Shown here piece by piece: positions 1 through 64,000 of a stretch of DNA of 64,000 nt. The notes beneath the pieces are model-generated. The model saw only the letters and a list, made by a program, of their open reading frames with translations. It did not search any database and was not told the origin of the DNA. Position 1 is the first letter of the stretch. Each line of letters begins with the position of its first letter. A program made the translations under genes and the position numbers. Source of the stretch: a virus; IMG/VR virus record IMGVR_UViG_3300015242_000025, positions 1 through 64,000 of that record; one strand, written 5' to 3'.

Positions 1-63
1 TACTTCATCATCGGTCAACTTGACTTCTACTGCTGATAGATCAACTGTCTTACCGCGTGCCAT
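1..63 (-). CDS. Unknown protein, N-terminal fragment (cut by window edge)
   Basis: Only the first 21 codons are inside the window; the protein begins MARGKTVDLSAVEVKLTDDE. The ATG follows a purine-rich GAAAGTGGG stretch that can serve as a ribosome binding site, and a good promoter lies just upstream on the same strand. Function cannot be judged from this fragment. Confidence 0.6.
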   Translation of the reverse strand, partial: MARGKTVDLSAVEVKLTDDEV

Positions 64-103
64 GATTTCCCACTTTCATCCGGGTGAACTGATATCGACT
101 CCG

Positions 104-132
104 ATGTTACACCACAATTGGCCAGCGTACAA
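104..132 (-). promoter_or_regulatory. Promoter for the leftward gene at the left edge
   Basis: On the minus strand TTGTAC is followed after 17 bases by TAACAT, close to the bacterial sigma-70 consensus with ideal spacing. It lies about 40 bases upstream of the ATG at 63, in the gap after the lipoprotein gene. Predicted from sequence only. Confidence 0.5.
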
Positions 133-233
133 CCCTACTGTGACGTAACTACTCAGCTTCTACATCTTACTAATTTTGATTGAATTATTTAATTATAGTA
201 ATTTGGATATGTTCTAAATGGACAACGCAATTG

Positions 234-252
234 CTAAACTAATTTAGTTTAG
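234..252 (-). repeat. Intergenic stem-loop after the lipoprotein gene
   Basis: CTAAACT and AGTTTAG form a 7-bp stem with a 5-nt loop. On the minus strand the loop is followed by GTTGTCCATTTA, which resembles the sequence after the stem-loop at 832-852. It belongs to the series of stem-loops between early genes in the first 5.4 kb. Confidence 0.6.
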
Positions 253-279
253 AAATTACGCAATCTTTTTAGATATTAT

Positions 280-783
280 TTACTCAGTAAGTGATACGTC
301 GGCTTTCAGTGCATGAGCAATAACAGGTGCCCACGCAACAGACATCCTGACGTAATAGGCATCCGATTTTGTCTCACCAGTCGGAGCATGACTCTGCAAT
401 GAAATTGCCCAGTTATCGCCAACGACTGCAATTCCACCCAAACTCTGAGATAGTTTAGCCCAGGCAACTAGGTCAGAATGCTTGCCAAACACATTGACGC
501 CAACAATTTCAGTGTCAGCACCTTGAGTAATAGGCAGTGAATAAGCAACGCCGCCCATGCCAGACAATAGACCCTGATCGGAGTCTTTAGCGATTCCGCC
601 AACTGTGAATTTATTGGTTTGTGTTAATGCTTTGGCTACATCATTAGCAGAATTGAAATGCGGCAGTGAAGTGGTATGCGCTACTGTGTGGCCGGTACCT
701 TTTGCCTGTGCTGTGCACGCTGCTACGGCAGCGCCCGCGAGAACAATCAACGCGGTAGCACTCAACAACTTTATTTTATTCAT
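280..783 (-). CDS. Phage lipoprotein, function unknown
   Basis: A 167-residue protein with a typical lipoprotein signal: positive N-terminus (MNKIK), a hydrophobic stretch of about 15 residues, and a lipobox V-A-A-C with the cysteine at residue 23. The mature part is soluble-looking and has no motif I recognise. The signal predicts export and lipid anchoring on the outer face of the host membrane. Phage lipoproteins of this kind often block superinfection or modify the envelope; that role here is inference. It is the penultimate gene of the leftward operon. Confidence 0.75.
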   Translation of the reverse strand: MNKIKLLSATALIVLAGAAVAACTAQAKGTGHTVAHTTSLPHFNSANDVAKALTQTNKFTVGGIAKDSDQGLLSGMGGVAYSLPITQGADTEIVGVNVFGKHSDLVAWAKLSQSLGGIAVVGDNWAISLQSHAPTGETKSDAYYVRMSVAWAPVIAHALKADVSLTE

Positions 784-831
784 GATTATTCCCGAAATTG
801 AGGTTAATTACTGTCCCTAATGGACAACAAA

Positions 832-852
832 AGCCACAGGGTCGCTGTGGCT
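832..852 (-). repeat. Intergenic stem-loop
   Basis: AGCCACAG pairs perfectly with CTGTGGCT around a 5-nt loop in the gap between two leftward genes. On the minus strand it is followed by TTTTGTTGTCCATTA. The dyad TGTCC-N4-GGACA lies just beyond it at about 812-826. Confidence 0.65.
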
Positions 853-873
853 AATGTAATTCATTAGGTATTG

Positions 874-1269
874 TTATGCAATACCAAAATGCAAGTCTGA
901 GAGAGCGGTATCCGCTGGATTCCAGCGAGTCATACCGTCAACACGATGCGGATTGAACGGTGCCCAGTAGGTCGGACGTACGCGCAGGAATTCGCGCATC
1001 TCATGGCATTCAATTTTCATCAGAACATCGGCAACTTGCCGATAAAGCGAAACATCATCACACGTAGCGACAACTAGCGGAAATGTTGCATACGTCATGA
1101 TCTCTTCTTTGTAGTCCGGTGCCAACTCCATATCAGAATTGCGGGCCGGATAGTCAATCTTAACGATGATCGCGCTTTCAAATCGATTCGTGTGATCGGT
1201 CGCTGTAATTTTCCAATCTGGCTTGTAACAGAGATTGTTGATAAGTTCGATTGCAGAGTCGACCCTCAT
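874..1269 (-). CDS. Hypothetical early protein
   Basis: Encodes 131 residues. The start MRVDSAIEL was chosen because AGGAAGGA lies at the right distance upstream; the longer reading begins 18 codons earlier without a ribosome binding site. The protein is soluble, mixed alpha/beta in character, with a Trp/Pro/Arg-rich segment near residues 95-115. I do not recognise a family. Neighbours are a lipoprotein and a conserved small actinophage-like protein in one leftward operon. Confidence 0.65.
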   Translation of the reverse strand: MRVDSAIELINNLCYKPDWKITATDHTNRFESAIIVKIDYPARNSDMELAPDYKEEIMTYATFPLVVATCDDVSLYRQVADVLMKIECHEMREFLRVRPTYWAPFNPHRVDGMTRWNPADTALSDLHFGIA

Positions 1270-1319
1270 GATTTCATTCCTTCCTAGATTCCTAGTATCT
1301 GCATCTAATGATGCAACAC

Positions 1320-1342
1320 GCACACCGAATTAATCGGTATGC
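1320..1342 (-). repeat. Intergenic stem-loop
   Basis: GCACACCGA and TCGGTATGC pair 8 of 9 positions around a short AT loop. On the minus strand the stem is preceded by TTGCAT and followed by GTGTTG, the same flanks as the stem-loops at 3390 and 3973. Confidence 0.6.
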
Positions 1343-1353
1343 ATGCAACACAA

Positions 1354-1770
1354 TTAGTCAGAGAAGTCATCCGGATGTAATGACTCAAATACTAGATCAT
1401 TGATAAGACGGGCTTTAATGGCTTTCAACCATTCGTTGTTGAGTTCCCCCCACGGGTAAAGCGATAATTTCCATCCATTGTTGAATCCATAATAAACAGC
1501 GGATTCTTCAGACATATCGCCTACCACAATGGATAGTCCCATAAGATAATCGGTGTGACTAAGGCGAAAATTTCGATGTCCCGCAGAGTCTGAATTTGGA
1601 AACAACTGGCCTAACACACACGTTTCAAATTCAGAGATATTGAAAGTTTCAACATTGATATAGCTAGCCCAGTCGGTACTACCAAACCGACTATCGAGCA
1701 ATTCCGCTCCGCGAGCAACAGCGGTTTGAACATCATCAGTCTGTAGATCCGTTTGCACTTCTGTAGTCAT
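1354..1770 (-). CDS. Small conserved phage protein (VARGAELLD type)
   Basis: Encodes 138 residues. The segment VARGAELLDSRFG near residue 18 and CVLGQLF near residue 51 match, from memory, a widespread small protein of actinobacterial phages whose function is unknown. The rest is rich in aromatic residues. The start is supported by GAGAGGAAA upstream. The protein has no membrane segment or signal. The family assignment is from recall and was not searched. Confidence 0.65.
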   Translation of the reverse strand: MTTEVQTDLQTDDVQTAVARGAELLDSRFGSTDWASYINVETFNISEFETCVLGQLFPNSDSAGHRNFRLSHTDYLMGLSIVVGDMSEESAVYYGFNNGWKLSLYPWGELNNEWLKAIKARLINDLVFESLHPDDFSD

Positions 1771-1831
1771 CTGAAAGATTTCCTCTCATCGTGACTGTCT
1801 CCTGTAGACAATCAACACAGCCAACCAAAAA

Positions 1832-1850
1832 ATCCTATAGTGTCTAGGAT
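1832..1850 (-). repeat. Intergenic stem-loop followed by a T-run
   Basis: ATCCTA and TAGGAT pair around a 7-nt loop. On the minus strand the stem is followed directly by six T residues and then by GTGTTGATTGTCTA, so this copy looks like an intrinsic terminator or attenuator as well as a member of the repeated module. Confidence 0.6.
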
Positions 1851-1869
1851 AATTGATTGACTATGCAAA

Positions 1870-2769
1870 TCAGCTACTGACAAGTTGTGCCTTGGTTGGG
1901 CGCTTACCAAAAGCAAACAACGGATCTTTATCGGAACGAGTGAGCGTTGCAGTGAATGTCACTGTTTTGTGTAGTAGTCGATCCTGCCAATTTCCGGACA
2001 GGTTGTATGCAGATACGGAGTCAATCAATGTGGAAGGAATGGTTACCCACACTGCCCAACCGTCAACTGTCTTCACAACCATTTTCCAAATGACTCCACC
2101 ATAGTAATTGTAATTATCCGGTTGATCTTTTATTGAGACAATTTCTCCGGTCACAGTAACTTTACCTTCTGGCGCTTGTACGCCAGATTTGACTAATGCA
2201 GCCTTATCGGCCTCACGCTTTTGTGTAATTGCGTAACGGGTGAACAGCCGGTCAATGGCGTTCTCAGCGGCGGATATTTGTCGCTCGGACATTACGCCTT
2301 TATCAAACAAGGCACGATTCATGTCGGCTAGAAATTCATTCCATTCATTGAATATCTCCGCAATATCGCCGTGAGCGATATAAGATAGCCACGCTAGTAC
2401 TGGGTGGTCATCGATAAGAGCATTGATTTTCTCATCGTGGGACTGCCTAGCCTTACGTGCTTTGTTTTCTTTGCGCTCTGCCTTATCAGCAAATCGCTTG
2501 TCATCACGGTCACGTACCCACATCGGAACTGAGTTTATTTCGATGTAGCCGCGCCCGTGGTTTTCTCCGCCACAAGAGCAATCACAGTCATGACCTGTAG
2601 CAAATTGACAGTCTGCATTGCACACAATGCCAGTGCTGAAATTGCCAGCAACAGTCATCACTGTAACGCGATTACCACAACGCGGGCACTCAACACGTAC
2701 ATGCTTCTGTTCAAATGACAATACAAATCCGCATTTGGTGCAGCTACCAACGGCTACTGTGTCCGTCAT
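1870..2769 (-). CDS. Zinc-ribbon protein, possibly nucleic-acid binding
   Basis: Encodes 299 residues from the ATG preceded by AAAGGA; a longer in-frame reading overlaps the upstream small gene and is less likely. The N-terminus has CTKC and CPRC pairs forming a zinc ribbon, then a second Cys cluster containing CNADC and CDCSCGG around residues 50-75, a motif I recall from actinophage proteins. A lysine/arginine-rich helix follows near residues 90-115, and the C-terminal half looks like a small beta domain. A nucleic-acid binding role is inferred. Confidence 0.65.
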   Translation of the reverse strand: MTDTVAVGSCTKCGFVLSFEQKHVRVECPRCGNRVTVMTVAGNFSTGIVCNADCQFATGHDCDCSCGGENHGRGYIEINSVPMWVRDRDDKRFADKAERKENKARKARQSHDEKINALIDDHPVLAWLSYIAHGDIAEIFNEWNEFLADMNRALFDKGVMSERQISAAENAIDRLFTRYAITQKREADKAALVKSGVQAPEGKVTVTGEIVSIKDQPDNYNYYGGVIWKMVVKTVDGWAVWVTIPSTLIDSVSAYNLSGNWQDRLLHKTVTFTATLTRSDKDPLFAFGKRPTKAQLVSS

Positions 2770-2780
2770 GGCTAATTCCT

Positions 2781-2891
2781 TTATCTCATCAGTTGAGCAA
2801 CGATAATTACGACACTTGCAATCGCAATAAAGCCAAGCAATGCGATTATGAACGTTGTGATAAACCATGATCTTGATAGATCGTTGTGCAT
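2781..2891 (-). CDS. 36-residue single-pass membrane protein
   Basis: A short gene reading MHNDLSRSWF and then an uninterrupted hydrophobic helix of about 22 residues, ending QLMR. GAGAGGAAT sits at the correct distance before the ATG, and the stop lies 11 bases before the next start, so it is likely translated. Function is unknown; it is one of several tiny membrane proteins in the leftward operons. Confidence 0.6.
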   Translation of the reverse strand: MHNDLSRSWFITTFIIALLGFIAIASVVIIVAQLMR

Positions 2892-3022
2892 CTGAATTCC
2901 TCTCACTTTGAATTATTACACCATAAGAGACAGCACCCAACAACAGCGTTTGATCGGACACTATCGCCACCCGTCGGATAGGCTCATGTTTGGCCTAGGG
3001 TACTGCCTCATAAAGTGCAATA

Positions 3023-3061
3023 ATTATAGTAGTCCGTTTACAGCATGTCCGGACAAACGAC
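3023..3061 (-). promoter_or_regulatory. Promoter with 30-bp element shared with 19.2 kb
   Basis: A minus-strand -10 TATAAT (3023-3028) lies 17 bases from a -35-like CGGACA (3046-3051). The spacer and upstream part contain GCTGTAAACGGAC and the palindrome TGTCCGGACA. The 30-base block 3032-3061 matches 19203-19232 at 27 positions. The surrounding gap (2892-3224) has no convincing gene. It would drive the membrane/Zn gene pair downstream. Confidence 0.55.
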
Positions 3062-3224
3062 ACTCACAGGCCAATTACAGAATGTAAGCTGATACATTCT
3101 CCTATTGTGTGCCGAGCACATTACATCTGTGACTTATAGCGGTGCTTTTAATGTTGGTTAGACTCTCCGTACTCTGGCCGCGCTTAATCAGGAGTCTCAT
3201 TACTGCACGGTAAAACCAACAATT

Positions 3225-3362
3225 CTAATTTTTTGTTACGTATACATGAACATTTGGACGTTCAATTCGCAATTGCTTGGCAATGTGTTGTGCCCATCTT
3301 TTTGTATACATACAAGTAGATGGAGTATTGCCACATACTACTTTCCATTGCTTTGATTCCAT
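3225..3362 (-). CDS. Small basic protein, unknown
   Basis: Encodes 45 residues starting MESKQWKVVCGN, chosen because GGAGGAG precedes this ATG. It is basic, has two cysteines, and ends VYVTKN. It resembles short phage proteins with a single small beta/alpha fold, but no family is recognised. It sits between two hairpin modules in the early operon. Confidence 0.55.
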   Translation of the reverse strand: MESKQWKVVCGNTPSTCMYTKRWAQHIAKQLRIERPNVHVYVTKN

Positions 3363-3389
3363 TTTTCTCCTCCATAGATAACCAACACT

Positions 3390-3413
3390 GCTACCCGGTT
3401 CGCAACGGGTAGC
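3390..3413 (-). repeat. Intergenic stem-loop with conserved flanks
   Basis: GCTACCCG and CGGGTAGC pair perfectly over 8 bp. On the minus strand the order is stop codon, ATTTGCATT, stem-loop, AGTGTTGGTTATCTA, GGAGGAG, ATG: the clearest example of the repeated intergenic module. Confidence 0.75.
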
Positions 3414-3421
3414 AATGCAAA

Positions 3422-3622
3422 TCATCTAGGAACGGCAGCATCTAGAAATTGTGCTTTGTCAAAATTGGGGTACTCAGTGGACAGCTTAGAAGACAGATCC
3501 CGTGTCAACTGCAATAGCGCTTCTGTGATGTGGAGAGCAATTGGCGTAGGAGATGAATAACGCTGCATCTGTTCGTTAAGTGTCGTTGCCAGCAATTGAT
3601 AGTCTTTACGAGTCATAGCCAT
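3422..3622 (-). CDS. Small conserved phage protein, unknown
   Basis: Encodes 66 residues, beginning MAMTRKDYQLLATTLNEQM. Helical, with the MTRKDY-like N-terminus that recurs in small early proteins of many tailed phages. AAAGGAATC precedes the start. No catalytic motif is seen. It is flanked on both sides by intergenic stem-loops. Confidence 0.65.
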   Translation of the reverse strand: MAMTRKDYQLLATTLNEQMQRYSSPTPIALHITEALLQLTRDLSSKLSTEYPNFDKAQFLDAAVPR

Positions 3623-3666
3623 GGTAAGATTCCTTTCATCTGCTATCCCTCATAGATAGTCAACGC

Positions 3667-3694
3667 GATTACGGAGCACAATCACTCCGTAATC
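3667..3694 (-). repeat. Intergenic stem-loop, perfect 10-bp stem
   Basis: GATTACGGAG and CTCCGTAATC pair over 10 bp. The minus-strand flanks are GATGCTTTGCGT before and GCGTTGACTATCTA after, variants of the common module. Confidence 0.75.
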
Positions 3695-3705
3695 ACGCAA
3701 AGCAT

Positions 3706-3852
3706 CTATGCCGACACTAAATTGATTTCAACGACTTTAGCGTCGGGATATTCGGCAGACATGATCTGCTTTAGCATCACCATGTCTTGCGCATAGGTTG
3801 TGTGTTTGATCAACAGACTGTCATGTTTGTTTGTAATTACCTGTAGATACAT
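3706..3852 (-). CDS. 48-residue early protein, unknown
   Basis: A short gene beginning MYLQVITNKHDSLL and ending VVEINLVSA, with AAAGGAAATG upstream. Its pattern, a strand, a helix around TYAQDMVMLKQIM, and a second strand, suggests a small alpha/beta protein. The strong ribosome binding site and tight fit between two regulatory stem-loops support coding. Function is unknown. Confidence 0.6.
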   Translation of the reverse strand: MYLQVITNKHDSLLIKHTTYAQDMVMLKQIMSAEYPDAKVVEINLVSA

Positions 3853-3882
3853 TATCATTTCCTTTCATCGTTTTAAATTACG

Positions 3883-3954
3883 TGCGGTATATCGGATTTG
3901 AACCGATACCATCAGTTTGGAAGACTGACGTGCTGCCATTAACACTAATACCGC
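3883..3954 (-). tRNA. tRNA-Gly (anticodon UCC)
   Basis: The minus strand folds into a 72-nt cloverleaf: acceptor GCGGTAT/ATACCGC, anticodon stem TCAGT/ACTGA around loop CTTCCAA giving UCC, and T-arm ATCGG-TTCAAAT-CCGAT. The discriminator base is A and CCA is not encoded. It would read GGA codons, which are frequent in this AT-rich genome. Confidence 0.95.
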
Positions 3955-3972
3955 TTGATAGACAATCAACAC

Positions 3973-3995
3973 CATTAACCGACTAGCGGTTAATG
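3973..3995 (-). repeat. Intergenic stem-loop with conserved flanks
   Basis: CATTAACCG and CGGTTAATG pair perfectly over 9 bp. The minus-strand flanks are GATGATTTGCAT before and GTGTTGATTGTCTA after. It separates the ArdC-like gene from tRNA-Gly. Confidence 0.75.
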
Positions 3996-4006
3996 ATGCA
4001 AATCAT

Positions 4007-4891
4007 CTATGCCGTGACTAGTTCTTTATCGTCGCTAGCTACGGTGTCTTGCGCGCTTCGGTTGAGTATGTAATTTGCTGCCCGTTGTGCGGCAGCGGCA
4101 GCGGTCACAACCGCTTTAGTGTCCTCTTGGATGGTGCGAATCCAGCCGGCAATATAGGCTGAATTCTGTTCGATCGTTTCGGGAAGGATTCCGGACTCAC
4201 CGTTAAGGAATGCTGCCGTCATTTCAGCAATCAATTCCTCACGACCATATTTGGCCGAACCAAAATGATCAAATTCAACGACGCCGGGACGATTCAAACG
4301 GCTTTCATGACCGGTTGAATGGCCCAACTCATGAAATGCAGTGGAGTAATACCGATTGACATCGGGAAAACTCTTCTTAGGCGGCAATGTCACAGTGTCA
4401 GTGTTCGACTTGTAATAAGCCGCACTGCCTGAGTGATTAACCGTTGGTCCGTCAGGATATCCGGCCAGAATGGATTCGGCCGACTCAATCGGTGAGAATT
4501 CTGATTCTTTGACTTCAGTGACCCTTGCCGGAACGTCAACGTTTTCGGTTTGGTCAAGGTTGTAAACCTTGTAGTAGCGCAAGTAAGCAAACTTGCGACT
4601 TTCGCCGGTTTCTTTGTCAATTCCGTCTATCATTTTCCAAAAGGTAATGATAGTTCCGTGTTGATTTGGCTTAAGGTTCCCGCCATGTTTTTTCATGGCA
4701 TTAAACGTCATCCAAATTTTGGACTTATATTCCTGTACTAGCAAAAGGAACACATTCAGTCCCGTGTAGCGGTGGCCGTCAATCGAGCGCGGCGCGTCGG
4801 CTGCATCCCACGGCTTGCGCCATGGCACGGTGCCCTCTTGCAACGATTTGACAACCTGATCGGTGATAATTTCATACACCTTGTCAGTCAT
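4007..4891 (-). CDS. ardC: ArdC-type antirestriction protein
   Basis: A 294-residue protein with the two-part architecture of ArdC/TraC-like proteins: an N-terminal ssDNA-binding domain (about 1-115, including PWRKPW near residue 24) and a zincin-like metallopeptidase domain with HELGH at residues 187-191 and a downstream EELIAEMTAAF helix that can supply the third zinc ligand. Family members protect incoming DNA from host restriction, and the phage is expected to use it early in infection. Its place near the start of the leftward early operon fits this. C-terminal Ala-rich helix; full length. Confidence 0.9.
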   Translation of the reverse strand: MTDKVYEIITDQVVKSLQEGTVPWRKPWDAADAPRSIDGHRYTGLNVFLLLVQEYKSKIWMTFNAMKKHGGNLKPNQHGTIITFWKMIDGIDKETGESRKFAYLRYYKVYNLDQTENVDVPARVTEVKESEFSPIESAESILAGYPDGPTVNHSGSAAYYKSNTDTVTLPPKKSFPDVNRYYSTAFHELGHSTGHESRLNRPGVVEFDHFGSAKYGREELIAEMTAAFLNGESGILPETIEQNSAYIAGWIRTIQEDTKAVVTAAAAAQRAANYILNRSAQDTVASDDKELVTA

Positions 4892-4944
4892 CTTAATTTC
4901 CTAACCTCTAATAGATAACTGATTGTCGGTAGACAACCAACACT

Positions 4945-4965
4945 GACAACCGGCGGCCGGTTATC
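4945..4965 (-). repeat. Intergenic stem-loop with conserved flanks
   Basis: GACAACCGG pairs with CCGGTTATC with one mismatch. The minus-strand flanks are CTTGCATT before and AGTGTTGGTTGTCTA after, as in the other modules. Confidence 0.7.
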
Positions 4966-4977
4966 AATGCAAGTTAG

Positions 4978-5250
4978 CTACTTCATGTACGCGAAACTAC
5001 GCGGATTGTCAGCAATAAATCTCACGCAATACTCGATTGACTCGTAACTGTCAAGCCATGCAGCATAGACGCGCCTTGCCTTAAGTGCCGACAGGTTATA
5101 CGTGACCCGAATTGTTGCCAGGAATAACCGTTGGCTGTTTGCGTAGACTGGGCTGTCAGATTGTGCGATTGTGTAGTCCCAATTTGTGGATATAGCAAAA
5201 TGCACATCTGCAACTTGCTGGCATAGCTCTTGATTAGTTGGCATGGTCAT
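4978..5250 (-). CDS. Hypothetical early protein, first gene of the left operon
   Basis: Encodes 90 residues beginning MTMPTNQELCQQVADVHFAI; the start follows TAAGGAATTCACC, while the longer open frame upstream overlaps the leader. Mainly helical, with a conserved-looking segment AWLDSYESIEYCVRFI. No known family. It is the first gene downstream of the promoter at 5561-5588 and so probably expressed earliest. Confidence 0.6.
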   Translation of the reverse strand: MTMPTNQELCQQVADVHFAISTNWDYTIAQSDSPVYANSQRLFLATIRVTYNLSALKARRVYAAWLDSYESIEYCVRFIADNPRSFAYMK

Positions 5251-5293
5251 GGTGAATTCCTTAGGTCTCGTCAGCGCAGCCAAATAGCTACGG

Positions 5294-5315
5294 ACACGGT
5301 TTTGATCAACCGTGT
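5294..5315 (-). repeat. Leader stem-loop before the first early gene
   Basis: ACACGGTT and AACCGTGT pair over 8 bp. It lies in the untranslated leader between the predicted promoter and the gene at 4978-5250. Its flanks differ from those of the intergenic module. Confidence 0.6.
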
Positions 5316-5403
5316 TTCGACCTTTCATTGTGCACGCTGCGCGTCCGCGCATGCTATGCATTTGGCTCGGCGGTTCCTAGTCGCCCGTTAGCTACCGGCC
5401 AAA

Positions 5404-5426
5404 TCTCGCGGTTCGCGTCCGCGAGA
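5404..5426 (-). other. GC-rich hairpin in the leader of the left operon
   Basis: TCTCGCGG and CCGCGAGA pair over 8 bp around TTCGCGT. The arm resembles a tRNA T-arm, but no acceptor or anticodon arm fits around it. It is probably an RNA structure in the roughly 300-nt leader between the promoter near 5575 and the first gene. Confidence 0.5.
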
Positions 5427-5560
5427 ACGAATAGAGTAGGGTGACAGCTTGGTTCTCAGGGCAAGATGGACGCGCGCGATAATGATCGCCTGCTGGCCAA
5501 AATGCGGAGCGCTGGACCCCTATGCAATTTTCGATCTTGCTGTGCGGTGGAACTACACTT

Positions 5561-5588
5561 AGCCTATCAGTCGATTCTCAAAAGTCAA
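5561..5588 (-). promoter_or_regulatory. Promoter of the leftmost early operon
   Basis: On the minus strand TTGACT is followed after 16 bases by TAGGCT, matching TTGACA and TANNNT consensus elements. A second TTGACT lies 9 bases further upstream. It precedes the leftward operon beginning at 5250 and leaves a long structured leader. Confidence 0.55.
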
Positions 5589-5689
5589 TAGTCAAAATAG
5601 CTGAAACCGGACTTTGAAAGATTACGGTTAGGTAACGATAGTCAATGTCTGATTAATGTTCATCATACCCAAATCATGGACCCCTCATG

Positions 5690-5850
5690 TCCGTTTATCA
5701 AGATCATCTTAGGCGCCTAGCGGTCGGTCCGGGTCGGCGTCGCTGGCCAGCGCGACCGGCTGTGTGCCCCGCTGCCAGTCTGGACCGCCCCGTGCGCGTT
5801 AGCGTACCCGCCGGCATGGGAGAGGCTTCTAAAACTTCGTTTCATCAGCT
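5690..5850. other. GC-rich non-coding island
   Basis: A stretch much richer in G+C than its surroundings, with palindromes TAGGCGCCTA (near 5710) and CGCTGGCCAGCG (near 5740) and further hairpins. Short open frames cross it but lack ribosome binding sites. It lies in the 900-bp gap between two leftward operons. Possible roles are a structured RNA, a protein-binding site or remnant DNA; none can be chosen. Confidence 0.4.
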
Positions 5851-5869
5851 AACGATCCTTGTATGTACG

Positions 5870-6162
5870 TAATGTCCGATTCACTCGAGGTCGCCCGTCC
5901 CTGGCAAACTGGACATGACTTGTGCTGGCCCTGAGAGCAATGCTGAGAGCTTTGGGTATGACTTGGATGCAATCCCTTTGCCTATGTGATTTGATCGCTC
6001 TCCGTTGACTGACCACATATATAAGGGATTCCTACAGAGCAATTCAGACATCAATGTCATAACTTCATCTATCGGTCTATATGTGTTGATCTATTTTGGA
6101 CAGACAACATCGTTTATCAAATTTCCTATACGATTTTTTGATAACGTTTTCCCAATTTTCAT
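5870..6162. repeat. Non-coding block sharing three ordered motifs with 30.06-30.16 kb
   Basis: Contains TAATGTCCGATTCACTCGAG (5870), CAAACTGGACA (5905) and GTTTTCCCAATTTTCAT (6146). The same three motifs occur in the same order at 30059-30163, there more closely spaced. In translation both blocks begin MSD-x-LE and contain QTGH, so one could be a decayed copy of a small gene. No intact gene is evident here. Confidence 0.5.
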
Positions 6163-6182
6163 ATTTTCTACATGATTTTGAG

Positions 6183-6593
6183 TCACTCAATTGGAACAGT
6201 ACTAAACTTAAATCGAGATGTGGGAATGTTTGCAGCCTCCGCAAAGTCAGCGCACTTAGTTGCACCACGTGAATTGTCAAGGATGAATGCAAGACATTTA
6301 TCTGCGCCAAGTGAAACCATAAACTTATTGCGTATTTGTCCTGCAGCTTTACCTATCACTCGCCACTGTACCGATGTAACTTTGTGCGGTTCATGTTCCC
6401 ATGGTTCGCCTAATTCGTTTTTATGATAAAGTGCACATTGTTTTGCTGTTTGATCTCCTCCACTAGCATCACCATGAACAATAGTAATAAGTTCATTCTT
6501 TTTAGCCAAACTTGCGACTAATTCAATTTCTCGCCACATAAAATTATTATCAGCAGCTGGCCATGTACGACTAGCTGTTATGAGAATTCTCAT
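6183..6593 (-). CDS. DUF2493 / SLOG-fold protein (YspA-like)
   Basis: Encodes 136 residues. MRILITASRTW at the N-terminus and IVHGDASGGDQTAKQCA at about residues 45-60 are the nucleotide-binding motifs of the cpYpsA-related SLOG family (DUF2493), whose members bind nucleotide or NAD-derived ligands. The start ATG overlaps the preceding stop as ATGA, indicating coupled translation. Last gene of the long leftward operon. Function in phages is not established; it may sense or process a nucleotide signal. Confidence 0.8.
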   Translation of the reverse strand: MRILITASRTWPAADNNFMWREIELVASLAKKNELITIVHGDASGGDQTAKQCALYHKNELGEPWEHEPHKVTSVQWRVIGKAAGQIRNKFMVSLGADKCLAFILDNSRGATKCADFAEAANIPTSRFKFSTVPIE

Positions 6594-6775
6594 TTTAATG
6601 TCAATTCCCAACTTGGATCATCTACTTCCAAGGTTAATATAAAGTCTCCATCAATATGCTCAGCATTAAGTACTTTTCCAATTCCTTTGTTAGTATTAAA
6701 ACTTTGTCCAATTAAATCTTGTAAAGCTCCATCTGTCCATTGTTTATCATTGTGATAATATAATTTAACTTTCAT
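6590..6775 (-). CDS. Small hypothetical protein
   Basis: Encodes 61 residues (MKVKLYYHNDKQWTDGAL...), predicted mostly beta. It overlaps its neighbours on both sides by ATGA junctions, which supports both start and coding status. No family recognised. Confidence 0.6.
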   Translation of the reverse strand: MKVKLYYHNDKQWTDGALQDLIGQSFNTNKGIGKVLNAEHIDGDFILTLEVDDPSWELTLK

Positions 6776-6894
6776 TTTCTATGCCTCCCTGGACGTAAAT
6801 AATTACCGACACGTTTACCTACATACTTTGCTAGAAATATTGCAGGAATTAGAATGATGATTAACACTAATGTTAATACATCATAGATATGCAT
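6772..6894 (-). CDS. 40-residue membrane protein
   Basis: Reads MHIYDVLTLVLIIILIPAIF followed by a basic tail ending RPGRHRK. One strongly hydrophobic helix with a positive C-terminal end predicts a single-pass protein with its tail in the cytoplasm. The ATG lies two bases after the upstream stop and the stop overlaps the next start (ATGA). Function unknown. Confidence 0.6.
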   Translation of the reverse strand: MHIYDVLTLVLIIILIPAIFLAKYVGKRVGNYLRPGRHRK

Positions 6895-6896
6895 TG

Positions 6897-7139
6897 TCAC
6901 TCTACTTGATACCAGAAATGCGTTTTAGATTTTCCCTGACGTTTACCTATCTGAACTTTTCCAGATTTACGTAAACGATTAAGCGATTGATACGTTAATG
7001 AATGCGATAAATTAAATACGTCAGCTATTTCAGGTAATGTCATTGGTTGGCTTAAAACATCATACACAGCTCTGTCACGCTCGATTGTTGCCTGTAAACG
7101 TGGTCTACCGTACGTGCATTCAATGTCACCACTAGTCAT
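6897..7139 (-). CDS. Winged-helix DNA-binding protein
   Basis: Encodes 80 residues from MTSGDIECTYG, a start preceded by GGGGATGATC; four codons upstream lies a weaker ATG. The core PMTLPEIADVFNLSHSLTYQSLNRLRKSGKV is a helix-turn-helix plus wing as in small MarR/ArsR-like regulators. It probably regulates phage or host transcription. It follows the epimerase gene by a few bases in the same operon. Confidence 0.7.
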   Translation of the reverse strand: MTSGDIECTYGRPRLQATIERDRAVYDVLSQPMTLPEIADVFNLSHSLTYQSLNRLRKSGKVQIGKRQGKSKTHFWYQVE

Positions 7140-7152
7140 GATCATCCCCATT

Positions 7153-8148
7153 TTAATATTGTCCCTTTACCTGATCATAAATCCATTCATAGGTTGTTTC
7201 AATACCTGATCGTAACGAAGTTGTCGGTTCCCAACCAATTTTAGCTTTAATGAGAGAACTATCGCTATTACGTCCGCGAACACCCTGCGGTTTATCCAGT
7301 TGATAATATCGAGTTAATTTAACATTAGCAATTTCTTCAATTATATCTAGCAATCCATTGATAGAAATTAATTCTTCACTACCAACATTAAATGGATAAA
7401 AATAATTACTATTTGTAATTTTAATAGTACCATCTACACAATCATCTACATAAAGGAATGAACGTGTTTGCTCTCCATCTCCCCATATATCGATAGTGTG
7501 ATCTTTAGTAATAACAGCTTGCGCTACTTTACGGCACAATGCAGCGGGAGCCTTTTCATGTCCATCATTCCAACTACCATGCGGACCAAAAATATTATGA
7601 TAACGTCCAATACGAGTTTGTAAATGACGCTCTATGTTATGACATTGCATAACATGTTCACCATAAAGTTTTTCCCAACCATACCCCGGTTCTGGGTCGG
7701 CAGGAATAGCAAAGTCTTCACGTAATGCACCGACATTAGGATTAATCTGTGCCCATTGTGGATAGACACATGCAGAAGATGAAAAGAAAATACGTTGATC
7801 AGTCTGACACATATTTAACAATGCAATGGTGTCAACAATATTTTCACTACACTTCACAAGATGATTAGTGATGTAACCTATTCCACCCATGTTAGCGGCT
7901 AAATGATAAACATCATCAATAATACCAAGAGAAAACATACTTTCATTTAAATCACGTACAGAAATACTGTAATTATTAGCACGATGATGAAGTTGCCACC
8001 AACGATTAATTGGTTTAATATCTACAGCAAAAACATTATGTCCATTGTTCAAAAGTTTTTTAACTAAGTGTCCGCCAATAAATCCCCCCGCTCCAGTGAC
8101 GAGAATATTCCTACTTCGTAAATTAGCATCACTTTCTGTCCATGCCAT
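7153..8148 (-). CDS. GDP-mannose 3,5-epimerase-like SDR enzyme
   Basis: A 331-residue extended SDR protein. Residues 18-25 form the NAD-binding TGAGGFIG loop. The signature residues of GDP-D-mannose 3,5-epimerase (plant GME, bacterial BlmG-like) are all present: NMGGIGYI near 86, SSACVYP with Cys127, YGWEK with Tyr156 and Lys160, EKAPAALCRK with Lys199, and VRGRNSD near the C-terminus. The enzyme would convert GDP-D-mannose to GDP-L-galactose or GDP-L-gulose. The start one base after the upstream stop excludes a longer overlapping reading. It is coupled to a nucleotide-sugar dehydrogenase gene. Confidence 0.9.
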   Translation of the reverse strand: MAWTESDANLRSRNILVTGAGGFIGGHLVKKLLNNGHNVFAVDIKPINRWWQLHHRANNYSISVRDLNESMFSLGIIDDVYHLAANMGGIGYITNHLVKCSENIVDTIALLNMCQTDQRIFFSSSACVYPQWAQINPNVGALREDFAIPADPEPGYGWEKLYGEHVMQCHNIERHLQTRIGRYHNIFGPHGSWNDGHEKAPAALCRKVAQAVITKDHTIDIWGDGEQTRSFLYVDDCVDGTIKITNSNYFYPFNVGSEELISINGLLDIIEEIANVKLTRYYQLDKPQGVRGRNSDSSLIKAKIGWEPTTSLRSGIETTYEWIYDQVKGQY

Positions 8149-8149
8149 T

Positions 8150-9325
8150 CTATTCACCGATTCCAAATGGTATGTAGGTAATATGTTCATTATTAATAAG
8201 ATATTTGTGTGAGCGCCAAAGATCCATAACAACAGCGCCTTCTTTAAAGTACTCAAAAGTTGTTTTTCTCATTGGCTGAGAGATAACAACAAAATCAGCA
8301 TCAGTAGATGAATCAACAGCTGATAAGCCTAGTGATGTGAAAAATTCTGCTATCTTATTTCCAAATGATTCTATTTCGTAATCGCTTCCTTCTTTATATG
8401 TGGTACCCATAACCATAAATGTTCTGTCTAGTGTCGGCGCTACATTAGATGCACGAATCATTTTTCGTACAATCCATATCACATGATCATTATTAATGAG
8501 ATCACTGTTATCACCAAACAATGTACCGCCGGCCGCTGAAAATGCGTGAGTATCGCGAGGTAAACACGGTCCGCCAAATCCCGCACCGGCCGTCATACAC
8601 CAAGGACCAATTCTTTTGTGAATCGATAATGCTGCAGAGATTTCTTCAATGTTTGCGCCTGGATATAAATCACACATTTGTGCAACAGTATTAGTGAATC
8701 CAATTTTCATTGTTGCAAATGCATTTGCTGAAAGTTTGGTTAACTCTGCACTTTCATAGGACATGAAATGTTGTTTTGCAGTTTGGCATAATGTTAACAA
8801 TACGTTAGCAGTATCATTGATTGTAATTGAATTACTACCGCCAATAATGTGTAACTCTGGATTACGTAAATCATATACTACCGTACCAAGAGCAATAATA
8901 ATTGGTGTGTAGACTAATTTCCCCGGTGCGATTAGTGGAGAAAGTTTTCTACAACTACCTGGTGATAATGTACTCATGACAGCAATAATAGGACCGCCTG
9001 TTTCAGGTAAATCTAAACTACGAATTGCCTGTGCTACATATGATGAATCAAATGAACCATCAGGTAATGATGGTGTAGGTGTGACAATGAAGATAATGTC
9101 TTCAGTTAAATTCATTCTAGATGGATGAACAAGTGTAATACTAGTAGTAGTTTTTAACATTGTATCAACTAATGGTTCATTAATGTGTGATTCTTTTTTA
9201 CTAAAAGAATTTCTCACATCTTCATCATTATCCCACACTGCAACACTATTATTGGCGTGCTGCGAAAGGGTTAACGCTAGTGGCAATCCGAGTTTTCCCA
9301 AACCCAGTACACCAATTCGTGTCAT
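8150..9325 (-). CDS. UDP-glucose/GDP-mannose 6-dehydrogenase family enzyme
   Basis: Encodes 391 residues. GLGKLGLPLA at residues 8-17 is the Rossmann dinucleotide loop; TAELTKL-like ESAELTKLSANAF near 191-203 supplies the conserved Lys/Asn; GAGFGGPCLPRD carries the catalytic cysteine at 254. Family enzymes oxidise a nucleotide sugar to its uronate in two NAD-dependent steps. With the epimerase next door the likely substrate is a GDP-sugar, but UDP-glucose cannot be excluded. First gene after a terminator, so probably separately transcribed or read through. Confidence 0.9.
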   Translation of the reverse strand: MTRIGVLGLGKLGLPLALTLSQHANNSVAVWDNDEDVRNSFSKKESHINEPLVDTMLKTTTSITLVHPSRMNLTEDIIFIVTPTPSLPDGSFDSSYVAQAIRSLDLPETGGPIIAVMSTLSPGSCRKLSPLIAPGKLVYTPIIIALGTVVYDLRNPELHIIGGSNSITINDTANVLLTLCQTAKQHFMSYESAELTKLSANAFATMKIGFTNTVAQMCDLYPGANIEEISAALSIHKRIGPWCMTAGAGFGGPCLPRDTHAFSAAGGTLFGDNSDLINNDHVIWIVRKMIRASNVAPTLDRTFMVMGTTYKEGSDYEIESFGNKIAEFFTSLGLSAVDSSTDADFVVISQPMRKTTFEYFKEGAVVMDLWRSHKYLINNEHITYIPFGIGE

Positions 9326-9343
9326 TAATATCCTCCAATTAAA

Positions 9344-9383
9344 AATAATGGGACAGACATAGTTAAATGTCTATCCCATTATT
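9344..9383 (-). terminator. Rho-independent terminator between the DUF669-like gene and the dehydrogenase gene
   Basis: AATAATGGGA-C-AGACAT and ATGTCT-A-TCCCATTATT form a 17-bp stem with one mismatch and a 6-nt loop, followed on the minus strand by a T-run. The stem is nearly symmetrical, but no rightward gene ends here. Confidence 0.75.
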
Positions 9384-9392
9384 TTATCTTAT

Positions 9393-10172
9393 TTAAATTG
9401 GCTGCCCTTGTTGCGCAGATAAAATTGCTTGTTTGGCTGCATCAGGCATCATTGCCCATACTTCCGGCGGATATCCAGCCGGCGCCGCGCTCGCGGCCGG
9501 CGCGCCATTCTGGGCAGCCGGTGCATTCGACGCGCTGGCGACGTATTCCGCCGCTGCCTGAACAGCCGCTCCCGGCGTTGGCGCGGGCGCGGGCGCGGGT
9601 GCCGGCGCTGCATAAGGCGGGGTCGGCGGCGGCGGCGGAGATACAACAGAAGGATTATCCATATTGGCCGAAAGCGTTTGCGGCTGTACTGGATCAGGAA
9701 CAAAATTACTTGGCGTAAAGTTTTGTGCAGATGGCGGACCCATTACAGACGGAGAACTCGCTAATGATCCGGTTAAAACAGCAATAGACTTAACTTGATT
9801 CTGTACACCACCATTCCACTGCCGATGTTCAAGGGTAACTTTTGCACGCTTACCCGTAAGTTGCACCGCAATTGCAGAATGATCGTTGTTACCCAACTGT
9901 GTAAAGAAAGCATCATCTAAACCAAATGCCTTCATATTACGGAAGAAAATATTCAATGCAGTTGGATTATCTGGCACAATGACAAAATTGTTCGTAACAT
10001 GCTTATTGGCATAAGGTCCCGTCAAACAACGAAACTTAACAACAATCATTGAATTTCCAGAAGATGCAACGGTTGCATCAGATTGCACAACTTCCATGTC
10101 ATAATCGCCTTCAGGCCACGCGGCCCCGGCCTTCGCGTCCTGAAGTAATTTAGCAAAATCGAAAGTGCTAAT
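9393..10172 (-). CDS. DUF669-like ssDNA-binding/recombination accessory protein with ATT start
   Basis: The N-terminal domain (about 150 residues) contains WPEGDYDMEVV, SGNSMIVVKF and ALNIFFRNM, typical of DUF669-type proteins that accompany phage recombinases; the C-terminal part is an Ala/Pro-rich linker ending in a short conserved tail, as in SSB-like proteins. The first ATG lies after the conserved GDYD strand, so 25 codons upstream must be included; the only codon placed where the family has its initiator is ATT at 10172-10170, nine bases after AAGGAG. Total 259 residues. It follows the Sak4-like gene by one base. Confidence 0.75.
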   Translation of the reverse strand: MSTFDFAKLLQDAKAGAAWPEGDYDMEVVQSDATVASSGNSMIVVKFRCLTGPYANKHVTNNFVIVPDNPTALNIFFRNMKAFGLDDAFFTQLGNNDHSAIAVQLTGKRAKVTLEHRQWNGGVQNQVKSIAVLTGSLASSPSVMGPPSAQNFTPSNFVPDPVQPQTLSANMDNPSVVSPPPPPTPPYAAPAPAPAPAPTPGAAVQAAAEYVASASNAPAAQNGAPAASAAPAGYPPEVWAMMPDAAKQAILSAQQGQPI

Positions 10173-10173
10173 T

Positions 10174-11058
10174 TTAATTCACTCCTTGAATCGGTGGCAT
10201 AGCCGGCTGTCCATTTGTCGGCTGTGGAATTAATGGAGCTTGTGGTGTTGGAGTTGAGAATATAATTTTCATCCAATTCTCAATATCATGACCTGCACTG
10301 CCGTCTGCAGGAGTGTCAATAACTGAAATGCAATCTCCTAATCTTCCTCCAACACGTTGTCCTGCTTCAAATTTATCATCAGGAACAATGCAAACTTTCC
10401 TCACCATTTGTGTTGCCTGACCATTAGAATCTAATTCATATCCAATATAAAGAAAACCGCAAATGTCTACCCAGTAAGGCAATGACGTACTAATTTGTCC
10501 CTGCATATAGGGTACAAGTTTATTCACTTGATTAAGTCTAGTTTCGGAAATGAAAACAACACAACGAACAGCTATTTGGGGAATTAATGTAAGGTCACGA
10601 AATCCACGGATAGTAGCGTCCATTACTGATAATAGAACGCCCCAATCCTGAATTCGCATTGCGTCAGTACCTTTAAGATTTGCCTTACATCTGCGCTGAA
10701 TTTCTGTAATACTATCAATAACTACAGACACAAACGGTAATGGCCATTGCAATAAATATTGATACACTAAATCAACAGTACGCCATTCACGAACATGAAC
10801 AATACAGGCATCCCACGTTCCATCATATACTGGGGGAGTTTCATTTAATGGATCCCAGTATTTTTTTCGTAGTGGCACAAATCTCCAACTACCTTCAGCA
10901 TCTAATACCAATACAGGTTGAGGAGCGGTAGATGCTAACGTTGATTTACCGCGTTTACTGTCAGCATGAATCAGAATTGATAAACGCTGATCGGTAGAAA
11001 ACACTTGTGGAACTGCAACAGCAGTTCCGGTAGCTACTTGACCATTAGGTGTAGTCAT
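10174..11058 (-). CDS. Sak4-like RecA-fold recombinase ATPase
   Basis: Encodes 294 residues. The P-loop region ADSKRGKST (about 32-40) is a Walker A motif in which the first glycine is alanine; SVVIDSITEI near 112 is Walker B. These fit the AAA_24/Sak4 group of single-strand annealing and RecA-like phage proteins. The C-terminal 30 residues are a Pro-rich tail. Partner genes on both sides (DUF669-like protein, MazG-like enzyme, Cas4-like nuclease) form a recombination block. Confidence 0.8.
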   Translation of the reverse strand: MTTPNGQVATGTAVAVPQVFSTDQRLSILIHADSKRGKSTLASTAPQPVLVLDAEGSWRFVPLRKKYWDPLNETPPVYDGTWDACIVHVREWRTVDLVYQYLLQWPLPFVSVVIDSITEIQRRCKANLKGTDAMRIQDWGVLLSVMDATIRGFRDLTLIPQIAVRCVVFISETRLNQVNKLVPYMQGQISTSLPYWVDICGFLYIGYELDSNGQATQMVRKVCIVPDDKFEAGQRVGGRLGDCISVIDTPADGSAGHDIENWMKIIFSTPTPQAPLIPQPTNGQPAMPPIQGVN

Positions 11059-11456
11059 GAAATCGACGCCTGTACTATAGCACTGCTAATCACTGAAAGA
11101 GGATCTTTATAGTTTGGTCCTTTTAAAGCTTTACCATCATCACGCATAATTGGCTGTCCATTTGAACTTAATTTTGACATGTTGGAATCACAAACTGCCT
11201 TCCATATTTTATCAAACGGAAGTCCAAATTCAACCATTGTTCCTAATACTGTCACTATTACATCAGCAGATTCTTTTGCGGCTGCGACTAAATTAATATC
11301 TGGTTGATCTAATTCTTCAATCAATTCATTTAATTCTTCACGCATCAATTTTTTACGTAACTGTATACGATTATACGGAATGTCATTTGGACGTGTAGAT
11401 ACTGGCATATCAAATGCTCTATGAAACTTAATGATATCTTCATAGTATGATGACAT
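11055..11456 (-). CDS. MazG/HisE-like nucleotide pyrophosphohydrolase
   Basis: Encodes 133 residues. The motif REELNELIEEL (about 39-49) with AKESADVIVTVLG further on gives the EExxE...ExxD acidic cluster of all-alpha NTP pyrophosphatases. The segment SNMSKL...GQPIMRDDGKALKGPNYKDP matches phage homologues of phosphoribosyl-ATP pyrophosphohydrolase. It probably hydrolyses nucleoside triphosphates to monophosphates, shaping nucleotide pools or alarmone levels. Starts in a TAATG overlap with the upstream small gene. Confidence 0.85.
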   Translation of the reverse strand: MSSYYEDIIKFHRAFDMPVSTRPNDIPYNRIQLRKKLMREELNELIEELDQPDINLVAAAKESADVIVTVLGTMVEFGLPFDKIWKAVCDSNMSKLSSNGQPIMRDDGKALKGPNYKDPLSVISSAIVQASIS

Positions 11457-11632
11457 TAAGCACCCTCAACCCAACTGTATCGTGGTTCTTTTCTATCTTC
11501 ATGTTCAATATATTTAACCATTGCTAATTTACCATGTAACTTTAATGCTGCAATTAATTCCTTTTGAGTTCCTGCCATATGAAAGAGAACTACTCCGTTC
11601 TGAGCAACTCTCCTTTCTTTTTCCTGCGACAC
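11456..11632 (-). CDS. 58-residue protein with GTG start, unknown
   Basis: Begins at GTG immediately after the nuclease stop codon, with GGAG five bases upstream, and ends in a TAATG overlap with the MazG-like gene. It reads VSQEKERRVAQNG... and ends KEPRYSWVEGA. The tight fit in the operon supports coding. No family recognised; basic and probably small alpha/beta. Confidence 0.65.
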   Translation of the reverse strand: MSQEKERRVAQNGVVLFHMAGTQKELIAALKLHGKLAMVKYIEHEDRKEPRYSWVEGA

Positions 11633-13162
11633 CTATTCTCCATTTTCAATGAATCCATCATATCGTTTCAATGGATTCTCTGTGTGGTATAGACCTACAA
11701 TTGCATCATCAACCCGAGAGCCATCATCAAATAAATTACATATAGAAAAGAAAGGACAATCGTATGAACAATTCTCTCCTGGATTTGGATATGCAATAGT
11801 CAGAGGATTAGCGCCCGCGTCCAACTGATCTTGAGCTGTGAGTATATCGCGAGTTGCACTCAGAAGTCTAGTCTTATATGCATCAATTTGATATTGATTA
11901 TGTGTTACAGGAACTCGATCAAAGAATGGAGGATTAGCGGCACGTGTACGTTTCACTTTACGCAACATGTTATATAGAGCACCGTCACAGCGCTCTTGAC
12001 CTTGTTCAGTATTCAAATACTCCAACAAATGATAATGCAACATTTGCGGGTTAAGATGTAGCGTTTTTCTTGGCATAGCAAAGTTTTGAACTGTCTTGTG
12101 ATCCATAAATAAACGTACATTATCTGAGACACGAACAATACGAGCATCTAGTAAAGCAATTGCCTTTACTGGACGCATATCATGTTCGCGAATACTTGGT
12201 TTATAACCCATATCAACAGTGAGGTCAGCAGTAATAGCTGTTTCAGATGCGATTACTTTATAGTTAGAATCCTCTCCACTATCAGTAATCCATTCAATAT
12301 AACCTTCAATCATGGCGCGTTCTAGACCAACGGCATCATTGAATTTAACTGACAATTCTTCTAACTGTTGTTCATCATTTGTTTGTGCAGCAATTTGTGT
12401 CCAGTCATCTACAATGGCACGTTCCAAGGCGTCCCGTGGATCAGTAGGAGTTTGTCCATCAGGAACATAATATGCTGCCAATGCACGATGAACCCTATTA
12501 CCAGTGTCCAAAGGAGAAAGATAATCACGATAGTTAGATGTCAATTCCCTATACCACTGCAACCACCATTTACGCCTACACCGTTGCCACGTAGAAATCT
12601 CACTGTTACTGATTAATTTAATTCCATCACGTGGTGATGTTAATTCTTTGATTCCACTATCAAACGTAGCTTTTATCTCTTCAATTGTTTCGTCAGATGG
12701 ATAGGCATAGTTTTCTTCTATCTCATCGGTTGATAATGTAACTTCAACATTGCTAAGATCAAATTCATTATTAGTAGAATTATGAACAAATTGATTTGAT
12801 TCGTCTATATCTTCAGAGATATGCACACCATTAGCGCGTAATGCAGCGTCTAACCGCGCGGCGCGTTCATCTCCAGTTTCTCCTTTTTGTCTACCCTTTA
12901 GCACAGTAGGACTATTAGATTGGTCGTTATTATGCCTGCCCTGTCTTTTATCCCACAACTCCTGCAATTTTTTGATGATAATTTTTCGCTCACCTGGAGA
13001 ACGAAAATCATTTTTCTTTTCAATGCGAGTAATGGTTGTGGATGTAGTAAAATTACAAAGATCATTCAACTGTGCAGGAGTAAGTCCAGCATCTAAACGT
13101 AAATTCTTTACCCACTCTCCAGTTAGTTCTTCTGGAGTATTGGGGAATTCTGTTCTAGCCAT
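11633..13162 (-). CDS. Cas4/RecB-like PD-(D/E)XK nuclease
   Basis: A 509-residue protein. Residues 186-205 (SEISTWQRCRRKWWLQWYRE) form the entry helix of PDDEXK_1 nucleases, His225 follows, and LLDARIV...LFMDHKT near 335-355 gives the catalytic D...DxK. Cysteines at about 195 and in CSYDCPFFSIC near the C-terminus can bind an iron-sulfur cluster as in Cas4/AddB. The N-terminal 180 residues are unusual: a helix-turn-helix-like segment and an acidic linker. Likely a 5'-3' or DNA-end processing exonuclease in recombination. Upstream CATCGGAGAAAAG gives a strong start. Confidence 0.85.
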   Translation of the reverse strand: MARTEFPNTPEELTGEWVKNLRLDAGLTPAQLNDLCNFTTSTTITRIEKKNDFRSPGERKIIIKKLQELWDKRQGRHNNDQSNSPTVLKGRQKGETGDERAARLDAALRANGVHISEDIDESNQFVHNSTNNEFDLSNVEVTLSTDEIEENYAYPSDETIEEIKATFDSGIKELTSPRDGIKLISNSEISTWQRCRRKWWLQWYRELTSNYRDYLSPLDTGNRVHRALAAYYVPDGQTPTDPRDALERAIVDDWTQIAAQTNDEQQLEELSVKFNDAVGLERAMIEGYIEWITDSGEDSNYKVIASETAITADLTVDMGYKPSIREHDMRPVKAIALLDARIVRVSDNVRLFMDHKTVQNFAMPRKTLHLNPQMLHYHLLEYLNTEQGQERCDGALYNMLRKVKRTRAANPPFFDRVPVTHNQYQIDAYKTRLLSATRDILTAQDQLDAGANPLTIAYPNPGENCSYDCPFFSICNLFDDGSRVDDAIVGLYHTENPLKRYDGFIENGE

Positions 13163-13328
13163 CTTTTCTCCGATGTAAACAAGGGCAAGATTTGTATGGT
13201 TGTGTCACAAGAGCTAAATGGCTATCAAGCTCTAGATTATTTTTAGCGCAATATTCTTTCCAGCTCTTTTTTCGCTTTTCATCATCACATCGATGATGAT
13301 TACTTTCAGTACAAGATTTACAAATCAT
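13155..13328 (-). CDS. 57-residue Cys/His-rich protein
   Basis: Starts MICKSCTESNHHRC and ends with CPCLHRRKDG, so four to six Cys/His residues can bind zinc. The ATG overlaps the upstream stop (ATGA) and the stop overlaps the nuclease start by eight bases. Too short for the common gene-length cut-off but well placed. May be a small HNH-like or zinc-knuckle protein; no activity can be assigned. Confidence 0.65.
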   Translation of the reverse strand: MICKSCTESNHHRCDDEKRKKSWKEYCAKNNLELDSHLALVTQPYKSCPCLHRRKDG

Positions 13329-13513
13329 TTGGTTTCTTCTGTTCCTTCTACCTCAAAATCAATTTCGTATCCGCTGTCTTCTGCACTTTTTACGGCTTCA
13401 ACAAATTGACTATCTGTTAATTCATCATTATCAACATCAAATCCATCAGGAACGGATATAATACCAGTAGTACTTACATCGGCACGCAAAAATACATTGA
13501 TTTCTTTGCTCAT
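13325..13513 (-). CDS. Small acidic protein, unknown
   Basis: Encodes 62 residues, MSKEINVFLRADVSTTG..., highly acidic at the C-terminus (EVEGTEETK). Beta-strand-rich N-terminal part. One base after the helicase stop. No family recognised. Confidence 0.6.
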   Translation of the reverse strand: MSKEINVFLRADVSTTGIISVPDGFDVDNDELTDSQFVEAVKSAEDSGYEIDFEVEGTEETK

Positions 13514-13514
13514 C

Positions 13515-15386
13515 TTATTCTCCTAAATCATCTTGTGATCGAATTTCTTGTTCTCTTACATACAGTTGATTCAATTGTTGTTCAAGATCGTTTGGTTTGT
13601 GTAATTGCAATGCAATTTTATCTCGAGTAATTTCCTCGAGTTGTTCCATCTTCTGGTTTAACTTTTCTATTTGATGTTCTTCAATGGAATCTTTGGTAAC
13701 AATGTCAATAATATTGATATTAGTATGATGTTCTGAACCGATACGATGTACTCTATCTTCTGTCTGAATTTCCTTGATTAATGACCACGAACGCTGTAGA
13801 CGAATGAGTGTATCAGCTCCGGACATGTCCAATCCTTCACTACCCGACCTAATCGTGAATATAATCGCTTGTATAGAACCTGATTTAAGGTCTTCGGTAG
13901 CTTGTTGTTGTTCCGATGACGGAATACCACCAACAATAAGCGAATGCTTAATGCCTGCATCTGCCAAACATTCAGCAGCCATCTTAGCCACATCGGTATG
14001 TTCACATGATAAAACAAACCGACGATCACCAAGTTCACTTAATACCTCTTTAAGGATATCAATTTTATGTGAAGGTGTTTTTATTGTAACATCCCAAGTG
14101 GTAACATCATCGGGATCAATTTTATCAACATGAATTGAACCGGCAGCAAATTGCATAAGACGCTGACGAGATACTAATTTATTTGTTGCGATATACGTTT
14201 GTCCATCAGGTAATACTGTACGTAATTTACTGTCAACTTCTTTATACATTTTTGTCTGTGCTGGTGACATTGTAGCATACCGAGTTTGACGTAATTTATC
14301 AGGTAACTGCGGCAAAACAATTTCTTTAATCATCCTACGAAATCTAGGATCAAGAACTTTATATGCTTCACTTTGTGTGTCAGGACGAAATCCGATAATA
14401 TCCATCCCTCCGAACGCATTAAATGCCATCATTGCATAGCGTTCAATCCATTTAGATTTAGTTGGATATTCATCAGGAGAAACAGCATGCATTATTGACC
14501 AAAGATGTTCTACATTATCTGGCGTTCCTGTGACTGCCCAACGATGTAAAGTTGACGCTGAATGTGCAATCGCCCACACAGCACGAGTTTGCTGTGATTT
14601 CGGATTGCCAATATGATGTGCTTCATCAATCACTACAGCTTTAAATGCAAATTGATTTAATTCTTTTGGATGAACTTGACATTTTGATTCTTTGATATCA
14701 TCTCCATATTTCGGATCACACACCTTGCATCGTAATAAATGTGTTGATCCGAATGGAGCCAATCTACTATAACTTTTAACTGATTCATAATTAACAATGA
14801 TAAACGGATTCGGTGCATCCAACGCTTTCTGTAATATTCGTCGACCATTTACCGTGCCTCCATCAATAACAAATGGCTGACAATTACTAAACCAATATGC
14901 AGCACGTTTTGCCCAATGATATTTTACTGAATTAGGACAGATAACAATAGCTGGTAATGCATCATAAGCTAACTCTTGTAAGTACTCCAGCATTTGAATA
15001 GTTTTGCCAGTGCCAAGCTGATCACCCAATAACCCAGAACCGGCTATATGTAACCATTTAACACCGACATTTTGAAATGGATATAATTCTGGATCATCAC
15101 CATCTTGTGGCGGAATTTGAATCAAAGAACGTAATGCTAATGATGGGTCAATGCGTGTTGTTCGTTCTCCCCATATCCATTCTTTAATATCATCATGATA
15201 GGAAAGTTTATCAACGAACACACCACGTAATGCAACCATGGATGCCCATACTTTAGGCAATTTCCAGATTTTAAGTCTTGTGTCATATTTTGATCCTGGA
15301 ATCAACTTAAGTAATTCAACTTCATTCCATGCAGCTTGAACCAACAAGTTATCTTTGTTGGTTGGATCAAGAAATGCATAAGCCAT
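13515..15386 (-). CDS. SNF2-family DNA helicase/translocase
   Basis: Encodes 623 residues with all core SF2 motifs: GDQLGTGKT (Walker A, about 121-129), DEAH at 254-257, VTGTP (motif III), and the C-terminal half with GSEGLDMSGADT and QTEDRVHRIG (motifs V and VI). A CKVC...C-x2-H insertion near 220-239 looks like a zinc knuckle. An N-terminal HARP-like region precedes the helicase core. Such phage proteins act in replication or recombination, remodelling forks. Lies between the nuclease and the RuvC-like genes. Confidence 0.92.
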   Translation of the reverse strand: MAYAFLDPTNKDNLLVQAAWNEVELLKLIPGSKYDTRLKIWKLPKVWASMVALRGVFVDKLSYHDDIKEWIWGERTTRIDPSLALRSLIQIPPQDGDDPELYPFQNVGVKWLHIAGSGLLGDQLGTGKTIQMLEYLQELAYDALPAIVICPNSVKYHWAKRAAYWFSNCQPFVIDGGTVNGRRILQKALDAPNPFIIVNYESVKSYSRLAPFGSTHLLRCKVCDPKYGDDIKESKCQVHPKELNQFAFKAVVIDEAHHIGNPKSQQTRAVWAIAHSASTLHRWAVTGTPDNVEHLWSIMHAVSPDEYPTKSKWIERYAMMAFNAFGGMDIIGFRPDTQSEAYKVLDPRFRRMIKEIVLPQLPDKLRQTRYATMSPAQTKMYKEVDSKLRTVLPDGQTYIATNKLVSRQRLMQFAAGSIHVDKIDPDDVTTWDVTIKTPSHKIDILKEVLSELGDRRFVLSCEHTDVAKMAAECLADAGIKHSLIVGGIPSSEQQQATEDLKSGSIQAIIFTIRSGSEGLDMSGADTLIRLQRSWSLIKEIQTEDRVHRIGSEHHTNINIIDIVTKDSIEEHQIEKLNQKMEQLEEITRDKIALQLHKPNDLEQQLNQLYVREQEIRSQDDLGE

Positions 15387-15388
15387 CG

Positions 15389-15901
15389 TTAATCCTTTGA
15401 TTCTTCAATCAATTTATCGAATAACCGCGCTCTATTTGTCGCCATGGCAAATAATGCGTGACGTACAGCCATATTGGCATCATTCGCATCAGCTTGTTCC
15501 ACCTGATTTGGTGTAACATATATACCCATCTTTTTTAATTCTGTAATATCAGCAATACTTCGTGCATCAGCTGGACCTTGCATAATTACTTTAACATTAT
15601 GCTTAGTTCCTAATTGCTGAATAACACCAATCATTTGCTGTGCAGTAGGCTGATGTGAATGAGCACCGTGTCCTAAACTAACATATCGTTCACAGGCAAT
15701 AATAACATTAGCTTCTTGTTTTACATAAGCCTCAAGAAAAGCATCTATATAAGACAATGCCCAATCAGAAGGACATTGTTTTACGTAGACAAGTACGGAG
15801 CCATCAAAAACTGCAATACCCGTAGAATCCCCTGGATCGATTCCCATGGTAATGTCCACTGTTTCATCCTTTTCAACAGGAGTCCTATGAGTATTGACCA
15901 T
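15389..15901 (-). CDS. RuvC-like Holliday junction resolvase
   Basis: Encodes 170 residues with the RNase H-like fold signature: MGIDPGDSTGIAVFD with Asp22, IIACERY with Glu71, and ADANDANMAVRHAL with acidic residues near 141. It should cleave branched DNA after replication or recombination. The start used allows an 18-residue lead; an alternative is the Met directly before GIDPG. It directly precedes the SNF2 helicase gene. Confidence 0.88.
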   Translation of the reverse strand: MVNTHRTPVEKDETVDITMGIDPGDSTGIAVFDGSVLVYVKQCPSDWALSYIDAFLEAYVKQEANVIIACERYVSLGHGAHSHQPTAQQMIGVIQQLGTKHNVKVIMQGPADARSIADITELKKMGIYVTPNQVEQADANDANMAVRHALFAMATNRARLFDKLIEESKD

Positions 15902-16101
15902 AATATATTTTCTTTCTGTATATCTTCCTTGTACAATAAATCAAATATCGGATTCCATCCACAATCTTCAGAGTCTTGATAATAGGCAACACGTTTTCCT
16001 AATTCTAATTCAGTGATGTAAAAATCAGGCTGAGAAAATAATCTAATTATTACTTCTTCGTATTGTCGATGGGAATACAGAATATACACCACTGTATCCA
16101 T
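15781..16101 (-). CDS. Uncertain gene overlapping the RuvC-like gene
   Basis: An open frame of 106 codons, MDTVVYILYSHRQYEEV..., that covers the 150 bases not used by either neighbour and overlaps the upstream small gene by about 50 bases and the resolvase gene by 120 bases. The unique middle part (FSQPDFYITELELGKRVAYYQDSEDCGWNPIFDLLY) looks protein-like, but the end is probably out-of-frame resolvase sequence. No strong ribosome binding site. Could be a shortened or damaged gene. Confidence 0.35.
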   Translation of the reverse strand: MDTVVYILYSHRQYEEVIIRLFSQPDFYITELELGKRVAYYQDSEDCGWNPIFDLLYKEDIQKENILWSILIGLLLKRMKQWTLPWESIQGILRVLQFLMAPYLST

Positions 16102-16250
16102 CCGTGTTTCATCAAATAAATAGTGATGTCTTGTTCTGTCCAATTCTTTTTTAGTGCTAGTGTCCATGGAATCCCCCTACGCATAGATCTACAATTTGCG
16201 CGGTGGACCGTCTTGCCATCGCTTGAGCGATAAAATTTAATATCATTCAT
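16050..16250 (-). CDS. Small Cys/His-containing phage protein
   Basis: Encodes 66 residues beginning MNDIKFYRSSDGKTVHRANC. The arrangement VHR-x2-C ... PW ... WT ... HGW-x2-C-x2-C resembles small zinc-binding proteins common in actinophages. The start at 16250 overlaps the upstream stop as TGATG. Function unknown. Confidence 0.65.
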   Translation of the reverse strand: MNDIKFYRSSDGKTVHRANCRSMRRGIPWTLALKKNWTEQDITIYLMKHGWIQWCIFCIPIDNTKK

Positions 16251-16399
16251 CAGAGTTTCCAAGTCCGGTCACAGTGCAAACACAGAAAAAACTTATATCC
16301 AGTGTGATCATTTATCGTTACTCTTATCCATGAAACACCACTTGTGTAGTCATGATGAAAACAATTATGTTGGATAAATAAACGTTTAATTCTGTTCAT
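16250..16399 (-). CDS. 49-residue protein with Cys pairs
   Basis: Reads MNRIKRLFIQHNCFHHDYTS and ends LCLHCDRTWKL. It starts inside the end of the upstream gene and its stop overlaps the next start (TGATG), so it is translationally nested. The C-x2-C and His-rich part suggest a zinc knuckle. Found only by reading this gap in the third frame. Confidence 0.55.
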   Translation of the reverse strand: MNRIKRLFIQHNCFHHDYTSGVSWIRVTINDHTGYKFFLCLHCDRTWKL

Positions 16400-16784
16400 T
16401 GGGAACTTCAAGATAAGTAATTTCTTTACCTGCTTCTACTGCATAATCAATTTTAGCTTGCGTGCCTTCGCCAATATAACCATCGACGTTGAGGATATGA
16501 ACCCTATCAGCAAGATCGATCTTACGCAAGTGCAGTTGAAACAAATGCTCTTTATCTTCTTCAAGCGGATTAAAAACACCAACTGATAAAACAACATAAC
16601 CTTGAAGTGTCAACTCACTATTAGCTTTAGAATAAGCTCCCATAAATCGAGTTGATCCACAGAGGACAACAATTTCTGGTAGCGGTCCTTCTTTAAAATC
16701 AACAACTACATCATGATATTCATAGCAATCATCAGGTTCATGGCTAGTGGTATACGTGATTTCTTGGATTTCATTTACTGACAT
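16386..16784 (-). CDS. Nucleoside 2-deoxyribosyltransferase-like protein
   Basis: Encodes 132 residues from MSVNEIQE; the ATG overlaps the polymerase stop (TAATG). VVLCGSTRFMGAYSKANSEL and NVDGYIGEGTQAKIDYAVEAGKEI match the nucleoside deoxyribosyltransferase/DUF4406-like fold that binds nucleotide substrates. Likely role is nucleotide salvage or base exchange to feed phage DNA synthesis. The N-terminal 40 residues are acidic and unassigned. Confidence 0.75.
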   Translation of the reverse strand: MSVNEIQEITYTTSHEPDDCYEYHDVVVDFKEGPLPEIVVLCGSTRFMGAYSKANSELTLQGYVVLSVGVFNPLEEDKEHLFQLHLRKIDLADRVHILNVDGYIGEGTQAKIDYAVEAGKEITYLEVPNEQN

Positions 16785-18655
16785 TATATATCCTTCACTT
16801 CTCCCCATTTATCTCCAACAGATACTGTTGAAGTAATAGGTACGCTGAGTAGATCTTTGTCGTTCATCACTTCTTTAATAGTGTGTATAGCATCATCAAC
16901 ATCTTCATTAGGAACATCAAAATCTATTTCATCATGCACGGGTAAAATCATGTAATCACCAAGTCCAGCAGCATCAGCCTCTAGCATTTTATATTTAAGT
17001 ATTTCTCCTGCTGTTCCTTGAATCAGATAATTCAATAATGCATATTCTTTTCCTAGATCGGCAGTGTGTTTTCGCTGTGTCATGGGAGATCGTACATAAG
17101 CAATACCAGAATCAGCAGCATTTCTTCTGCTTTGTGCTTCAGTTTGATTTTGTAATCTTCTAATTCCAGGATATTGTTGATCTAATTTAGCCAAGAAAGC
17201 CGCTGCCGCTGCTACATCTAATTGTCCTTCAGAAGTTCTTATATCAGCTGTCCATGCAAATTTTTCAGCACCAGCACCATATGCCTTAGCGTACATTGCA
17301 TTCTTAACAGGTTGGCGTCGTTCATCTTTCTTATTGATAGCTGAATCATCAAATATACGACGTGCCATAGAAACAAAGAAATCATCAGGAGAATTAAATG
17401 CATCAATTAGTCCAGCATCCCCGGACAAATGAGCAAGTACCCGCATCTCGATTTGATCGAAGTCAGCTTTAAGCCATTTTGAATTATCGCTAGAAATAAA
17501 ACAATTACGAATGCGTGCTCCCTCTTTGGTCCGCACTGGCACGTTTTGTAAGTTGGGACTATCCATTGACATGCGACCAGTGCGTACTCCGAATTTTCCT
17601 CCAGATTCAAAGAGTGTTTTTGCCATACCTCCAACGGTGTTGATAGAGGGATGTATTCTGCCGTCCCGTTCAGATAATTCAATATAATTATGTAAGTATG
17701 TCGATACAATTTTCGTCGCCTGCCTGTGTCCTAAAACGGCTCCGGCTAACGGATGATTAACATGTTGAAGATATTCTTTAGCTACGGAGTATTTTCCCGT
17801 TTTTAAAGACTTATGAACTAGAGGAACACCAGCATTAACTAATGCTGCAGCAACTGAATCATTAGATCCCGGACTAAGATGATAGTATTCTTTACACCAT
17901 TCTTCAACAAGTTGTTTATATTCAAGTAACTCATCATGGAATTGCTGTGTGTATTCTTTGTCAATACGTGTACCTTTGCGTGACATCTTTTCACAAATCC
18001 ATGATACCGCGCGTTCTAATTCATAAGATTTTGGTGCTTCTGCTTTTACTGTAGGCCAAATGGCATTTTTCAATCTTACAGTTAATACGGGATCAAGAGC
18101 ACCATAAATCCAATATGGTTCGTAGGTAATAGGAACTGTTGCCCAGGTCCACCCGCCATGTGTACCAATTCCATCATTCAATAATTGTTGTGCTGCGCCT
18201 GCGCGAGGATCAACATAACGTTGTGCTGCATTTTTTAATGCAAGTGATCCAGTTGATGATAAAACATGTAGCATTAATCGAGTATCATGAATTTTATCAA
18301 TAGGAATATGAATTCCTTCATGTGCTATCATCGAACGGTCATATGTCATGTTGTGCATGACATATTCACCAGTAAATCTATTAACAACATTTTCAACAAT
18401 TCCTCCCCAACGTTCAAAGGGAATTGCCCAGCCATGCATTTCATCACCAATTTGAACGAGACGTACTCGATCTTTATCTTTATCTAATCCAGTAGTCTCA
18501 CAATCGAATCCAATTTCATCATGATTACCTAGCCAATCATGAAAATCATGAACATCTTCCATCGTCTCTATCAGATGTGCTTTTGCTTCATCTAATGGAC
18601 GATAAGCTTGTTGAACTATAGTTGGCCTATCGTGCACTAATATTTTGTCAGTCAT
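16784..18655 (-). CDS. Family A DNA polymerase with 3'-5' exonuclease
   Basis: Encodes 623 residues. The exonuclease domain has GFDCETTGLD (Asp51, Glu53). The polymerase domain shows motif A ADFDQIEMRVLAHLSGD (about 395-411), motif B R-x3-K-x6-YG within RQPVKNAMYAKAYGAG, and motif C PVHDEI near 590. No 5'-3' exonuclease domain is present, as is usual in phage enzymes. It is the replicative polymerase of the phage, working with the primase and D5 helicase of the rightward operon. Confidence 0.96.
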   Translation of the reverse strand: MTDKILVHDRPTIVQQAYRPLDEAKAHLIETMEDVHDFHDWLGNHDEIGFDCETTGLDKDKDRVRLVQIGDEMHGWAIPFERWGGIVENVVNRFTGEYVMHNMTYDRSMIAHEGIHIPIDKIHDTRLMLHVLSSTGSLALKNAAQRYVDPRAGAAQQLLNDGIGTHGGWTWATVPITYEPYWIYGALDPVLTVRLKNAIWPTVKAEAPKSYELERAVSWICEKMSRKGTRIDKEYTQQFHDELLEYKQLVEEWCKEYYHLSPGSNDSVAAALVNAGVPLVHKSLKTGKYSVAKEYLQHVNHPLAGAVLGHRQATKIVSTYLHNYIELSERDGRIHPSINTVGGMAKTLFESGGKFGVRTGRMSMDSPNLQNVPVRTKEGARIRNCFISSDNSKWLKADFDQIEMRVLAHLSGDAGLIDAFNSPDDFFVSMARRIFDDSAINKKDERRQPVKNAMYAKAYGAGAEKFAWTADIRTSEGQLDVAAAAAFLAKLDQQYPGIRRLQNQTEAQSRRNAADSGIAYVRSPMTQRKHTADLGKEYALLNYLIQGTAGEILKYKMLEADAAGLGDYMILPVHDEIDFDVPNEDVDDAIHTIKEVMNDKDLLSVPITSTVSVGDKWGEVKDI

Positions 18656-18942
18656 GTTTTAGTACAACCTGGAAAATGCATATCATTATCAAATTTATTG
18701 CTATGGTGAAGGTTTGCACCGCAACCTGAACATACAGTAGGATTTAATCCAAAGAATTTAGTACCTGATAACTTATTAGTTCTATCAGATTTCCATCGTG
18801 CCATCCAAATTTTTTCTAGGGCACTATCTAATCTACGAGAAATACGAGGCGATTGGATTCTAGTTTCCATCGTCTCACGAACTATTTTTAATAGTGTTGC
18901 TGCTTCTGGATCAGTCAATACCACTGTAATCTCAGTGGGCAT
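18652..18942 (-). CDS. Hypothetical protein with C-terminal zinc knuckle
   Basis: Encodes 96 residues. The N-terminal part is helical; the C-terminus has C-x2-C ... H ... H ... C (CSGCGANLHH...HFPGC), a probable zinc-binding knuckle. The stop overlaps the polymerase start (ATGA), so the two are translationally coupled. Function unknown. Confidence 0.65.
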   Translation of the reverse strand: MPTEITVVLTDPEAATLLKIVRETMETRIQSPRISRRLDSALEKIWMARWKSDRTNKLSGTKFFGLNPTVCSGCGANLHHSNKFDNDMHFPGCTKT

Positions 18943-19177
18943 TTTGTTCTACTCCTTCTGCAAATGAATTATTAATAGTAATCGTTAACGTAACTACACC
19001 TTCATAATTGGTATCAACAGCAGAGTCACCGTTATATATACAACCGTATTTATTGTACCAAGAAGTGTAGGAATTAACGATACCACGTAGCCAGATATGA
19101 TCGCTTTGATCATTATCAATTAAATATTCATATGATTCAAGGTATTCAATAACGCCGGGATCGGCAGGTATTTTCAT
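18932..19177 (-). CDS. Hypothetical protein, first gene after the 19.2 kb promoter
   Basis: Encodes 81 residues starting MKIPADPGVIEYLESYEYLI, a start preceded by AGGAATTC; the longer frame runs through the promoter and is rejected. Acidic and beta-rich at the C-terminus (VVTLTITINNSF). No family recognised. It overlaps the next gene by 11 bases. Confidence 0.6.
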   Translation of the reverse strand: MKIPADPGVIEYLESYEYLIDNDQSDHIWLRGIVNSYTSWYNKYGCIYNGDSAVDTNYEGVVTLTITINNSFAEGVEQNAH

Positions 19178-19192
19178 TAAATGAATTCCTAA

Positions 19193-19232
19193 ATTAAAAT
19201 GGGTCCGTTTACAGCCCGTCCGGACCAACGAC
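19193..19232 (-). promoter_or_regulatory. Promoter-like element, second copy of the 3.03 kb repeat
   Basis: Block 19203-19232 matches 3032-3061 at 27 of 30 bases, including GTAAACGGAC and the palindrome GTCCGGAC. On the minus strand a -35-like CGGACG is followed after 18 bases by TTTAAT. It lies 16-55 bases upstream of the first gene of the polymerase operon, the expected place for its promoter or operator. Confidence 0.55.
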
Positions 19233-19350
19233 GGTCGAGAACGTGAATCCGCGGATTCTCGCCTTCTCATTTACTCAATTATAAGACGAAGACGGCAGTA
19301 GACCTCTTATAGTTTTTCAATGACACGTGGTGCTTATGAAGTTTAAATCC

Positions 19351-19393
19351 GATGAAGGAGAGAGATAATATAATATTTATTCTCTCCCCCATC
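19351..19393. repeat. Hairpin 1 of the non-coding array
   Basis: GGAGAGA and TCTCTCC pair over 7 bp around an AT-only loop, with GAT/ATC closing outside. First of four hairpins in a 390-base gap without genes. Confidence 0.6.
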
Positions 19394-19398
19394 GGCAC

Positions 19399-19426
19399 AT
19401 GAATAATCCCGTGGGAGGTTATTCAT
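19399..19426. repeat. Hairpin 2 of the non-coding array
   Basis: ATGAATAATCCC pairs with GGGA...TTATTCAT; a 12-bp interrupted stem with a 2-base loop and a GG bulge. Confidence 0.65.
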
Positions 19427-19440
19427 ATGTTATAACAGAA

Positions 19441-19519
19441 AATATTAGATAAATCACCAACAGAATCACATGAAATACGGGGGAATTCATGCGACCGTTC
19501 CCCGGATTAATCTAATATT
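19441..19519. repeat. Nested hairpin 3 of the non-coding array
   Basis: An outer stem AATATTAGAT/ATCTAATATT (10 bp, perfect) encloses an inner stem CGGGGGAA/TTCCCCG. Nested pairing suggests a folded RNA and not a simple terminator. Confidence 0.6.
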
Positions 19520-19545
19520 CCTGACTTTGTTATTTAATTGTAGGA

Positions 19546-19596
19546 GAAAGCGGATAGAATTTTATGACAACAACGACAATAATTCTATCCGCTTTC
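19546..19596. repeat. Hairpin 4 of the non-coding array, perfect 16-bp stem
   Basis: GAAAGCGGATAGAATT and AATTCTATCCGCTTTC are exact complements separated by 19 bases. No U-tract follows on the minus strand, so it is not a typical intrinsic terminator. Confidence 0.75.
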
Positions 19597-19667
19597 CCGT
19601 CTTCAACAGGAGGTCCAGCGCCTGCTCTTTAAATCTATCACTATATGGACAAGATCACCAGCACTTT

Positions 19668-20483
19668 TTACGGAGTGCAGCTGGTCGTGATATTTCCATC
19701 ACTTGTACCTTGTCCATCATCACCTGGTTTAATTCCATCATTCCAGGTCTGAGTATGGCAACCTAAAGTATACTGCCAAAGATAAGTGCTAATATTGATG
19801 GAACCAAAATAAGTTCCATTGGGGAAAAATTGCTTTACCCAATCAGTTGTACTAAATAATCCATGGCCGTCTTGATGTGTAGTAACCAATGAACCGTCAG
19901 GCTTATTGGAACTGGCGTAGAATTCTACTTTTCCGCCGCCTTGGAATGTTCCATTATATGCGTTATCAATTGCCCCACCTAAACCAGTGTTGGGTGCAGC
20001 ATGACCGCTGACAGTTGTAAAAGTTCCGCCACTATCAACCAATGATGCGGTATAGAAATAACATTGCGCTGCACTTCCGCCACAATTACCAGCATCAACA
20101 GGATTTTGTCGAGTAACTGTAACTGTACGTGTCATATTATCAACTGCCCAGCCTGAGCTTTCTGGCCAATTAATAATTGATGTTTGTGCGGTTGAAGTTT
20201 CAGCAACAGCGGAATCGACACCTGGAGCGCCATTTCCTTCTGCCCAATTTACTCGCGTTGCCCATGATGAACAACCTGGATAAGTGTTTGTTCCGTCATA
20301 AACATAAAAACGACCGCCAACAAGTGCATGCGTAGAAGGATTTACACATCCCCACAATAGCGGTTTATCGGTGGATGCCTGCAATGAATGTGATGCATTT
20401 GCTGAACTACCGAAAAGCAATACTGCCATTCCAGCAGTCAATGCGGCGATACCAAGTACCGCCAAAATTCTCTTGAGTTTCAC
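19668..20483 (-). CDS. Secreted protein with signal peptide, unknown
   Basis: Encodes 271 residues from a GTG start that overlaps the upstream stop (GTGA). A basic N-terminus (MKLKR), hydrophobic core and A-N-A cleavage site after residue 30 predict Sec export and signal peptidase I cleavage. The mature protein is rich in Gly, Ser, Thr and aromatic residues with several cysteines, in the style of extracellular beta domains of Gram-positive bacteria. No enzyme motif recognised. An exported protein in an early operon suggests surface modification or exclusion of other phages; this is inference. Confidence 0.7.
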   Translation of the reverse strand: MKLKRILAVLGIAALTAGMAVLLFGSSANASHSLQASTDKPLLWGCVNPSTHALVGGRFYVYDGTNTYPGCSSWATRVNWAEGNGAPGVDSAVAETSTAQTSIINWPESSGWAVDNMTRTVTVTRQNPVDAGNCGGSAAQCYFYTASLVDSGGTFTTVSGHAAPNTGLGGAIDNAYNGTFQGGGKVEFYASSNKPDGSLVTTHQDGHGLFSTTDWVKQFFPNGTYFGSINISTYLWQYTLGCHTQTWNDGIKPGDDGQGTSDGNITTSCTP

Positions 20484-20722
20484 GTGTTCTCCATCGTAGT
20501 TGTTTCCTTATTCTTTTCAACTGCTGCACGAACAAAACAATCTTTTGCTTCAAGCAATTTACGTAATCCAACAGTAACTTCTGGACCATCGAATTGTTCA
20601 GCCATTCTCATTGCAATGTTTTTAAATGGTACGCTGACATATTGTAAATCTGCTGGTAAATGTGAATAATCAAAATGTCGTAATATCTGTGCTACAGCTG
20701 GATGTGCAAATTGATCAGCCAT
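20480..20722 (-). CDS. Small helical protein, possible Acb2-like anti-defence protein
   Basis: Encodes 80 residues. HFDYSHLPADLQYVSVPFKNIA and GLRKLLEAKDCFVRAA form the conserved pattern of a small phage family (FxYDHLP...LRKLLEAKDCxVRA) that I believe is related to, or shares the fold of, Acb2/Tad1-type proteins that sequester cyclic-nucleotide signals of CBASS and Thoeris. This relation is from memory and needs a profile search. GGAGAAAAT precedes the start. Confidence 0.65.
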   Translation of the reverse strand: MADQFAHPAVAQILRHFDYSHLPADLQYVSVPFKNIAMRMAEQFDGPEVTVGLRKLLEAKDCFVRAAVEKNKETTTMENT

Positions 20723-20750
20723 CTATTTTCTCCTTTGTTTTTATAAAACG

Positions 20751-20834
20751 TACGGGTAACGGGACTCGAACCCGTAAGTCCTTTCAGACAATTGATTTTA
20801 AGTCAATCGCGGTTGCCAATTTCGCCATACCCGC
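20751..20834 (-). tRNA. tRNA-Leu (anticodon UAA)
   Basis: The minus strand folds into an 84-nt class II tRNA: acceptor GCGGGTA/TACCCGT, anticodon loop CTTAAAA giving UAA, long variable arm TGTCTGAAAGGACTT, T-arm ACGGG-TTCGAGT-CCCGT, discriminator A. CCA is not encoded. It reads TTA codons, abundant in this phage. Confidence 0.95.
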
Positions 20835-20855
20835 AAACCTATTAAATTTTAAATA

Positions 20856-21323
20856 TTAAAATCCTCCAGCAGCAATTTCCTGAACATCTTCAATCAAACG
20901 AGAAAAATGTTTTACATATAGACGAGCAATTTTACCATTTGTTGTTCGACCATCAGTCGATGATACCATTGACTGCCAATGAGCCAAATCAACTTCTAAT
21001 CGTGACAAAACTGTATCGGCACGAATACCTTGCCACTCACTGCCTTGTTCACGATTTGCAGTTAGAAAATAAACAGACTTATTGTTAATTTTTTTGATTG
21101 GTACAGTGTATCCATGTAAATCATCATTTGGATCACCGTTAAATGTACCAAGACGTAAACGCAATTGACGAATTACTTTGAATGCTCGTTTTCTTCCGGA
21201 ACCATTGGATTCAAATGTATCTAAATTAAGAATATCACCTATTTGGTGGATATCCAATCCATTCGGTGATTTAACAAAAGCATCAAATAACTGAACAATT
21301 TGATTATCAATCTGATTAACCAT
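20856..21323 (-). CDS. Hypothetical protein, possible DNA-binding
   Basis: Encodes 155 residues. The first 60 residues (IVQLFDAFVKSPNGLDIHQIGDILNLDTF...KRAFKVIRQLRLRL) have the spacing of a winged helix-turn-helix; the C-terminal part is helical. It overlaps the next upstream HTH gene by eight bases, which suggests they act together. Assignment as DNA-binding is inference. Confidence 0.6.
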   Translation of the reverse strand: MVNQIDNQIVQLFDAFVKSPNGLDIHQIGDILNLDTFESNGSGRKRAFKVIRQLRLRLGTFNGDPNDDLHGYTVPIKKINNKSVYFLTANREQGSEWQGIRADTVLSRLEVDLAHWQSMVSSTDGRTTNGKIARLYVKHFSRLIEDVQEIAAGGF

Positions 21324-22053
21324 TTCCTGAAATCCTTTCTAATTCTTTGTCCCAATCAACATCTGCTGTCACATCTGTGAGAGCAGTTTGAACTAGTTTT
21401 GCCAATGATACAACGCGATTAACAACGTCACGTAAACCATCAAGGAATGATTCATCAATTCCCTCAATATCAAGGGCGTGTGAATCCTCAAGCGCTTTAG
21501 TTAATGCATCTCGTGCACGCTGTAGATCACCTTCAACAACAAGAACTTGCACAGGAGTTGACTTTTTACGTAGATCACGGCGGGTTTGTTCAGCCTTTCG
21601 TCCTGCTGCAACAAATTTAGCCGATCGTTGAATTACTTCTTGTTCACGTTCTGGAGTAAAGTCTGATTCTATTTCACGTGCATCAGCAACAGTATTACGA
21701 ACTCGTTCAATATCATCCTTATGTCGATTGCGTACATCATTAATTGATGTTCCTGTTGCTTTAGCAACTGCTGAAACAATTTCTTTATCAGCTTGTTTTA
21801 CATTCTGCAAGTCGATAATATCCTGCAATGTCTGTTTCGACGCTTGAGCGTCGAATTGGACAAACTGGGCATAAGCAGATGCATGCTGACGAATACGTGT
21901 CTCACTGCGACCAACCGCATGCGCATATTCACTGAAACTAACACGGTTTGAATTTGATTCATCCAAAGTCCAATGCCAGCGAAGTTTTGCCAATTCATCG
22001 GCTGCCTTTTCCAGTCGATGATCTTCATTAATAATTTTTGCTGAGAGTGTCAT
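21316..22053 (-). CDS. Helix-turn-helix DNA-binding protein (RWHWTLDE family)
   Basis: Encodes 245 residues. The N-terminal LEKAADELAKLRWHWTLDESN followed by SFSEYAHAVGRSETRIRQHASAY is a helix-turn-helix I recall from many actinophage early regions. The middle and C-terminal parts are long charged helices, probably coiled coil, allowing dimer or oligomer formation. Likely roles are replication or transcription control. AAAAGGT precedes the start. Confidence 0.75.
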   Translation of the reverse strand: MTLSAKIINEDHRLEKAADELAKLRWHWTLDESNSNRVSFSEYAHAVGRSETRIRQHASAYAQFVQFDAQASKQTLQDIIDLQNVKQADKEIVSAVAKATGTSINDVRNRHKDDIERVRNTVADAREIESDFTPEREQEVIQRSAKFVAAGRKAEQTRRDLRKKSTPVQVLVVEGDLQRARDALTKALEDSHALDIEGIDESFLDGLRDVVNRVVSLAKLVQTALTDVTADVDWDKELERISGNG

Positions 22054-22069
22054 TTTTTACCTTTTCTTT

Positions 22070-22153
22070 TCATGAAGTAAATAACCATAAAATAAATGTA
22101 ACCAATAAGAAAAATAAAACAGTAATTAATATTGCTTTATCTATAGTATCCAT
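22070..22153 (-). CDS. 27-residue membrane peptide
   Basis: Reads MDTIDKAILITVLFFLLVTF and ends WLFTS. Entirely one transmembrane helix. The ATG overlaps the upstream stop (TAATG), the usual junction of this operon. Function unknown. Confidence 0.5.
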   Translation of the reverse strand: MDTIDKAILITVLFFLLVTFILWLFTS

Positions 22154-22410
22154 TAAGCAATAATTTCGTTTGGTCTAATTTTTCTTTTTTCTAAAGGATG
22201 TTTTATAGCTGTTTCTGGATCATATTTAATATCTTGTTCATCAATTATTTCAGCTTGAACTCTGTAACCCTTTAAATCTTTAGTTTGAGAAACAACAAGC
22301 ATTGCATATTCTTTTGTAGCTTTTAGGGCATCATCATGCTTTCCGCTAACAGAAGGATAAGATACCTCACGTGTAATAGTTTCAGTAATTCGTATAGTAA
22401 ATTTTTTCAC
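22153..22410 (-). CDS. Hypothetical protein
   Basis: Encodes 85 residues (MKKFTIRITETITREVSYPS...). Alternating strands then a helix (HDDALKATKEYAMLVV), similar in style to small sugar- or nucleic-acid-binding folds in phages. No family recognised. Overlaps the upstream gene by ATGA. Confidence 0.6.
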   Translation of the reverse strand: MKKFTIRITETITREVSYPSVSGKHDDALKATKEYAMLVVSQTKDLKGYRVQAEIIDEQDIKYDPETAIKHPLEKRKIRPNEIIA

Positions 22411-22880
22411 TTTGGACCATCTTCACATTCTTCAACTTCGCCATAGATAACAACTTTTCGACGTCGTACTTTTTCAATGACTCCAGGCTGATTATGATAA
22501 ACCCACATGGAATCCCATGATCCCCACCAAATTTCACCTATTTCTTTTGGTCCTTTAATTCCAACAGCGCCTTGATTTACCCAGTCAGCAGTTATTAACC
22601 ATCGTACACCAATTTCAAATTCATGTTCTTCTGCGAGTGTCCAACCGGAATCCCAAGATTCACACAATTTTCGTGCTTTCCATACCTTGTTAAAAATTTC
22701 ATGCTCTTTATTTGAATGAAGTGGTCCATATACAGGCTCTGGATATGGATAAGGATTATCACTTCTCTGTTTTCCATCTTGAAATGATGTTGCTCCAGCG
22801 TATCGTGCTTCACTTCTACCATCATTATCGTTTTCCTGGGTGAGCATCCAGGTAAAATCTTCTTTTTCAATGTCAGTCAT
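22407..22880 (-). CDS. Hypothetical Trp-rich acidic protein
   Basis: Encodes 157 residues, unusually rich in Trp and acidic residues (IGEIWWGSWDSMWVYH). No recognised fold. Junctions with both neighbours are ATGA overlaps, so it is a genuine operon member. Confidence 0.6.
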   Translation of the reverse strand: MTDIEKEDFTWMLTQENDNDGRSEARYAGATSFQDGKQRSDNPYPYPEPVYGPLHSNKEHEIFNKVWKARKLCESWDSGWTLAEEHEFEIGVRWLITADWVNQGAVGIKGPKEIGEIWWGSWDSMWVYHNQPGVIEKVRRRKVVIYGEVEECEDGPK

Positions 22881-23020
22881 TCTGTTTCCTTTAGTTTTTC
22901 TTTATTTTTCTTATGTCTGTTAGATAAAAAATTTTCAATTCCATTTGCTACAAATACAATGGAAAAACTACAAGCAATAACTAGCATAGTAGTTTGACCA
23001 TGAGATAATCCCCATATCAT
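22877..23020 (-). CDS. 47-residue membrane protein
   Basis: Reads MIWGLSHGQTTMLVIACSFS, continues with a hydrophobic helix and a very basic tail (RHKKNKEK). Predicted single-pass with cytoplasmic C-terminus. ATGA overlaps on both sides. Function unknown. Confidence 0.55.
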   Translation of the reverse strand: MIWGLSHGQTTMLVIACSFSIVFVANGIENFLSNRHKKNKEKLKETE

Positions 23021-23217
23021 GTCATTTCCTTTAATTCCTTTTCATAATACATTCCTGTAGATCGTAACCATTCTCGTCTTACTTCAAGTGGAGCTTTTGC
23101 GCAAACGTGACATTCACCGGCTTTATTCCCTGGACGTGCACCACAATCTTCTGCACATACACACCTAGTACGTTTACCAACACAATACCAACATCCACGT
23201 TTACCGTTTTCATACAT
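23017..23217 (-). CDS. Small Cys-rich zinc protein (paralogue of 23757-24044)
   Basis: Encodes 66 residues with C-x2-C ... C-x-C-x3-C ... C-x2-C (CWYCVGKRTRCVCAEDC...CHVC). The same cysteine layout recurs in the gene at 23757-24044, so the two are probably duplicates. Likely binds two zinc ions; partner unknown. Confidence 0.65.
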   Translation of the reverse strand: MYENGKRGCWYCVGKRTRCVCAEDCGARPGNKAGECHVCAKAPLEVRREWLRSTGMYYEKELKEMT

Positions 23218-23219
23218 CG

Positions 23220-23423
23220 TTATTCCTTATCAAATTTTGGTGATACTACCATAATACTGCCATCATCCATTGTTCTGATCATCAAAAAATTTTTGTGAAA
23301 AACACCCATTTCATCATATTCAAGATATCCATCTGCAAATTGTTGCGGAGTAACAATAAGATAATTATACTTAATCTCATTGACGATTGGATCAGAATCT
23401 TGATCAATTATTTCATTATCCAT
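23220..23423 (-). CDS. Small acidic hypothetical protein
   Basis: Encodes 67 residues, MDNEIIDQDSDPIVNEIKYN..., with two or three predicted strands. No family recognised. The start overlaps the stop of the membrane-protein gene upstream. Confidence 0.6.
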   Translation of the reverse strand: MDNEIIDQDSDPIVNEIKYNYLIVTPQQFADGYLEYDEMGVFHKNFLMIRTMDDGSIMVVSPKFDKE

Positions 23424-23752
23424 TATGATACAGTTTTATCAGCTGGTCGAATAACAACACGCGAAAATGTTTTAATTTTATTCTTTGCCCAACTCTTTAA
23501 ACGTTTACGATTCTTTGGTTCATTATCGTCATTACGATGTTTCCACCATTGATAAGAATAAAATCCAATTAACGCAGCATCTATTCCATAATACCACAAC
23601 GGTCGATGTTCAATAATGTCTGCGCCAATGCCGACAGACACAGCAACGAGTCCAATAGACCAAAAAATTCTCCAATTAATTAATCTAAAAGCTAACCCCC
23701 ACACCATGATAAAGAAAAGCATATCAGCTGTCGTATTCCAAAAACTTACTGT
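23423..23752 (-). CDS. Small multi-pass membrane protein
   Basis: Encodes 109 residues from MTVSFWNTTADMLFF; the start is preceded by AAAGGAATAAATAAA and the longer frame is rejected. Three hydrophobic segments in the first 70 residues are followed by a Trp/His turn and a strongly basic cytoplasmic tail (KNRKRLKSWAKNKIK). Function unknown; could act on the host membrane. Confidence 0.6.
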   Translation of the reverse strand, partial: TVSFWNTTADMLFFIMVWGLAFRLINWRIFWSIGLVAVSVGIGADIIEHRPLWYYGIDAALIGFYSYQWWKHRNDDNEPKNRKRLKSWAKNKIKTFSRVVIRPADKTVS

Positions 23753-23756
23753 CATT

Positions 23757-24044
23757 TTATTTATTCCTTTGTATTTCGTCCATTTTCTCTCTCCATTTTG
23801 AATACCATTCAGTATACTCAGAAGATTTTGGACACAGATGACAACTATTCCACTCAACGCCGGCCCGGCAATCTTTTTCACAATTACATGGACAGCGTAA
23901 TCCGCGACAGTAAGGACAACTATGATCAGGCTGAACTTTTTGTCTAAATTTATGGATCAGTTTTTCATCATCAAGTTTAAATCCTATTTTTTCATTCCTC
24001 AACCAACGCCAAAAATCAATCCATCGCGAGTATAATGGTGACAT
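23757..24044 (-). CDS. Cys-rich zinc protein (paralogue of 23017-23217)
   Basis: Encodes 95 residues. After an N-terminal helix the core CPYCRGLRCPCNCEKDC...CHLC has eight cysteines in two clusters, matching the smaller downstream paralogue. A C-terminal Trp/Glu-rich helix follows. Function unknown. Confidence 0.65.
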   Translation of the reverse strand: MSPLYSRWIDFWRWLRNEKIGFKLDDEKLIHKFRQKVQPDHSCPYCRGLRCPCNCEKDCRAGVEWNSCHLCPKSSEYTEWYSKWREKMDEIQRNK

Positions 24045-24665
24045 TTATGACACAGCCCGATCAATGTAGGCATTTTCCAAATCAACATCAAAACTTGCAG
24101 CTTGTGCTAACACTCGGGCGGCAGGCGGAGTTAAATAAGCAGATTCAGCATAGATGATTCCTTCACCATCACATGCTTCACAGGGATAAGTTTTATCAGA
24201 ATTGGTTGAGATTGCATCAATATCACCCGCCGTGCCAGGCGGGAAAGACACGCGGCGCCGACCTTTACATACAGGGCAACGCTCGGGCGGTTTATTAGTT
24301 GCTTTGCGCGTCGTTAATGCTTCAACAACTTCATACGCAGAAATTACCCATTCGTAACTAGTACGTGTACTTTCTCCAGGTACAATGGATATTCCGGCGC
24401 GATGAATTAAAAATCGTCGTTGATCTTCAGTCTCACGAAAAATACGTGGTTCAAACCAACGGCATGCACTGCATCGTTCACTAGCAACAGCAAATTCATT
24501 ATGTGCATGATTAATATGACGATGTCTATAGGAAGTACTAAATCCTAGAAATCTTCCGTCCAATTCAACAAATGAATTTCCTGCTGGTAACGTCCAATGT
24601 TCAGTAGTTCCAACTAAGTCTCTTTTTGGCAGTAAAGCCAAAACATCAGGGATAAGTTCAGTCAT
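24045..24665 (-). CDS. Actinophage-type early protein with DnaJ-like zinc motifs
   Basis: Encodes 206 residues if started at MTELIPDVLAL, the Met with GGAAAG at proper distance; upstream Met codons lack one. C-x2-C (CSAC) lies mid-protein, and CPVCKGRRRV...CEACDGEG near the C-terminus has the CxxCxGxG pattern of DnaJ-type zinc fingers. First gene of the leftward operon, just after a large hairpin. Confidence 0.65.
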   Translation of the reverse strand: MTELIPDVLALLPKRDLVGTTEHWTLPAGNSFVELDGRFLGFSTSYRHRHINHAHNEFAVASERCSACRWFEPRIFRETEDQRRFLIHRAGISIVPGESTRTSYEWVISAYEVVEALTTRKATNKPPERCPVCKGRRRVSFPPGTAGDIDAISTNSDKTYPCEACDGEGIIYAESAYLTPPAARVLAQAASFDVDLENAYIDRAVS

Positions 24666-24711
24666 TTCACTTTCCATTTCATTATCATTAATCATCAAAC
24701 TAATTTTCAGA

Positions 24712-24772
24712 AGATAAGTGTCTAACTAAAATGCTAACTACAGAAACCCATAGAGTTGTTAGACACTTATCT
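24712..24772 (-). promoter_or_regulatory. Leader hairpin, perfect 15-bp inverted repeat
   Basis: AGATAAGTGTCTAAC and GTTAGACACTTATCT are exact complements separated by 31 bases. In the leftward transcript this forms a long stem 47 bases before the first start codon. It may be a 5' leader stabiliser, an attenuator or a protein-binding dyad. Confidence 0.65.
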
Positions 24773-25198
24773 CCCATTAATCGAGTATCCTCATTGTTGC
24801 TTCCTATATGGACTTGGTTATCGATCGGTTATTGTTGCCACGTAGAAAGCAATAACTCGATACCACAAGCTTAACAGATTTGACTCATGCGTGCGCGTGC
24901 GCGCGCGGAGTAAGAACAGCTCTAGCTAGATGATCATGGAGTAGGCGCGGCGCGGCGCCTATATTAGCCCGGTTGGGTGAGGTACGATACACATCTGTAG
25001 CGCGGGTCAGCGCAAAGGGGGATTTAGGGCAAATCAATACTTTTTACATGATATAGGAATAACGAATTGCGTAAATCAATTTGCTTAGAAGAAAGCAAAT
25101 GAAAATGATTGCTAGCTTTGCTTTGCTCAAAATCAATAACTAAATTGAATTTTAGGTTAAATACTATAGGAAATTTGATGTAAGAAAAGAGTGAGTTT
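24773..25198. promoter_or_regulatory. Divergent control region between leftward and rightward operons
   Basis: No gene fits here. It contains CTATATGGAC (24804), an alternating purine-pyrimidine tract GCGTGCGCGTGCGCGCGC near 24890, a GC hairpin AGGCGC/GCGCCT near 24950, an inverted repeat TTTGCTT/AAGCAAA near 25080, and AT-rich DNA before the primase gene. Promoters for both directions should lie here, but I could not fix one with good consensus. Confidence 0.55.
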
Positions 25199-26365
25199 AT
25201 GGCTTTAGCAGAATCATTTACAGCGCCTAATGTCGATCCAGAAATGGCATCAGAGCACTTACAGATTTTACATGGTAGTGCACAAGGATTAATTAGTCTT
25301 GTATTATTAGGAAGTGAGAAAAGGGAACGTCATTGTTTCTTTTCAACTGATGATATTGAAGAAACATCATATGAAGATTCACAGTATGGATTACAGGATA
25401 TAGCTGGAGAGCAATGGAATATTTATATTGCTTGTTCTACATTTAAAGAACGACCAGAAAAAGGTAGAGGAAATAGGGATAATGTTTTATCCATTCCGGG
25501 TGTGTGGGCAGATCTTGATGTAAAGCCTGATACGGAAGGATTCTTTCATAGTACTGAAGAAATTGATCGATACATGGAATTGTTGCCACAACCGACAATT
25601 GAAATAACCACGGGTAGTGGGGGAAAACATTTATATTGGCTTACACCGCCTGATCATCCTTTGTCTGCTATTGATGGTTCAAAGTTACTAATGCAGTGGC
25701 GTGATTTTTTGTTGTATGAAGCACAAGGATTATCCATTGATTTTGTGCAAGATTCAGCGCGTATTATGCGTCTTGCTGGCACACTTCGTTGGCCTAAAGG
25801 AACTGATGATCATATTCAAACACCGCGTCTCGTAGAGATTAAAAAAGTAGGTCCGCGTTGTGATGTTAAGGAATTACGTTTAATCAGTGCATTCGCACAC
25901 CAAAAAATGACAGTGTTGCGAGAACAACAACATGCCGAGCGTTCAGCAATAGTAGGTAAACGGCATGAGGAAATGGAAAATCAAGGTGCAGATTTAAATT
26001 TATATAAAGCAGCTGTAGGTCGATTTAATGCATTACAAGATTGGGGTTCATTACTAGAAAAAACAGGATGGACATTACATTCTGATGAAAGAGATAAAAG
26101 TGCACACTGTCGTTTTTGGATTCGTCCAGGTAAAGGTTTAGGTGCGTCTAAATCAGCTGCAACAGATTTTATATACTCGGATGGAATACCATTCTACGGA
26201 ATGACGATTTATTCTAACGATCCGTCAATGGAAGATATTATAGAGGAAAAAGATTCTTCAGAACACGATATTTGTTCAAAATGGAATTATGCATTAAAAC
26301 GTTTGTTTAATAATGATGAAGCTGATTTGTATATGACCGTTGTTGAAAATGGAGGAACATTATGA
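25199..26365 (+). CDS. AEP-type (prim-pol) DNA primase
   Basis: Encodes 388 residues. WADLDVK (Asp105, Asp107), TGSGGKHLYW (about 138-147) and SIDFVQDSARIMRLAGT (about 179-195) are the catalytic motifs of archaeo-eukaryotic-type primases found in phages and plasmids. It makes primers for DNA synthesis. First gene of the rightward operon and translationally linked to the helicase gene; the two domains are fused in many relatives. Upstream AAAAGAGTGAG gives a plausible ribosome binding site. Confidence 0.88.
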   Translation: MALAESFTAPNVDPEMASEHLQILHGSAQGLISLVLLGSEKRERHCFFSTDDIEETSYEDSQYGLQDIAGEQWNIYIACSTFKERPEKGRGNRDNVLSIPGVWADLDVKPDTEGFFHSTEEIDRYMELLPQPTIEITTGSGGKHLYWLTPPDHPLSAIDGSKLLMQWRDFLLYEAQGLSIDFVQDSARIMRLAGTLRWPKGTDDHIQTPRLVEIKKVGPRCDVKELRLISAFAHQKMTVLREQQHAERSAIVGKRHEEMENQGADLNLYKAAVGRFNALQDWGSLLEKTGWTLHSDERDKSAHCRFWIRPGKGLGASKSAATDFIYSDGIPFYGMTIYSNDPSMEDIIEEKDSSEHDICSKWNYALKRLFNNDEADLYMTVVENGGTL

Positions 26366-26415
26366 ATTATAATATCAACACGGTTAGAGTTTTGGTATTT
26401 GGTAATAGCGAATGA
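26362..26415 (+). CDS. 17-codon mini-gene bridging primase and helicase
   Basis: Reads MNYNINTVRVLVFGNSE. GGAGGA sits five bases before its ATG, which overlaps the primase stop (ATGA); its own stop overlaps the helicase start (ATGA). It probably carries ribosomes from primase to helicase; a peptide function is not needed. Confidence 0.45.
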   Translation: MNYNINTVRVLVFGNSE

Positions 26416-27887
26416 CAGCGGCAGAGCATATGACAGACCGCAAAGAACGTATGGCTGCTGCTAATCAACGTGCATCAGAAGAATTACATATTAATGAAAC
26501 TCCTACGGATTCAGGTAATGCTTATCGTTTTGCTCGGTTATTTAAAGATAAAGTTAAGTATGTACCAGAGAAAAAATCATGGATTATCTGGAATGGAAAA
26601 CTCTGGCAATATGATAAGTCTAATCAAACACTGGACATGACACTAACAGTCTGTACCGATGTAGATAATTATCTTTTAGAGATATCAGATAAAAAAGAAA
26701 AAATTGAATGGACTAACTGGGCTAGAACCTCTAAATCACTGACACGTAGAAAATCAATGCTTGAATTAGCAGCCACACTACGTGAAATTGTTGTGTATGA
26801 GAAAGATTTAGATATTCATCCTTATTTGTTTAATTTCGTTACGTGCACATTAAACTTTGAACCACCAAGGATTTGTTTTTCTCATAATTCTGATAATAAC
26901 ATCACTAAAATTTGTCCAACACCCTATGAACCAAACGCTAAGTCTAGACTTTTAGATGAATTTCTCGATCGTTTTATGCCAGACAAAGAAGAAAGAATTT
27001 GGAATTTAACATCATTAGCAGTAGCGGCGTTTACTGGTCGTAACATGGAAAGAAAATTGTTAATGTTGTTAGGCCCGTCATCCACTGGTAAGTCTGCATT
27101 AATGGAACTTATGCAAGCTTCATTAGGATATGATTACACGGCAGCAGTTAATGCCTCGGTATTTCGCGGAAACATGGATGATAAACCACGTCCGGATTTA
27201 GTGCGTGCCAGCGATTCTCAATTTATTATGGCATTTGAAGCTTCTGAACAATGGGATTTACATGTAGATCACATAAAAAGAATGACCGGCGGAGATCCAC
27301 TTGTCATGCGTGGAATGAAATCAGATTCCATGAAAGAAAGGATAGCAAAATTTACTCCTTGCATTATCGCCAACGTACCACCCAAAATTAGAGGTTCTGA
27401 TAACGCCATTCGTCGCAGGTTGCATGTTTTGCTGATGGATCAAACCGTAGATCCCGTAGAAGATGATGGTAAAAAACGTATTGAATTAGTTAATAATTTA
27501 GAGTGTCGCATAGCATTTATCGCTTTACTAGTACAACTATATGTGGAGTCTGACGGAATTTTGCCCATGAATGTCCCGCCTCGTATTGCTGCAAAAACAA
27601 TGGAGGTATTTGCTGCGCTGGATTCAGTTGATGAAATCATTAAAATGTTGATTGAAGAAGCTATTATCATCCATGACACAGACATCCCTGCCTCGCATTG
27701 TATAAAAACAATGGATTTACATAAGGCTATATGCAAAATTCTCAATAGTCAGCACATTAGAGATGTGCCAGGATCTAAGCATTTTTCGCAAAGAATTCAG
27801 GAATTAGGATATGAAGTAAAAAGTAGCGGCGGATCACGTGTTGTTGGATATCGCCAAGGAGATAGTTTTTACGCTTATATGATGTGA
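26412..27887 (+). CDS. D5/P4-type SF3 replicative helicase
   Basis: Encodes 491 residues. An N-terminal D5_N-like domain (YRFARLFKDKVKYVPEKKSWIIWNG split by linkers, about 38-62) precedes the SF3 helicase core with GPSSTGKSAL (Walker A, about 221-230), MAFEASEQW (motif B region) and the ANVPPKIRGSDNAIRRRL sensor/arginine segment. It unwinds the origin and recruits the primase. The last 100 residues form a winged-helix-like DNA-binding part. Confidence 0.92.
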   Translation: MTAAEHMTDRKERMAAANQRASEELHINETPTDSGNAYRFARLFKDKVKYVPEKKSWIIWNGKLWQYDKSNQTLDMTLTVCTDVDNYLLEISDKKEKIEWTNWARTSKSLTRRKSMLELAATLREIVVYEKDLDIHPYLFNFVTCTLNFEPPRICFSHNSDNNITKICPTPYEPNAKSRLLDEFLDRFMPDKEERIWNLTSLAVAAFTGRNMERKLLMLLGPSSTGKSALMELMQASLGYDYTAAVNASVFRGNMDDKPRPDLVRASDSQFIMAFEASEQWDLHVDHIKRMTGGDPLVMRGMKSDSMKERIAKFTPCIIANVPPKIRGSDNAIRRRLHVLLMDQTVDPVEDDGKKRIELVNNLECRIAFIALLVQLYVESDGILPMNVPPRIAAKTMEVFAALDSVDEIIKMLIEEAIIIHDTDIPASHCIKTMDLHKAICKILNSQHIRDVPGSKHFSQRIQELGYEVKSSGGSRVVGYRQGDSFYAYMM

Positions 27888-28641
27888 CAAAAACACGTAA
27901 AATTTTAGATATCTGATATTGAGAACGTCGAGTTACATTGTGGTTTTTGGGTAAAATCCTTGTAGGTTTGGACGCGAAAAAGGCTTCTGATCGCTACAGG
28001 CAAACCTACAACAAGATCAACTTACTAATGTTTGTACTTTGGGGTTGGGATGGATATTACTCAAATGATATTACTTAATGGATATGACTAGATGAGTATG
28101 AATGGATGGGTGGGATTTTGGCGGTATGTTGATAGATGGTGAGGGGGAAAGCTACAAAATGATCATGGGTCTGACCTGCAGTTATATATGTAAACTCTCT
28201 ATTTTGTAGGTTTGTAGGTTTAGTAGTAGTAGTAGAGGTACATATAGAGAATTAGAAATTAAACACGCGGTTAAATACGCGTTTATACGTGATAGAGGAA
28301 TGTACGTCATCTGAAACCTACAAACCTACAAAACGATCTTGGAGGGATGTGGATCTTGAGGAAAAGGTAGCCAGGACCTCTCCCAAGTCGATCATGAAAA
28401 CTACGTCGTTAAAGATCTTGAAAAATAGATTTATGCAATCTTTGATATTCAAACTTTCATATTTCAACTTTCATATTCAAACTCGCATTAAAATCTGAGA
28501 CTATCGTTTCTCGCATATCCTATATTCAATATTCTATCTTTACTATCATGAAATGGATTTATCTGGCGAAAATAACACAGCTGTCATCAGTGGTACACTA
28601 GATTATGTAGAAGTCCATCCACGTAAAGGAATTTAAGTATC
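27888..28641. other. Non-coding iteron region, candidate replication origin
   Basis: No supported gene in 750 bases. It holds the 11-bp inverted pair TTGTAGGTTTG (27960) / CAAACCTACAA (28001) and an exact 20-bp inverted pair TTTTGTAGGTTTGTAGGTTT (28202) / its complement (28314). CTACAA-x-A-x-GATC recurs at about 28006, 28152 and 28327. A (TAG)n run, AT-rich DNA and TTTCATATT repeats follow. Iterons next to primase and helicase genes are the usual layout of an origin. Confidence 0.6.
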
Positions 28642-29082
28642 ATGACCGGTTATGTTCAATTAACTAACGCTGTTCTCACCGAAATTGAAAGCGCAATGTT
28701 TGGTAAGAATTACAGTAGGCGAGATTTGGCAAACGCATCTGGTATTAGCTATCCGAATATCACAGCTATCTTGAGTCGTACTCGCAAACAAATGCGTATT
28801 AGAACTGCAGTGAAATTGTTTAATACACTAGATCTCGTGTGGTCTGAGAATGATGCACAATTTGTTTCACACAATAAAACAACACCAGTGGTTAACGATG
28901 ACGATAAACCGTCATTTACTTTCCCTATTTCTACTACTGTTGGTAATTCACACTTCACTTATACACCGATCAGTGATATTGTACGGCGTGCATTGCCTAC
29001 CCGCATCTATGCATTGAATGATGTTAACTTTGCACGTGTAATTGAATACATTAATGATCTATTAGATGAGCAATACAAGTAA
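28642..29082 (+). CDS. XRE/Cro-CI-type transcription regulator
   Basis: Encodes 146 residues. RRDLANASGISYPNITAILSRTRKQMRIRTAVKLFNTLDL (about 26-65) is a helix-turn-helix of the Cro/CI type; the C-terminal 70 residues may dimerise. Located beside the candidate origin and ahead of the late genes, it could be a repressor or a replication switch. GTAAAGGAATTTAAGTATC precedes the ATG. Confidence 0.75.
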   Translation: MTGYVQLTNAVLTEIESAMFGKNYSRRDLANASGISYPNITAILSRTRKQMRIRTAVKLFNTLDLVWSENDAQFVSHNKTTPVVNDDDKPSFTFPISTTVGNSHFTYTPISDIVRRALPTRIYALNDVNFARVIEYINDLLDEQYK

Positions 29083-29135
29083 GATATATAAGGCTTATAT
29101 ACTTACATACTATTCGTTATTTGGACCACATTGAT

Positions 29136-29163
29136 TTGACTATATTGATTTCATGGGTATGTT
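29136..29163 (+). promoter_or_regulatory. Promoter before the TerS-like gene
   Basis: TTGACT and TATGTT are separated by 16 bases in the gap between the XRE and TerS-like genes. The predicted start of transcription is about 25 bases before the GTG start. Confidence 0.45.
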
Positions 29164-29195
29164 AATGCGCTGACATATGCGCTACGCTGTGCGCT

Positions 29196-29750
29196 GTGGC
29201 CCTCTCAGCCGGTGCACAGCGCGCCTACGTTGAAGCACGGCGCCGCCGTGTGCATCCCGAGCTTTCTCCCACCCGCAAACCCACGGGTAAACAATGGGAA
29301 GTTGATATAGAGGTATGGTTAATGGCTATGGAGATTGCTGATACTAAGAACATAACACCGTGGGATGCATTGCTATTGGCTGTGCGCAGGCGTGCTGCAC
29401 GTGTGCAGTGGGTTGACAATGTTATCACTGAGATAATCAAACAACACATTGATTCAGATGGAGATCCGAACATACCACCTGATGAAGTGAAGCCATGGTT
29501 AATGGAGTCACGTAAAGAGGAACAGCTAATGGTTCGCTCTGCTAAGTTGGCTATCGATGCAGGTGTAGCAGAGGCAGTAGTGAGAAGGCTAGAGATGGAG
29601 GGCAAGGTAATCACTGATGCATTAGTAGCAGGACTTGACTCACTAGAGTTAACACCTGAACAAAGGATGACTGCACTATCAGTGATGCACAATCAATTAA
29701 CCGGTGGATTCAATGGCAATAATGATGATGGTAATGTAATTGATCAATGA
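29196..29750 (+). CDS. Terminase small subunit-like protein
   Basis: Encodes 184 residues from GTG. The pattern RKPTGKQWEVDIEVWLMAMEI...TPWDALLLAVRRRAARVQWVD, then PWLMESRKEEQLMVRSAKLAIDAGV, matches proteins called terminase small subunits in actinophages, which recognise the packaging site. It is 6.5 kb from TerL, not adjacent. The ribosome binding site is weak. The N-terminus is basic (EARRRRVHP), suited to DNA. Confidence 0.65.
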   Translation: MALSAGAQRAYVEARRRRVHPELSPTRKPTGKQWEVDIEVWLMAMEIADTKNITPWDALLLAVRRRAARVQWVDNVITEIIKQHIDSDGDPNIPPDEVKPWLMESRKEEQLMVRSAKLAIDAGVAEAVVRRLEMEGKVITDALVAGLDSLELTPEQRMTALSVMHNQLTGGFNGNNDDGNVIDQ

Positions 29751-29755
29751 TAATC

Positions 29756-29785
29756 AAATATAAATAATAATTATTATTTATATTT
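29756..29785. repeat. Perfect 30-bp AT-only palindrome
   Basis: AAATATAAATAATAA is followed directly by its exact complement, five bases after the TerS-like stop codon, inside a longer AT-only stretch. It could extrude as a cruciform, end transcription, or mark a DNA unwinding or packaging site. Confidence 0.7.
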
Positions 29786-29988
29786 ATTTATATTTAATTA
29801 TTAATTCATTAAACTAAGCGACTAAACTTGATGTATATCAAGCCATCATAAATAACATTGTTGTATACATATAGTTTTATTTTGAATCATATACACATCA
29901 TAAACATTTAACAGATGAAGTAGCTTGATAAGTATGGACAAATTCTATAATCATAATCATCTATGATTATGCAGCTATTGGCCTCAAC

Positions 29989-29997
29989 TGGTATAAT
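29989..29997 (+). promoter_or_regulatory. Extended -10 promoter candidate
   Basis: TGGTATAAT is a perfect extended -10 element. Another hexamer pair, TTGATA (29925) and TATAAT (29946), lies just upstream with a short 15-base spacing. One of these probably drives the block of small genes from 30221. Confidence 0.5.
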
Positions 29998-30058
29998 CCA
30001 TTGTAGACAGTAAAAATCACAAAAATTCAATAAAATGAATAAAATCGCTTAATATGCT

Positions 30059-30163
30059 TAATGTCCGATAAACTCGAGAAAAATCGGATAAAAATAATTA
30101 ACCGACTCAAAACGGAACAAACTGGACACAGTATACCACTCCATCTGTTTTCCCAATTTTCAT
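30059..30163. repeat. Second copy of the three-motif block from 5.9-6.2 kb
   Basis: TAATGTCCGATAAACTCGAG, CAAACTGGACA and GTTTTCCCAATTTTCAT occur in the same order as at 5870-6162. A 63-codon open frame (MSDKLEKNRIKIINRL...) starts here and overlaps the next gene but has no ribosome binding site. Confidence 0.5.
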
Positions 30164-30220
30164 TTTATCCAGATTTTATTTCTCCAAATCATTATCGTTA
30201 TCATCTAAAGGAATTCAATC

Positions 30221-30526
30221 ATGATGGTGGAACCTCGTACATATCAATCTAAGATTGTCTACGATATTCAAGCTATCCAATATACTGGTGAACCTGAGAA
30301 TATTGAGGCAATTAAAAAATTTGTTGGTGATAGGGATAATGGTGATTGTCTTTTTATGTTGCCATCTGAGATTAATGGAATATGGAGAGATGCTCACCTG
30401 TGGTATGACCGGTTTCAATATTGGGTAAGTGTAAAAAAGAATGACTGGATTGTTTTCGATCAAACTACTTCTGTTTTCTATCATTCAACGCCGAAAGAGT
30501 TTTCCATATACGAGGAACAGAAATAG
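30221..30526 (+). CDS. Small conserved phage protein
   Basis: Encodes 101 residues. YDIQAIQYTGEPENIEAIKKFVG at the N-terminus and KKNDWIVFDQT...FYHSTPKEFSIYE at the C-terminus match a very common small protein of tailed phages of unknown function. AAAGGAATTCAATC precedes two adjacent ATG codons; either may be used. Confidence 0.7.
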   Translation: MMVEPRTYQSKIVYDIQAIQYTGEPENIEAIKKFVGDRDNGDCLFMLPSEINGIWRDAHLWYDRFQYWVSVKKNDWIVFDQTTSVFYHSTPKEFSIYEEQK

Positions 30527-30547
30527 ACATGATGATGGGATCATTAA

Positions 30548-30919
30548 ATGACAAGTAGAAATCACAACTTGACGGATATTCTTACTGGCAAGATGATTCC
30601 CCCTGATTTTATTAATCCTCAAGGCGTTAAATGGTGGCAATTAGATGAAAATAGTTATAACTATGAACATGGAATTCCTTACCTGGTGGACTCTCCAGAA
30701 CATGGTAAGGAATATGTGATTGTTGAAAATAACACAACTAACAAAAATAATAAAACCAGCAAAACTAACAGTGTTGTTTATGTTACCGACAGTTTGGAAG
30801 CTCTCTATGTGAAATTGGATCAGTTTGCTGTGGTATATGCCTTCAAAAATAATTACGGGACTGGATTAAATGACGACGATAATGACGACGATAATGACGA
30901 CGATAATGACGAAAATTAA
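30548..30919 (+). CDS. Hypothetical protein with Asp/Asn repeat tail
   Basis: Encodes 123 residues. The body has no known motif; the C-terminus is a low-complexity tail of DDDN units made by the 12-base tandem repeat at 30869-30912. The tail length may vary between strains. Confidence 0.6.
   Translation: MTSRNHNLTDILTGKMIPPDFINPQGVKWWQLDENSYNYEHGIPYLVDSPEHGKEYVIVENNTTNKNNKTSKTNSVVYVTDSLEALYVKLDQFAVVYAFKNNYGTGLNDDDNDDDNDDDNDEN
30869..30912 (+). repeat. 12-base tandem repeat spanning a gene junction
   Basis: AATGACGACGAT is repeated three times with a fourth partial copy. In one frame it encodes the DDDN tail of the upstream protein; shifted by one base it supplies successive ATG codons (MTTI units) for the downstream gene. 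Confidence 0.8.
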
Positions 30920-31229
30920 GACTAATACTATTATGAAAACAAGTAATAATCAATGGGCGATGGAAACTATCACTGAAACAGCAGCAATTAAAATAACTCC
31001 GCTCTGCTATTCGGTTTCTTCATTATCTAATGTGCACACTATTCCGGTGGCCGCGGAGTACGAATGGACATTCATTGATGGTGATATTTATTATGCTTGC
31101 GCGGAATGCTGTGCGCGGTGGCGGGAAATGGTAGCAAAACACAACAACACTTCTATCATCAAATCTATCAGAACTATTCGGCCTATCATCGGACTAGACC
31201 CCGTAATCATTGGAGATGTTAATGACTGA
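30906..31229 (+). CDS. Hypothetical protein with Cys pair
   Basis: About 107 residues; start uncertain because the tandem repeat offers several ATG codons and none has a clear ribosome binding site. The core EYEWTFIDGDIYYACAECCARW suggests a small beta/zinc-like fold. No family recognised. Confidence 0.55.
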   Translation: MTKIKTNTIMKTSNNQWAMETITETAAIKITPLCYSVSSLSNVHTIPVAAEYEWTFIDGDIYYACAECCARWREMVAKHNNTSIIKSIRTIRPIIGLDPVIIGDVND

Positions 31230-31605
31230 AGATACAGGAATAGAAGAAATGGAAATTTCCACTGACGCTAATCCGACGGTAACTGGCTGGGCTCCGCCGC
31301 CAGAAATTGATGAGAATGCTGATGTTGCCGAATCCGGCTATATCTGGGCGGTGGAACTTCCTTATTTTGATTATGAGTATGGATATGATGGTGATATCTG
31401 GACTACGGAAAGAATGTTCCGCACACGCAAACAGGCAGAAGTATTCGCTAATGCTTGGAATGCGCGTGTTGAGTTGAATAAATTATTGGATGTTAGAAAT
31501 TCTCGGGAAACCTCAACTGCACGGGTAAAAAGTTATCGTGTCGGCGGGCGTGATATTAACACTGAATCCGTCGAATCAAACAATGATGAAATAAATTACA
31601 AATAA
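31222..31605 (+). CDS. Hypothetical acidic protein
   Basis: Encodes 127 residues from MTEDTGIEEMEI, the ATG with GGAGATGTTA upstream. The middle has ERMFRTRKQAEVFANAWNAR, a helix resembling small phage domains that follow two strands. No function known. Confidence 0.6.
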   Translation: MTEDTGIEEMEISTDANPTVTGWAPPPEIDENADVAESGYIWAVELPYFDYEYGYDGDIWTTERMFRTRKQAEVFANAWNARVELNKLLDVRNSRETSTARVKSYRVGGRDINTESVESNNDEINYK

Positions 31606-31643
31606 TAAGGAATAGAAATTAATCAATCAAAATAATGAGGTAA

Positions 31644-31949
31644 ATGGTGGACACTAAATTTACTGAACCAGATTATAGGCATATCTTAGATAACGCAGGA
31701 TTTGAAAAGAATGAATCTACTGATGATTATGAATATAATTTGTATATCAAAGCGTGTCAAGCTGGATACAGCGCATCCATCTTACAGATTGATTCGTATA
31801 AGAAACACTTAAAAGCTGCATGGGAATTGTTGGAACGTCAAGGGTGGAAACCATTTGGTTCTCATGCTGCAATGGAGAATGTTCCGCATTTGCAGTTCAG
31901 TGATCAAGTTGATGAGGTCGGCGATCCTTATTTTGAACGGATTGTGTGA
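31644..31949 (+). CDS. Hypothetical protein
   Basis: Encodes 101 residues (MVDTKFTEPDYRHILDNAGF...), helical, with a GWKPFGSHAAMENVPHLQFSD-like C-terminal part. TGAGGTAA lies before the ATG. No family recognised. Confidence 0.6.
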   Translation: MVDTKFTEPDYRHILDNAGFEKNESTDDYEYNLYIKACQAGYSASILQIDSYKKHLKAAWELLERQGWKPFGSHAAMENVPHLQFSDQVDEVGDPYFERIV

Positions 31950-32257
31950 TTGTTGTGGCTGAATTTGCTGTTATTACTGAAATTCCTGCAGCTGAAGACG
32001 CAGGTAATTTGGCATGCTCGTTTGACATTTTCACTGTTGTTGAGGAAGGATTCCCCGGAAGGTGTGAACGAATTTCTCTCAATGCTGCGCTTAATCTTCG
32101 TACTAAGGTATTTGAATTAGGCGAGATTATTATTGTTGATGAAGACGGCAGGGAAATCGGCGGTGCACAGCGTAAACCCAATAAGTGGTTTGTGACGTGC
32201 GAGTATTTTACTACACTCAGCGAGGCAATCTATAAATCACAACAGATGTGTCAATGA
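31946..32257 (+). CDS. Hypothetical protein, GTG start
   Basis: Encodes about 103 residues from a GTG that overlaps the preceding stop (GTGTGA region); a second GTG three codons later is possible. Beta-rich with FDIFTVVEEGFPGRCERISL and a final helix. No family recognised. Confidence 0.55.
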   Translation: MIVVAEFAVITEIPAAEDAGNLACSFDIFTVVEEGFPGRCERISLNAALNLRTKVFELGEIIIVDEDGREIGGAQRKPNKWFVTCEYFTTLSEAIYKSQQMCQ

Positions 32258-32472
32258 CTAGATATAAAGTACCGTTTAAAACTTCAGCTTTTACTTATGT
32301 TACGGTACAAGCTGACTCCCTAGAGGAAGCAACAGAAAAATCAGAGTATATAAATGAATTTCCTGAATTATGTGCGCAATGTGCAGGAATGTTCAATTTT
32401 CGTAATGGAATATTACATTCTGGTGTAGAACTTGCCGAATGGGAACTAGATGGAGACATAGAGGAATCATGA
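32254..32472 (+). CDS. Small hypothetical protein
   Basis: Encodes 72 residues from MTRYKVPFKTSAFTYV; the ATG overlaps the upstream stop (ATGA). TVQADSLEEATEKSEYINEF resembles the helix of small phage proteins that bind nucleic acid or partners. A C-x2-C pair (CAQC) is present. Unknown function. Confidence 0.6.
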   Translation: MTRYKVPFKTSAFTYVTVQADSLEEATEKSEYINEFPELCAQCAGMFNFRNGILHSGVELAEWELDGDIEES

Positions 32473-32732
32473 AAATCAGAAATAAAGAAACAAAAAATAT
32501 TGCATGGTCGGACAGGTTTAATGAGCACGGTATCGATGAAATTATTGTCTGTTTTCCTGACGGTGATATGTCATCAGAGTACATTAGAGATTATGAAGTG
32601 CAATTATCTAATGATACTTGGGTAGATATGAAGAAAGCTTTTTCTGATAAAGATTTAATTACAGATAACTACGATAGATATTTTCTCGAGCCTCCTACTG
32701 AAACAGACCGTCAACGGGGATATGTGTTTTAA
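32469..32732 (+). CDS. Hypothetical protein
   Basis: Encodes 87 residues from MKIRNKETKNIAW. GAGGAATC precedes the ATG, which overlaps the upstream stop (ATGA). Beta-rich and acidic, no motif recognised. Confidence 0.6.
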   Translation: MKIRNKETKNIAWSDRFNEHGIDEIIVCFPDGDMSSEYIRDYEVQLSNDTWVDMKKAFSDKDLITDNYDRYFLEPPTETDRQRGYVF

Positions 32733-32734
32733 AT

Positions 32735-33229
32735 ATGTTGTCTAATTTTGCAGTGTGTCCTAATTGTAAATCGGAATATCCAATTTTTCATAGCCCAGTC
32801 GGAGCACTTCATACATTGTGTGACAATTGCGGTTGGACGAACAATGATATGAATAAACAAGAAGCACTAGAAAATTTTGCTAATGCAATTGGAATTCCAT
32901 ATAAAATTCTCGCTAATAAGAAAGATAATAAAATGATTGAGTACATTACCGGCGGTAGAGCATCAGGAAAAACATACAAGGCAGTGCAATGGTTAAATCA
33001 GGATCCTAATAAAAGGATTATTATTGTTCCTAATTCAGAGATGGCTGACATTATTATAAACCAATATGCACTATTACCAAAACAAGTTATGTCATTCGCT
33101 TCTTGGAAAGATATACATAATGGACGTGGTATGAAAAAAGAAGTATGTATTGACAATGCTGAAATTATTTTGCAGATGCTACTTGGTGGTAATAAACTTT
33201 CTATGATTACATGGTCTCGTAATGAGTAA
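32735..33229 (+). CDS. Zinc-ribbon plus P-loop protein
   Basis: Encodes 164 residues. An N-terminal ribbon C-x2-C ... C-x2-C (CPNCKS...CDNCGW) is joined to a P-loop ITGGRASGKTYKAVQWL near residues 71-87 and a strand IIIVPNS. The Walker B side is short, so this looks like a trimmed ATPase, similar to the front of terminase-like or ParA-like proteins. Substrate unknown. Confidence 0.6.
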   Translation: MLSNFAVCPNCKSEYPIFHSPVGALHTLCDNCGWTNNDMNKQEALENFANAIGIPYKILANKKDNKMIEYITGGRASGKTYKAVQWLNQDPNKRIIIVPNSEMADIIINQYALLPKQVMSFASWKDIHNGRGMKKEVCIDNAEIILQMLLGGNKLSMITWSRNE

Positions 33230-33539
33230 TTTTCCTGAATCTTTTACTGTTAAAATTAATTTTAGACGTGATGGACAAGCTGAAAATGTTAGTTATGTGC
33301 ATGATGATTGCGAGTATGAATCTATATCATTTCCAAAGGACCAAACAGTTTCATCATTAATCAGTAAACACTATCATCATATGACGAATGATCATCAGTT
33401 GAGACCTGAACCATTGTGTGATTATTATTTGTCAGAAGTAGGGGTAGATATGACATTAAAAGTTTATTGTTATTTAGAAAGAAACCATGATTCTGATCAT
33501 CAGTTTAAAGTGAGGAAACAAGATGGTAGATCTTATTAA
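33222..33539 (+). CDS. Hypothetical protein
   Basis: Encodes 105 residues, MSNFPESFTVKINFRRDGQAE..., beta-rich and His-rich in the middle (KHYHHMTNDH). Overlaps both neighbours. No family recognised. Confidence 0.55.
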   Translation: MSNFPESFTVKINFRRDGQAENVSYVHDDCEYESISFPKDQTVSSLISKHYHHMTNDHQLRPEPLCDYYLSEVGVDMTLKVYCYLERNHDSDHQFKVRKQDGRSY

Positions 33540-33798
33540 TCATCCACCGCACTACGGTAATCACCCCAGTGGTGTTGAATGCATTGCTATCACAGAACAT
33601 ATGAATTTCTGTCTTGGAAACGCTATCAAATATATTTGGCGCGCTGATGAAAAAGGTAATGATATCGACGATTTGAAGAAAGCTGCATGGTATGTTAATA
33701 GAGAGATTGAACGTCGACTAAGTGCAAATTCTGATGATTACACTCATACAAAAACAGTTTTAGAAGAATTTGTAAAGCATATGCGGGAGAGTAAATAA
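33523..33798 (+). CDS. DUF3310 (SaV-like) protein
   Basis: Encodes 91 residues. NHPPHYGNHPSGVECIAITEHMNFCLGNAIKYIWRADEKG is interrupted by nothing and ends DDLKKAAWYVNREIE, the full signature of DUF3310, a nucleotide-metabolism-linked phage protein of unknown mechanism. Overlaps its neighbours. Confidence 0.85.
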   Translation: MVDLINHPPHYGNHPSGVECIAITEHMNFCLGNAIKYIWRADEKGNDIDDLKKAAWYVNREIERRLSANSDDYTHTKTVLEEFVKHMRESK

Positions 33799-34121
33799 TG
33801 GTAAAATTTCGTGTTACTGCTATCAGAGAATATGAAGTAACACAAGAACAACTAAAAAGAAATTACAAAGTAGAATCATTTAAAGAAGGTGCACGAATAG
33901 ATAAAGAACAATTCATTAGCGATCCCTACTTATTGATTGATTCATTTAATGATAATATATACCATGATTCACCACTTATTTTTCATGTAGATGTATTACC
34001 AGATAATGAAAATGAAAATTATCCTGGTAAACATAGAAAGGATGATCGGTGTATCATGTCATGGAATGGCGTGTGTGTTAATGCTGATCATGAACACGAA
34101 CCGAAAGAAGGATCAGAGTAA
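33798..34121 (+). CDS. Hypothetical protein
   Basis: Encodes 107 residues. FRVTAIREYEVTQEQLKRNY at the start is a strand-helix pattern seen in several phage proteins; the end is rich in His and Cys and charged residues (RCIMSWNGVCVNADHEHE). Overlaps by one base at each side. Unknown function. Confidence 0.55.
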   Translation: MVKFRVTAIREYEVTQEQLKRNYKVESFKEGARIDKEQFISDPYLLIDSFNDNIYHDSPLIFHVDVLPDNENENYPGKHRKDDRCIMSWNGVCVNADHEHEPKEGSE

Positions 34122-34369
34122 TGATTTTTTATTCATGGTTTCTTAGTTGGAAAGAGCGGAAAGTACAAAAGAAAATTGATAATGTTCAAGAATCAGAGCA
34201 ATCATCGCAAACAACGGAACAATCAACTGATGAAGAATATCTTACATGGTTTAATCAATTTCGTTTAGATCATGAAACACGTGAATGGGATATGAAGAAA
34301 ACTCCCGGAGATAATGAATATAGAATTCTTAAGGGACGCCGAGTTCCTAGGCATCGTGTAATGGAGTGA
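34121..34369 (+). CDS. Hypothetical acidic protein
   Basis: Encodes 82 residues. A short aromatic N-terminus (MIFYSWFLSW) may associate with the membrane; the middle is Gln/Ser/Thr-rich and the end basic (ILKGRRVPRHRVME). No family recognised. Confidence 0.5.
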   Translation: MIFYSWFLSWKERKVQKKIDNVQESEQSSQTTEQSTDEEYLTWFNQFRLDHETREWDMKKTPGDNEYRILKGRRVPRHRVME

Positions 34370-34378
34370 GGAATATTT

Positions 34379-34561
34379 ATGAAATGGAAAGGATCTAAAA
34401 ATTTTAGGGAGCAATTAGCACAAGCAAGAAAAGATGCAAACAAGCCTAATGATTTTCAGAAACTTATGGCTGTATTAATAAACATTAATAATAATTTATA
34501 TGCAATATCCATGAATACAAAAGAACTTATTGATATGTCGAAAGAAAATCGGGAATTATGA
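34379..34561 (+). CDS. Small helical hypothetical protein
   Basis: Encodes 60 residues, basic N-terminus and long amphipathic helix (KLMAVLININNNLYAISMNTKEL). GTGAGGAATATTT precedes the ATG. Unknown function; could pair with the next membrane protein. Confidence 0.5.
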   Translation: MKWKGSKNFREQLAQARKDANKPNDFQKLMAVLININNNLYAISMNTKELIDMSKENREL

Positions 34562-35109
34562 TACATATCAGCATTCTAAGTTTTATCGTCATGATTGTTC
34601 TGGGATGGTTTGTTGTTCCATTTGTGACGATGATGACCAGAGAACAAATTAAAGATCTTAAAAAATATACTAATTCATGGAATGATAAAAAGAAAAAGCA
34701 ACTTGGTGAAATAGATGACATGATATTTATCAAAGAAATTACCAAAGAAGATTATGAGGAACTAAAAAGATTTGGTTGGGAACCAGCAACGTATACTAAA
34801 AAATATCTTGATAACAAGTTTAATCCTAAACCTAAAACTGAACAACCTTACGATATTGCACAATTTATTGAAAAAACCTCTGATCGTAAAGGTAACGCTT
34901 ATTCAACTGTGTATAAGACTAAATATCCTGAGGGATTTATTTCTATTCCATCAAAGTTATCAGAAAAAACAAAATTAAAGTTTATTCAAGAAATGTCTAA
35001 ACAACAAGATATGAGTTATAAAGAATTAATTAAGAGAGCTGATGAACAAATAAAACATGGAGAGTATTATATGTTTATGGAATATGGTAATAAAAAGAAG
35101 ACTGATTGA
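34558..35109 (+). CDS. Membrane-anchored charged protein
   Basis: Encodes 183 residues. One N-terminal transmembrane segment (IHISILSFIVMIVLGWFVVP) anchors a long, highly charged, mostly helical body with many Lys and Glu. The ATG overlaps the upstream stop. No motif recognised. Last gene of the small-gene block before the lysin. Confidence 0.55.
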   Translation: MIHISILSFIVMIVLGWFVVPFVTMMTREQIKDLKKYTNSWNDKKKKQLGEIDDMIFIKEITKEDYEELKRFGWEPATYTKKYLDNKFNPKPKTEQPYDIAQFIEKTSDRKGNAYSTVYKTKYPEGFISIPSKLSEKTKLKFIQEMSKQQDMSYKELIKRADEQIKHGEYYMFMEYGNKKKTD

Positions 35110-35196
35110 CGTTTATCACACGCACGTGTTATCCTCCCGCTACTGGACATAGTTTTAATTAACATCCTAATTCGGTGAATGTCGGGAGATATAGGC

Positions 35197-36018
35197 ATGG
35201 CACTTGTTGATGTTTATGATGGTGCGTTTTTCCATGCTATGTCCGGCGTACCTAGTTCTGTAAAAGCTATTATTGGATATGTATCTGGACCAAGCGCAAC
35301 TAATATTTGGTCACATTCAGAAGCTCAAGCTGTGCGAGATAGTGGTCGTGAATTTTGGGCAATTGATGTTCCTAATCAAGGATCATTAGGCGGAGATGAT
35401 GGAGCTGCTTCAGCAAACAGAATGATAAATGTTTTACCATCATTTAGTCATCCAAAACATTGTCCAGTGTTTATGGATATTGAATATAATGCATACATGA
35501 ATAATCCTGCTGGAGCTGATGCAGCTGTTGCCCGATTCAAATCAACGATGAATAATGCGGGATATCCCAGAGCATTTGGATATGTCCCGCTTTTTGTTGG
35601 TTATGGTTGGGGAGCACGGTATACATATAACCGACCAAGCGCATTACCTGATGGCGTTATTGGTTGGCAATATGAAAATGATGCACGCGGCCATTCAGGT
35701 TGGGATGCTTCTGCATTTGATCCATCATTGTTTGGAAGTAATGATCCGCCGATTAATCCAGACCCGCCGGCAACTTATACTTTGGAGGATTTGATGGCTA
35801 ACATTAATTACGTTTGGTGGTTTGGCCGACTAACTGATCCGCCAAATACCATTTATGCAATCAATGCATTGAATGGTACGTATTTCTCGCCGGGCACTGC
35901 ACATAACATTTCAGTGTTTAAAGAACGTCTTACTGCAGCGGGAATTCCATGGAAAAGTGTTCAGGTAGATATTGAGGGGTCAATGACACAATTTGGTATA
36001 TTAGTTGATGATGCATAA
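35197..36018 (+). CDS. Endolysin-like glycoside hydrolase (GH25/DUF1906 type)
   Basis: Encodes 273 residues if started at MALVDVYDG, the Met following GGGAGATATAGGC. YDGAFFHAM, IIGYVSG, HCPVFMDIEYNAY and GVIGWQYENDA give the barrel strands and acidic residues typical of GH25-like and DUF1906-like muralytic domains (1-190). A Pro-rich linker (NPDPPATY) leads to a separate C-terminal domain of about 80 residues, probably for binding. It should cut peptidoglycan at lysis. TerL lies 300 bases downstream. Confidence 0.7.
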   Translation: MALVDVYDGAFFHAMSGVPSSVKAIIGYVSGPSATNIWSHSEAQAVRDSGREFWAIDVPNQGSLGGDDGAASANRMINVLPSFSHPKHCPVFMDIEYNAYMNNPAGADAAVARFKSTMNNAGYPRAFGYVPLFVGYGWGARYTYNRPSALPDGVIGWQYENDARGHSGWDASAFDPSLFGSNDPPINPDPPATYTLEDLMANINYVWWFGRLTDPPNTIYAINALNGTYFSPGTAHNISVFKERLTAAGIPWKSVQVDIEGSMTQFGILVDDA

Positions 36019-36113
36019 TGAGCACCAGCACTTTTTACATTTGGGTCTGTATAGACTTATCTGTTATGGCGTTCTATTCACTTGTTAAATTGATTGCACA
36101 CCTTAATCGGTAA
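36018..36113 (+). CDS. 31-residue hydrophobic peptide
   Basis: Reads MSTSTFYIWVCIDLSVMAFY and ends LIAHLNR. The ATG overlaps the lysin stop (TAATG). Hydrophobic enough to enter the membrane; might support lysis but no ribosome binding site is clear. Its first codons repeat a 16-base string found at 19653. Confidence 0.4.
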   Translation: MSTSTFYIWVCIDLSVMAFYSLVKLIAHLNR

Positions 36114-36119
36114 TTGATT

Positions 36120-36296
36120 ATGGTAGACAATACACAAGCTAATAGAGTCAGAAAAAGAACTAACATACGTAGTCTTATTGAAGAAGCTTTTCAGTCTGGA
36201 CAATCCATCTCATCTGTGATGGATTTTTACGGAGTATCATATAAATACTGCTTAGAAATAAAGCAAACAATGGAGCGACTTAACTCACATAAGTAG
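36120..36296 (+). CDS. Small HTH-like protein next to TerL
   Basis: Encodes 58 residues, MVDNTQANRVRKRTNIRSLI... then a helix-turn-helix-like SGQSISSVMDFYGVSYKYCLEIKQ. A TTG two codons earlier is less likely. Position just before TerL is that of a terminase small subunit or packaging regulator, competing with the protein at 29196-29750 for that role. Confidence 0.55.
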   Translation: MVDNTQANRVRKRTNIRSLIEEAFQSGQSISSVMDFYGVSYKYCLEIKQTMERLNSHK

Positions 36297-36301
36297 GATA
36301 A

Positions 36302-37762
36302 ATGGCAACCGCTGATTTTAGCGATTACTTCAATCAGGATACCTTTATTGGGCCTGATAATAATATGCTTGGTGGAGAACTTGAGTTAAAGTCAAATATA
36401 GCTCCCATTGTAGAACAGAAGAAATATGTAAGCAGTAAAACAGAATGGAAACCATTACCGCATCAGATTCCACCAACTGATGATAACTGGTATGGCATAT
36501 TTCTTCTTGGCGGTCGCGGATCAGGTAAATCTGATTTCTGTTCTAATTGGATTGTTGAACATGTAAAAGGTCCACCATGTTTGCATGGTCCAGCGCCACA
36601 CTGGATTAATATCATTGCACCGACTTTAGGTGATGCTGCAACATCATGTTTTGCTGGACCTTCTGGAATTAGTGCACATGATCCGACAGCGGAAATGCTA
36701 CAAAAAACCGGCGGTCTGATTGTTCGTTGGCCTAATGGTAGTCAAGCAAAATTATTAGGTGCACGTGAAAAAGACGATATTGAAAGACTTCGTGCTGCTG
36801 GTAATTCATGTGCAGTTTGGCTAGAAGAATTTGCTGCATTTAAATATATGCAAGATGCATGGGATCAAATGCGATTTGGTTTACGTTCTGGACCTCACCC
36901 ACATTTTGTTGCATCATCTACGCCGAAACCTAGACCATTAATTAAAAAAATAGCTGCAGGTGGTTATAATAATATTATTGTTCGTCATGCTACTATGTAT
37001 GATAATCCACATTTGGCAGAATCATTCAAAGAAGCTATTGAAGAAACTTATGGCGGCACCACCTTAGGTGCACAGGAATTGTACGGACGTATTGTTGAAC
37101 AAGATGAAAATGCTCTTTGGAATAGAGATGTCATTGAACGTCAGCGTAGAACTGTTGATCAAATTCCTTATCTAAAAAGAATTGTTGTTGGTGTTGACCC
37201 CTCAGGCGGAGCGGGTGAACAGGGTATTGTTGTTGTTGGTTCTGATGTTGAAATACGTAATGGAAAACCCGTCAAGGTTGGCTGGACATTAGCTGATCGC
37301 ACGGTGCATATGAAGCCGGAAGGCTGGGGACGCGCGGCTATTCGTGCAGCTATTGACTATAATGCTGATTGTGTTGTAGTTGAAACTAACTTTGGTGGAG
37401 ATATGGCAGTGTCCACATTGGTTACTGCTGCTGAAGAATTAGATGCATCAATTCCTATTAGGACAGTGAAAGCATCTAGAGGAAAGCATCCACGCGCAGA
37501 GCCCGTATCAATGTTAGCTCAACAAGAGCGTTGGTATTTTGGCGGTATGTTTGAAGAATTAGAGGATCAACTTTGTGTCTGGACTCCGGAGTCTGATTAT
37601 TCACCAGACAGACTTGATGCAATGGTATGGCCGGCATGGTATATGAAATTAGTTTCTACTTTGTTTAGTGCAACTGGTAAATTTGGCGGATCAGCTATGG
37701 CAACACGTTCTATCACTGGATCTCGCCGCGATGGAATTGCTGAGTTACGTAGTATCAATTAG
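36302..37762 (+). CDS. terL: Terminase large subunit
   Basis: Encodes 486 residues. GGRGSGKSDF (about 70-79) is Walker A; CAVWLEEFAAF near 170 holds Walker B and the catalytic Glu; the coupling motif STPKP follows. The nuclease domain starts with IVVGVDPSGGAGEQG near 298 and has VVVETNFGGDM and DRLDAMVW acidic residues. It translocates DNA into the procapsid and cuts it. The gene follows the small HTH protein by five bases. Confidence 0.96.
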   Translation: MATADFSDYFNQDTFIGPDNNMLGGELELKSNIAPIVEQKKYVSSKTEWKPLPHQIPPTDDNWYGIFLLGGRGSGKSDFCSNWIVEHVKGPPCLHGPAPHWINIIAPTLGDAATSCFAGPSGISAHDPTAEMLQKTGGLIVRWPNGSQAKLLGAREKDDIERLRAAGNSCAVWLEEFAAFKYMQDAWDQMRFGLRSGPHPHFVASSTPKPRPLIKKIAAGGYNNIIVRHATMYDNPHLAESFKEAIEETYGGTTLGAQELYGRIVEQDENALWNRDVIERQRRTVDQIPYLKRIVVGVDPSGGAGEQGIVVVGSDVEIRNGKPVKVGWTLADRTVHMKPEGWGRAAIRAAIDYNADCVVVETNFGGDMAVSTLVTAAEELDASIPIRTVKASRGKHPRAEPVSMLAQQERWYFGGMFEELEDQLCVWTPESDYSPDRLDAMVWPAWYMKLVSTLFSATGKFGGSAMATRSITGSRRDGIAELRSIN

Positions 37763-37777
37763 GGGGACCAATGTATT

Positions 37778-38002
37778 ATGACTACAATCAAAACAATAAA
37801 TTATAAAGAGAATGACCTTGATAAGATTAAAAAATATTTTAAGGATTTACAAACAGACGGCGAACATGCGACACTGTCTGAAGTGGACGCCATTTTAGAA
37901 TCGGCGCAATTATGTTGGCCACACTCAGCCGATCGTATGACATTTATTGATACTGTACTAGATTTTCGTTCTATTCTCACTACATTAAAAGGAATTAGTT
38001 AA
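37778..38002 (+). CDS. Small hypothetical protein
   Basis: Encodes 74 residues, highly charged and helical, ending LTTLKGIS. GGGGGACCA precedes the start. One base overlap with the next gene. Unknown function. Confidence 0.55.
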   Translation: MTTIKTINYKENDLDKIKKYFKDLQTDGEHATLSEVDAILESAQLCWPHSADRMTFIDTVLDFRSILTTLKGIS

Positions 38003-38691
38003 TGATTTCTATTTGTTGTCCTACGCGTAAGCGTCCACAAAATATGAATAGAATTATTACCTCTGCTGAACAGACAGCGCCAAATGGCGGATTTGAATTT
38101 GTGTTCTATGTAGACAGCGATGATCAGGAGAGTATTAACTTTCCATTATTGACTGATCATCAAAGAATTATTGGTGATCGAATTGTACTTTCTGAGATGT
38201 GGAATGTTTGTGCTCGTCATGCTAATGGTGATATTTTTATGCATTGCGGTGATGACATTATTTTTCGCTCTCCCGGTTGGGTAGATATTGTTGAGAGAGT
38301 TTATAATGAAGCTGTACCAGATAAAATTGCTTTAGTTCATGGTGATGATGGATTATGGGGAGCATCGTTTGGAACTCATTGTTTTGTATCTCGTACTTGG
38401 GTTGATGCGTTAGGTTATTTGTGTCCTCCGTATTTTTCTTCAGATTGGAATGATACATGGTTAAATGAATTAGGTAATGCACTTAATCGTCGTTACTATT
38501 TCCCTGATATTGTTACAGAGCATATGCATCCTGTTGTTGGAAAAGCAGGTTGGGATGAAACACATCTAGATAGACAAGCTCGCGGTCTACGTGATAACGT
38601 TGATGAAATTTATAAATCACCAGATATGGTAGAAGCACGTAAAATAGATTACGAAAAACTCTTGAAGGTGATTAATGACAACCGTTCCTAA
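38002..38691 (+). CDS. Glycosyltransferase family 2-like protein (1)
   Basis: Encodes 229 residues. ISICCPTRKRPQNMNRII at the N-terminus, VFYVDSDDQ near 35 (D-x-D-like), and GDIFMHCGDDIIF near 90 are GT-A fold signatures of GT2 enzymes that transfer sugar from a nucleotide-sugar donor. The His-rich C-terminal region (TEHMHPVVGKAGWDETH) is typical of phage homologues. First of four related genes around 38-43.6 kb. Confidence 0.75.
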   Translation: MISICCPTRKRPQNMNRIITSAEQTAPNGGFEFVFYVDSDDQESINFPLLTDHQRIIGDRIVLSEMWNVCARHANGDIFMHCGDDIIFRSPGWVDIVERVYNEAVPDKIALVHGDDGLWGASFGTHCFVSRTWVDALGYLCPPYFSSDWNDTWLNELGNALNRRYYFPDIVTEHMHPVVGKAGWDETHLDRQARGLRDNVDEIYKSPDMVEARKIDYEKLLKVINDNRS

Positions 38692-39316
38692 GTGGACTAT
38701 TCTTATTGCCACATTGGGACAACGACGTACAAAATTTGAACACTTGATGATGGAATTACTTCCACAGGTTGATAAAGTAAATGGATTAGTAACGGTACAT
38801 GCATTCTGGAATAATGGTGAACGTCCGTTATCCTATGTACGTCAAGATTTATTAGAAAGTGCTGAATCAGAATACGTATCTTTTGTTGATGATGATGACG
38901 GTATACCTGATTATTTTGTTTCTAAGGTATTACCATTATTAGATGGTGTTGATTACATTGGTTGGATGATGCAGTGTTATGCAAGTAGTGTAAAGCTTAA
39001 TCCAACTGAACATAGTTTGAAACATAATAGATGGTGGAGTGATTCTGTTGGCTATTATCGAGATCTTAGTCATCTAAATCCAATTAAACGAGAAATTGCA
39101 TTATTAGTAAATTATAAAAATACAAGTCCTCCAGAAGATGCTAGTTGGGTAGAGCAAATGAGAGGAAAGGTAAATACTGAACATTTTATTGATGATATTA
39201 TGTATTATTACTATTCAACATCTGATTCAACTTGGCGCGGTGGAGATTCTATAAATAGACAACAAACATTTCAACGCGCTAATATTAATAATTCAAATTT
39301 TAAATGGATTGAATAA
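38675..39316 (+). CDS. Glycosyltransferase family 2-like protein (2)
   Basis: Encodes 213 residues. WTILIATLGQRRTKFEHLM and ESEYVSFVDDDDGIPDYFV carry the GT-A nucleotide-binding loop and DDDD metal site. Starts within the end of the preceding gene. Short C-terminal half compared with typical GT2 enzymes but otherwise complete. Probably transfers a sugar made or modified by the neighbouring SDR enzyme. Confidence 0.78.
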   Translation: MTTVPKWTILIATLGQRRTKFEHLMMELLPQVDKVNGLVTVHAFWNNGERPLSYVRQDLLESAESEYVSFVDDDDGIPDYFVSKVLPLLDGVDYIGWMMQCYASSVKLNPTEHSLKHNRWWSDSVGYYRDLSHLNPIKREIALLVNYKNTSPPEDASWVEQMRGKVNTEHFIDDIMYYYYSTSDSTWRGGDSINRQQTFQRANINNSNFKWIE

Positions 39317-40261
39317 ATGACTATCTTATTAACTGGCGCTGGTGGTTTTGTAGGTAGTCATGTGTTAGAATCTCTATTAGCTAATACAGATTATGATATT
39401 ATATGTACTGATTCTTTTAATCATAATGGTAGTATGGATAAAATTGTTGATATTTGTAAATCTCGTTCAGCTTTTGATAGAGTTGAAGTAATAACACATG
39501 ATTTAACAGTGCCATTTTCTCGAGTTCAGAAATTAAAAATAAAAGAGTCTAATTATATAATTAATGTTGCTTCTAAGTGTCAAGTAGATGAAAGTATTCA
39601 TACCCCTGAATCTTTCATACTTAACAATGTTAAACTAATTGTTAATATGCTAGAAACTGCAAGAGAGTTAAATTTAACATCATTTATACAGATGTCAACC
39701 GATGAAGTATACGGACCACATGAACCAATTAGACATAATCCATCTAGTCCGTACTCAGCATCAAAAGCTGCACAAGAAGATATATGTAATTCATATTTTC
39801 GTACATTTAAAATTCCAGTAACTATTATCAATAGTTGTAATCTGATTGGAGAAAGACAAAGTAATTTAGCTTTTGTACCTCAAGTAATCAGTAAAATTCT
39901 CGATGAAGAAACTATTTCCATACATCAACATAATGGAATTATTGGAAAACGTAATTATACTTATGTTAAAAACGTATCTAACTTTATTTCATATTCAACA
40001 TTAAATAGACTATATCTTCCCATAAGAATTCCACTGCAGGGACAAGTAACTATTGATAATTTACAACTTGTAAAACACATATCTGCTATTATCGGTAAAA
40101 AATTTGAATACAGGTTAGATGATGTTGCACACATACGGCCTGGGTATGATGTGAAGTATGATGTACTTCCTTATGATAAAAGGTGGATTCCAGAAATAGA
40201 TTTTTATGGAGGTTTACAGTACACAGTAGATTGGTTTATGGGAAACAAGGAATGGTTATAG
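39317..40261 (+). CDS. Nucleotide-sugar 4,6-dehydratase/epimerase (SDR)
   Basis: Encodes 314 residues. TGAGGFVGSHV (about 6-16) binds NAD; MSTDEVYG and SPYSASKAAQE supply the catalytic Thr/Asp/Glu and Y-x3-K; the C-terminal HIRPGYDVKYDV is the RmlB-type signature. Likely makes a 4-keto-6-deoxy sugar nucleotide. Begins one base after the stop of the upstream glycosyltransferase gene. Confidence 0.85.
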   Translation: MTILLTGAGGFVGSHVLESLLANTDYDIICTDSFNHNGSMDKIVDICKSRSAFDRVEVITHDLTVPFSRVQKLKIKESNYIINVASKCQVDESIHTPESFILNNVKLIVNMLETARELNLTSFIQMSTDEVYGPHEPIRHNPSSPYSASKAAQEDICNSYFRTFKIPVTIINSCNLIGERQSNLAFVPQVISKILDEETISIHQHNGIIGKRNYTYVKNVSNFISYSTLNRLYLPIRIPLQGQVTIDNLQLVKHISAIIGKKFEYRLDDVAHIRPGYDVKYDVLPYDKRWIPEIDFYGGLQYTVDWFMGNKEWL

Positions 40262-40263
40262 AT

Positions 40264-41025
40264 ATGAAAGAAAATTTTTTCCTAGAACAGGCTGAAGCAT
40301 GGAAAAATATTCCTATAGATGATGTAGGATATTTTAATACTGAAGAATTAATGATGAAGTCTGATGATGTCTTAAAGAAAATGATTATTGATATGGAGAA
40401 AATAAGATATAATGAAGGTTATCGTAACTGGGGTAATAAATGGCGTAGTACTTTAAAACTTGACACGACTCATGGTAAACGTGTTTTAGATTATGGTTGT
40501 GGATCAGGTATAGAAGCTTTACAATATGCTAAAACTGGTAATCATGTTTACCTTGCTGATATCAATGCAAGTAATATTTCACTTGCAGAAAAAATATTAA
40601 AAGTATTTGGATTTAAACCTATACATTCCTATTTAATTACAAATGTTTATCCATTCACTGGAGCTATAACAAATAAATTTGATATTGTTCATATGAATGG
40701 AGTATTACATCACATATTTCAGCCATATCCTGTTGTACGAGCTATTCATGAATCACTTATTAATGATGGTGAATTAAGGTTAATGTTATATTCAGATATT
40801 GCATGGAGAATAGCAACTAATACAGAGCCTCCAGAAGATGTTACTAATAACCCTATGAGAAAAACTTTTGTTCGTACAATGGACGGTGTTGGAGAGTGGG
40901 CAGATTGGTATGATGCTGATAGAATAGAAAAAAGATTTGGTAGTTTATTTACAATTGAAGAATTTTCCTATATTACTTCAGATGATAGATATTGTACCGC
41001 TATTTTAAAACGAAAGGAAATTTAA
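40264..41025 (+). CDS. SAM-dependent methyltransferase
   Basis: Encodes 253 residues from MKENFFLEQ. VLDYGCGSGIEALQYAK (motif I, about 78-94), VYLADINASNI (acidic loop) and FDIVHMNGVLHHI (motif IV) define a class I methyltransferase. Placement between a sugar dehydratase and glycosyltransferases suggests it methylates a sugar. GGAATGGTT lies upstream; a Met four codons earlier is possible. Confidence 0.85.
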   Translation: MKENFFLEQAEAWKNIPIDDVGYFNTEELMMKSDDVLKKMIIDMEKIRYNEGYRNWGNKWRSTLKLDTTHGKRVLDYGCGSGIEALQYAKTGNHVYLADINASNISLAEKILKVFGFKPIHSYLITNVYPFTGAITNKFDIVHMNGVLHHIFQPYPVVRAIHESLINDGELRLMLYSDIAWRIATNTEPPEDVTNNPMRKTFVRTMDGVGEWADWYDADRIEKRFGSLFTIEEFSYITSDDRYCTAILKRKEI

Positions 41026-41026
41026 A

Positions 41027-41290
41027 ATGACTGATACATTTTTTGCTAAAGGTTTTGCTATGAATAATTCAGCACAAAAAATTCTTGATATTGCTGATTT
41101 GGATAGAACATTGTTAGTTACTGGAGATCAATTAGCTGTTGGATATGATGATACCGTATATGACACAAGCGGTATTTTATTAATAAATAATATTCCTTAT
41201 ACATTAGTTTTACCTGCAGGATATGAATTTTGGGCTAAAGGACCAACAGATACTAATTTATTTATTTGGGTAGGCGGAAGTACTTCATAA
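41027..41290 (+). CDS. Small beta-rich protein
   Basis: Encodes 87 residues ending TNLFIWVGGSTS. Alternating hydrophobic strands suggest a small beta-sandwich that may be a virion or binding protein. AAAGGAAATTTAAA precedes the start. No family recognised. Confidence 0.55.
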   Translation: MTDTFFAKGFAMNNSAQKILDIADLDRTLLVTGDQLAVGYDDTVYDTSGILLINNIPYTLVLPAGYEFWAKGPTDTNLFIWVGGSTS

Positions 41291-41291
41291 T

Positions 41292-41498
41292 ATGTCTGAT
41301 TATAAAGCTAAATACGGTAATCCTTTTGGCCCTAATTCCTATGACAATGTTAAACGACGTACAGATATGATTATGTCTGTTGAGGAAAAAATTAATCTGC
41401 AACGAAAAATAATTCCTGATCATATTCGTATGGTTGTTGAGGAACAAAACCGAGCCATTGAATTTATGAAGAAATGGAATAAAGAACATGGAATTTAA
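41292..41498 (+). CDS. Small helical protein
   Basis: Encodes 68 residues, MSDYKAKYGNPFGPNSYDNV then long basic helices. Overlaps the next gene by 11 bases. Unknown function. Confidence 0.55.
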   Translation: MSDYKAKYGNPFGPNSYDNVKRRTDMIMSVEEKINLQRKIIPDHIRMVVEEQNRAIEFMKKWNKEHGI

Positions 41499-42396
41499 AT
41501 ATGGAAAGCGTTCACCAAAAAATGCACCGGCAATCTCTTTAAGTTCTATCATATCTACTATTGTTATTCCAACACAGGAGGATTATTTATCTCAACTTTC
41601 TGGAAGTTGGGATATGTTGGGGAATGATCAATACGGAGATTGCGTAGCTGTGACATGGGCAAATGTTCGACGCTTCATGGTCGGTGGTCAAAGTTATCCT
41701 TCTTTAGACGATGTTATTAAACTATATAAAACACAAAATCCAAATTTCCCAAGCGATGATAATGGAATGGATATTCAAACTTGCTTAGAATATCTTATTC
41801 ACAACGGCGGTCCAGACGGAATTTTTCCAGTAGCTTTTGCTAAAGTTAATCATGCTGACCTACAGGAAGTTCAGCAAGCATTAGCTATCTTTGGTTATAT
41901 TTGGACAGGAATTAATGTATTAGCTGTTAATGAAACTGAATTTGATCAAGGACAACCTTGGAATTATGTTAACAATTCACCAAGTGTTGGCGGTCACTCT
42001 GTCATCAGCGGTGGGTATGATTCTGGTTATGTTGATTTTATTACGTGGGCACAAGAAACAAAGTTTACTGATGATTATTGGAAATATGAAGTAGATGAAG
42101 CATGGGTAGTTATTTGGCCAGAACATTTTTCACATGCTCCGTTTTTAAATGGTGTAGATCAAGCTGCATTAGCGGATTATTATCAGCACTTAACTGGTAA
42201 TCCACTTCCGTTACCAAATCCAACTCCTACGCCAATTCCTGTACCAACTCCAGGCGCCGCCCCCTTTCTGGGCTGTGATCCGTATGTGGCTGCACAAATT
42301 GAAAGAGTGGCTAATAAACACAATGTCACTACGTCATCATGGATGAACAAACACTTCACTACCTATTTTCGTGATAGCGCAGGATGGAAGAATTAA
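41488..42396 (+). CDS. Papain-like cysteine peptidase, endolysin or virion type
   Basis: Encodes 302 residues. MLGNDQYGDCVAVTWANVRR has the catalytic cysteine at 52; SVGGHSVISGGYDSG has the histidine at 170, followed by FITWAQE in place of the usual N/D-containing strand. Actinophages carry such NDxYGDC proteins as peptidases. A Pro-rich linker (PNPTPTPIPVPTPG) leads to a C-terminal domain with one cysteine. May cut peptidoglycan peptides together with the lysin at 35.2 kb, or act on host proteins. Confidence 0.75.
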   Translation: MEFKYGKRSPKNAPAISLSSIISTIVIPTQEDYLSQLSGSWDMLGNDQYGDCVAVTWANVRRFMVGGQSYPSLDDVIKLYKTQNPNFPSDDNGMDIQTCLEYLIHNGGPDGIFPVAFAKVNHADLQEVQQALAIFGYIWTGINVLAVNETEFDQGQPWNYVNNSPSVGGHSVISGGYDSGYVDFITWAQETKFTDDYWKYEVDEAWVVIWPEHFSHAPFLNGVDQAALADYYQHLTGNPLPLPNPTPTPIPVPTPGAAPFLGCDPYVAAQIERVANKHNVTTSSWMNKHFTTYFRDSAGWKN

Positions 42397-43053
42397 ATGT
42401 TTAAAGGAATAGATTGTACTGTTGTAATACCAACTATTGAAGGACGCGAGGAATTGTGTACTCGCGCTATTAAATCTGTGAATAGTCAAACTATTTTCCC
42501 TAAAGATGTTATTGTTATTCCAGACCATGAACGTAAAGGCGCAGCTTTTGCACGTAATTTAGGTCTGTCCAAAGTAGATACTGCTCTGACTCTTTGGTTA
42601 GATGATGATGATGAGTTTTTACCTAATCATGTGAAGATTCTTTTAAAAGCAATTAATCGCACCGGTGCTGATTTAGTTTTCTCTTACCCTGAAATTGTCG
42701 GTGGACGTGATCCACTTGCATGCCTCAACAACCAGGGTGAATTAATTAAAGAACCTATTAACATTCCTTTCGGTGCAATGCAAGAAATGAGTTTACGTAG
42801 GCTTGGCGGATTCATTCCTGTAACTTATATGATAAAAACTGAAATAGCTAAAAAAGTCGGTGGAATGCCTGAACCATATTCTTTTCATACTACGCATTCT
42901 AATGATTGTGAAGATTATCTTTTTCTAATTAAGTTGCTTGATGCTGGAGCTAAATTCTATCATGTTTGCGGTGTTCGTACTTGGAAGTATAATTTACATG
43001 ATGGTAATCTAGGTGGCCGTGGTCTAAATAGAATGAATGAAATGGGTAAATAA
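42397..43053 (+). CDS. Glycosyltransferase family 2-like protein (3)
   Basis: Encodes 218 residues. CTVVIPTIEGREELCTRAIKSV and ALTLWLDDDDEFLPNHV give a classical GT-A domain with DDDD metal site; ERKGAAFARNLGLS is the conserved N-terminal helix. C-terminal segment CEDYLFLIKLLDAG binds the acceptor side. One base overlap with the next glycosyltransferase gene. Confidence 0.85.
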   Translation: MFKGIDCTVVIPTIEGREELCTRAIKSVNSQTIFPKDVIVIPDHERKGAAFARNLGLSKVDTALTLWLDDDDEFLPNHVKILLKAINRTGADLVFSYPEIVGGRDPLACLNNQGELIKEPINIPFGAMQEMSLRRLGGFIPVTYMIKTEIAKKVGGMPEPYSFHTTHSNDCEDYLFLIKLLDAGAKFYHVCGVRTWKYNLHDGNLGGRGLNRMNEMGK

Positions 43054-43622
43054 TGAGAAGCACTGTGTGTGCTGTCATTCCAACAATACCACCGCGTTCT
43101 TCTACATTACTTTTATCTGCATTAAAAAGTGTTAGTATACAAGAACGTCCAGTAGATCAAATTTCTATTGCAATAGACAATTGGCATGATGGTGCATGGA
43201 AAACGAGACAACGTGCTGTCGATGCTGCACAAACAGATTGGATTGCATTTCTTGATGATGATGATGAATGGTATCCGCAACACATAGATAGATTATTAAA
43301 TCATGCAATTGAAACTGATGCAGATTATGTGTATTCATATTTCGATACTCAGCGAACAGCAGACGTATTAGGGAATTTCAATAAAACGTTTGACCCTAAA
43401 GAGCCTACGCATACAACGATGACTGTCCTAGTGAGAACACAATTAGCACAGTCTGTACGGTTTACACCACGTGCTCCAGAGCATATTGCCGGGGGAGAAG
43501 ATCACCGATTTATCGTAGGATGCGTTAAGATGCAGGCGAAAATAGTACATCTGCCAGAACAAACATGGTTCTGGAGAATCCATTCTGGTAATACTAGTGG
43601 CCGTGAAGATAGATGGAATTAA
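43053..43622 (+). CDS. Glycosyltransferase family 2-like protein (4)
   Basis: Encodes 189 residues. VCAVIPTIPPRSSTLLLSALKSV and WIAFLDDDDEWYPQHIDRLL are the same motifs as in the preceding gene; GGEDHRFIVGCVK and TWFWRIHSGNTSGR end the domain. Probably arose by duplication of its neighbour and then diverged. Shorter at the C-terminus. Confidence 0.85.
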   Translation: MRSTVCAVIPTIPPRSSTLLLSALKSVSIQERPVDQISIAIDNWHDGAWKTRQRAVDAAQTDWIAFLDDDDEWYPQHIDRLLNHAIETDADYVYSYFDTQRTADVLGNFNKTFDPKEPTHTTMTVLVRTQLAQSVRFTPRAPEHIAGGEDHRFIVGCVKMQAKIVHLPEQTWFWRIHSGNTSGREDRWN

Positions 43623-43647
43623 TTAATAATCCTTGAAAAGAGATATC

Positions 43648-44079
43648 GTGAATGATATTCTTAATCATGATAAATTATATAATTTTTTTCCTGGATTAAT
43701 AGTCTCTATTGCATTTTTGGGTTTTGGAATAACTATGATTCTTCAACCCCATAGATATAAAAATACACCAAGTTATAAAAATTTAATTCAAATGGAAAGT
43801 CTCACTTTTTGGGGAATCTGTTATTTGGTAATAGGAATTGCCTGGATTATTTTTATGCTTTGGATAAGAAATGATAAAGTTGGTCTTTTAGTTCACACCT
43901 TTGCTAGTATGATTACAGCTGTATGGGTTGTTATATTTATTGTTCGATGGATAACTGATTCTGGTACTACAATAGTTAATGTAATTAATTGGGGAGTTTT
44001 ATTAACATTGACTATATGGTCTGGTGTATGGATAGATAATGTAGTTTCATTTAAACAATCCAAGCACTTGGTAAAGTAG
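43648..44079 (+). CDS. Multi-pass membrane protein
   Basis: Encodes 143 residues from a GTG with AAAGAGATATC upstream; TTG at 43633 is an alternative. Four hydrophobic segments predict four helices. No family recognised. First of a cluster of membrane proteins (to 45369) that includes a holin candidate, so a lysis role is likely. Confidence 0.6.
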   Translation: MNDILNHDKLYNFFPGLIVSIAFLGFGITMILQPHRYKNTPSYKNLIQMESLTFWGICYLVIGIAWIIFMLWIRNDKVGLLVHTFASMITAVWVVIFIVRWITDSGTTIVNVINWGVLLTLTIWSGVWIDNVVSFKQSKHLVK

Positions 44080-44487
44080 ATGAATCCAGAGTTAGTTTCT
44101 TCAGTTCTCGGTGGAATTGTTTCTCTTGTAGTGTTAGGACTTATTCCTATATATTTAATGAAACAAAAAAATATTAGAGAAGAACAAAGAAAAAAAGAAG
44201 AGCAATTAGAATTGGCTAGAATAAAAAACCAAACTACAAACACTCTATCATTAAATGATATTAACGTAGCTATTTCTCGAGAACGTGATGCAGCAATGGC
44301 TAGGTTAGATAGAGTAGAGATTGAACATAATAATCAAATAGAAAAACTAAAAGAACAAAATAACCAAGATGTTGAACGATTAGAAGTAAAGTTATCTAAA
44401 GCAAATAGCAGAATAAAAGAATTAGAAAACCAAGTTGATCGTTTATCAATTCGATTAGGGAATACAGAGCGTCGAGATTTACCGTGA
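44080..44487 (+). CDS. DUF2746-like membrane protein with coiled coil
   Basis: Encodes 135 residues: one N-terminal transmembrane helix (about 6-28) and then a long coiled coil rich in Glu, Lys and Arg. The layout resembles DUF2746 and spanin-like proteins found next to holins in actinophages. It may control or assist holin or link the membranes. ATG immediately follows the upstream stop. Confidence 0.65.
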   Translation: MNPELVSSVLGGIVSLVVLGLIPIYLMKQKNIREEQRKKEEQLELARIKNQTTNTLSLNDINVAISRERDAAMARLDRVEIEHNNQIEKLKEQNNQDVERLEVKLSKANSRIKELENQVDRLSIRLGNTERRDLP

Positions 44488-44804
44488 GTACCACTCACAT
44501 TGCTGCAATAATCTTTCTTAGTGTCGCTTGTATAGGTGCATTAATTCAAGGTAGTTCTTTATATCGTTTAATTAAAATACCAAGTTCAAAAATTGCGTCA
44601 AATCTATACAGAACCATAGTGTGGCGTAGTTTGGCGGCTGTGCTATATTTAATCATTGGTGTTAATGCTACTTTTTATAGTTGGAACACAACAGCCGCAT
44701 CATTGGTTGGTTTTGCTGCAACACAACTAATTTGGTCAGTGAATTCAATATTCGATGTAAGACTAAAACGAAAAATGAATGGAGAAAGTCATGACTATTC
44801 CTAA
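44484..44804 (+). CDS. Small membrane protein, GTG start
   Basis: Encodes 106 residues with three hydrophobic segments and a basic end (DVRLKRKMNGES). GTG start overlaps the upstream stop (GTGA). Possible second holin or antiholin, from position. Confidence 0.6.
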   Translation: MSTTHIAAIIFLSVACIGALIQGSSLYRLIKIPSSKIASNLYRTIVWRSLAAVLYLIIGVNATFYSWNTTAASLVGFAATQLIWSVNSIFDVRLKRKMNGESHDYS

Positions 44805-45036
44805 ATTTTGGAAAGATCTTGTTGAACGTTCTTTGAAAACTGCAGGTCAAGTATTTATTGCTACTTCTGGTCTAGGTCAGGTCGGAGTTTTTCATTTAGC
44901 ATGGTCACATATCGGTGAAGTAACATTGACTTCTTTTGTTTTATCTATTATTACTTCATTAATCTCTGCTGGTGTAAATCCAACCGCTAGTGCTTCACTT
45001 GTTGTTGATACCTGTGAAACTACTAAGAAGGTATAA
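44791..45036 (+). CDS. Holin, phage r1t type
   Basis: Encodes 81 residues from MTIPKFWKDLVERSLKTAGQ with GGAGAAAGTC upstream. FWxDLxERxxKTxxQ, two hydrophobic segments and a Ser/Gly-rich C-terminal end are the pattern of the r1t holin family. It should open the membrane so that the endolysin can act. Confidence 0.78.
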   Translation: MTIPKFWKDLVERSLKTAGQVFIATSGLGQVGVFHLAWSHIGEVTLTSFVLSIITSLISAGVNPTASASLVVDTCETTKKV

Positions 45037-45369
45037 ATGCCTTTTTGGCTTTTATTTACTTTAATGTCATTTGCTAATTTTAGAATTACTAGACTTATTG
45101 TTAAAGACGATTTTCCACCAATACTCTGGGTAAGAAATAAAATTATTGATTTTCGTGCTGATCATATTGTTAAAGACAGAGAAGATGGACAAAGTTATTT
45201 AGAGCATTGGTGGGGCGGCGCATTAGTGAGTTGTTGTTGGTGCAGCTCGGCGTATTCATCCGGTGCTATGGTAGCGATCATCTGGTTTCTTCACGGAATG
45301 CCATTACCAATAATGGTTTGGTTTGCTGTATGGGGAACATCAGCGTACTTAGTTAACAAATTTGGATAA
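45037..45369 (+). CDS. DUF1360-like membrane protein
   Basis: Encodes 110 residues. FANFRITRLIVKDDFPP and the Cys-rich LVSCCWCSSAYSSG resemble DUF1360 proteins of Gram-positive bacteria and their phages. Two hydrophobic helices. It ends the lysis cluster and begins right after the holin gene. Confidence 0.7.
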   Translation: MPFWLLFTLMSFANFRITRLIVKDDFPPILWVRNKIIDFRADHIVKDREDGQSYLEHWWGGALVSCCWCSSAYSSGAMVAIIWFLHGMPLPIMVWFAVWGTSAYLVNKFG

Positions 45370-45389
45370 CTAACTTAAGCTGGTTTATT

Positions 45390-47279
45390 ATGGCGTTCTC
45401 TATCAAAAATCTGTGGAGAGCAGATTCTTCCACGCAATCATTTGCTGCATCTAATAAAAAAACTTTTGCTGCAGATATTGTTATGGGTGATCCAAGTAAA
45501 TCTTCTTCTACTCCAACTACACCTAATACGACATCAGTAACTGATAGAAAAATATATAGAACTCCTGATGAATGGCAACGTGAAGTTTGGGATTTTCTTG
45601 ATAGTGTTGGTGAATTTCGTCAAGGTATTAACTGGAAAGCTAATATGCTTTCCCGTGTTAGATTGCGTGCTGCTAAAGTAATTCCTGGACAAGATGAACC
45701 AGAAATAGTTAACATCGGTCCAGCTAATGATTTAATTACAGAATTAGCCGGTGGTATCGGTGGACAATCAGAGTTACTTTCTGCTTTTGTTACATACTTA
45801 GACGTACCCGGTGAGTGTTATCTTGTTGGTGAAACTGATCCAAACACTAAAACAAACAAATGGTATTTAAGATCTATTGAAGAATTAATGCCAACAAAAA
45901 CTAAAGGGGCAAACGGACAACCAGTAGATGGTTTTAAAATTTCAGAGGGTAATGGTAGATGGAGAGAATTACCTTTTGATTCTTTTGTTGTTCGTGTTTA
46001 TCGTGCACATCGTCGTTGGCATAATGTTGCTGATTCTCCAGCAAAATCAGCGCGTACATTATTGCGAGAATTAGAATTACTTAATCGTCATATTCAAGCA
46101 CAATATCTTTCTCGCCTTGCATCATGCGGTATTGTTGTTTTTCCTGATGAAATTACATTTCCTATTAGAGCTGAATTTCAGGATGCTGCTGATCCATTTA
46201 TGGAAGAATGGATGGCAATTGCAACAGAATCAATTGCTACGCCTGGATCAGCTGCATCAATTGTTCCAATTCCTATGCGTGTTCCAGCTGAGTATATTGA
46301 TAAAGTTCAACACATTGATTTTACATTAAGACTTGATGACACACTTATCCAAAAACGCGATTCAGCATTAACACGTTTAGCTATTCAACTTGATATGCCT
46401 CCAGAAGCATTAATTGGTATCGGTGAAATTAATCATTGGAATGCATGGCTCATAGATGAACAAGGAGTAAAGATTCACGTTGCTCCTGAAGCGGAATTAA
46501 TTTGTTCTGCTCTTACTGATGTTTATCTTGTACCGCGACTTAAATCAATGGGTGAAGATCCCACAGCATGGGTTGTTTGGTATGATGCATCTGAATTAAT
46601 TCTTAGACCAGATCGTTCGAATGCAGCAAGTACAGTTTATGGTCAAATGGAATTAAGTGGCGCAGCATTACGTCGTGAAAATGGTTTTGATGAATCCGAT
46701 AAACCATCTGAAAAAGAGCTTTCTCAAATTGGATTGAAAGCAATCATTAAACAAGCTCCAAATGCTTTTGCCGCATTGTCTGAATTAACTGGGGTCACTG
46801 TAGAAACTATTTCTCCTGCACCAACAGGAAATGGAAATGAACCTGATGGAGATGAACCAGACGATAATGGAATGACTACCGATAAAAAAGCTCCTGATGA
46901 GAGTGATAGTGAAAATCAACCTGTATCAACAAAAGCTGATGCGTCAGAATTAACTGAAGCATTAGTTTATCAATCTACTCTTATGCATGCAATGAAGATT
47001 GCATTTGATGGATCATATGGTGTTCTTCATCCATTTGATTGTAAGAAGCATTTATACTCATGTCCAGTTACCCATGCAACATGGAATCACAAATTAAATG
47101 TTCGTCCTGGGATGAGCGGTATATATGAATTAAGATTAAATCATGTCGGTGATGTAATTATTGGCAGTCGAATTCCTCAACTTGATACGGCCAGGATGAT
47201 TGAATCTAGCCGAGGTACTTCAAAGAATTCTAAGGAATTAGTAAAAACTGAAACTGGTGAATTAAATGGTAACTATTAA
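45390..47279 (+). CDS. Portal protein
   Basis: Encodes 629 residues. The length, TPDEWQREVWDFLDSVGEFRQGINWKANMLSRV at the start, and IQLDMPPEALIGIGEINHWNAWLIDEQGVKIHVAPEAELIC in the body fit portal proteins of actinophage type. An acidic and low-complexity stretch near 475-520 precedes the C-terminal region. It forms the dodecameric ring through which DNA passes and overlaps the MuF-like gene by 14 bases. Confidence 0.9.
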   Translation: MAFSIKNLWRADSSTQSFAASNKKTFAADIVMGDPSKSSSTPTTPNTTSVTDRKIYRTPDEWQREVWDFLDSVGEFRQGINWKANMLSRVRLRAAKVIPGQDEPEIVNIGPANDLITELAGGIGGQSELLSAFVTYLDVPGECYLVGETDPNTKTNKWYLRSIEELMPTKTKGANGQPVDGFKISEGNGRWRELPFDSFVVRVYRAHRRWHNVADSPAKSARTLLRELELLNRHIQAQYLSRLASCGIVVFPDEITFPIRAEFQDAADPFMEEWMAIATESIATPGSAASIVPIPMRVPAEYIDKVQHIDFTLRLDDTLIQKRDSALTRLAIQLDMPPEALIGIGEINHWNAWLIDEQGVKIHVAPEAELICSALTDVYLVPRLKSMGEDPTAWVVWYDASELILRPDRSNAASTVYGQMELSGAALRRENGFDESDKPSEKELSQIGLKAIIKQAPNAFAALSELTGVTVETISPAPTGNGNEPDGDEPDDNGMTTDKKAPDESDSENQPVSTKADASELTEALVYQSTLMHAMKIAFDGSYGVLHPFDCKKHLYSCPVTHATWNHKLNVRPGMSGIYELRLNHVGDVIIGSRIPQLDTARMIESSRGTSKNSKELVKTETGELNGNY

Positions 47280-48063
47280 ATCTGTTGGTCTTGAATTAAT
47301 TCATAACGAAGGACAGCATTTTGAAAAGTTAATGGTTTCCGCTATTGGAAAAACAATGCGTAAAATTGCAGCATCATTGAATGATACCGCTGCATTGATT
47401 ACCGTTGACGATCTTGCTATGATCACTTCACTTTGGACAGGTCAAGTTGATTCTAATTTATTAGATAAAATTGGTAAAGCATTTATTGATTCTGCTTATA
47501 CAACTAGAAATGATTTACAATCACATTTAAATCAAATAAAAAATAAAGGAACCACAGCAGCGGCTGTTAAAGCTACTAATTCTGCATATCAAATACCTAA
47601 AATATCTAATCATCATGCACAAAATTTAATGGAAACCGCCCGTAATAGAATGGTTAATGTTGGTAATGATGTGTGGGAAGTTGCTAGAAATTCTTTGGTA
47701 GATGGATTAAAGGCTGGCGAAGGAGTAGATAAATTACGTGACAGAATTGTAGCCTCCACAAACATTGCTGCACCACGTGCTGGTGTTGTTGCTCGTACTG
47801 AAATTTCACATGCTATGAACCAAGGAACATTACAACAAATGAAAGCAATTAATGTCCCAACAATGATGAAAGAATGGATTGCAACAAATGATGATAGAAC
47901 GCGCCCAGAGCATGCGGAAGTTAATGGTGAAAAAATAGGAATTAGTGATGCATTCTCTATTGGAGAAGAACCAGGAGATGCAGTCAATTGTCGTTGCACA
48001 TTAGGTTTTGATATTCCAGATGATGACTTTGATAATGCTTTTCCTGCTGATGATTCAAAATAA
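47266..48063 (+). CDS. MuF-like head morphogenesis protein
   Basis: Encodes 265 residues. ARTEISHAMNQ, MMKEWIATNDDRTRPEHAEVNGEKIGI, and EEPGDAVNCRCTLGF are the hallmark motifs of the MuF domain; the N-terminal half is helical and contacts the portal. It is packaged into the capsid or guides assembly. Ends the first virion transcription unit, before a terminator. Confidence 0.9.
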   Translation: MVTIKSVGLELIHNEGQHFEKLMVSAIGKTMRKIAASLNDTAALITVDDLAMITSLWTGQVDSNLLDKIGKAFIDSAYTTRNDLQSHLNQIKNKGTTAAAVKATNSAYQIPKISNHHAQNLMETARNRMVNVGNDVWEVARNSLVDGLKAGEGVDKLRDRIVASTNIAAPRAGVVARTEISHAMNQGTLQQMKAINVPTMMKEWIATNDDRTRPEHAEVNGEKIGISDAFSIGEEPGDAVNCRCTLGFDIPDDDFDNAFPADDSK

Positions 48064-48120
48064 ACTGGGACATATTTGTATATAACACTCAGATTATAAA
48101 GTATCATTCATAAATTTACT

Positions 48121-48160
48121 AACCCGCTTACAAACAACTCGTTTGTAGGCGGGTTTCTTT
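48121..48160 (+). terminator. Rho-independent terminator after the MuF-like gene
   Basis: AACCCGCTTACAAAC and GTTTGTAGGCGGGTT pair over about 14 bp with one mismatch around AACTC, followed by TTCTTT. It separates portal/MuF from capsid protease/MCP. Confidence 0.85.
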
Positions 48161-48161
48161 G

Positions 48162-48190
48162 TTGACATCGCTAGCCGGCTGCATTACTGC
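48162..48190 (+). promoter_or_regulatory. Promoter candidate for capsid genes
   Basis: A consensus -35 TTGACA follows the terminator at once, with TACTGC at 17 bases spacing as a weak -10. The position, after a terminator and before the protease gene, argues for a real restart of transcription. Confidence 0.4.
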
Positions 48191-48244
48191 AATCTATGAT
48201 CATGGCAAGTCGGACATCATTCGCCAAAAGGATAATTAATTCTA

Positions 48245-50071
48245 ATGACGGTTGACGTTGCAGAATTAGATATTGAACTCGGAGGAAAACCGAGTAAACA
48301 AACTCCGGCTGATCAACGATTAAAAAAGAACAAAATGAAAAATAAAAGAACGCCTAATTCGGAGGCAGATGTGACAGCTATAGATGATGAAGAAATCATT
48401 GATGCTGAGATTGTCTCTGAAACTTTTGCTACCGGAAATGATTCTACTGACATCCCCATGTGGCAAGGAATTTTAGTTCCTGAAGGTGTTGCTACTGGAG
48501 ATGGTAGAGAATTTTCTGAAGATTCCATTAAATGGGCTGACACTCCTATGCCTTTACGTTGGCAAAAGGAAACAGCACACGGCGGAATGAATGATGTAAC
48601 TGTTAATGTTGGTTCCATTACTAAAGTATGGCGTGATGGAAACAATATTATGGGGTCCGGTAATTTTGATTTAGGTGGACCTGACGATGATGATGCACAT
48701 GAAATCTTTCGGCGGATGTCAGCGCAAGACACATCAGCGGGTGGAATTTCTATTGATGCTGATGACATTACAGATGCAGATATTGAATATGTATTTCCTA
48801 AACCTGATGACTCAAAAGAATCTGATGAAGATGATGAAGACGACTGGCTAATGATGCTTTTTGCAATGCCAGAAAAAATAATCTTTCATTCTGCAAGAAT
48901 TCGTGCCGCTACTATGGTTGATATTCCTGCATTTACTCAAGCTAAAATTTCTCTTTTATCTGATGATGATAAAAAAAGTTATTCTACTTTATCATTAGTT
49001 AAAACTGAAACATTTGGGCCAGTTGCTACTCATTCCACTGCAACATCTGATGGATCGTGGGATGGCCCGGCTAATGAAAAAAATTTACCAGCACCGATGA
49101 AATTGTCGATTGCTAAAGATGCTTATGCATGGTTTGATGATTCAGCTGTAACTGATGGAGAAATTCCTAAATCAGGTTGTAAATTTATTCATCATGAAAT
49201 CAGTTCAGATGGAACTCCCGGCGCTGCAAATCTTACTGCATGTTCAACTGGAATTGGTGTATTACATGGCGGTCGCGGTGGAACAACAATTCCTGATGGA
49301 GATAAGCGCGGAGTATATGACCATTTAGCAAAGCATCTCCGGGATGGTGGACAAGAACCTCCACCATTTACCATTGAAGATTCTTTAGTTGCACATGCTT
49401 GGCACGATGTCTATAAACCACCTGCCGAATGGTTTTCTAATCCAGGTCTCGGACAGGTTATGCCTATTGTTGTTACCGATAATGGTCGAGTTTATGGACA
49501 TGCTGCACAGTGGGGCGATTGTCATTTAGGTTATATGAATGAATGTGTTATGCCTCCGCATGAAGATTTTCATTCTCACTTTCTTACTGGTGAATTAATC
49601 TGTGAAGATAATTCACACATTGCAGTTGGCCAAATTACTGCAGGAATTAAGCATGCATCATTATCTATGAATGCAGCTAAAGCTAGTGAACATTATGAAG
49701 ATACTAATGCTGTTGTCTGTGATGTTATTACTGGAAACGATAAATACGGAATTTGGGTAGCGGGAGCAATTAGACCCACCGCTGATGCGGCGCGAGTTCA
49801 AGCCTTGCGTGCCTCCGGACAAGTGTCGCCAGATTGGCGTCGCATTGGCGGTGCATTAAGAATGGTTGCATTGTTAACCGTGAATGTTTCCGGTTATCAA
49901 GTACCTAAAGCACGTTCCTTTGTGGCATCAGGCAATATTCAAAGTCTTGTGTCATCGGGAATGGTAACCGTTAGGTCGCAGGGACCTACGGAAGATGAAT
50001 TAAATAAGCGGGCCTTAAAAGTTCTTCGTGAGAATTTAACACGGAGAGTGCATCCGGAAAGGACTGATTAA
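48245..50071 (+). CDS. Capsid maturation protease (large form)
   Basis: Encodes 608 residues. WQGILVPEGVATGDGREFSEDSI and PLRWQKETAHGGMNDVTVNVGSI (His near 118) and KIIFHSARIRAATMVDIPAF (Ser near 220) match the actinophage capsid maturation protease family, related to HK97 prohead protease. After about residue 260 comes a long extra region with an unrelated Gly/His-rich part; relatives share this. It cleaves scaffold and capsid during maturation. Confidence 0.85.
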   Translation: MTVDVAELDIELGGKPSKQTPADQRLKKNKMKNKRTPNSEADVTAIDDEEIIDAEIVSETFATGNDSTDIPMWQGILVPEGVATGDGREFSEDSIKWADTPMPLRWQKETAHGGMNDVTVNVGSITKVWRDGNNIMGSGNFDLGGPDDDDAHEIFRRMSAQDTSAGGISIDADDITDADIEYVFPKPDDSKESDEDDEDDWLMMLFAMPEKIIFHSARIRAATMVDIPAFTQAKISLLSDDDKKSYSTLSLVKTETFGPVATHSTATSDGSWDGPANEKNLPAPMKLSIAKDAYAWFDDSAVTDGEIPKSGCKFIHHEISSDGTPGAANLTACSTGIGVLHGGRGGTTIPDGDKRGVYDHLAKHLRDGGQEPPPFTIEDSLVAHAWHDVYKPPAEWFSNPGLGQVMPIVVTDNGRVYGHAAQWGDCHLGYMNECVMPPHEDFHSHFLTGELICEDNSHIAVGQITAGIKHASLSMNAAKASEHYEDTNAVVCDVITGNDKYGIWVAGAIRPTADAARVQALRASGQVSPDWRRIGGALRMVALLTVNVSGYQVPKARSFVASGNIQSLVSSGMVTVRSQGPTEDELNKRALKVLRENLTRRVHPERTD

Positions 50072-50072
50072 A

Positions 50073-50177
50073 ATGTGCGGTTGCTACAAACGAGTAGTTA
50101 CTCCACCTGAAATTCCGGCGCCACAACCGGCGCCACAACCGGAGGAAAACAAAACTCCGGTAACGGCCGGTAAGTAA
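50073..50177 (+). CDS. 34-residue MCGC-type protein
   Basis: Reads MCGCYKRVVTPPEIPAPQPA and ends KTPVTAGK. GAAAGGACTGATTAA gives a good ribosome binding site. Short proteins starting MCGC before the MCP gene occur in many actinophages, possibly structural. Confidence 0.65.
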   Translation: MCGCYKRVVTPPEIPAPQPAPQPEENKTPVTAGK

Positions 50178-50198
50178 TATCTATTAAGGAGCTTTATC

Positions 50199-51983
50199 GT
50201 GGCTGATGAACTTGTCACCGTGCCACAGGATTTGACGCTTCTCAGCGACCAAGATTTGGACACGCTGCAGGTCAATGCCGTTGCTGAATTTGATCGAATC
50301 AACGGTGATGAGAACGTCACGCCTGATGCAGTGCAATATCAATTAAATTTGGCCAATGATATTGACCGAATTCGTGCGGAAGTTGCGGGGCGCGCGGCGC
50401 GTGCAACGCAAACTGCTGAACAAGAGCGCGCACGTTTGATTGAACAAAGGGCTAATCTTCAAACTCGCGTCCATGGTGCTACCGAGGGCGGCGATAATGA
50501 ATTAGGCGATGGCAATAGGCCCGCTGCCGTTGTAGATGTTGAAGCAATTGCCCGCGCATCTGCAGAAGGTGCCACCGCTGCACTTGTCGCCGCTCTTGGT
50601 GAAAGACGCGGACTTGATGCTAATGCAATTAGTAAGCGTGCAACTGCAACGCTTTCTGAAGCACGGCGTCACATTCCCGCTCCCGCAATTCCTACGCCAC
50701 GTTTAGCTGTTACTGCTGGCGTAGATATTCCGGGTGTTGCTCGCGGTGCAGAAATGACATCTTTAGATGATTTAGTTTCTGCATTCCAGCGTGCGGCAAA
50801 AGGCGCTCCGGTTACCCGTGATGGTATTGGTCAAGAGCGTTTAGTTGCAACTATTAATAATCAATTTGAACATACTGTAGATGATCGTACATCGCCTGCA
50901 CAGATGGAAGAATTGATTAATTATTTGCGTCGCCCAGAGAAGATGAATTCTTTGGTTGCCGGTGGCGGTTGGTGTGCACCATCTGAAATTCGTTATGAGT
51001 TTTTCAATGTAGCTTGTAATGATGGTTTAATTGATTTGCCAACTGTTGGTGTTACGCGCGGCGGTTTGCGATTCCCGGTTTCACCTTCAATTGCTGATGC
51101 TTTTCTCAATGGTGCCGGTGCAACTGTTGGTATGGCTGGATTTGCTAAGCCTGGATTTGATTATACTTCTGATCCTTGGCTATGGACTGAAACTACCGAT
51201 ATTTCGGCAGTTACTGGTAATCCAACTAAACCAACTATGCGTGTTCCTTGTCCTTCATTCACCGATGCTCGGTTAGAGTGCTACGGTATTACGCTTACCG
51301 CTGGTAATCTTACTGATGATGCTTACCCTGAATCTACTGCCAATACGCTTAAGCTTTTGCTTTCGGCTTGGGAACATGCGCAGAATGCGCGTATTATTTC
51401 TCAGATGGTAGCACTTTCTAGTACCGCTATTACTGGTATTGGTTCTGCTACAAAGCCTGTTTATAATACTGTTCTTTCTGGTATTGATTTAGGTGCTACG
51501 GATTACCGTGCCAAGTATGGTATGTGTGATGCCGATGTATTAGAAGTTGTTGCACCATATTGGGTTAAGGATCTTATTACTGCAGATCTCGCGTGGCGTA
51601 CTAAAGTTGAATTACTTTCAGTTACTGATGCGCAAATCAATGGCTATTTTGCTGATCGTAATCTCAGTGTTCAGTGGGTAAATGATTGGCAGGTAAGAGG
51701 TTCTGGTCAGTTTGGAAATGTCACTACGCCAATGACTGCGTGGCCAACTAGTGCACAGTTTATGGTATTTGCTGCTGGTACATTCATTAAGGGTAATGGA
51801 CTTACGCTAGATCTTGGTGTTGTCCGTGACTCTGTTTTGAATGCTGCTAACGATTTTACTGCCGCATGGTCTGAAGAATGCCATTTGGTTGCAAAAGTTG
51901 GGCATGAGTCCAGGCTTTATACATTGGCCTTTGGTGTTGGCGGATTTGACGCTGCTCCTGAGACTCTTGCTGCACAGATTTAA
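50199..51983 (+). CDS. Major capsid protein with N-terminal scaffold-like region
   Basis: Encodes 594 residues. Residues 1-165 are charged, helical and more GC-rich in coding, like the delta/scaffold domain that the protease removes; the rest (SLDDLVSAFQRA..., GGWCAPSEIRYEFFNV, YGITLTAGNLTDDAYPE, HLVAKVGHESRLYTLAF) has the HK97-fold capsid pattern. It builds the shell. Abundant expression is expected; AAGGAGCTTTATC precedes the start. Confidence 0.9.
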   Translation: MADELVTVPQDLTLLSDQDLDTLQVNAVAEFDRINGDENVTPDAVQYQLNLANDIDRIRAEVAGRAARATQTAEQERARLIEQRANLQTRVHGATEGGDNELGDGNRPAAVVDVEAIARASAEGATAALVAALGERRGLDANAISKRATATLSEARRHIPAPAIPTPRLAVTAGVDIPGVARGAEMTSLDDLVSAFQRAAKGAPVTRDGIGQERLVATINNQFEHTVDDRTSPAQMEELINYLRRPEKMNSLVAGGGWCAPSEIRYEFFNVACNDGLIDLPTVGVTRGGLRFPVSPSIADAFLNGAGATVGMAGFAKPGFDYTSDPWLWTETTDISAVTGNPTKPTMRVPCPSFTDARLECYGITLTAGNLTDDAYPESTANTLKLLLSAWEHAQNARIISQMVALSSTAITGIGSATKPVYNTVLSGIDLGATDYRAKYGMCDADVLEVVAPYWVKDLITADLAWRTKVELLSVTDAQINGYFADRNLSVQWVNDWQVRGSGQFGNVTTPMTAWPTSAQFMVFAAGTFIKGNGLTLDLGVVRDSVLNAANDFTAAWSEECHLVAKVGHESRLYTLAFGVGGFDAAPETLAAQI

Positions 51984-52028
51984 GTGGAGGATTACACACT
52001 AGTCAAATGGAATAGGGGTGAATAACAA

Positions 52029-52952
52029 ATGGCCAACATGAGGCAAATTGTTGATCCGCCATCATTCACGCCTATTCCATTTGGTTTACTAACTACTGTT
52101 GAGTTTCCAAATACACCAGATGTTCACTGGCAGAATGGTATTACATATCAACCCGTATGTGGTGTTGCCGTAACAGGTCTAGGCGAATTAACATATGATG
52201 AATGTCTTGCTGTTACGGGCAGTGGAGGAAATCCACCGCCACCTCAAGCATTTTTCAATTCAGTAAGTGTAGGACCAAGAGGCGCAACATCATTTGTTGC
52301 AATGGTTGAATTTGATTGTTCAGCTGTTGGTAATGAGCAAGCTCAATTAACAGCTACTAAAGCTTTATCTATGGCTGAACCTTGGCAAGTTGAACGTGCA
52401 TTTTGGACTGGTGTTGCAAGTGGACAGTCAATTGTATTTCCTCATCTTGCAGCTAATGCACAAGTTTTAGATTCAGATGGAATTCTTTTACAAGATCCAG
52501 CAACAATTGTTTCTGGTGCTGGTGAAACATTTCCTCTTAATATTGAACAAGCATTAGGTGAATTAGAACAAGCTATTGCAAATTGTTATGATGGTGTTGG
52601 AGTTATTCATGTTCCTGAATTACTTCTACCAACAATGGATGCATGGGGAGTTATTAAACAAGTTGGTCCAGTAATGAAAACAGCTAATGGAAATAAAATT
52701 GCTGTTGGTGCTGGATATGATGGAAGTTCCCCAACCGGTGCACCTCGCGGACCAAATGCCTGTTGGATGTATGGAACAGGAAATGTATTCGGATATCGTA
52801 GTGATATAAGAGTACGTGCGCCACAGGGTGCACAATCATTTGATAAAGCAACAAATACAATGAAGCTTATTGCCGAACGTACTTATGTACTCGGTTGGGA
52901 TTGCTGTCATTTTGCAGTCCAAACTAATGTTGGCGTCCCGAAGGGAACGTAA
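52029..52952 (+). CDS. Capsid-associated structural protein
   Basis: Encodes 307 residues. FEFDCSAVGNEQ-like VAMVEFDCSAVGNEQ, PWQVERAFWTGVASGQSIVFPHLAA, and CCHFAVQTNVG resemble a second capsid-fold-like protein found after MCP in some actinophages, perhaps a minor capsid protein or vertex protein. Located 45 bases after MCP and followed by another structural gene. Confidence 0.65.
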   Translation: MANMRQIVDPPSFTPIPFGLLTTVEFPNTPDVHWQNGITYQPVCGVAVTGLGELTYDECLAVTGSGGNPPPPQAFFNSVSVGPRGATSFVAMVEFDCSAVGNEQAQLTATKALSMAEPWQVERAFWTGVASGQSIVFPHLAANAQVLDSDGILLQDPATIVSGAGETFPLNIEQALGELEQAIANCYDGVGVIHVPELLLPTMDAWGVIKQVGPVMKTANGNKIAVGAGYDGSSPTGAPRGPNACWMYGTGNVFGYRSDIRVRAPQGAQSFDKATNTMKLIAERTYVLGWDCCHFAVQTNVGVPKGT

Positions 52953-52954
52953 TT

Positions 52955-53632
52955 ATGAGTTCAGTCTGTGCGGTCCCTATCAAGGGAACGTCAATGCGAA
53001 TTGTGCAACTTGACGTTTGTGGTAATCCTGTTACCGGCGCGTCAAGTCACGTTATTGTTGCTGCATTTTCTCAGGTAGCTATGGCTCCTCAGTATGAAGA
53101 TGGTACTGAGTTTTTTGAGAAAACTGCTGATGGTTTAATTTGTGTCAATCAGAAAGACCCGCCAATTCTTAAGAGAATGGCATTGACGGTTGACTTGTGT
53201 TCTGTCGATCCTGATATGACACCATATGTTTTATCGGCTCGAGAATTAGTAACTTCTGGTCCTGTTTCTGGTTATGGTTTTGGACTTTCAGAAGGTCCAT
53301 CTACTGCTCATTATTCAATGGAAGTTTGGCAGAGAGTTGCCGGTGCCGGTGCATGTTCTGCTGGCGGAATTCAGCAATACATTTATAACGCATGGCCTCA
53401 TTGTTATAATACGCAAGTTGGTTCGTACAATATTTCTAATGATAAATCAACTATGCAGTTTATCTGTGATACAGCTGCAGCCGGTCCATTATGGCTAGAT
53501 GGCCCGGGTACTGGCACTAGTTATTTGCCTGCAACTGGTACGACTTCTGCATTAACTACTGAACATTGGTTATGGAATATTACAACTACTACTCCGCCTG
53601 TTCCATCTTGTGGTTCTGCACTTTTGACATAG
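52955..53632 (+). CDS. Structural protein, candidate major tail protein
   Basis: Encodes 225 residues. MRIVQLDVCGNPVTGASSHVIV, FEKTADGLICVNQKDPPILKRMALTVDLCSVDPDM, and QYIYNAWPHC...GSYNISNDKSTM have the beta-rich pattern of tail tube proteins in actinophages. No other tail tube gene is seen between the connectors and the tape measure, which supports the candidate. Cys-rich for such a protein. Confidence 0.6.
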   Translation: MSSVCAVPIKGTSMRIVQLDVCGNPVTGASSHVIVAAFSQVAMAPQYEDGTEFFEKTADGLICVNQKDPPILKRMALTVDLCSVDPDMTPYVLSARELVTSGPVSGYGFGLSEGPSTAHYSMEVWQRVAGAGACSAGGIQQYIYNAWPHCYNTQVGSYNISNDKSTMQFICDTAAAGPLWLDGPGTGTSYLPATGTTSALTTEHWLWNITTTTPPVPSCGSALLT

Positions 53633-53641
53633 GGGTTTTAA

Positions 53642-54592
53642 ATGAGTCTTAACGGTAATGCGGGTTTTGGTGGTGTGCTGAAGTCGCGTGTTATTCGCGC
53701 GCCAAAACCGCATGCCGTAAAGACTCTGCGAATTCCAGGTTTAGGTCGCGTTGCTTTTACTAAAGATCCTGGTGATAGCGGTTTATTTGCGCGTCATTAT
53801 TTTGAAACGCAACTGACCGCTTATCACAGGAATAGTAAAGGTGAATTACTTGATGAAAGGGATTTAGGTTCTGGATTAGTCACTAACGTTGGTGTACTTT
53901 CCTTAGCCAATGATTCTCAATGGGCAATTACATCAGCTACACCAATTAATATTTTAAAAATTGCCAATAACCATGCAACTGGTACACAAGTTGTTGGCGC
54001 TGCAACTGCAGCAGTAACTGATATTAAACTTGTTACACCATCAGCAAATGGTGGCCAAACAATGGTCGCTGGTGTTCAAACTATGATTCCCGGTACAAAT
54101 GCCGGAGGAACTGGCACTAGCACAACAGGAACTAATAAATATCAAACTGTTGCAACTATTAACTACACTGGTACTGAAGCCGTTACAGAGTGGGGTTTGT
54201 TCGGTAATCTCGGTGCAATTGGTGGTACTGCATTATCATCTTCAACGGGTTCACCATTTACAGCGGGTAGTGCAACAACAGGTACTGTTACAGGAACTCC
54301 ATTAACTGCTTCATCTTCATCCGCTCAGGGACAAGCTAATACAGTAATTGAAAATACTGGAAATGCTACTCCACATTGGGGATTAATTCTTTCTAATACT
54401 ACTTCTATTGTTACTGTTCCGGCTTGGTATAAGGTTTCTGATAGCACTGCTGCTGGTGTAACTCCAGCTAACACAAACACTTATGTTATTCGTCCTGTTC
54501 TTTGGGATAGAAAAACTTTTGCTGCTATCAACGTTAACAACGGAGATTCAATTCAATTTACATATCAATTGACGCCTAATCAAGGCGGATAA
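53642..54592 (+). CDS. Structural protein (VTEWGLF family)
   Basis: Encodes 316 residues. SGLVTNVGVLSLAND, TINYTGTEAVTEWGLFG and NPYTYVIRPVLWDRKTFAAINVNNGDSIQFTYQL-like segments match a conserved beta-rich protein of actinophages near capsid or tail genes; its exact site in the virion is unknown. Gly/Thr/Ser-rich repeats in the middle. Ends four bases before a GTG-started gene. Confidence 0.6.
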   Translation: MSLNGNAGFGGVLKSRVIRAPKPHAVKTLRIPGLGRVAFTKDPGDSGLFARHYFETQLTAYHRNSKGELLDERDLGSGLVTNVGVLSLANDSQWAITSATPINILKIANNHATGTQVVGAATAAVTDIKLVTPSANGGQTMVAGVQTMIPGTNAGGTGTSTTGTNKYQTVATINYTGTEAVTEWGLFGNLGAIGGTALSSSTGSPFTAGSATTGTVTGTPLTASSSSAQGQANTVIENTGNATPHWGLILSNTTSIVTVPAWYKVSDSTAAGVTPANTNTYVIRPVLWDRKTFAAINVNNGDSIQFTYQLTPNQGG

Positions 54593-54970
54593 GTGACAAT
54601 TTACAGAACGTCATTATCATCTGTTCATCATAATATTGATCCTAATAACTACGCTTATACTGATACAGTTGTTGGATCAGCTGGAAAAACTTTAACTATT
54701 ACCGATCTACACATGAGTAGTTTTGGTTTTTTCCTTGTTCAATTAAGTTTCTCTAACGGAAGTGGAGATGCACCACAATTTGCTGTTGGTCCAGATAATC
54801 AAGTAAATCTTTCTGGAATGATTAATGGTCCTCATAATACATTCGGTGGGTCAGACGGAGATTTAAGGTTGCTATTACAATCTCCTGATTATGGTCTACT
54901 ACAAGGAAGTTATTCAGGATACTCTAATTTACCTGCATTTAATTTTTATATTGCTGGAGAATTAGTGTAA
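54593..54970 (+). CDS. Hypothetical virion-region protein, GTG start
   Basis: Encodes 125 residues, beta-rich, Ser/Gly/Tyr-rich, ending FNFYIAGELV. Starts at GTG immediately after the upstream stop. Likely a small tail or fibre-related protein from its neighbours. No family recognised. Confidence 0.55.
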   Translation: MTIYRTSLSSVHHNIDPNNYAYTDTVVGSAGKTLTITDLHMSSFGFFLVQLSFSNGSGDAPQFAVGPDNQVNLSGMINGPHNTFGGSDGDLRLLLQSPDYGLLQGSYSGYSNLPAFNFYIAGELV

Positions 54971-54975
54971 ATACA

Positions 54976-55230
54976 ATGTCCACGAACGAACATAAATTTA
55001 AGCTTAACAAAGATGGTTATTTAGAAATAGACCTGTGTTCTGAGCTTGGATATGCTAATGAACAGATTATTCGCATTACAATAAATGGAATATCGTTTAA
55101 AGCTAAATATAGTAATAGAAATAATCTTTTTACTAAAGTTCAAACAGAATTTATAATTGTTCGTACAGGTAAAAAATTTAAAATGATTGGATTTCCTCAT
55201 CAAACAGTATTTTTTACAATAAAGACTTAA
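54976..55230 (+). CDS. Small beta-rich protein
   Basis: Encodes 84 residues. Basic, strands ending MIGFPHQTVFFTIKT. Starts six bases after the upstream stop. No family recognised; unusual Lys/Asn-rich composition. Confidence 0.5.
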   Translation: MSTNEHKFKLNKDGYLEIDLCSELGYANEQIIRITINGISFKAKYSNRNNLFTKVQTEFIIVRTGKKFKMIGFPHQTVFFTIKT

Positions 55231-55238
55231 GGAGAAAA

Positions 55239-55508
55239 ATGGCTAATCCTATTATTAGTATTGCTGCCAATAAGAGTTCATATGCAATCGGTGAACTTAT
55301 GACGGTTACTGCTACATATTCTGATCCAGATGCAAAAACTATTGTTATTCATGGTACAGCTATGGATGCAGAAGGAAATGTTACGCCGGCAACCGTTAAT
55401 GTTTCTTTAGCTGATCCAGTAACTGTTGTTATTACTGATGATGGTAATCGTACATGGACAAAGATTTCTGATTCCGGTTCTGTAGCAGTATTTACAGCTA
55501 CGGCATAA
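55239..55508 (+). CDS. Ig-like beta-sandwich protein
   Basis: Encodes 89 residues. SYAIGELMTVTATYSDPDAKTIVI and DPVTVVITDDGNRTWTKISDSGSVAVFTATA are the strands of a bacterial Ig-like domain, common on virion surfaces. The next gene lies in the same frame after TAA-TTA and opens with a similar short Ig-like segment, so the pair may derive from one protein. Confidence 0.65.
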   Translation: MANPIISIAANKSSYAIGELMTVTATYSDPDAKTIVIHGTAMDAEGNVTPATVNVSLADPVTVVITDDGNRTWTKISDSGSVAVFTATA

Positions 55509-55511
55509 TTA

Positions 55512-56411
55512 ATGGTTAATATTACAGGAAAAGGAACTGATGCAGAAGGACATATAACTTCTGTATCTATTTCTGTTTCTGTATCTTCTCCAGCTCCTAC
55601 TGGGTTTCCTGATGCATCAAATACTGGTGTTCCAGTTGGTACTATATTACAGAGAATTCCTGAAGATATTACTTCAGGCGCGGGTTGGCATTGGGATACT
55701 CGCGGATGGGTAACTATTGACGATGCTGGTGCAGTTTTTGATAAATACTCAGTTAACTCAGAAGTTGATGCAACAGCTGATGGTATAACTATATCGAGAT
55801 GTAGAATTATTAATAATGGAAATGTGTTTGGTGTTGGATTACGCCATTCTAATAATGTAACAGTTCAAGACTGTACTATTTCTGGTCCTGGAAATGGCGG
55901 ACCAGATAATAATCGTTTAACAACTGGAATTAAAGATGTTTATGGAGATATATCAGGAACAGTAATAAAACGCTGTAATATATTTGATTGTGCTGGTGGT
56001 ATTGCACTACATAAAGGTATCGTTCAAAATAATTACATTCATGATATGGGCTATAATACTGTAGATCATGTTGATTGTTATCAATCATTTGATGTTGGAC
56101 CATTAGAAATTTCTGGGAATACATTCTTAAATGAATTAAATCAAACAGCTTGTATTCTCCTACAGTGGACTAATGCTGCACTTTCTGGCGTTAGAATTCA
56201 TGATAATTTATTTGCAGGAGGAGGATATTGTATTTACGGTGGAGATAATGCAATTGATGTTAAAATAACTAATAACAAATTTTCAACAAGGTTTTATCCT
56301 AACGGCGGTTATTACGGATATGTAGCACACTGGCAACCAGGAAATACAGGAAATGAGTGGTCAGGAAATACTTGGTATGATGGACCAAATGTTGGTCAAG
56401 TAATTAATTAA
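55512..56411 (+). CDS. Right-handed beta-helix tailspike-like protein
   Basis: Encodes 299 residues. A short Ig-like part (1-30, DAEGHITSVSISVSV) is followed by GFPDASNTGVPVGTILQRI and repeated N/V/I-rich coils such as GITISRCRIINNG, NVTVQDCTISG and GVRIHDNLFAGG, typical of pectate-lyase-like beta-helices. It may bind or cut surface polysaccharide. No catalytic residues can be assigned. Confidence 0.75.
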   Translation: MVNITGKGTDAEGHITSVSISVSVSSPAPTGFPDASNTGVPVGTILQRIPEDITSGAGWHWDTRGWVTIDDAGAVFDKYSVNSEVDATADGITISRCRIINNGNVFGVGLRHSNNVTVQDCTISGPGNGGPDNNRLTTGIKDVYGDISGTVIKRCNIFDCAGGIALHKGIVQNNYIHDMGYNTVDHVDCYQSFDVGPLEISGNTFLNELNQTACILLQWTNAALSGVRIHDNLFAGGGYCIYGGDNAIDVKITNNKFSTRFYPNGGYYGYVAHWQPGNTGNEWSGNTWYDGPNVGQVIN

Positions 56412-56424
56412 AGAGGATGGATAA

Positions 56425-56691
56425 ATGAAAATCAGTGTTATACAGACTAACAGTGCTGAAGCTGATATTGATGGAAACTCATCTTTACTTATTGATGCTC
56501 CGCCTAATACTATAATTTTAAGCGGAGGATTTTTTATTCATCCTGGATATCCATTTAGAATGTTAGTTAGTAGACCAGTTAATACTGAACCTGCTTTTGG
56601 TCCACCTACTTCTTGGGAATTTTTTGCTTCTGATGGTGCAGAAGGAGATATATTTGTTGGATATGTTGTATGTGCTAGTTATTTTATTTAA
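56425..56691 (+). CDS. Small virion-region protein
   Basis: Encodes 88 residues, beta-rich, with SGGFFIHPGYPFRMLVSRPV near the middle and ending VVCASYFI. May be a lectin-like or cap domain of the spike. GAGGATGGATAA precedes the start. No family recognised. Confidence 0.5.
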   Translation: MKISVIQTNSAEADIDGNSSLLIDAPPNTIILSGGFFIHPGYPFRMLVSRPVNTEPAFGPPTSWEFFASDGAEGDIFVGYVVCASYFI

Positions 56692-56719
56692 ATAAAATGA
56701 GCCTTTAGGACGGTTTTAA

Positions 56720-58696
56720 ATGACCGTCTCTCTAGATACTTCTCTTGCAGAAGTATTATCAATTTCTAATAATAATAATGTATCAGCACCTTTTAGTCCT
56801 GCTGCTGGTACAACTCTGTATGCAGTAATTACTACTAATAGACCAAGTGCAGGAGGATCATTAGTAGCAAGTGTTTCTGGAGGAGCATTAACCTGGGCAA
56901 GCATTGCTTCTATTTCTGCTTCAACTGGTGGAACATCTGCAGAAGTATATAGAGCATTTTGTGCAACTGCTCCGGGATCAATGACAGTTACAGTTGTTCC
57001 TAATGCAGCGGCTAATGCTGCTGGCTGGGAAGTACGTTGCAATGTAGTACAAGTAACGGGGGATGAAGGCGCTACATATACAGGAAAAACAAATACATCT
57101 TTTAGTGCATCAGGCTTACCTTCTGTTGTTTTAACTGGAGTTTCATCCGGATCTAATGTATTAGTTGCTTGTGCAGATTGGGCAAATTTAGCAGTCGCGA
57201 CTTTACCTGCTGGACAAATATCTATTTACGATGTTGTAGATTCAGAATATACTTCTCATAAATGGAAATTAACCAGTAATACTAGTTCATCTGGTAATGT
57301 TACGATGAATGCTACCGCTCCAACAGGGCAACAATTTCAAATGGCCGCTATTGAAATTAAATCTGCTGGAGGAACTCAATTTACACAATCTGTTTCAGGT
57401 ACAGTAGGGTTTACCGGTGCTGATAATACCTTAACAAAAAAGACACATTCTTTGGCAACGTTATCATTTACTGGAGTACGCACAGCAATAACCAGAAAAA
57501 TTCAATCAGCTACATTGTCGTTTACTACAGCACGAAATGAAGTATTAAGAAAAACAATGACAGCTGCAGTTTCATTTACTACTGCTATGCCATTATTAAC
57601 TAGGTCAAATCGTACTGCATCATTATCATTTACTGGGTCACAGACTAAACGTATAGTTAAATCTGCACTAACTGCAACAGTTTCATTTACTGGGTCAATG
57701 ACAACTGCGGCAGTGCATCATTACACACAAGCGCTTAATGCAACATTATCATTTACTGGAGCACAGATAAATGGAATTAAAAAACTCAGTACAGCAACTG
57801 TATCTTTTGTTGGTTCCAATATCAAACGTGTCCAAAATAGACAGTCTTCATCTGTCAACTTTACCGGTAATCAATCACGTAGAATTTCAAAAATCCAAAC
57901 AGGAAATATCTCTTTTACTGGAACCATCAATAGTAGACTGACTAAAGTATTATCAGCAACAATTTCCTTCACAGGAAATATGACGTCTGCTGCTGTTCAT
58001 CATTATACCCAAGCATTAAATGCAACCATAGGGTTTACAACTTCTTTTACTACAGCAGTAGTACATTTCTTCACACAATCATTATCAGCTACATTAAGTT
58101 TTACTGGTAATCAAACAAAGAAAACATTGAAGTTATTATCGGCAACGATTTCCTTTACTGGTAGTTTGTCTCGCCGAGTCGGCCACGCTCTATCTGCAAT
58201 GCTTGCATTTTCCGGAGCGGCCGCGCGCAGTGTCCACAGTGGACTGTCTGCCTCCGTTGGATTCGTCGGCGTGCTGAATAGACGGATTACTAAATCATTG
58301 CCAAATTCAACATTGTCATTTACAGTTAGTTTTGTTGGAAGCGCTGCTCACTTTTTCACACAAGCTTTAAGTGCAACACTTTCATTTACTGGTAATTTAA
58401 CATCACATAGAATTATAGTTAGATTGCTTACTGCGACTGTTTCATTTGCAACATTGTCCAGTAAGAAAACTAAACATGTGTTGTCTAGTACAATAAGTTT
58501 TATTGGCTCTATGAACAATAGAATTCCTGTTGTGTTCTCAGCTGTATTATCATTCACTGCTAATCTTGGAATTATACCTCATATTATTTCTGGATTATCT
58601 AATTTAAGAATTAGAGTTTTTGGCAGAGAAACAAATGAAAATATTTCAGGCATAGAAGATGAAGGACCGATATCAGGGGAGGAGCCCGGAACATGA
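56720..58696 (+). CDS. Repetitive tail/fibre protein with 21 beta repeats
   Basis: Encodes 658 residues. The first 210 residues form a beta domain. Then about 21 tandem repeats of 18-22 residues follow, consensus L-S-A-T-[LIV]-S-F-T-G plus a basic turn (TKKTLK or SRRISK); some copies have the longer AAVHHYTQAL insert. Such repeats probably stack as a beta-solenoid. The DNA of repeats has diverged, so duplication is old. The last 40 residues are different. Likely a tail fibre or surface protein. The end overlaps the next gene by four bases. Confidence 0.7.
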   Translation: MTVSLDTSLAEVLSISNNNNVSAPFSPAAGTTLYAVITTNRPSAGGSLVASVSGGALTWASIASISASTGGTSAEVYRAFCATAPGSMTVTVVPNAAANAAGWEVRCNVVQVTGDEGATYTGKTNTSFSASGLPSVVLTGVSSGSNVLVACADWANLAVATLPAGQISIYDVVDSEYTSHKWKLTSNTSSSGNVTMNATAPTGQQFQMAAIEIKSAGGTQFTQSVSGTVGFTGADNTLTKKTHSLATLSFTGVRTAITRKIQSATLSFTTARNEVLRKTMTAAVSFTTAMPLLTRSNRTASLSFTGSQTKRIVKSALTATVSFTGSMTTAAVHHYTQALNATLSFTGAQINGIKKLSTATVSFVGSNIKRVQNRQSSSVNFTGNQSRRISKIQTGNISFTGTINSRLTKVLSATISFTGNMTSAAVHHYTQALNATIGFTTSFTTAVVHFFTQSLSATLSFTGNQTKKTLKLLSATISFTGSLSRRVGHALSAMLAFSGAAARSVHSGLSASVGFVGVLNRRITKSLPNSTLSFTVSFVGSAAHFFTQALSATLSFTGNLTSHRIIVRLLTATVSFATLSSKKTKHVLSSTISFIGSMNNRIPVVFSAVLSFTANLGIIPHIISGLSNLRIRVFGRETNENISGIEDEGPISGEEPGT

Positions 58697-59049
58697 TTGG
58701 TAATTCACCCTCAGTTGAAATTGGTCCATTTGTTGTAGGTGAAAAGCCTATGATTCTACGATATACTTTTGAGGATTCTAATGGAAATCCTCTTGACTTA
58801 ACTGGTTACACAGGGAAGTTTAGTTATCGAGAAAATAGTTGTGGTGTAGGGACAGCAGTAATACGTAATGCTGTAGTTATTTCTCCACAAACAGATGGAA
58901 AAGTTGAGTATACTTGGCAAGGTGATGAATTTCCTACACCAGGACATTATATTGCTGAATTGTGGGTAGGAAATAATGCACAACGTTTTGCATCAATTCT
59001 TATCAAGTTTGATGTTCGCATTCCTGTTGGTGTAGTTCCTGTTATATAA
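58693..59049 (+). CDS. BppU-like baseplate/fibre N-domain protein
   Basis: Encodes 118 residues. PFVVGEKPMILRYTFEDSNGNPLDLTGYTGKFSYRE fits the N-terminal domain of BppU-type baseplate proteins, which attaches receptor-binding units. Beta-rich throughout. The ATG overlaps the repeat-protein stop (ATGA), so both are co-translated. Confidence 0.6.
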   Translation: MIGNSPSVEIGPFVVGEKPMILRYTFEDSNGNPLDLTGYTGKFSYRENSCGVGTAVIRNAVVISPQTDGKVEYTWQGDEFPTPGHYIAELWVGNNAQRFASILIKFDVRIPVGVVPVI

Positions 59050-59057
59050 GGAAAATA

Positions 59058-59477
59058 ATGACTAATCCAGGTAGAAATGAAATAAAAAGAGCATTAAGGA
59101 ATGGTAGTTTAATTAAACCTGAACACTGCGAAAACTGTAAAGATAAGTATCCTCCTTATAATATTGTTGCTCACCATCATAAAGGATATGACAAATTACA
59201 TATACTAGATATAGTATGGCTTTGTCGAAAATGTCATCATAATTCACATGGTGGTTGGGATGGTAAAGGTGTAACAAAAGAATTATTATCTTCTGTTGCA
59301 AAAAGAACTAATGAAAAAATTGGTCATGATCAATTATCCTCTAATGGAAAGAAAGGAATGAAAAAAGCACAGCAAGTAATGAAACTAAAATATACACAAG
59401 AACAATTATCACAAATACGCAGTGCAGCAGCCATTAAAGGTAATAAAATTCGTTGGGGAGATAAAAATGACAGCTGA
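59058..59477 (+). CDS. HNH endonuclease-like protein
   Basis: Encodes 139 residues. CENCKDKYPPYNIVAHHHKGYDK and DIVWLCRKCHHNSHGG contain the two C-x2-C pairs and the HHH-x-N/H core of HNH nucleases; the C-terminal RSAAAIKGNKIRWG is a DNA-binding helix seen in homing enzymes. It interrupts the order of virion genes and may be a mobile insertion. Overlaps the connector gene by 11 bases. Confidence 0.75.
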   Translation: MTNPGRNEIKRALRNGSLIKPEHCENCKDKYPPYNIVAHHHKGYDKLHILDIVWLCRKCHHNSHGGWDGKGVTKELLSSVAKRTNEKIGHDQLSSNGKKGMKKAQQVMKLKYTQEQLSQIRSAAAIKGNKIRWGDKNDS

Positions 59478-60270
59478 CTTTTCTCCGACTGATCTCTGGC
59501 CTTGTTGCTGGACATGTGATGTTATGACAGAGTCTCCTACTGTAACGGGACAGGCTGTTGCATTTGCATCAAATACTTTATGGGTATTAACTGGCCGTCA
59601 ATTTGGATTCACTGAAACTACATTACGTCCATGTCGTGATTGTCATAGAGAAACCCCTTTCCCTGATGGTTGGCTTTCATGGCCGGGAACTCAGCGACCG
59701 CCATTAGGTGCAACATCATCCGGTGGATTTTATGGTTATTGGATCTATGGTGGATGTGGATCTTGTCAAGATAATTGTTCATGTACGTATCTTGAACAAT
59801 TTGAATTATCTGCTCCGGTAAGTTCTATCACGCAAATTAAAATAAATGGAACTATTCTAGATCCATCTTCTTATCGTTTGGATGAAAGTCGTTATGTGGT
59901 TAGGGTTGATGGTGGTATCTGGCCTAGGACTAATAATTTCGCTTTACCTGATACTCAAGTAGGAACATGGTCAGTTACAGCTAGATATGGTTTAAATCTT
60001 CCCGACGGTGCGGCCTGGGCAATTGGTGAATTAGCATGTGAATTCATTAAGGCTGCAAATGGTGAAGATTGCCGTTTACCACGTACAGTAACTCAGCTTG
60101 CCAGACAGGGTGTTACTTTATCATTTCCTAGCATTAGTGATATGTTTGACAAGGGATTAACAGGATTATATCTTGCTGATATTTTTATTAATACATGGAA
60201 TCCAAATCACCTACAAGGACGGGCACGTACATATTCTATCGATGGTAGGAAATCCCGGAGAGTGGGATAA
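59467..60270 (+). CDS. Head-to-tail adaptor protein
   Basis: Encodes 267 residues from MTADFSPTDLWPCCWTC, with GGGGAGATAAAA upstream. WVLTGRQFGFTETTLRPCRDC, GCGSCQDNCSCTYLEQFEL, and SITQIKINGTILDPSSYRLD are features of the head-tail adaptor in actinophages, a helical/beta protein that caps the portal. Several Cys suggest zinc or disulfide. Confidence 0.75.
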   Translation: MTADFSPTDLWPCCWTCDVMTESPTVTGQAVAFASNTLWVLTGRQFGFTETTLRPCRDCHRETPFPDGWLSWPGTQRPPLGATSSGGFYGYWIYGGCGSCQDNCSCTYLEQFELSAPVSSITQIKINGTILDPSSYRLDESRYVVRVDGGIWPRTNNFALPDTQVGTWSVTARYGLNLPDGAAWAIGELACEFIKAANGEDCRLPRTVTQLARQGVTLSFPSISDMFDKGLTGLYLADIFINTWNPNHLQGRARTYSIDGRKSRRVG

Positions 60271-60767
60271 TGGATATCTTAACAGTATTACCATTAATCC
60301 TTTCTGCTGCAAATGATGAATTGAAATACTCTATTGGTAAATCCCCTGCACGTGTTGGATTAGTTCCAAGCGCTATTGCTTGGGATGAATGCGACACGTG
60401 TGGATTATTGGCTTTATCAATTAATAGATTTTTTCTTACTGACCAATTCCCTATAGAAGCATCTACATCTGATGCATGCGAGGGTGGAGTATTAGCAGCA
60501 GATATGATTATGCAGATAATTCGCTGCGCTCCGCAACCAGCGGGAGATGGTAAAAGTTTAGCTCCAACAACTGATGCATTAAACAATTCTGCACTTATGA
60601 TTATTGATGATGCTAAAAGAGTAATGTGTAGTGTTCTTGAACAGTTGAGATCTTTATTATTAGATAATGATATTGTTGATTATATGATTAGACAGCAATT
60701 ATTTGTTGGGCCTGAAGGCGCATGTGTTGGTTCAGAACTTCAATTTGTTGTTGGAGTTAATAGATGA
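60270..60767 (+). CDS. Head-tail connector or tail terminator protein
   Basis: Encodes 165 residues. WDECDTCGLLALSINRFFLTDQFP and a helical second half suggest the stopper/neck protein that follows the adaptor in actinophages; no exact family can be given. One base overlap with the adaptor stop and four with the next gene. Confidence 0.6.
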   Translation: MDILTVLPLILSAANDELKYSIGKSPARVGLVPSAIAWDECDTCGLLALSINRFFLTDQFPIEASTSDACEGGVLAADMIMQIIRCAPQPAGDGKSLAPTTDALNNSALMIIDDAKRVMCSVLEQLRSLLLDNDIVDYMIRQQLFVGPEGACVGSELQFVVGVNR

Positions 60768-61177
60768 GTAGTATTAATGTTAGACAGGAAATAAATTCAT
60801 CTCAAATTAACAAACAATTAAAAGGTCCAACCGGAGCTTTAGCAAAAGAGTTGCTACGTAAGGGATTACGTATACAAAATGCAGCAAAGAAAAGATGTCC
60901 TGTTGACCAGGGCCGTTTACGTGCATCTATTACTTTAAAAATTGTCACTGAAGCTGGAATTTTAAAAGCTGAAATAGGAACTGATGTAGATTATGCTTTA
61001 TATGTCCACAATGGAACTGGATTGTTTGGACCTACATCTTCTCAAATATTTCCTCAGCGCGGAAAGTTTATGGTATTTCAGCCTAAAGGATCTTCACAAT
61101 CCGTATTTGCAACTCACACTAGCGGACAAAAACCAGTACCGTTTTTAAATGATGCATTGCATGAAGTCATGGGCTGA
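60764..61177 (+). CDS. HK97 gp10-like tail completion protein
   Basis: Encodes 137 residues. NAAKKRCPVDQGRLRASITLKIV and DYALYVHNGTGLFGP are the signature of the HK97-gp10 family, which joins heads to tails. Ends 68 bases before the chaperone gene. No tail tube gene intervenes. Confidence 0.85.
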   Translation: MSSINVRQEINSSQINKQLKGPTGALAKELLRKGLRIQNAAKKRCPVDQGRLRASITLKIVTEAGILKAEIGTDVDYALYVHNGTGLFGPTSSQIFPQRGKFMVFQPKGSSQSVFATHTSGQKPVPFLNDALHEVMG

Positions 61178-61245
61178 GTTTCTAAATTTACATTTGTCAT
61201 GAGGCGGCCGACTGCGCTGTTATTGTGCGAGTCGGAGGTATTGCC

Positions 61246-61698
61246 ATGACAGAAACAACGATCACGCCAGCTGATCCGCAAGTAAAAGATTTCAGTAAAA
61301 AAGTTGACGTCAAATTTAAAATTGACGATGATATTTTTATTGGAGTTCCTAACCTTGCTGTCGATGAACTCATTGAATTTGTTGGGTTGACTGAAAGTAT
61401 CGGCGAAGCTGATATGAAGAATCAACCAAAATTCTTTCGTGCTGTTGCACAATTGGTTCTTACAAAAGAATCAGCAGAAAAATTTATTTCTCGTATGGCG
61501 GATAAATCAAATCCAATTTCCATTTTTCAAGTAATGGAAATAATTCCATGGGTAATGGGTGAATATGGAATGCGCCCTACGGAGCCATCGTCGGACTCGT
61601 CAGATGGGTCACCGAATCCGGAAGATGGCACGAAATTGACGGTGAATCTCTCTCCAATGGAATTGACATCAGAACTCTCAGCCCAGACCGATTCTTAA
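61246..61698 (+). CDS. Tail assembly chaperone (gpG-like)
   Basis: Encodes 150 residues from the ATG after CGGAGGTATTGCC. Acidic helical protein (VDELIEFVGLTESIGEADM, FQVMEIIPWVMGEYGM) in the place of gpG, directly before the tape measure. It binds the tape measure during tail assembly. The second reading frame continues beyond its stop codon as the frameshifted form. Confidence 0.8.
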   Translation: MTETTITPADPQVKDFSKKVDVKFKIDDDIFIGVPNLAVDELIEFVGLTESIGEADMKNQPKFFRAVAQLVLTKESAEKFISRMADKSNPISIFQVMEIIPWVMGEYGMRPTEPSSDSSDGSPNPEDGTKLTVNLSPMELTSELSAQTDS

Positions 61699-61922
61699 AC
61701 TTAATATACTTCACCATGTTACAGCGTCTGAATTACGATGATGAGGATAACACTAATCCTCGAGTAGATCTTGATAATTCATTTCATATAACAGAATGGT
61801 ATGTTCCAGGTTTAAATAAATACAGGGAAATTGTGCCTGCAGTTGAGGGAGTGCCGGACTGGTGGCATGGAGAAGAGGACGCCAGCGCGTCATTCCTCCG
61901 TGCTATGAATGTCAATACTTAA
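61563..61922 (+). CDS. Tail assembly chaperone frameshift extension (gpT-like)
   Basis: A -1 frame open from the TGA at 61560-61562 to the stop at 61922. It reads AIVGLVRWVTESGRWHEIDG..., then RFLNLIYFTMLQRLNYDDEDN and ends ASFLRAMNVNT, a typical T-domain. It has no start of its own in the useful part. A classic slippery heptamer is not obvious; CGCCCTAC near 61573 is the best place. The fused gpG-T protein is predicted. Confidence 0.7.
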   Translation: MWNAPYGAIVGLVRWVTESGRWHEIDGESLSNGIDIRTLSPDRFLNLIYFTMLQRLNYDDEDNTNPRVDLDNSFHITEWYVPGLNKYREIVPAVEGVPDWWHGEEDASASFLRAMNVNT

Positions 61923-61939
61923 ACTAAGGTGAGTTCACT

Positions 61940-64000
61940 ATGCCAACACCAATTGATCGGGCATATATTGAACTTGTTGGCGACTTTAAAAACTTTACGT
62001 CTGGTTTAAAAAGTAACGTTGGTAAATCAGTAAAAGGTGTAGAAAAAGATTTAGATGGCATCACTACGTCAACCACTAAATCTGTGAATAGAGCAACAAA
62101 AGAACATGAGGGAATGTTTAGTTCTCTTAAAGAAAATGCTAAGGGTGCACTAGAAGTTGTTGGTGCATATGAAGTTGCATCTAAAGCAACAGAGTTTTTC
62201 AAATCAGCTATTGAGGCTGGAAGAGAAGCACAAAAAACAACAGCACAAACTGCTGCAGTAATCAAATCAACTGGCTCTGCTGCGCATGTTACAGCTAAAG
62301 ATGTTGAAGAATTAGCAAGTTCTATTTCTCGCAAAACTGGTATTGATGATGATCAGATAAAATCAAATGAAAATATGCTTTTAACTTTTACCGGCATTCG
62401 TAATGAAGTTGGTAAAGGTAATGACATATTTAATCAAGCAACAAAAACCGTTGGTGATATGTCTGTCGCATTAGGACAGTCAGGTAAATCATCAGCTATT
62501 CAATTAGGTAAAGCACTCAATGATCCAATCAAGGGAATCACAGCATTACGTCGTGTTGGTGTTGCTTTTACTACAGACCAACAAAAAACTATTACATCGT
62601 TAGTTAATTCTGGTCACACGCTTGATGCACAAAAAATTATTCTTGGCGAGTTGAATAAAGAGTTCGGTGGATCTGCTGTAGCTCAAGCAACTGCAGGCGA
62701 TAAAATGCGTGCATCATGGAAAGTAATGAAGGAGGAATTAGGAACAAAACTTTTACCAGCATTAGATGCTGTAGAAAATTTTATTGCTAACAAATTCATT
62801 CCAGTATTATTTACACTCGGCGGTTGGATTGATACTAAAGTAATTCCACCGATTAAAAATTTTGCTGGTATAGTTAAAACTTATGTATCACCTATTTTAT
62901 CTGAAATAGTCGATAGAGTTAAAGCTTTTATTGCTAATTTAACATCTAGCGGCGGAGCTATATCTAAAGCAACTGGACCTATTAAATCTGCATTTTCTTC
63001 ATTGGGTACAATAGTTGGTATTGTATTTTCAACTTTAAAAACTTATTTTGAAACTATTGTACCAGTAGTTATGAAATTCTATTCAACATTAATAACTCAA
63101 CTTTTACCAAGTCTTGAACACATAGTTACAACTATTGCATCTGGTGTTATACCTATAATTAAATCTTTAACTAATACATTTACAACTTATATTCTTCCCG
63201 CTATTATTTCTATTTATACTTGGATGCAAGCTCACTTAATACCAATTTTTGTTCAGTTTGTTAAAATTATATCTACTTATGTAATTCCTATTATTGTTTC
63301 TATTGCACAATGGATAGCAACAAAACTTATTCCTGTTATTCTCCAAGTTGCTATTGCTGTTGGTTCAAGACTTAAACCAGTTTTCGATGCATTAGCAAAA
63401 TTTATTCAAACAAATGTATTACCTGCATTAGTTATATTGCTCAAAAAATTCAATGAATGGAAACCGACTATTGAAGCAGTAATCATAGTCGTCGTTAAAG
63501 TCATTGGAAAAATTCTTGAGTTTGCTGCAACAATTCTTGGTAAAGTATTACCGCCATTAATTAGATTTGTTGGGTATTTATTAGTTGGTGCTGTAAAGAC
63601 ACTAATTCTAGTTATTACTACAATCGCCAGAGTTATTAAGGCTTTTGTTAACTTTGGTATTGGTGTTTACAATGCATTTAAAGCAGTATATACATTCTTT
63701 AGAAATCTTCCTTCAACTATTCAATCAGCAATTGGAAGTCTTGGATCTCTTTTATCCAGTAAAGGTAAAGCACTTATAGATGGATTATGGGGAGGCATTA
63801 AAACAGGTTGGACCACTGTTTCTAACTGGTTCTCTGGTATAGGATCCAGAATTGCTGGGTATTTTAAGGGATTTGGAAGTTTATTAGTCAGTCGTGGTAC
63901 AAATTTAATTAATGGTTTATGGTCAGGTATCTCTCGCGGTTGGTCAACTATTCGTAATTGGTTTACTAATATAGGAAGTAGATTTAAGGGTTATCTCAGT
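61940..64000 (+). CDS. Tape-measure protein (cut by window edge)
   Basis: At least 687 residues, running off the window. The N-terminus is MPTPIDRAYIELVGDFKNFT; the middle has helical, Ala/Lys-rich segments (KALNDPIKGITALRRVG) typical of tape measures, then long hydrophobic helices and GLWxGI repeats (LIDGLWGGIKTGWTT, LINGLWSGISRGWST). It sets tail length and helps DNA ejection. AAGGTGAGTTCACT precedes the start. It directly follows the chaperone pair. Confidence 0.92.
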   Translation, partial: MPTPIDRAYIELVGDFKNFTSGLKSNVGKSVKGVEKDLDGITTSTTKSVNRATKEHEGMFSSLKENAKGALEVVGAYEVASKATEFFKSAIEAGREAQKTTAQTAAVIKSTGSAAHVTAKDVEELASSISRKTGIDDDQIKSNENMLLTFTGIRNEVGKGNDIFNQATKTVGDMSVALGQSGKSSAIQLGKALNDPIKGITALRRVGVAFTTDQQKTITSLVNSGHTLDAQKIILGELNKEFGGSAVAQATAGDKMRASWKVMKEELGTKLLPALDAVENFIANKFIPVLFTLGGWIDTKVIPPIKNFAGIVKTYVSPILSEIVDRVKAFIANLTSSGGAISKATGPIKSAFSSLGTIVGIVFSTLKTYFETIVPVVMKFYSTLITQLLPSLEHIVTTIASGVIPIIKSLTNTFTTYILPAIISIYTWMQAHLIPIFVQFVKIISTYVIPIIVSIAQWIATKLIPVILQVAIAVGSRLKPVFDALAKFIQTNVLPALVILLKKFNEWKPTIEAVIIVVVKVIGKILEFAATILGKVLPPLIRFVGYLLVGAVKTLILVITTIARVIKAFVNFGIGVYNAFKAVYTFFRNLPSTIQSAIGSLGSLLSSKGKALIDGLWGGIKTGWTTVSNWFSGIGSRIAGYFKGFGSLLVSRGTNLINGLWSGISRGWSTIRNWFTNIGSRFKGYLS

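Follow-up and report, generated by a model that had tools for sequence, protein, structure and literature searches.

The window analysed here is a stretch of 64,000 nucleotides from a virus (IMG/VR record IMGVR_UViG_3300015242_000025). At its left end, co-directional early-type genes are separated by copies of a hairpin, which is present at almost every early gene boundary of the window and in most cases starts at the upstream gene's stop codon. A covariance model, run with filters off, retrieves this as one RNA element, present eight times in 64 kb and confined to the minus strand at 210–4983. From right to left, the copies and their neighbours are as follows (bit scores from cmsearch).

5292–5317, minus strand: ordinary hairpin, not a member of the family, with no U×U core or flanking arms; not retrieved by the covariance model; z −2.7
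4925–4983, minus strand: element 1 (61.5 bits; z −6.5; stop offset 0), between the gene at 4978–5262, whose UAG stop is the helix base, and an ArdC-like gene (4007–4891)
3954–4012, minus strand: element 2 (68.5 bits; z −6.4; stop offset 0), between the ArdC-like gene and tRNA-Gly; UAG stop as helix base
3882–3954, minus strand: tRNA-Gly(UCC), directly 3' of element 2 (ARAGORN; Rfam tRNA 66 bits)
3648–3711, minus strand: element 3 (60.4 bits; z −9.0; stop offset 0); helix base is the UAG stop of the gene at 3706–3858
3370–3431, minus strand: element 4 (62.6 bits; z −7.8; stop offset +4); the basal arm (UAGAUGA) includes the UGA stop of the gene at 3422–3622, 4 nt in
1800–1879, minus strand: element 5 (57.0 bits; z −5.4; stop offset +4), with an additional apical hairpin; UGA stop of the gene at 1870–2769 lies 4 nt inside the basal arm
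1301–1359, minus strand: element 6 (63.2 bits; z −6.2; stop offset 0); basal helix CUAAU/AUUAG, its base being the UAA stop of the gene at 1354–1770
812–870, minus strand: element 7 (55.7 bits; z −4.9), with the weakest pairing in context; basal helix CCUAAUG/CAUUAGG; stop of the gene at 874–1269 is 9 nt further upstream than usual
210–274, minus strand: element 8 (59.1 bits; z −8.0); basal helix CUAAA/UUUAG; stop of the gene at 280–783 is 11 nt further upstream than usual

A preliminary description of this DNA had counted nine stem-loops between 0.2 and 5.3 kb. The repeated intergenic family is real, but it has eight members, and the hairpin at 5292–5317, which lacks the flanks and the core, is probably what had been taken for the ninth. 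The eight copies score 55.7–68.5 bits (E ≤ about 1e-12 in the 64-kb window), the next independent match of the covariance model in 64 kb reaching 14 bits, and the fold energy of each copy lies 4.9–9.0 sd below that of dinucleotide shuffles. Seven of the eight hairpins are stable when folded in a context of about 360 nt. A descriptor free of sequence except for the U·G and U×U positions recovered seven of the eight copies and nothing else in 64 kb, compared with zero to one match on shuffles.

Each element consists of a basal helix of ~8–10 bp, a core, an upper stem of about 9–13 bp and a loop, together forming an imperfect duplex of 19–29 bp (median 23) with the U×U core in mid-stem. The core is near-invariant (U·G and U×U within 5'-UUGCRU / GYGUUG-3') and its central pairs, U·G, U×U, G·U and C-G, are weak; the upper stem is free in sequence and differs from copy to copy. 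The flanks reported earlier as conserved are so, but they are not single-stranded: they represent the two arms of the basal helix, (UAG)AUGAUU-U-GCAU pairing with GUGU-U-GAUUGUCUA. Exact-sequence searches with these flanks gave 31 matches versus 38 expected for GATTTGCAT (1 mismatch) and 15 versus 8.6 expected for GTTGATTGTCTA (2 mismatches). Taken alone, such searches are weak, and the signal is the structure together with the core.

The structure is under selection, and the covariation is very strong. Among the eight window copies, 91% of cells are paired, versus 31–47% in slid controls, and double changes occur at 18 of the 25 pairs, which bears out the earlier observation of unrelated yet paired stems. 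When the copies of other phages are added (42 in total), 88% of cells are paired, and 312 cells are doubly changed versus 104 in shuffles. At the U×U mismatch, both letters are present in 40 copies and are T/T in every one. This conservation of the core was partly selected by the model itself, although the arrays are also recovered by the descriptor that ignores sequence. Together with the changing stems at orthologous gene boundaries described below, these results strongly support the selection on structure that had been proposed.

With regard to the strand and the type of molecule, 104 of the core cells are G·U and none is A·C, and the element therefore acts as sense-strand RNA. Core pairing amounts to 94% in the sense and 43% in the antisense orientation, and antisense copies score 14–18 bits with the covariance model versus 55–68 for sense copies. 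A DNA-level site is rejected, as the core pairs only as sense-strand RNA; integron attC-like sites were considered and provisionally set aside, the core arms being complementary through G·U only. The stoperators of cluster A mycobacteriophages, proposed earlier as a parallel, resemble the present family in being many intergenic repeats of an actinophage, but they are short asymmetric DNA repressor sites. Repeats resembling GGTGGMTGTCAAG, which we take to be the stoperator consensus, gave 2 matches versus 1.66 expected, that is, chance level, and the suggestion of a protein-binding DNA site of this type is not supported, given a core that pairs largely via G·U in one-strand RNA.

A further feature is the relation to the stop codon. 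Among the 37 copies with a detectable upstream gene, in the window and in other phages, 25 have the stop codon at the same helix position, and this anchored stop is UAG, UAA or UGA, each with a covarying partner. The core begins 8–9 nt past the first base of the stop, which would place it near the leading edge of the ribosome, and the next start codon follows 6–36 nt past most hairpins. The position of the stop and of the core could point to a translation-termination element, in which the terminating ribosome, with the stop codon lying in the first base pairs, would open the basal helix and meet the upper stem just ahead, so that post-termination sliding would be stopped or re-initiation gated, insulating each gene. 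We consider this unlikely, since in 12 of the 37 copies the stop lies off this position, by −11 to +4 nt, and neither the near-invariant U·G/U×U core nor the copy preceding the tRNA (3882–3954) would be explained. Stable hairpins directly 3' of stop codons would also be expected of pure 3'-end stabilisers or folding spacers (REP-like) that undergo no cleavage in the core; plain hairpins would then do, the conserved U×U core and the outer helix being unneeded, and such a role appears very improbable.

The covariance-model search of other phages, suggested at the outset, finds the element again in additional phages from metagenomes and in Streptomyces phages available in culture, namely BRock, Alone3, LuckySocke and pSt2308. 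The window tRNA-Gly is 86.7% identical to that of BRock. The lineages bearing the element have almost no proteins in common, and a host factor is thereby suggested. Where BRock, Alone3 and pSt2308 have orthologous boundaries, the architecture and the U×U are kept with stems of different sequence, and the sole megablast match between the BRock early region and Alone3/pSt2308 is one hairpin. These data bear on the proposal of recombination boundaries, by which the repeated arms would serve as short homology for shuffling early genes as exchangeable cassettes, as proposed for the promoter-stem-loop (PeSL) cassettes of T4-like phages. The presence of the repeats at nearly all small early gene boundaries, arms that are alike within a genome around differing stems, and a stop codon often provided by the element itself would all fit. 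However, homology alone would not maintain compensatory pairing or one-strand G·U, and the orthologous boundaries look inherited rather than shuffled; we regard this explanation as having only a slight chance of being correct, and recombination may be a side effect.

The basal arms of one phage lineage resemble each other more closely than those of different lineages do (0.60 versus 0.46 shuffled), as expected if each phage had its own reader. A specific host or phage RNA-binding protein, for instance an early-gene regulator or an antitermination complex loading at each gene, might thus recognise the core, UUGCRU/GYGUUG being near-invariant in an otherwise variable helix. No candidate protein is common to the lineages, though, and a Pfam analysis of 50 window proteins, including the leftward half, revealed no obvious RNA-binding regulator; antitermination, moreover, normally involves one site per operon, not per gene. 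A binding site of this kind is accordingly an improbable explanation.

As regards its distribution, 48 IMG/VR records of terminase relatives, many of them fragments, gave one weak match only (G003, E 0.003), indicating that the element does not characterise the window's terminase clade as a whole. Close relatives sought via the 1870–2769 protein were not found. No copy was detected in 5 Streptomyces and 200 Streptomycetaceae genomes (one genome being in both sets) among the part of the candidates that was scored, a search in which weak copies could be missed.

Rfam covariance models matched nothing but the tRNA at E ≤ 1 in positions 1–7000 of the window, and no description was found in the literature searched. 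The element thus appears undescribed, in agreement with the earlier statement that no named element has such a form. Intrinsic terminators, and with them the suggested attenuators, are not supported: a U-tract is lacking (1.8 T on average over the 12 nt past the helix), and terminator-like sites number 6 versus 5.9 expected. The PeSL cassettes of T4-like phages are likewise repeated intergenic stem-loops among small early genes, but, according to papers citing them (e.g. PMC4503421), an early promoter is coupled there to a terminator stem-loop, whereas the present element shows neither a promoter excess nor a U-tract, and the next start often follows too closely to accommodate a promoter. Promoter-like sites number 16 versus 12.4 ± 3.3 expected, none of them consistently beside the hairpins. 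The SAS/ESAS of cluster K mycobacteriophages are also intergenic inverted repeats upstream of starts in actinophages; however, ESAS repeats are conserved in sequence and accompany a 13-bp start-associated motif (PMC3203893), whereas the present repeats vary and are tied to the stop codon. The 13-bp motif, GGGATAGGAGCCC, has 0 matches with up to 2 mismatches.

Of the functions listed in the preliminary description, an RNA-processing site fits best. We propose, with about an even chance of being right, that the elements are sites at which host RNase III cuts polycistronic early mRNA, like the early sites of T7. In a polycistronic early transcript, each element would fold into an imperfect duplex of about 23 bp, its upper helix measuring about 12–13 bp, and a host endoribonuclease specific for double strands, most probably RNase III, would cut at or near the weak core. 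Early mRNA would thereby be divided into single-gene pieces and one tRNA released; the upper hairpin would stay as a protective 3' end of the upstream mRNA, and the next gene would receive a short unstructured leader, usually of about 6–36 nt. The differing upper stems may keep the copies from pairing or recombining with each other. What we infer here is that the genes are co-transcribed, which enzyme cuts and where, how stability and translation are affected, and why the stems differ. The RNase III gene was found in none of six element-bearing phages, and the same search detected it in a Streptomyces genome.

RNase III targets are documented in T7, T3 and lambda (PMC5371410). The T7/T3 sites are long imperfect hairpins between early genes and, if the proposal holds, would share with the present element the use of a host rather than a phage enzyme. 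When folded around what we take to be the cut positions, the T7 early sites R0.3, R0.5, R1, R1.1 and R1.3 display a lower stem, an interruption, an upper stem of 9–13 bp and a small loop, while R0.7, one of the six positions folded, gave no clear hairpin. The likeness is one of gross form; cleavage of the present element is a prediction. Several features differ: in T7 a larger internal loop mostly takes the place of the U·G and U×U, the basal helix here usually begins at a stop codon, and copies are more numerous per genome, with unrelated upper stems. The covariance model found no match in T7, and the descriptor none in the T7 early region.

RNase III usually does not require a conserved core sequence, and its sites share little sequence. 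The near-invariant U·G/U×U core therefore suggests a more specific reader, which argues against RNase III processing. That the stop codon falls exactly at the helix base in 25/37 copies is no known feature of RNase III sites and may reflect a translation-linked role. Possibly, though we hold this rather doubtful, the stop-anchored, U×U-cored hairpin represents a new class of structured RNA, through which a dedicated host or phage factor, and not plain RNase III, would couple translation termination to gene-wise cutting or insulation.

If these results are confirmed, they would define a previously undescribed RNA element in phages with almost no common genes, an occurrence which suggests that it probably exploits one host machine. 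RNase III-type processing, if true, would mean that actinophages, like T7, divide their early messages into single genes. The element is open to immediate testing in cultured Streptomyces phages; it could also serve as an off-the-shelf part where several genes are to be expressed in balance in Streptomyces, and as a marker tying metagenomic phages to actinobacterial hosts. In a pattern scan of viral contigs, 1 true copy was present among 37 loci, the rest being mostly chance, and a looser scan yielded at least two clear phages and one borderline match among the matches listed.

The virus record holding the window comprises 67,475 bases; early and replication genes run leftward from 0 to 24.9 kb of the window, and the genes beyond are rightward and mostly structural. 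Eight hairpins occupy gene boundaries of the leftward transcript between positions 210 and 4983. The preliminary description had counted nine stem-loops, and the repeated boundary hairpins stand, but the count becomes eight, the hairpin at 5.3 kb lying outside the family. A structure-plus-sequence model built from the eight copies and run over the whole 64 kb did not find that hairpin and returned those eight only (55.7-68.5 bits), the next independent match reaching 14 bits. The following features were distinguished at this end of the window.

210-4983, minus: hairpins, numbered from element 1 (4925-4983) down to element 8 (210-274)
4007-4891, minus: ArdC-like antirestriction protein (Pfam ArdcN, MPTase-PolyVal) within the hairpin array
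2895-3226, minus: 330-nt gap with neither element nor convincing gene, with a strong fold (z -3.7) and, at 3051-3023, the region's best match to a promoter (CGGACA-17-TATAAT); may be a structured leader or a small RNA, transcribed from a promoter of its own
5300-6170: about 0.9 kb, apparently non-coding and locally GC-rich, upstream of the array; a possible site of the early promoter region

The element, written out as (UAG)AUGAUU-U-GCAU-[stem]-loop-[stem']-GUGU-U-GAUUGUCUA, is a single continuous imperfect duplex, in which a basal helix is followed by U·G, a U×U mismatch, G·U, C-G, A-U (or G-C), U·G, and then at least nine pairs of any sequence. This register is common to all eight window copies in a MAFFT alignment made without structure input. 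Copies 6-8 carry other basal helices (CUAAU/AUUAG, CCUAAUG/CAUUAGG and CUAAA/UUUAG), each again complementary. Stems were thus rightly described as variable between conserved flanks, but the flanks are not unpaired, since they pair with each other.

Standard pairs fill 91.2% of cells in the eight window copies, falling to 31-47% when the partner is slid by 1-3 columns; 18 of 25 pairs have changed on both sides, and none of 500 shuffles reached the observed pairing score, which bears out the earlier proposal of paired stems with changing sequence. Across 42 copies from seven phages, 88% of cells are paired, with 312 doubly changed cells versus 104 in shuffles. The core contains 104 G·U and no A·C cells, indicating that its pairing exists only in the coding-strand RNA. 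Folding beats dinucleotide shuffles by 4.9-9.0 sd in every window copy, and in a context of about 360 nt the mean pair probability is 0.77-0.98 for seven copies, copy 7 being weaker (0.57). With a sequence-free descriptor fixing only U·G and U×U, the window has 7 matches, all minus, G001 has 9 and the cultured Streptomyces phage BRock 17; shuffles have 0-1.

A covariance model built from the copies, as the preliminary description had suggested, recovered the same element in other phages. A pattern scan yielded one true relative, the phage genome G001 (IMGVR_UViG_3300044464_000029), whose left 8.4 kb contains about ten copies. A terminase search led to G009 (IMGVR_UViG_3300036773_000046), where the early region is higher in GC and the copies, about 11-12, use UGA stops and have UGAUC/GAUCA at the helix base. 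The tRNA-Gly adjoining element 2 resembles that of BRock, which carries at least ten copies; most lie in the early-gene stretch between 4.2 and 11.3 kb and others around 34 kb. The element is also present in Alone3, LuckySocke and pSt2308, and in two further metagenomic phages (G257 and G258). Copy numbers in BRock-like phages are lower bounds, as copies with diverged cores score low with the model. Such cores (e.g., UUUCAG/CUGUG) were seen in some BRock-like copies (loci L164 at 4-11 kb, L166 and L168), with U·G and U×U kept. Six controls (OnionKnight, DSL-LC01, Wilde, phiC31, T7 and T4) gave no match at E<=5, Phendrix gave only a match at E near 2, and the Streptomycetaceae genomes searched gave none among the part of the candidates that was scored. 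By BLASTP, genomes G000 and G009 are related (42 ORFs with hits), while G001 and BRock have few proteins in common with them, mostly of generic replication type; the element is therefore not tied to its surrounding genes.

Within the BRock group, orthologous boundaries (e.g., after gp5/218/81, gp17/210/74 and gp22/70) retain hairpins in which U·G/U×U is preserved although the stems are entirely different; other boundaries, such as that after gp19, have no clear copy. A single complete hairpin (about 67 bp, 88-91% identity) accounts for all megablast-level similarity of the BRock early region to Alone3, LuckySocke and pSt2308; the proteins beside it are near 50% identical. Basal arms resemble one another more closely inside a lineage than across lineages; upper stems come close to random, and the core is kept throughout.

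Of 37 copies whose upstream gene could be detected, 25 have the stop codon (UAG, UAA or UGA) exactly on the first three conserved helix pairs; in the others it is shifted by -11 to +4 nt. By a simple ribosome-binding-site rule, most next-gene starts lie 6-36 nt past the helix; one window element is directly followed by a tRNA. A parallel arrangement occurs in G009 (locus L073, about 7325-7390, plus), where a tRNA-like stretch (GCCAGC...TTCGATTCCCC...GCTGGCA), recognised by neither ARAGORN nor Rfam, lies directly 3' of a hairpin. No U-tract follows the helix, and promoter-like and terminator-like sites are not in excess.

RNAs of T7, T3 and lambda are processed by RNase III (PMC5371410). No RNase III gene was found in the element-bearing phages and one is present in a Streptomyces genome; with the element common to unrelated phages, this makes the host enzyme the economical reader. 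We give an even chance to the element being an RNase III-type processing site on the early message, read by that enzyme. Its gross shape, about 23 bp with a weak centre between a lower and an upper stem, is that of the T7 early sites; most of these were folded for the comparison, using the known cut positions. RNase III alone explains neither the stop-codon anchoring nor the near-invariant core, which keeps in play a role linked to translation or recognition by a specific RNA-binding protein. Cleavage by RNase III at the core's 3' side would leave the upstream message ending in the protective upper hairpin and the next message with a short open leader.

Neither an Rfam family, nor a description in the BRock genome paper, nor any report in the open literature searched was found, in line with the earlier remark that no named element has this form. 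In the features tested it differs from terminators, PeSLs, SAS/ESAS and stoperators, and its anatomy resembles T7 RNase III sites, among which its membership is putative; there is a real chance that it represents a new RNA class.

ORFs resembling glycosyltransferases, NAD-epimerases and methyltransferases, named from reading the sequences, cluster at window 38002-43622 amid the structural genes; several of them have homologues in G009.
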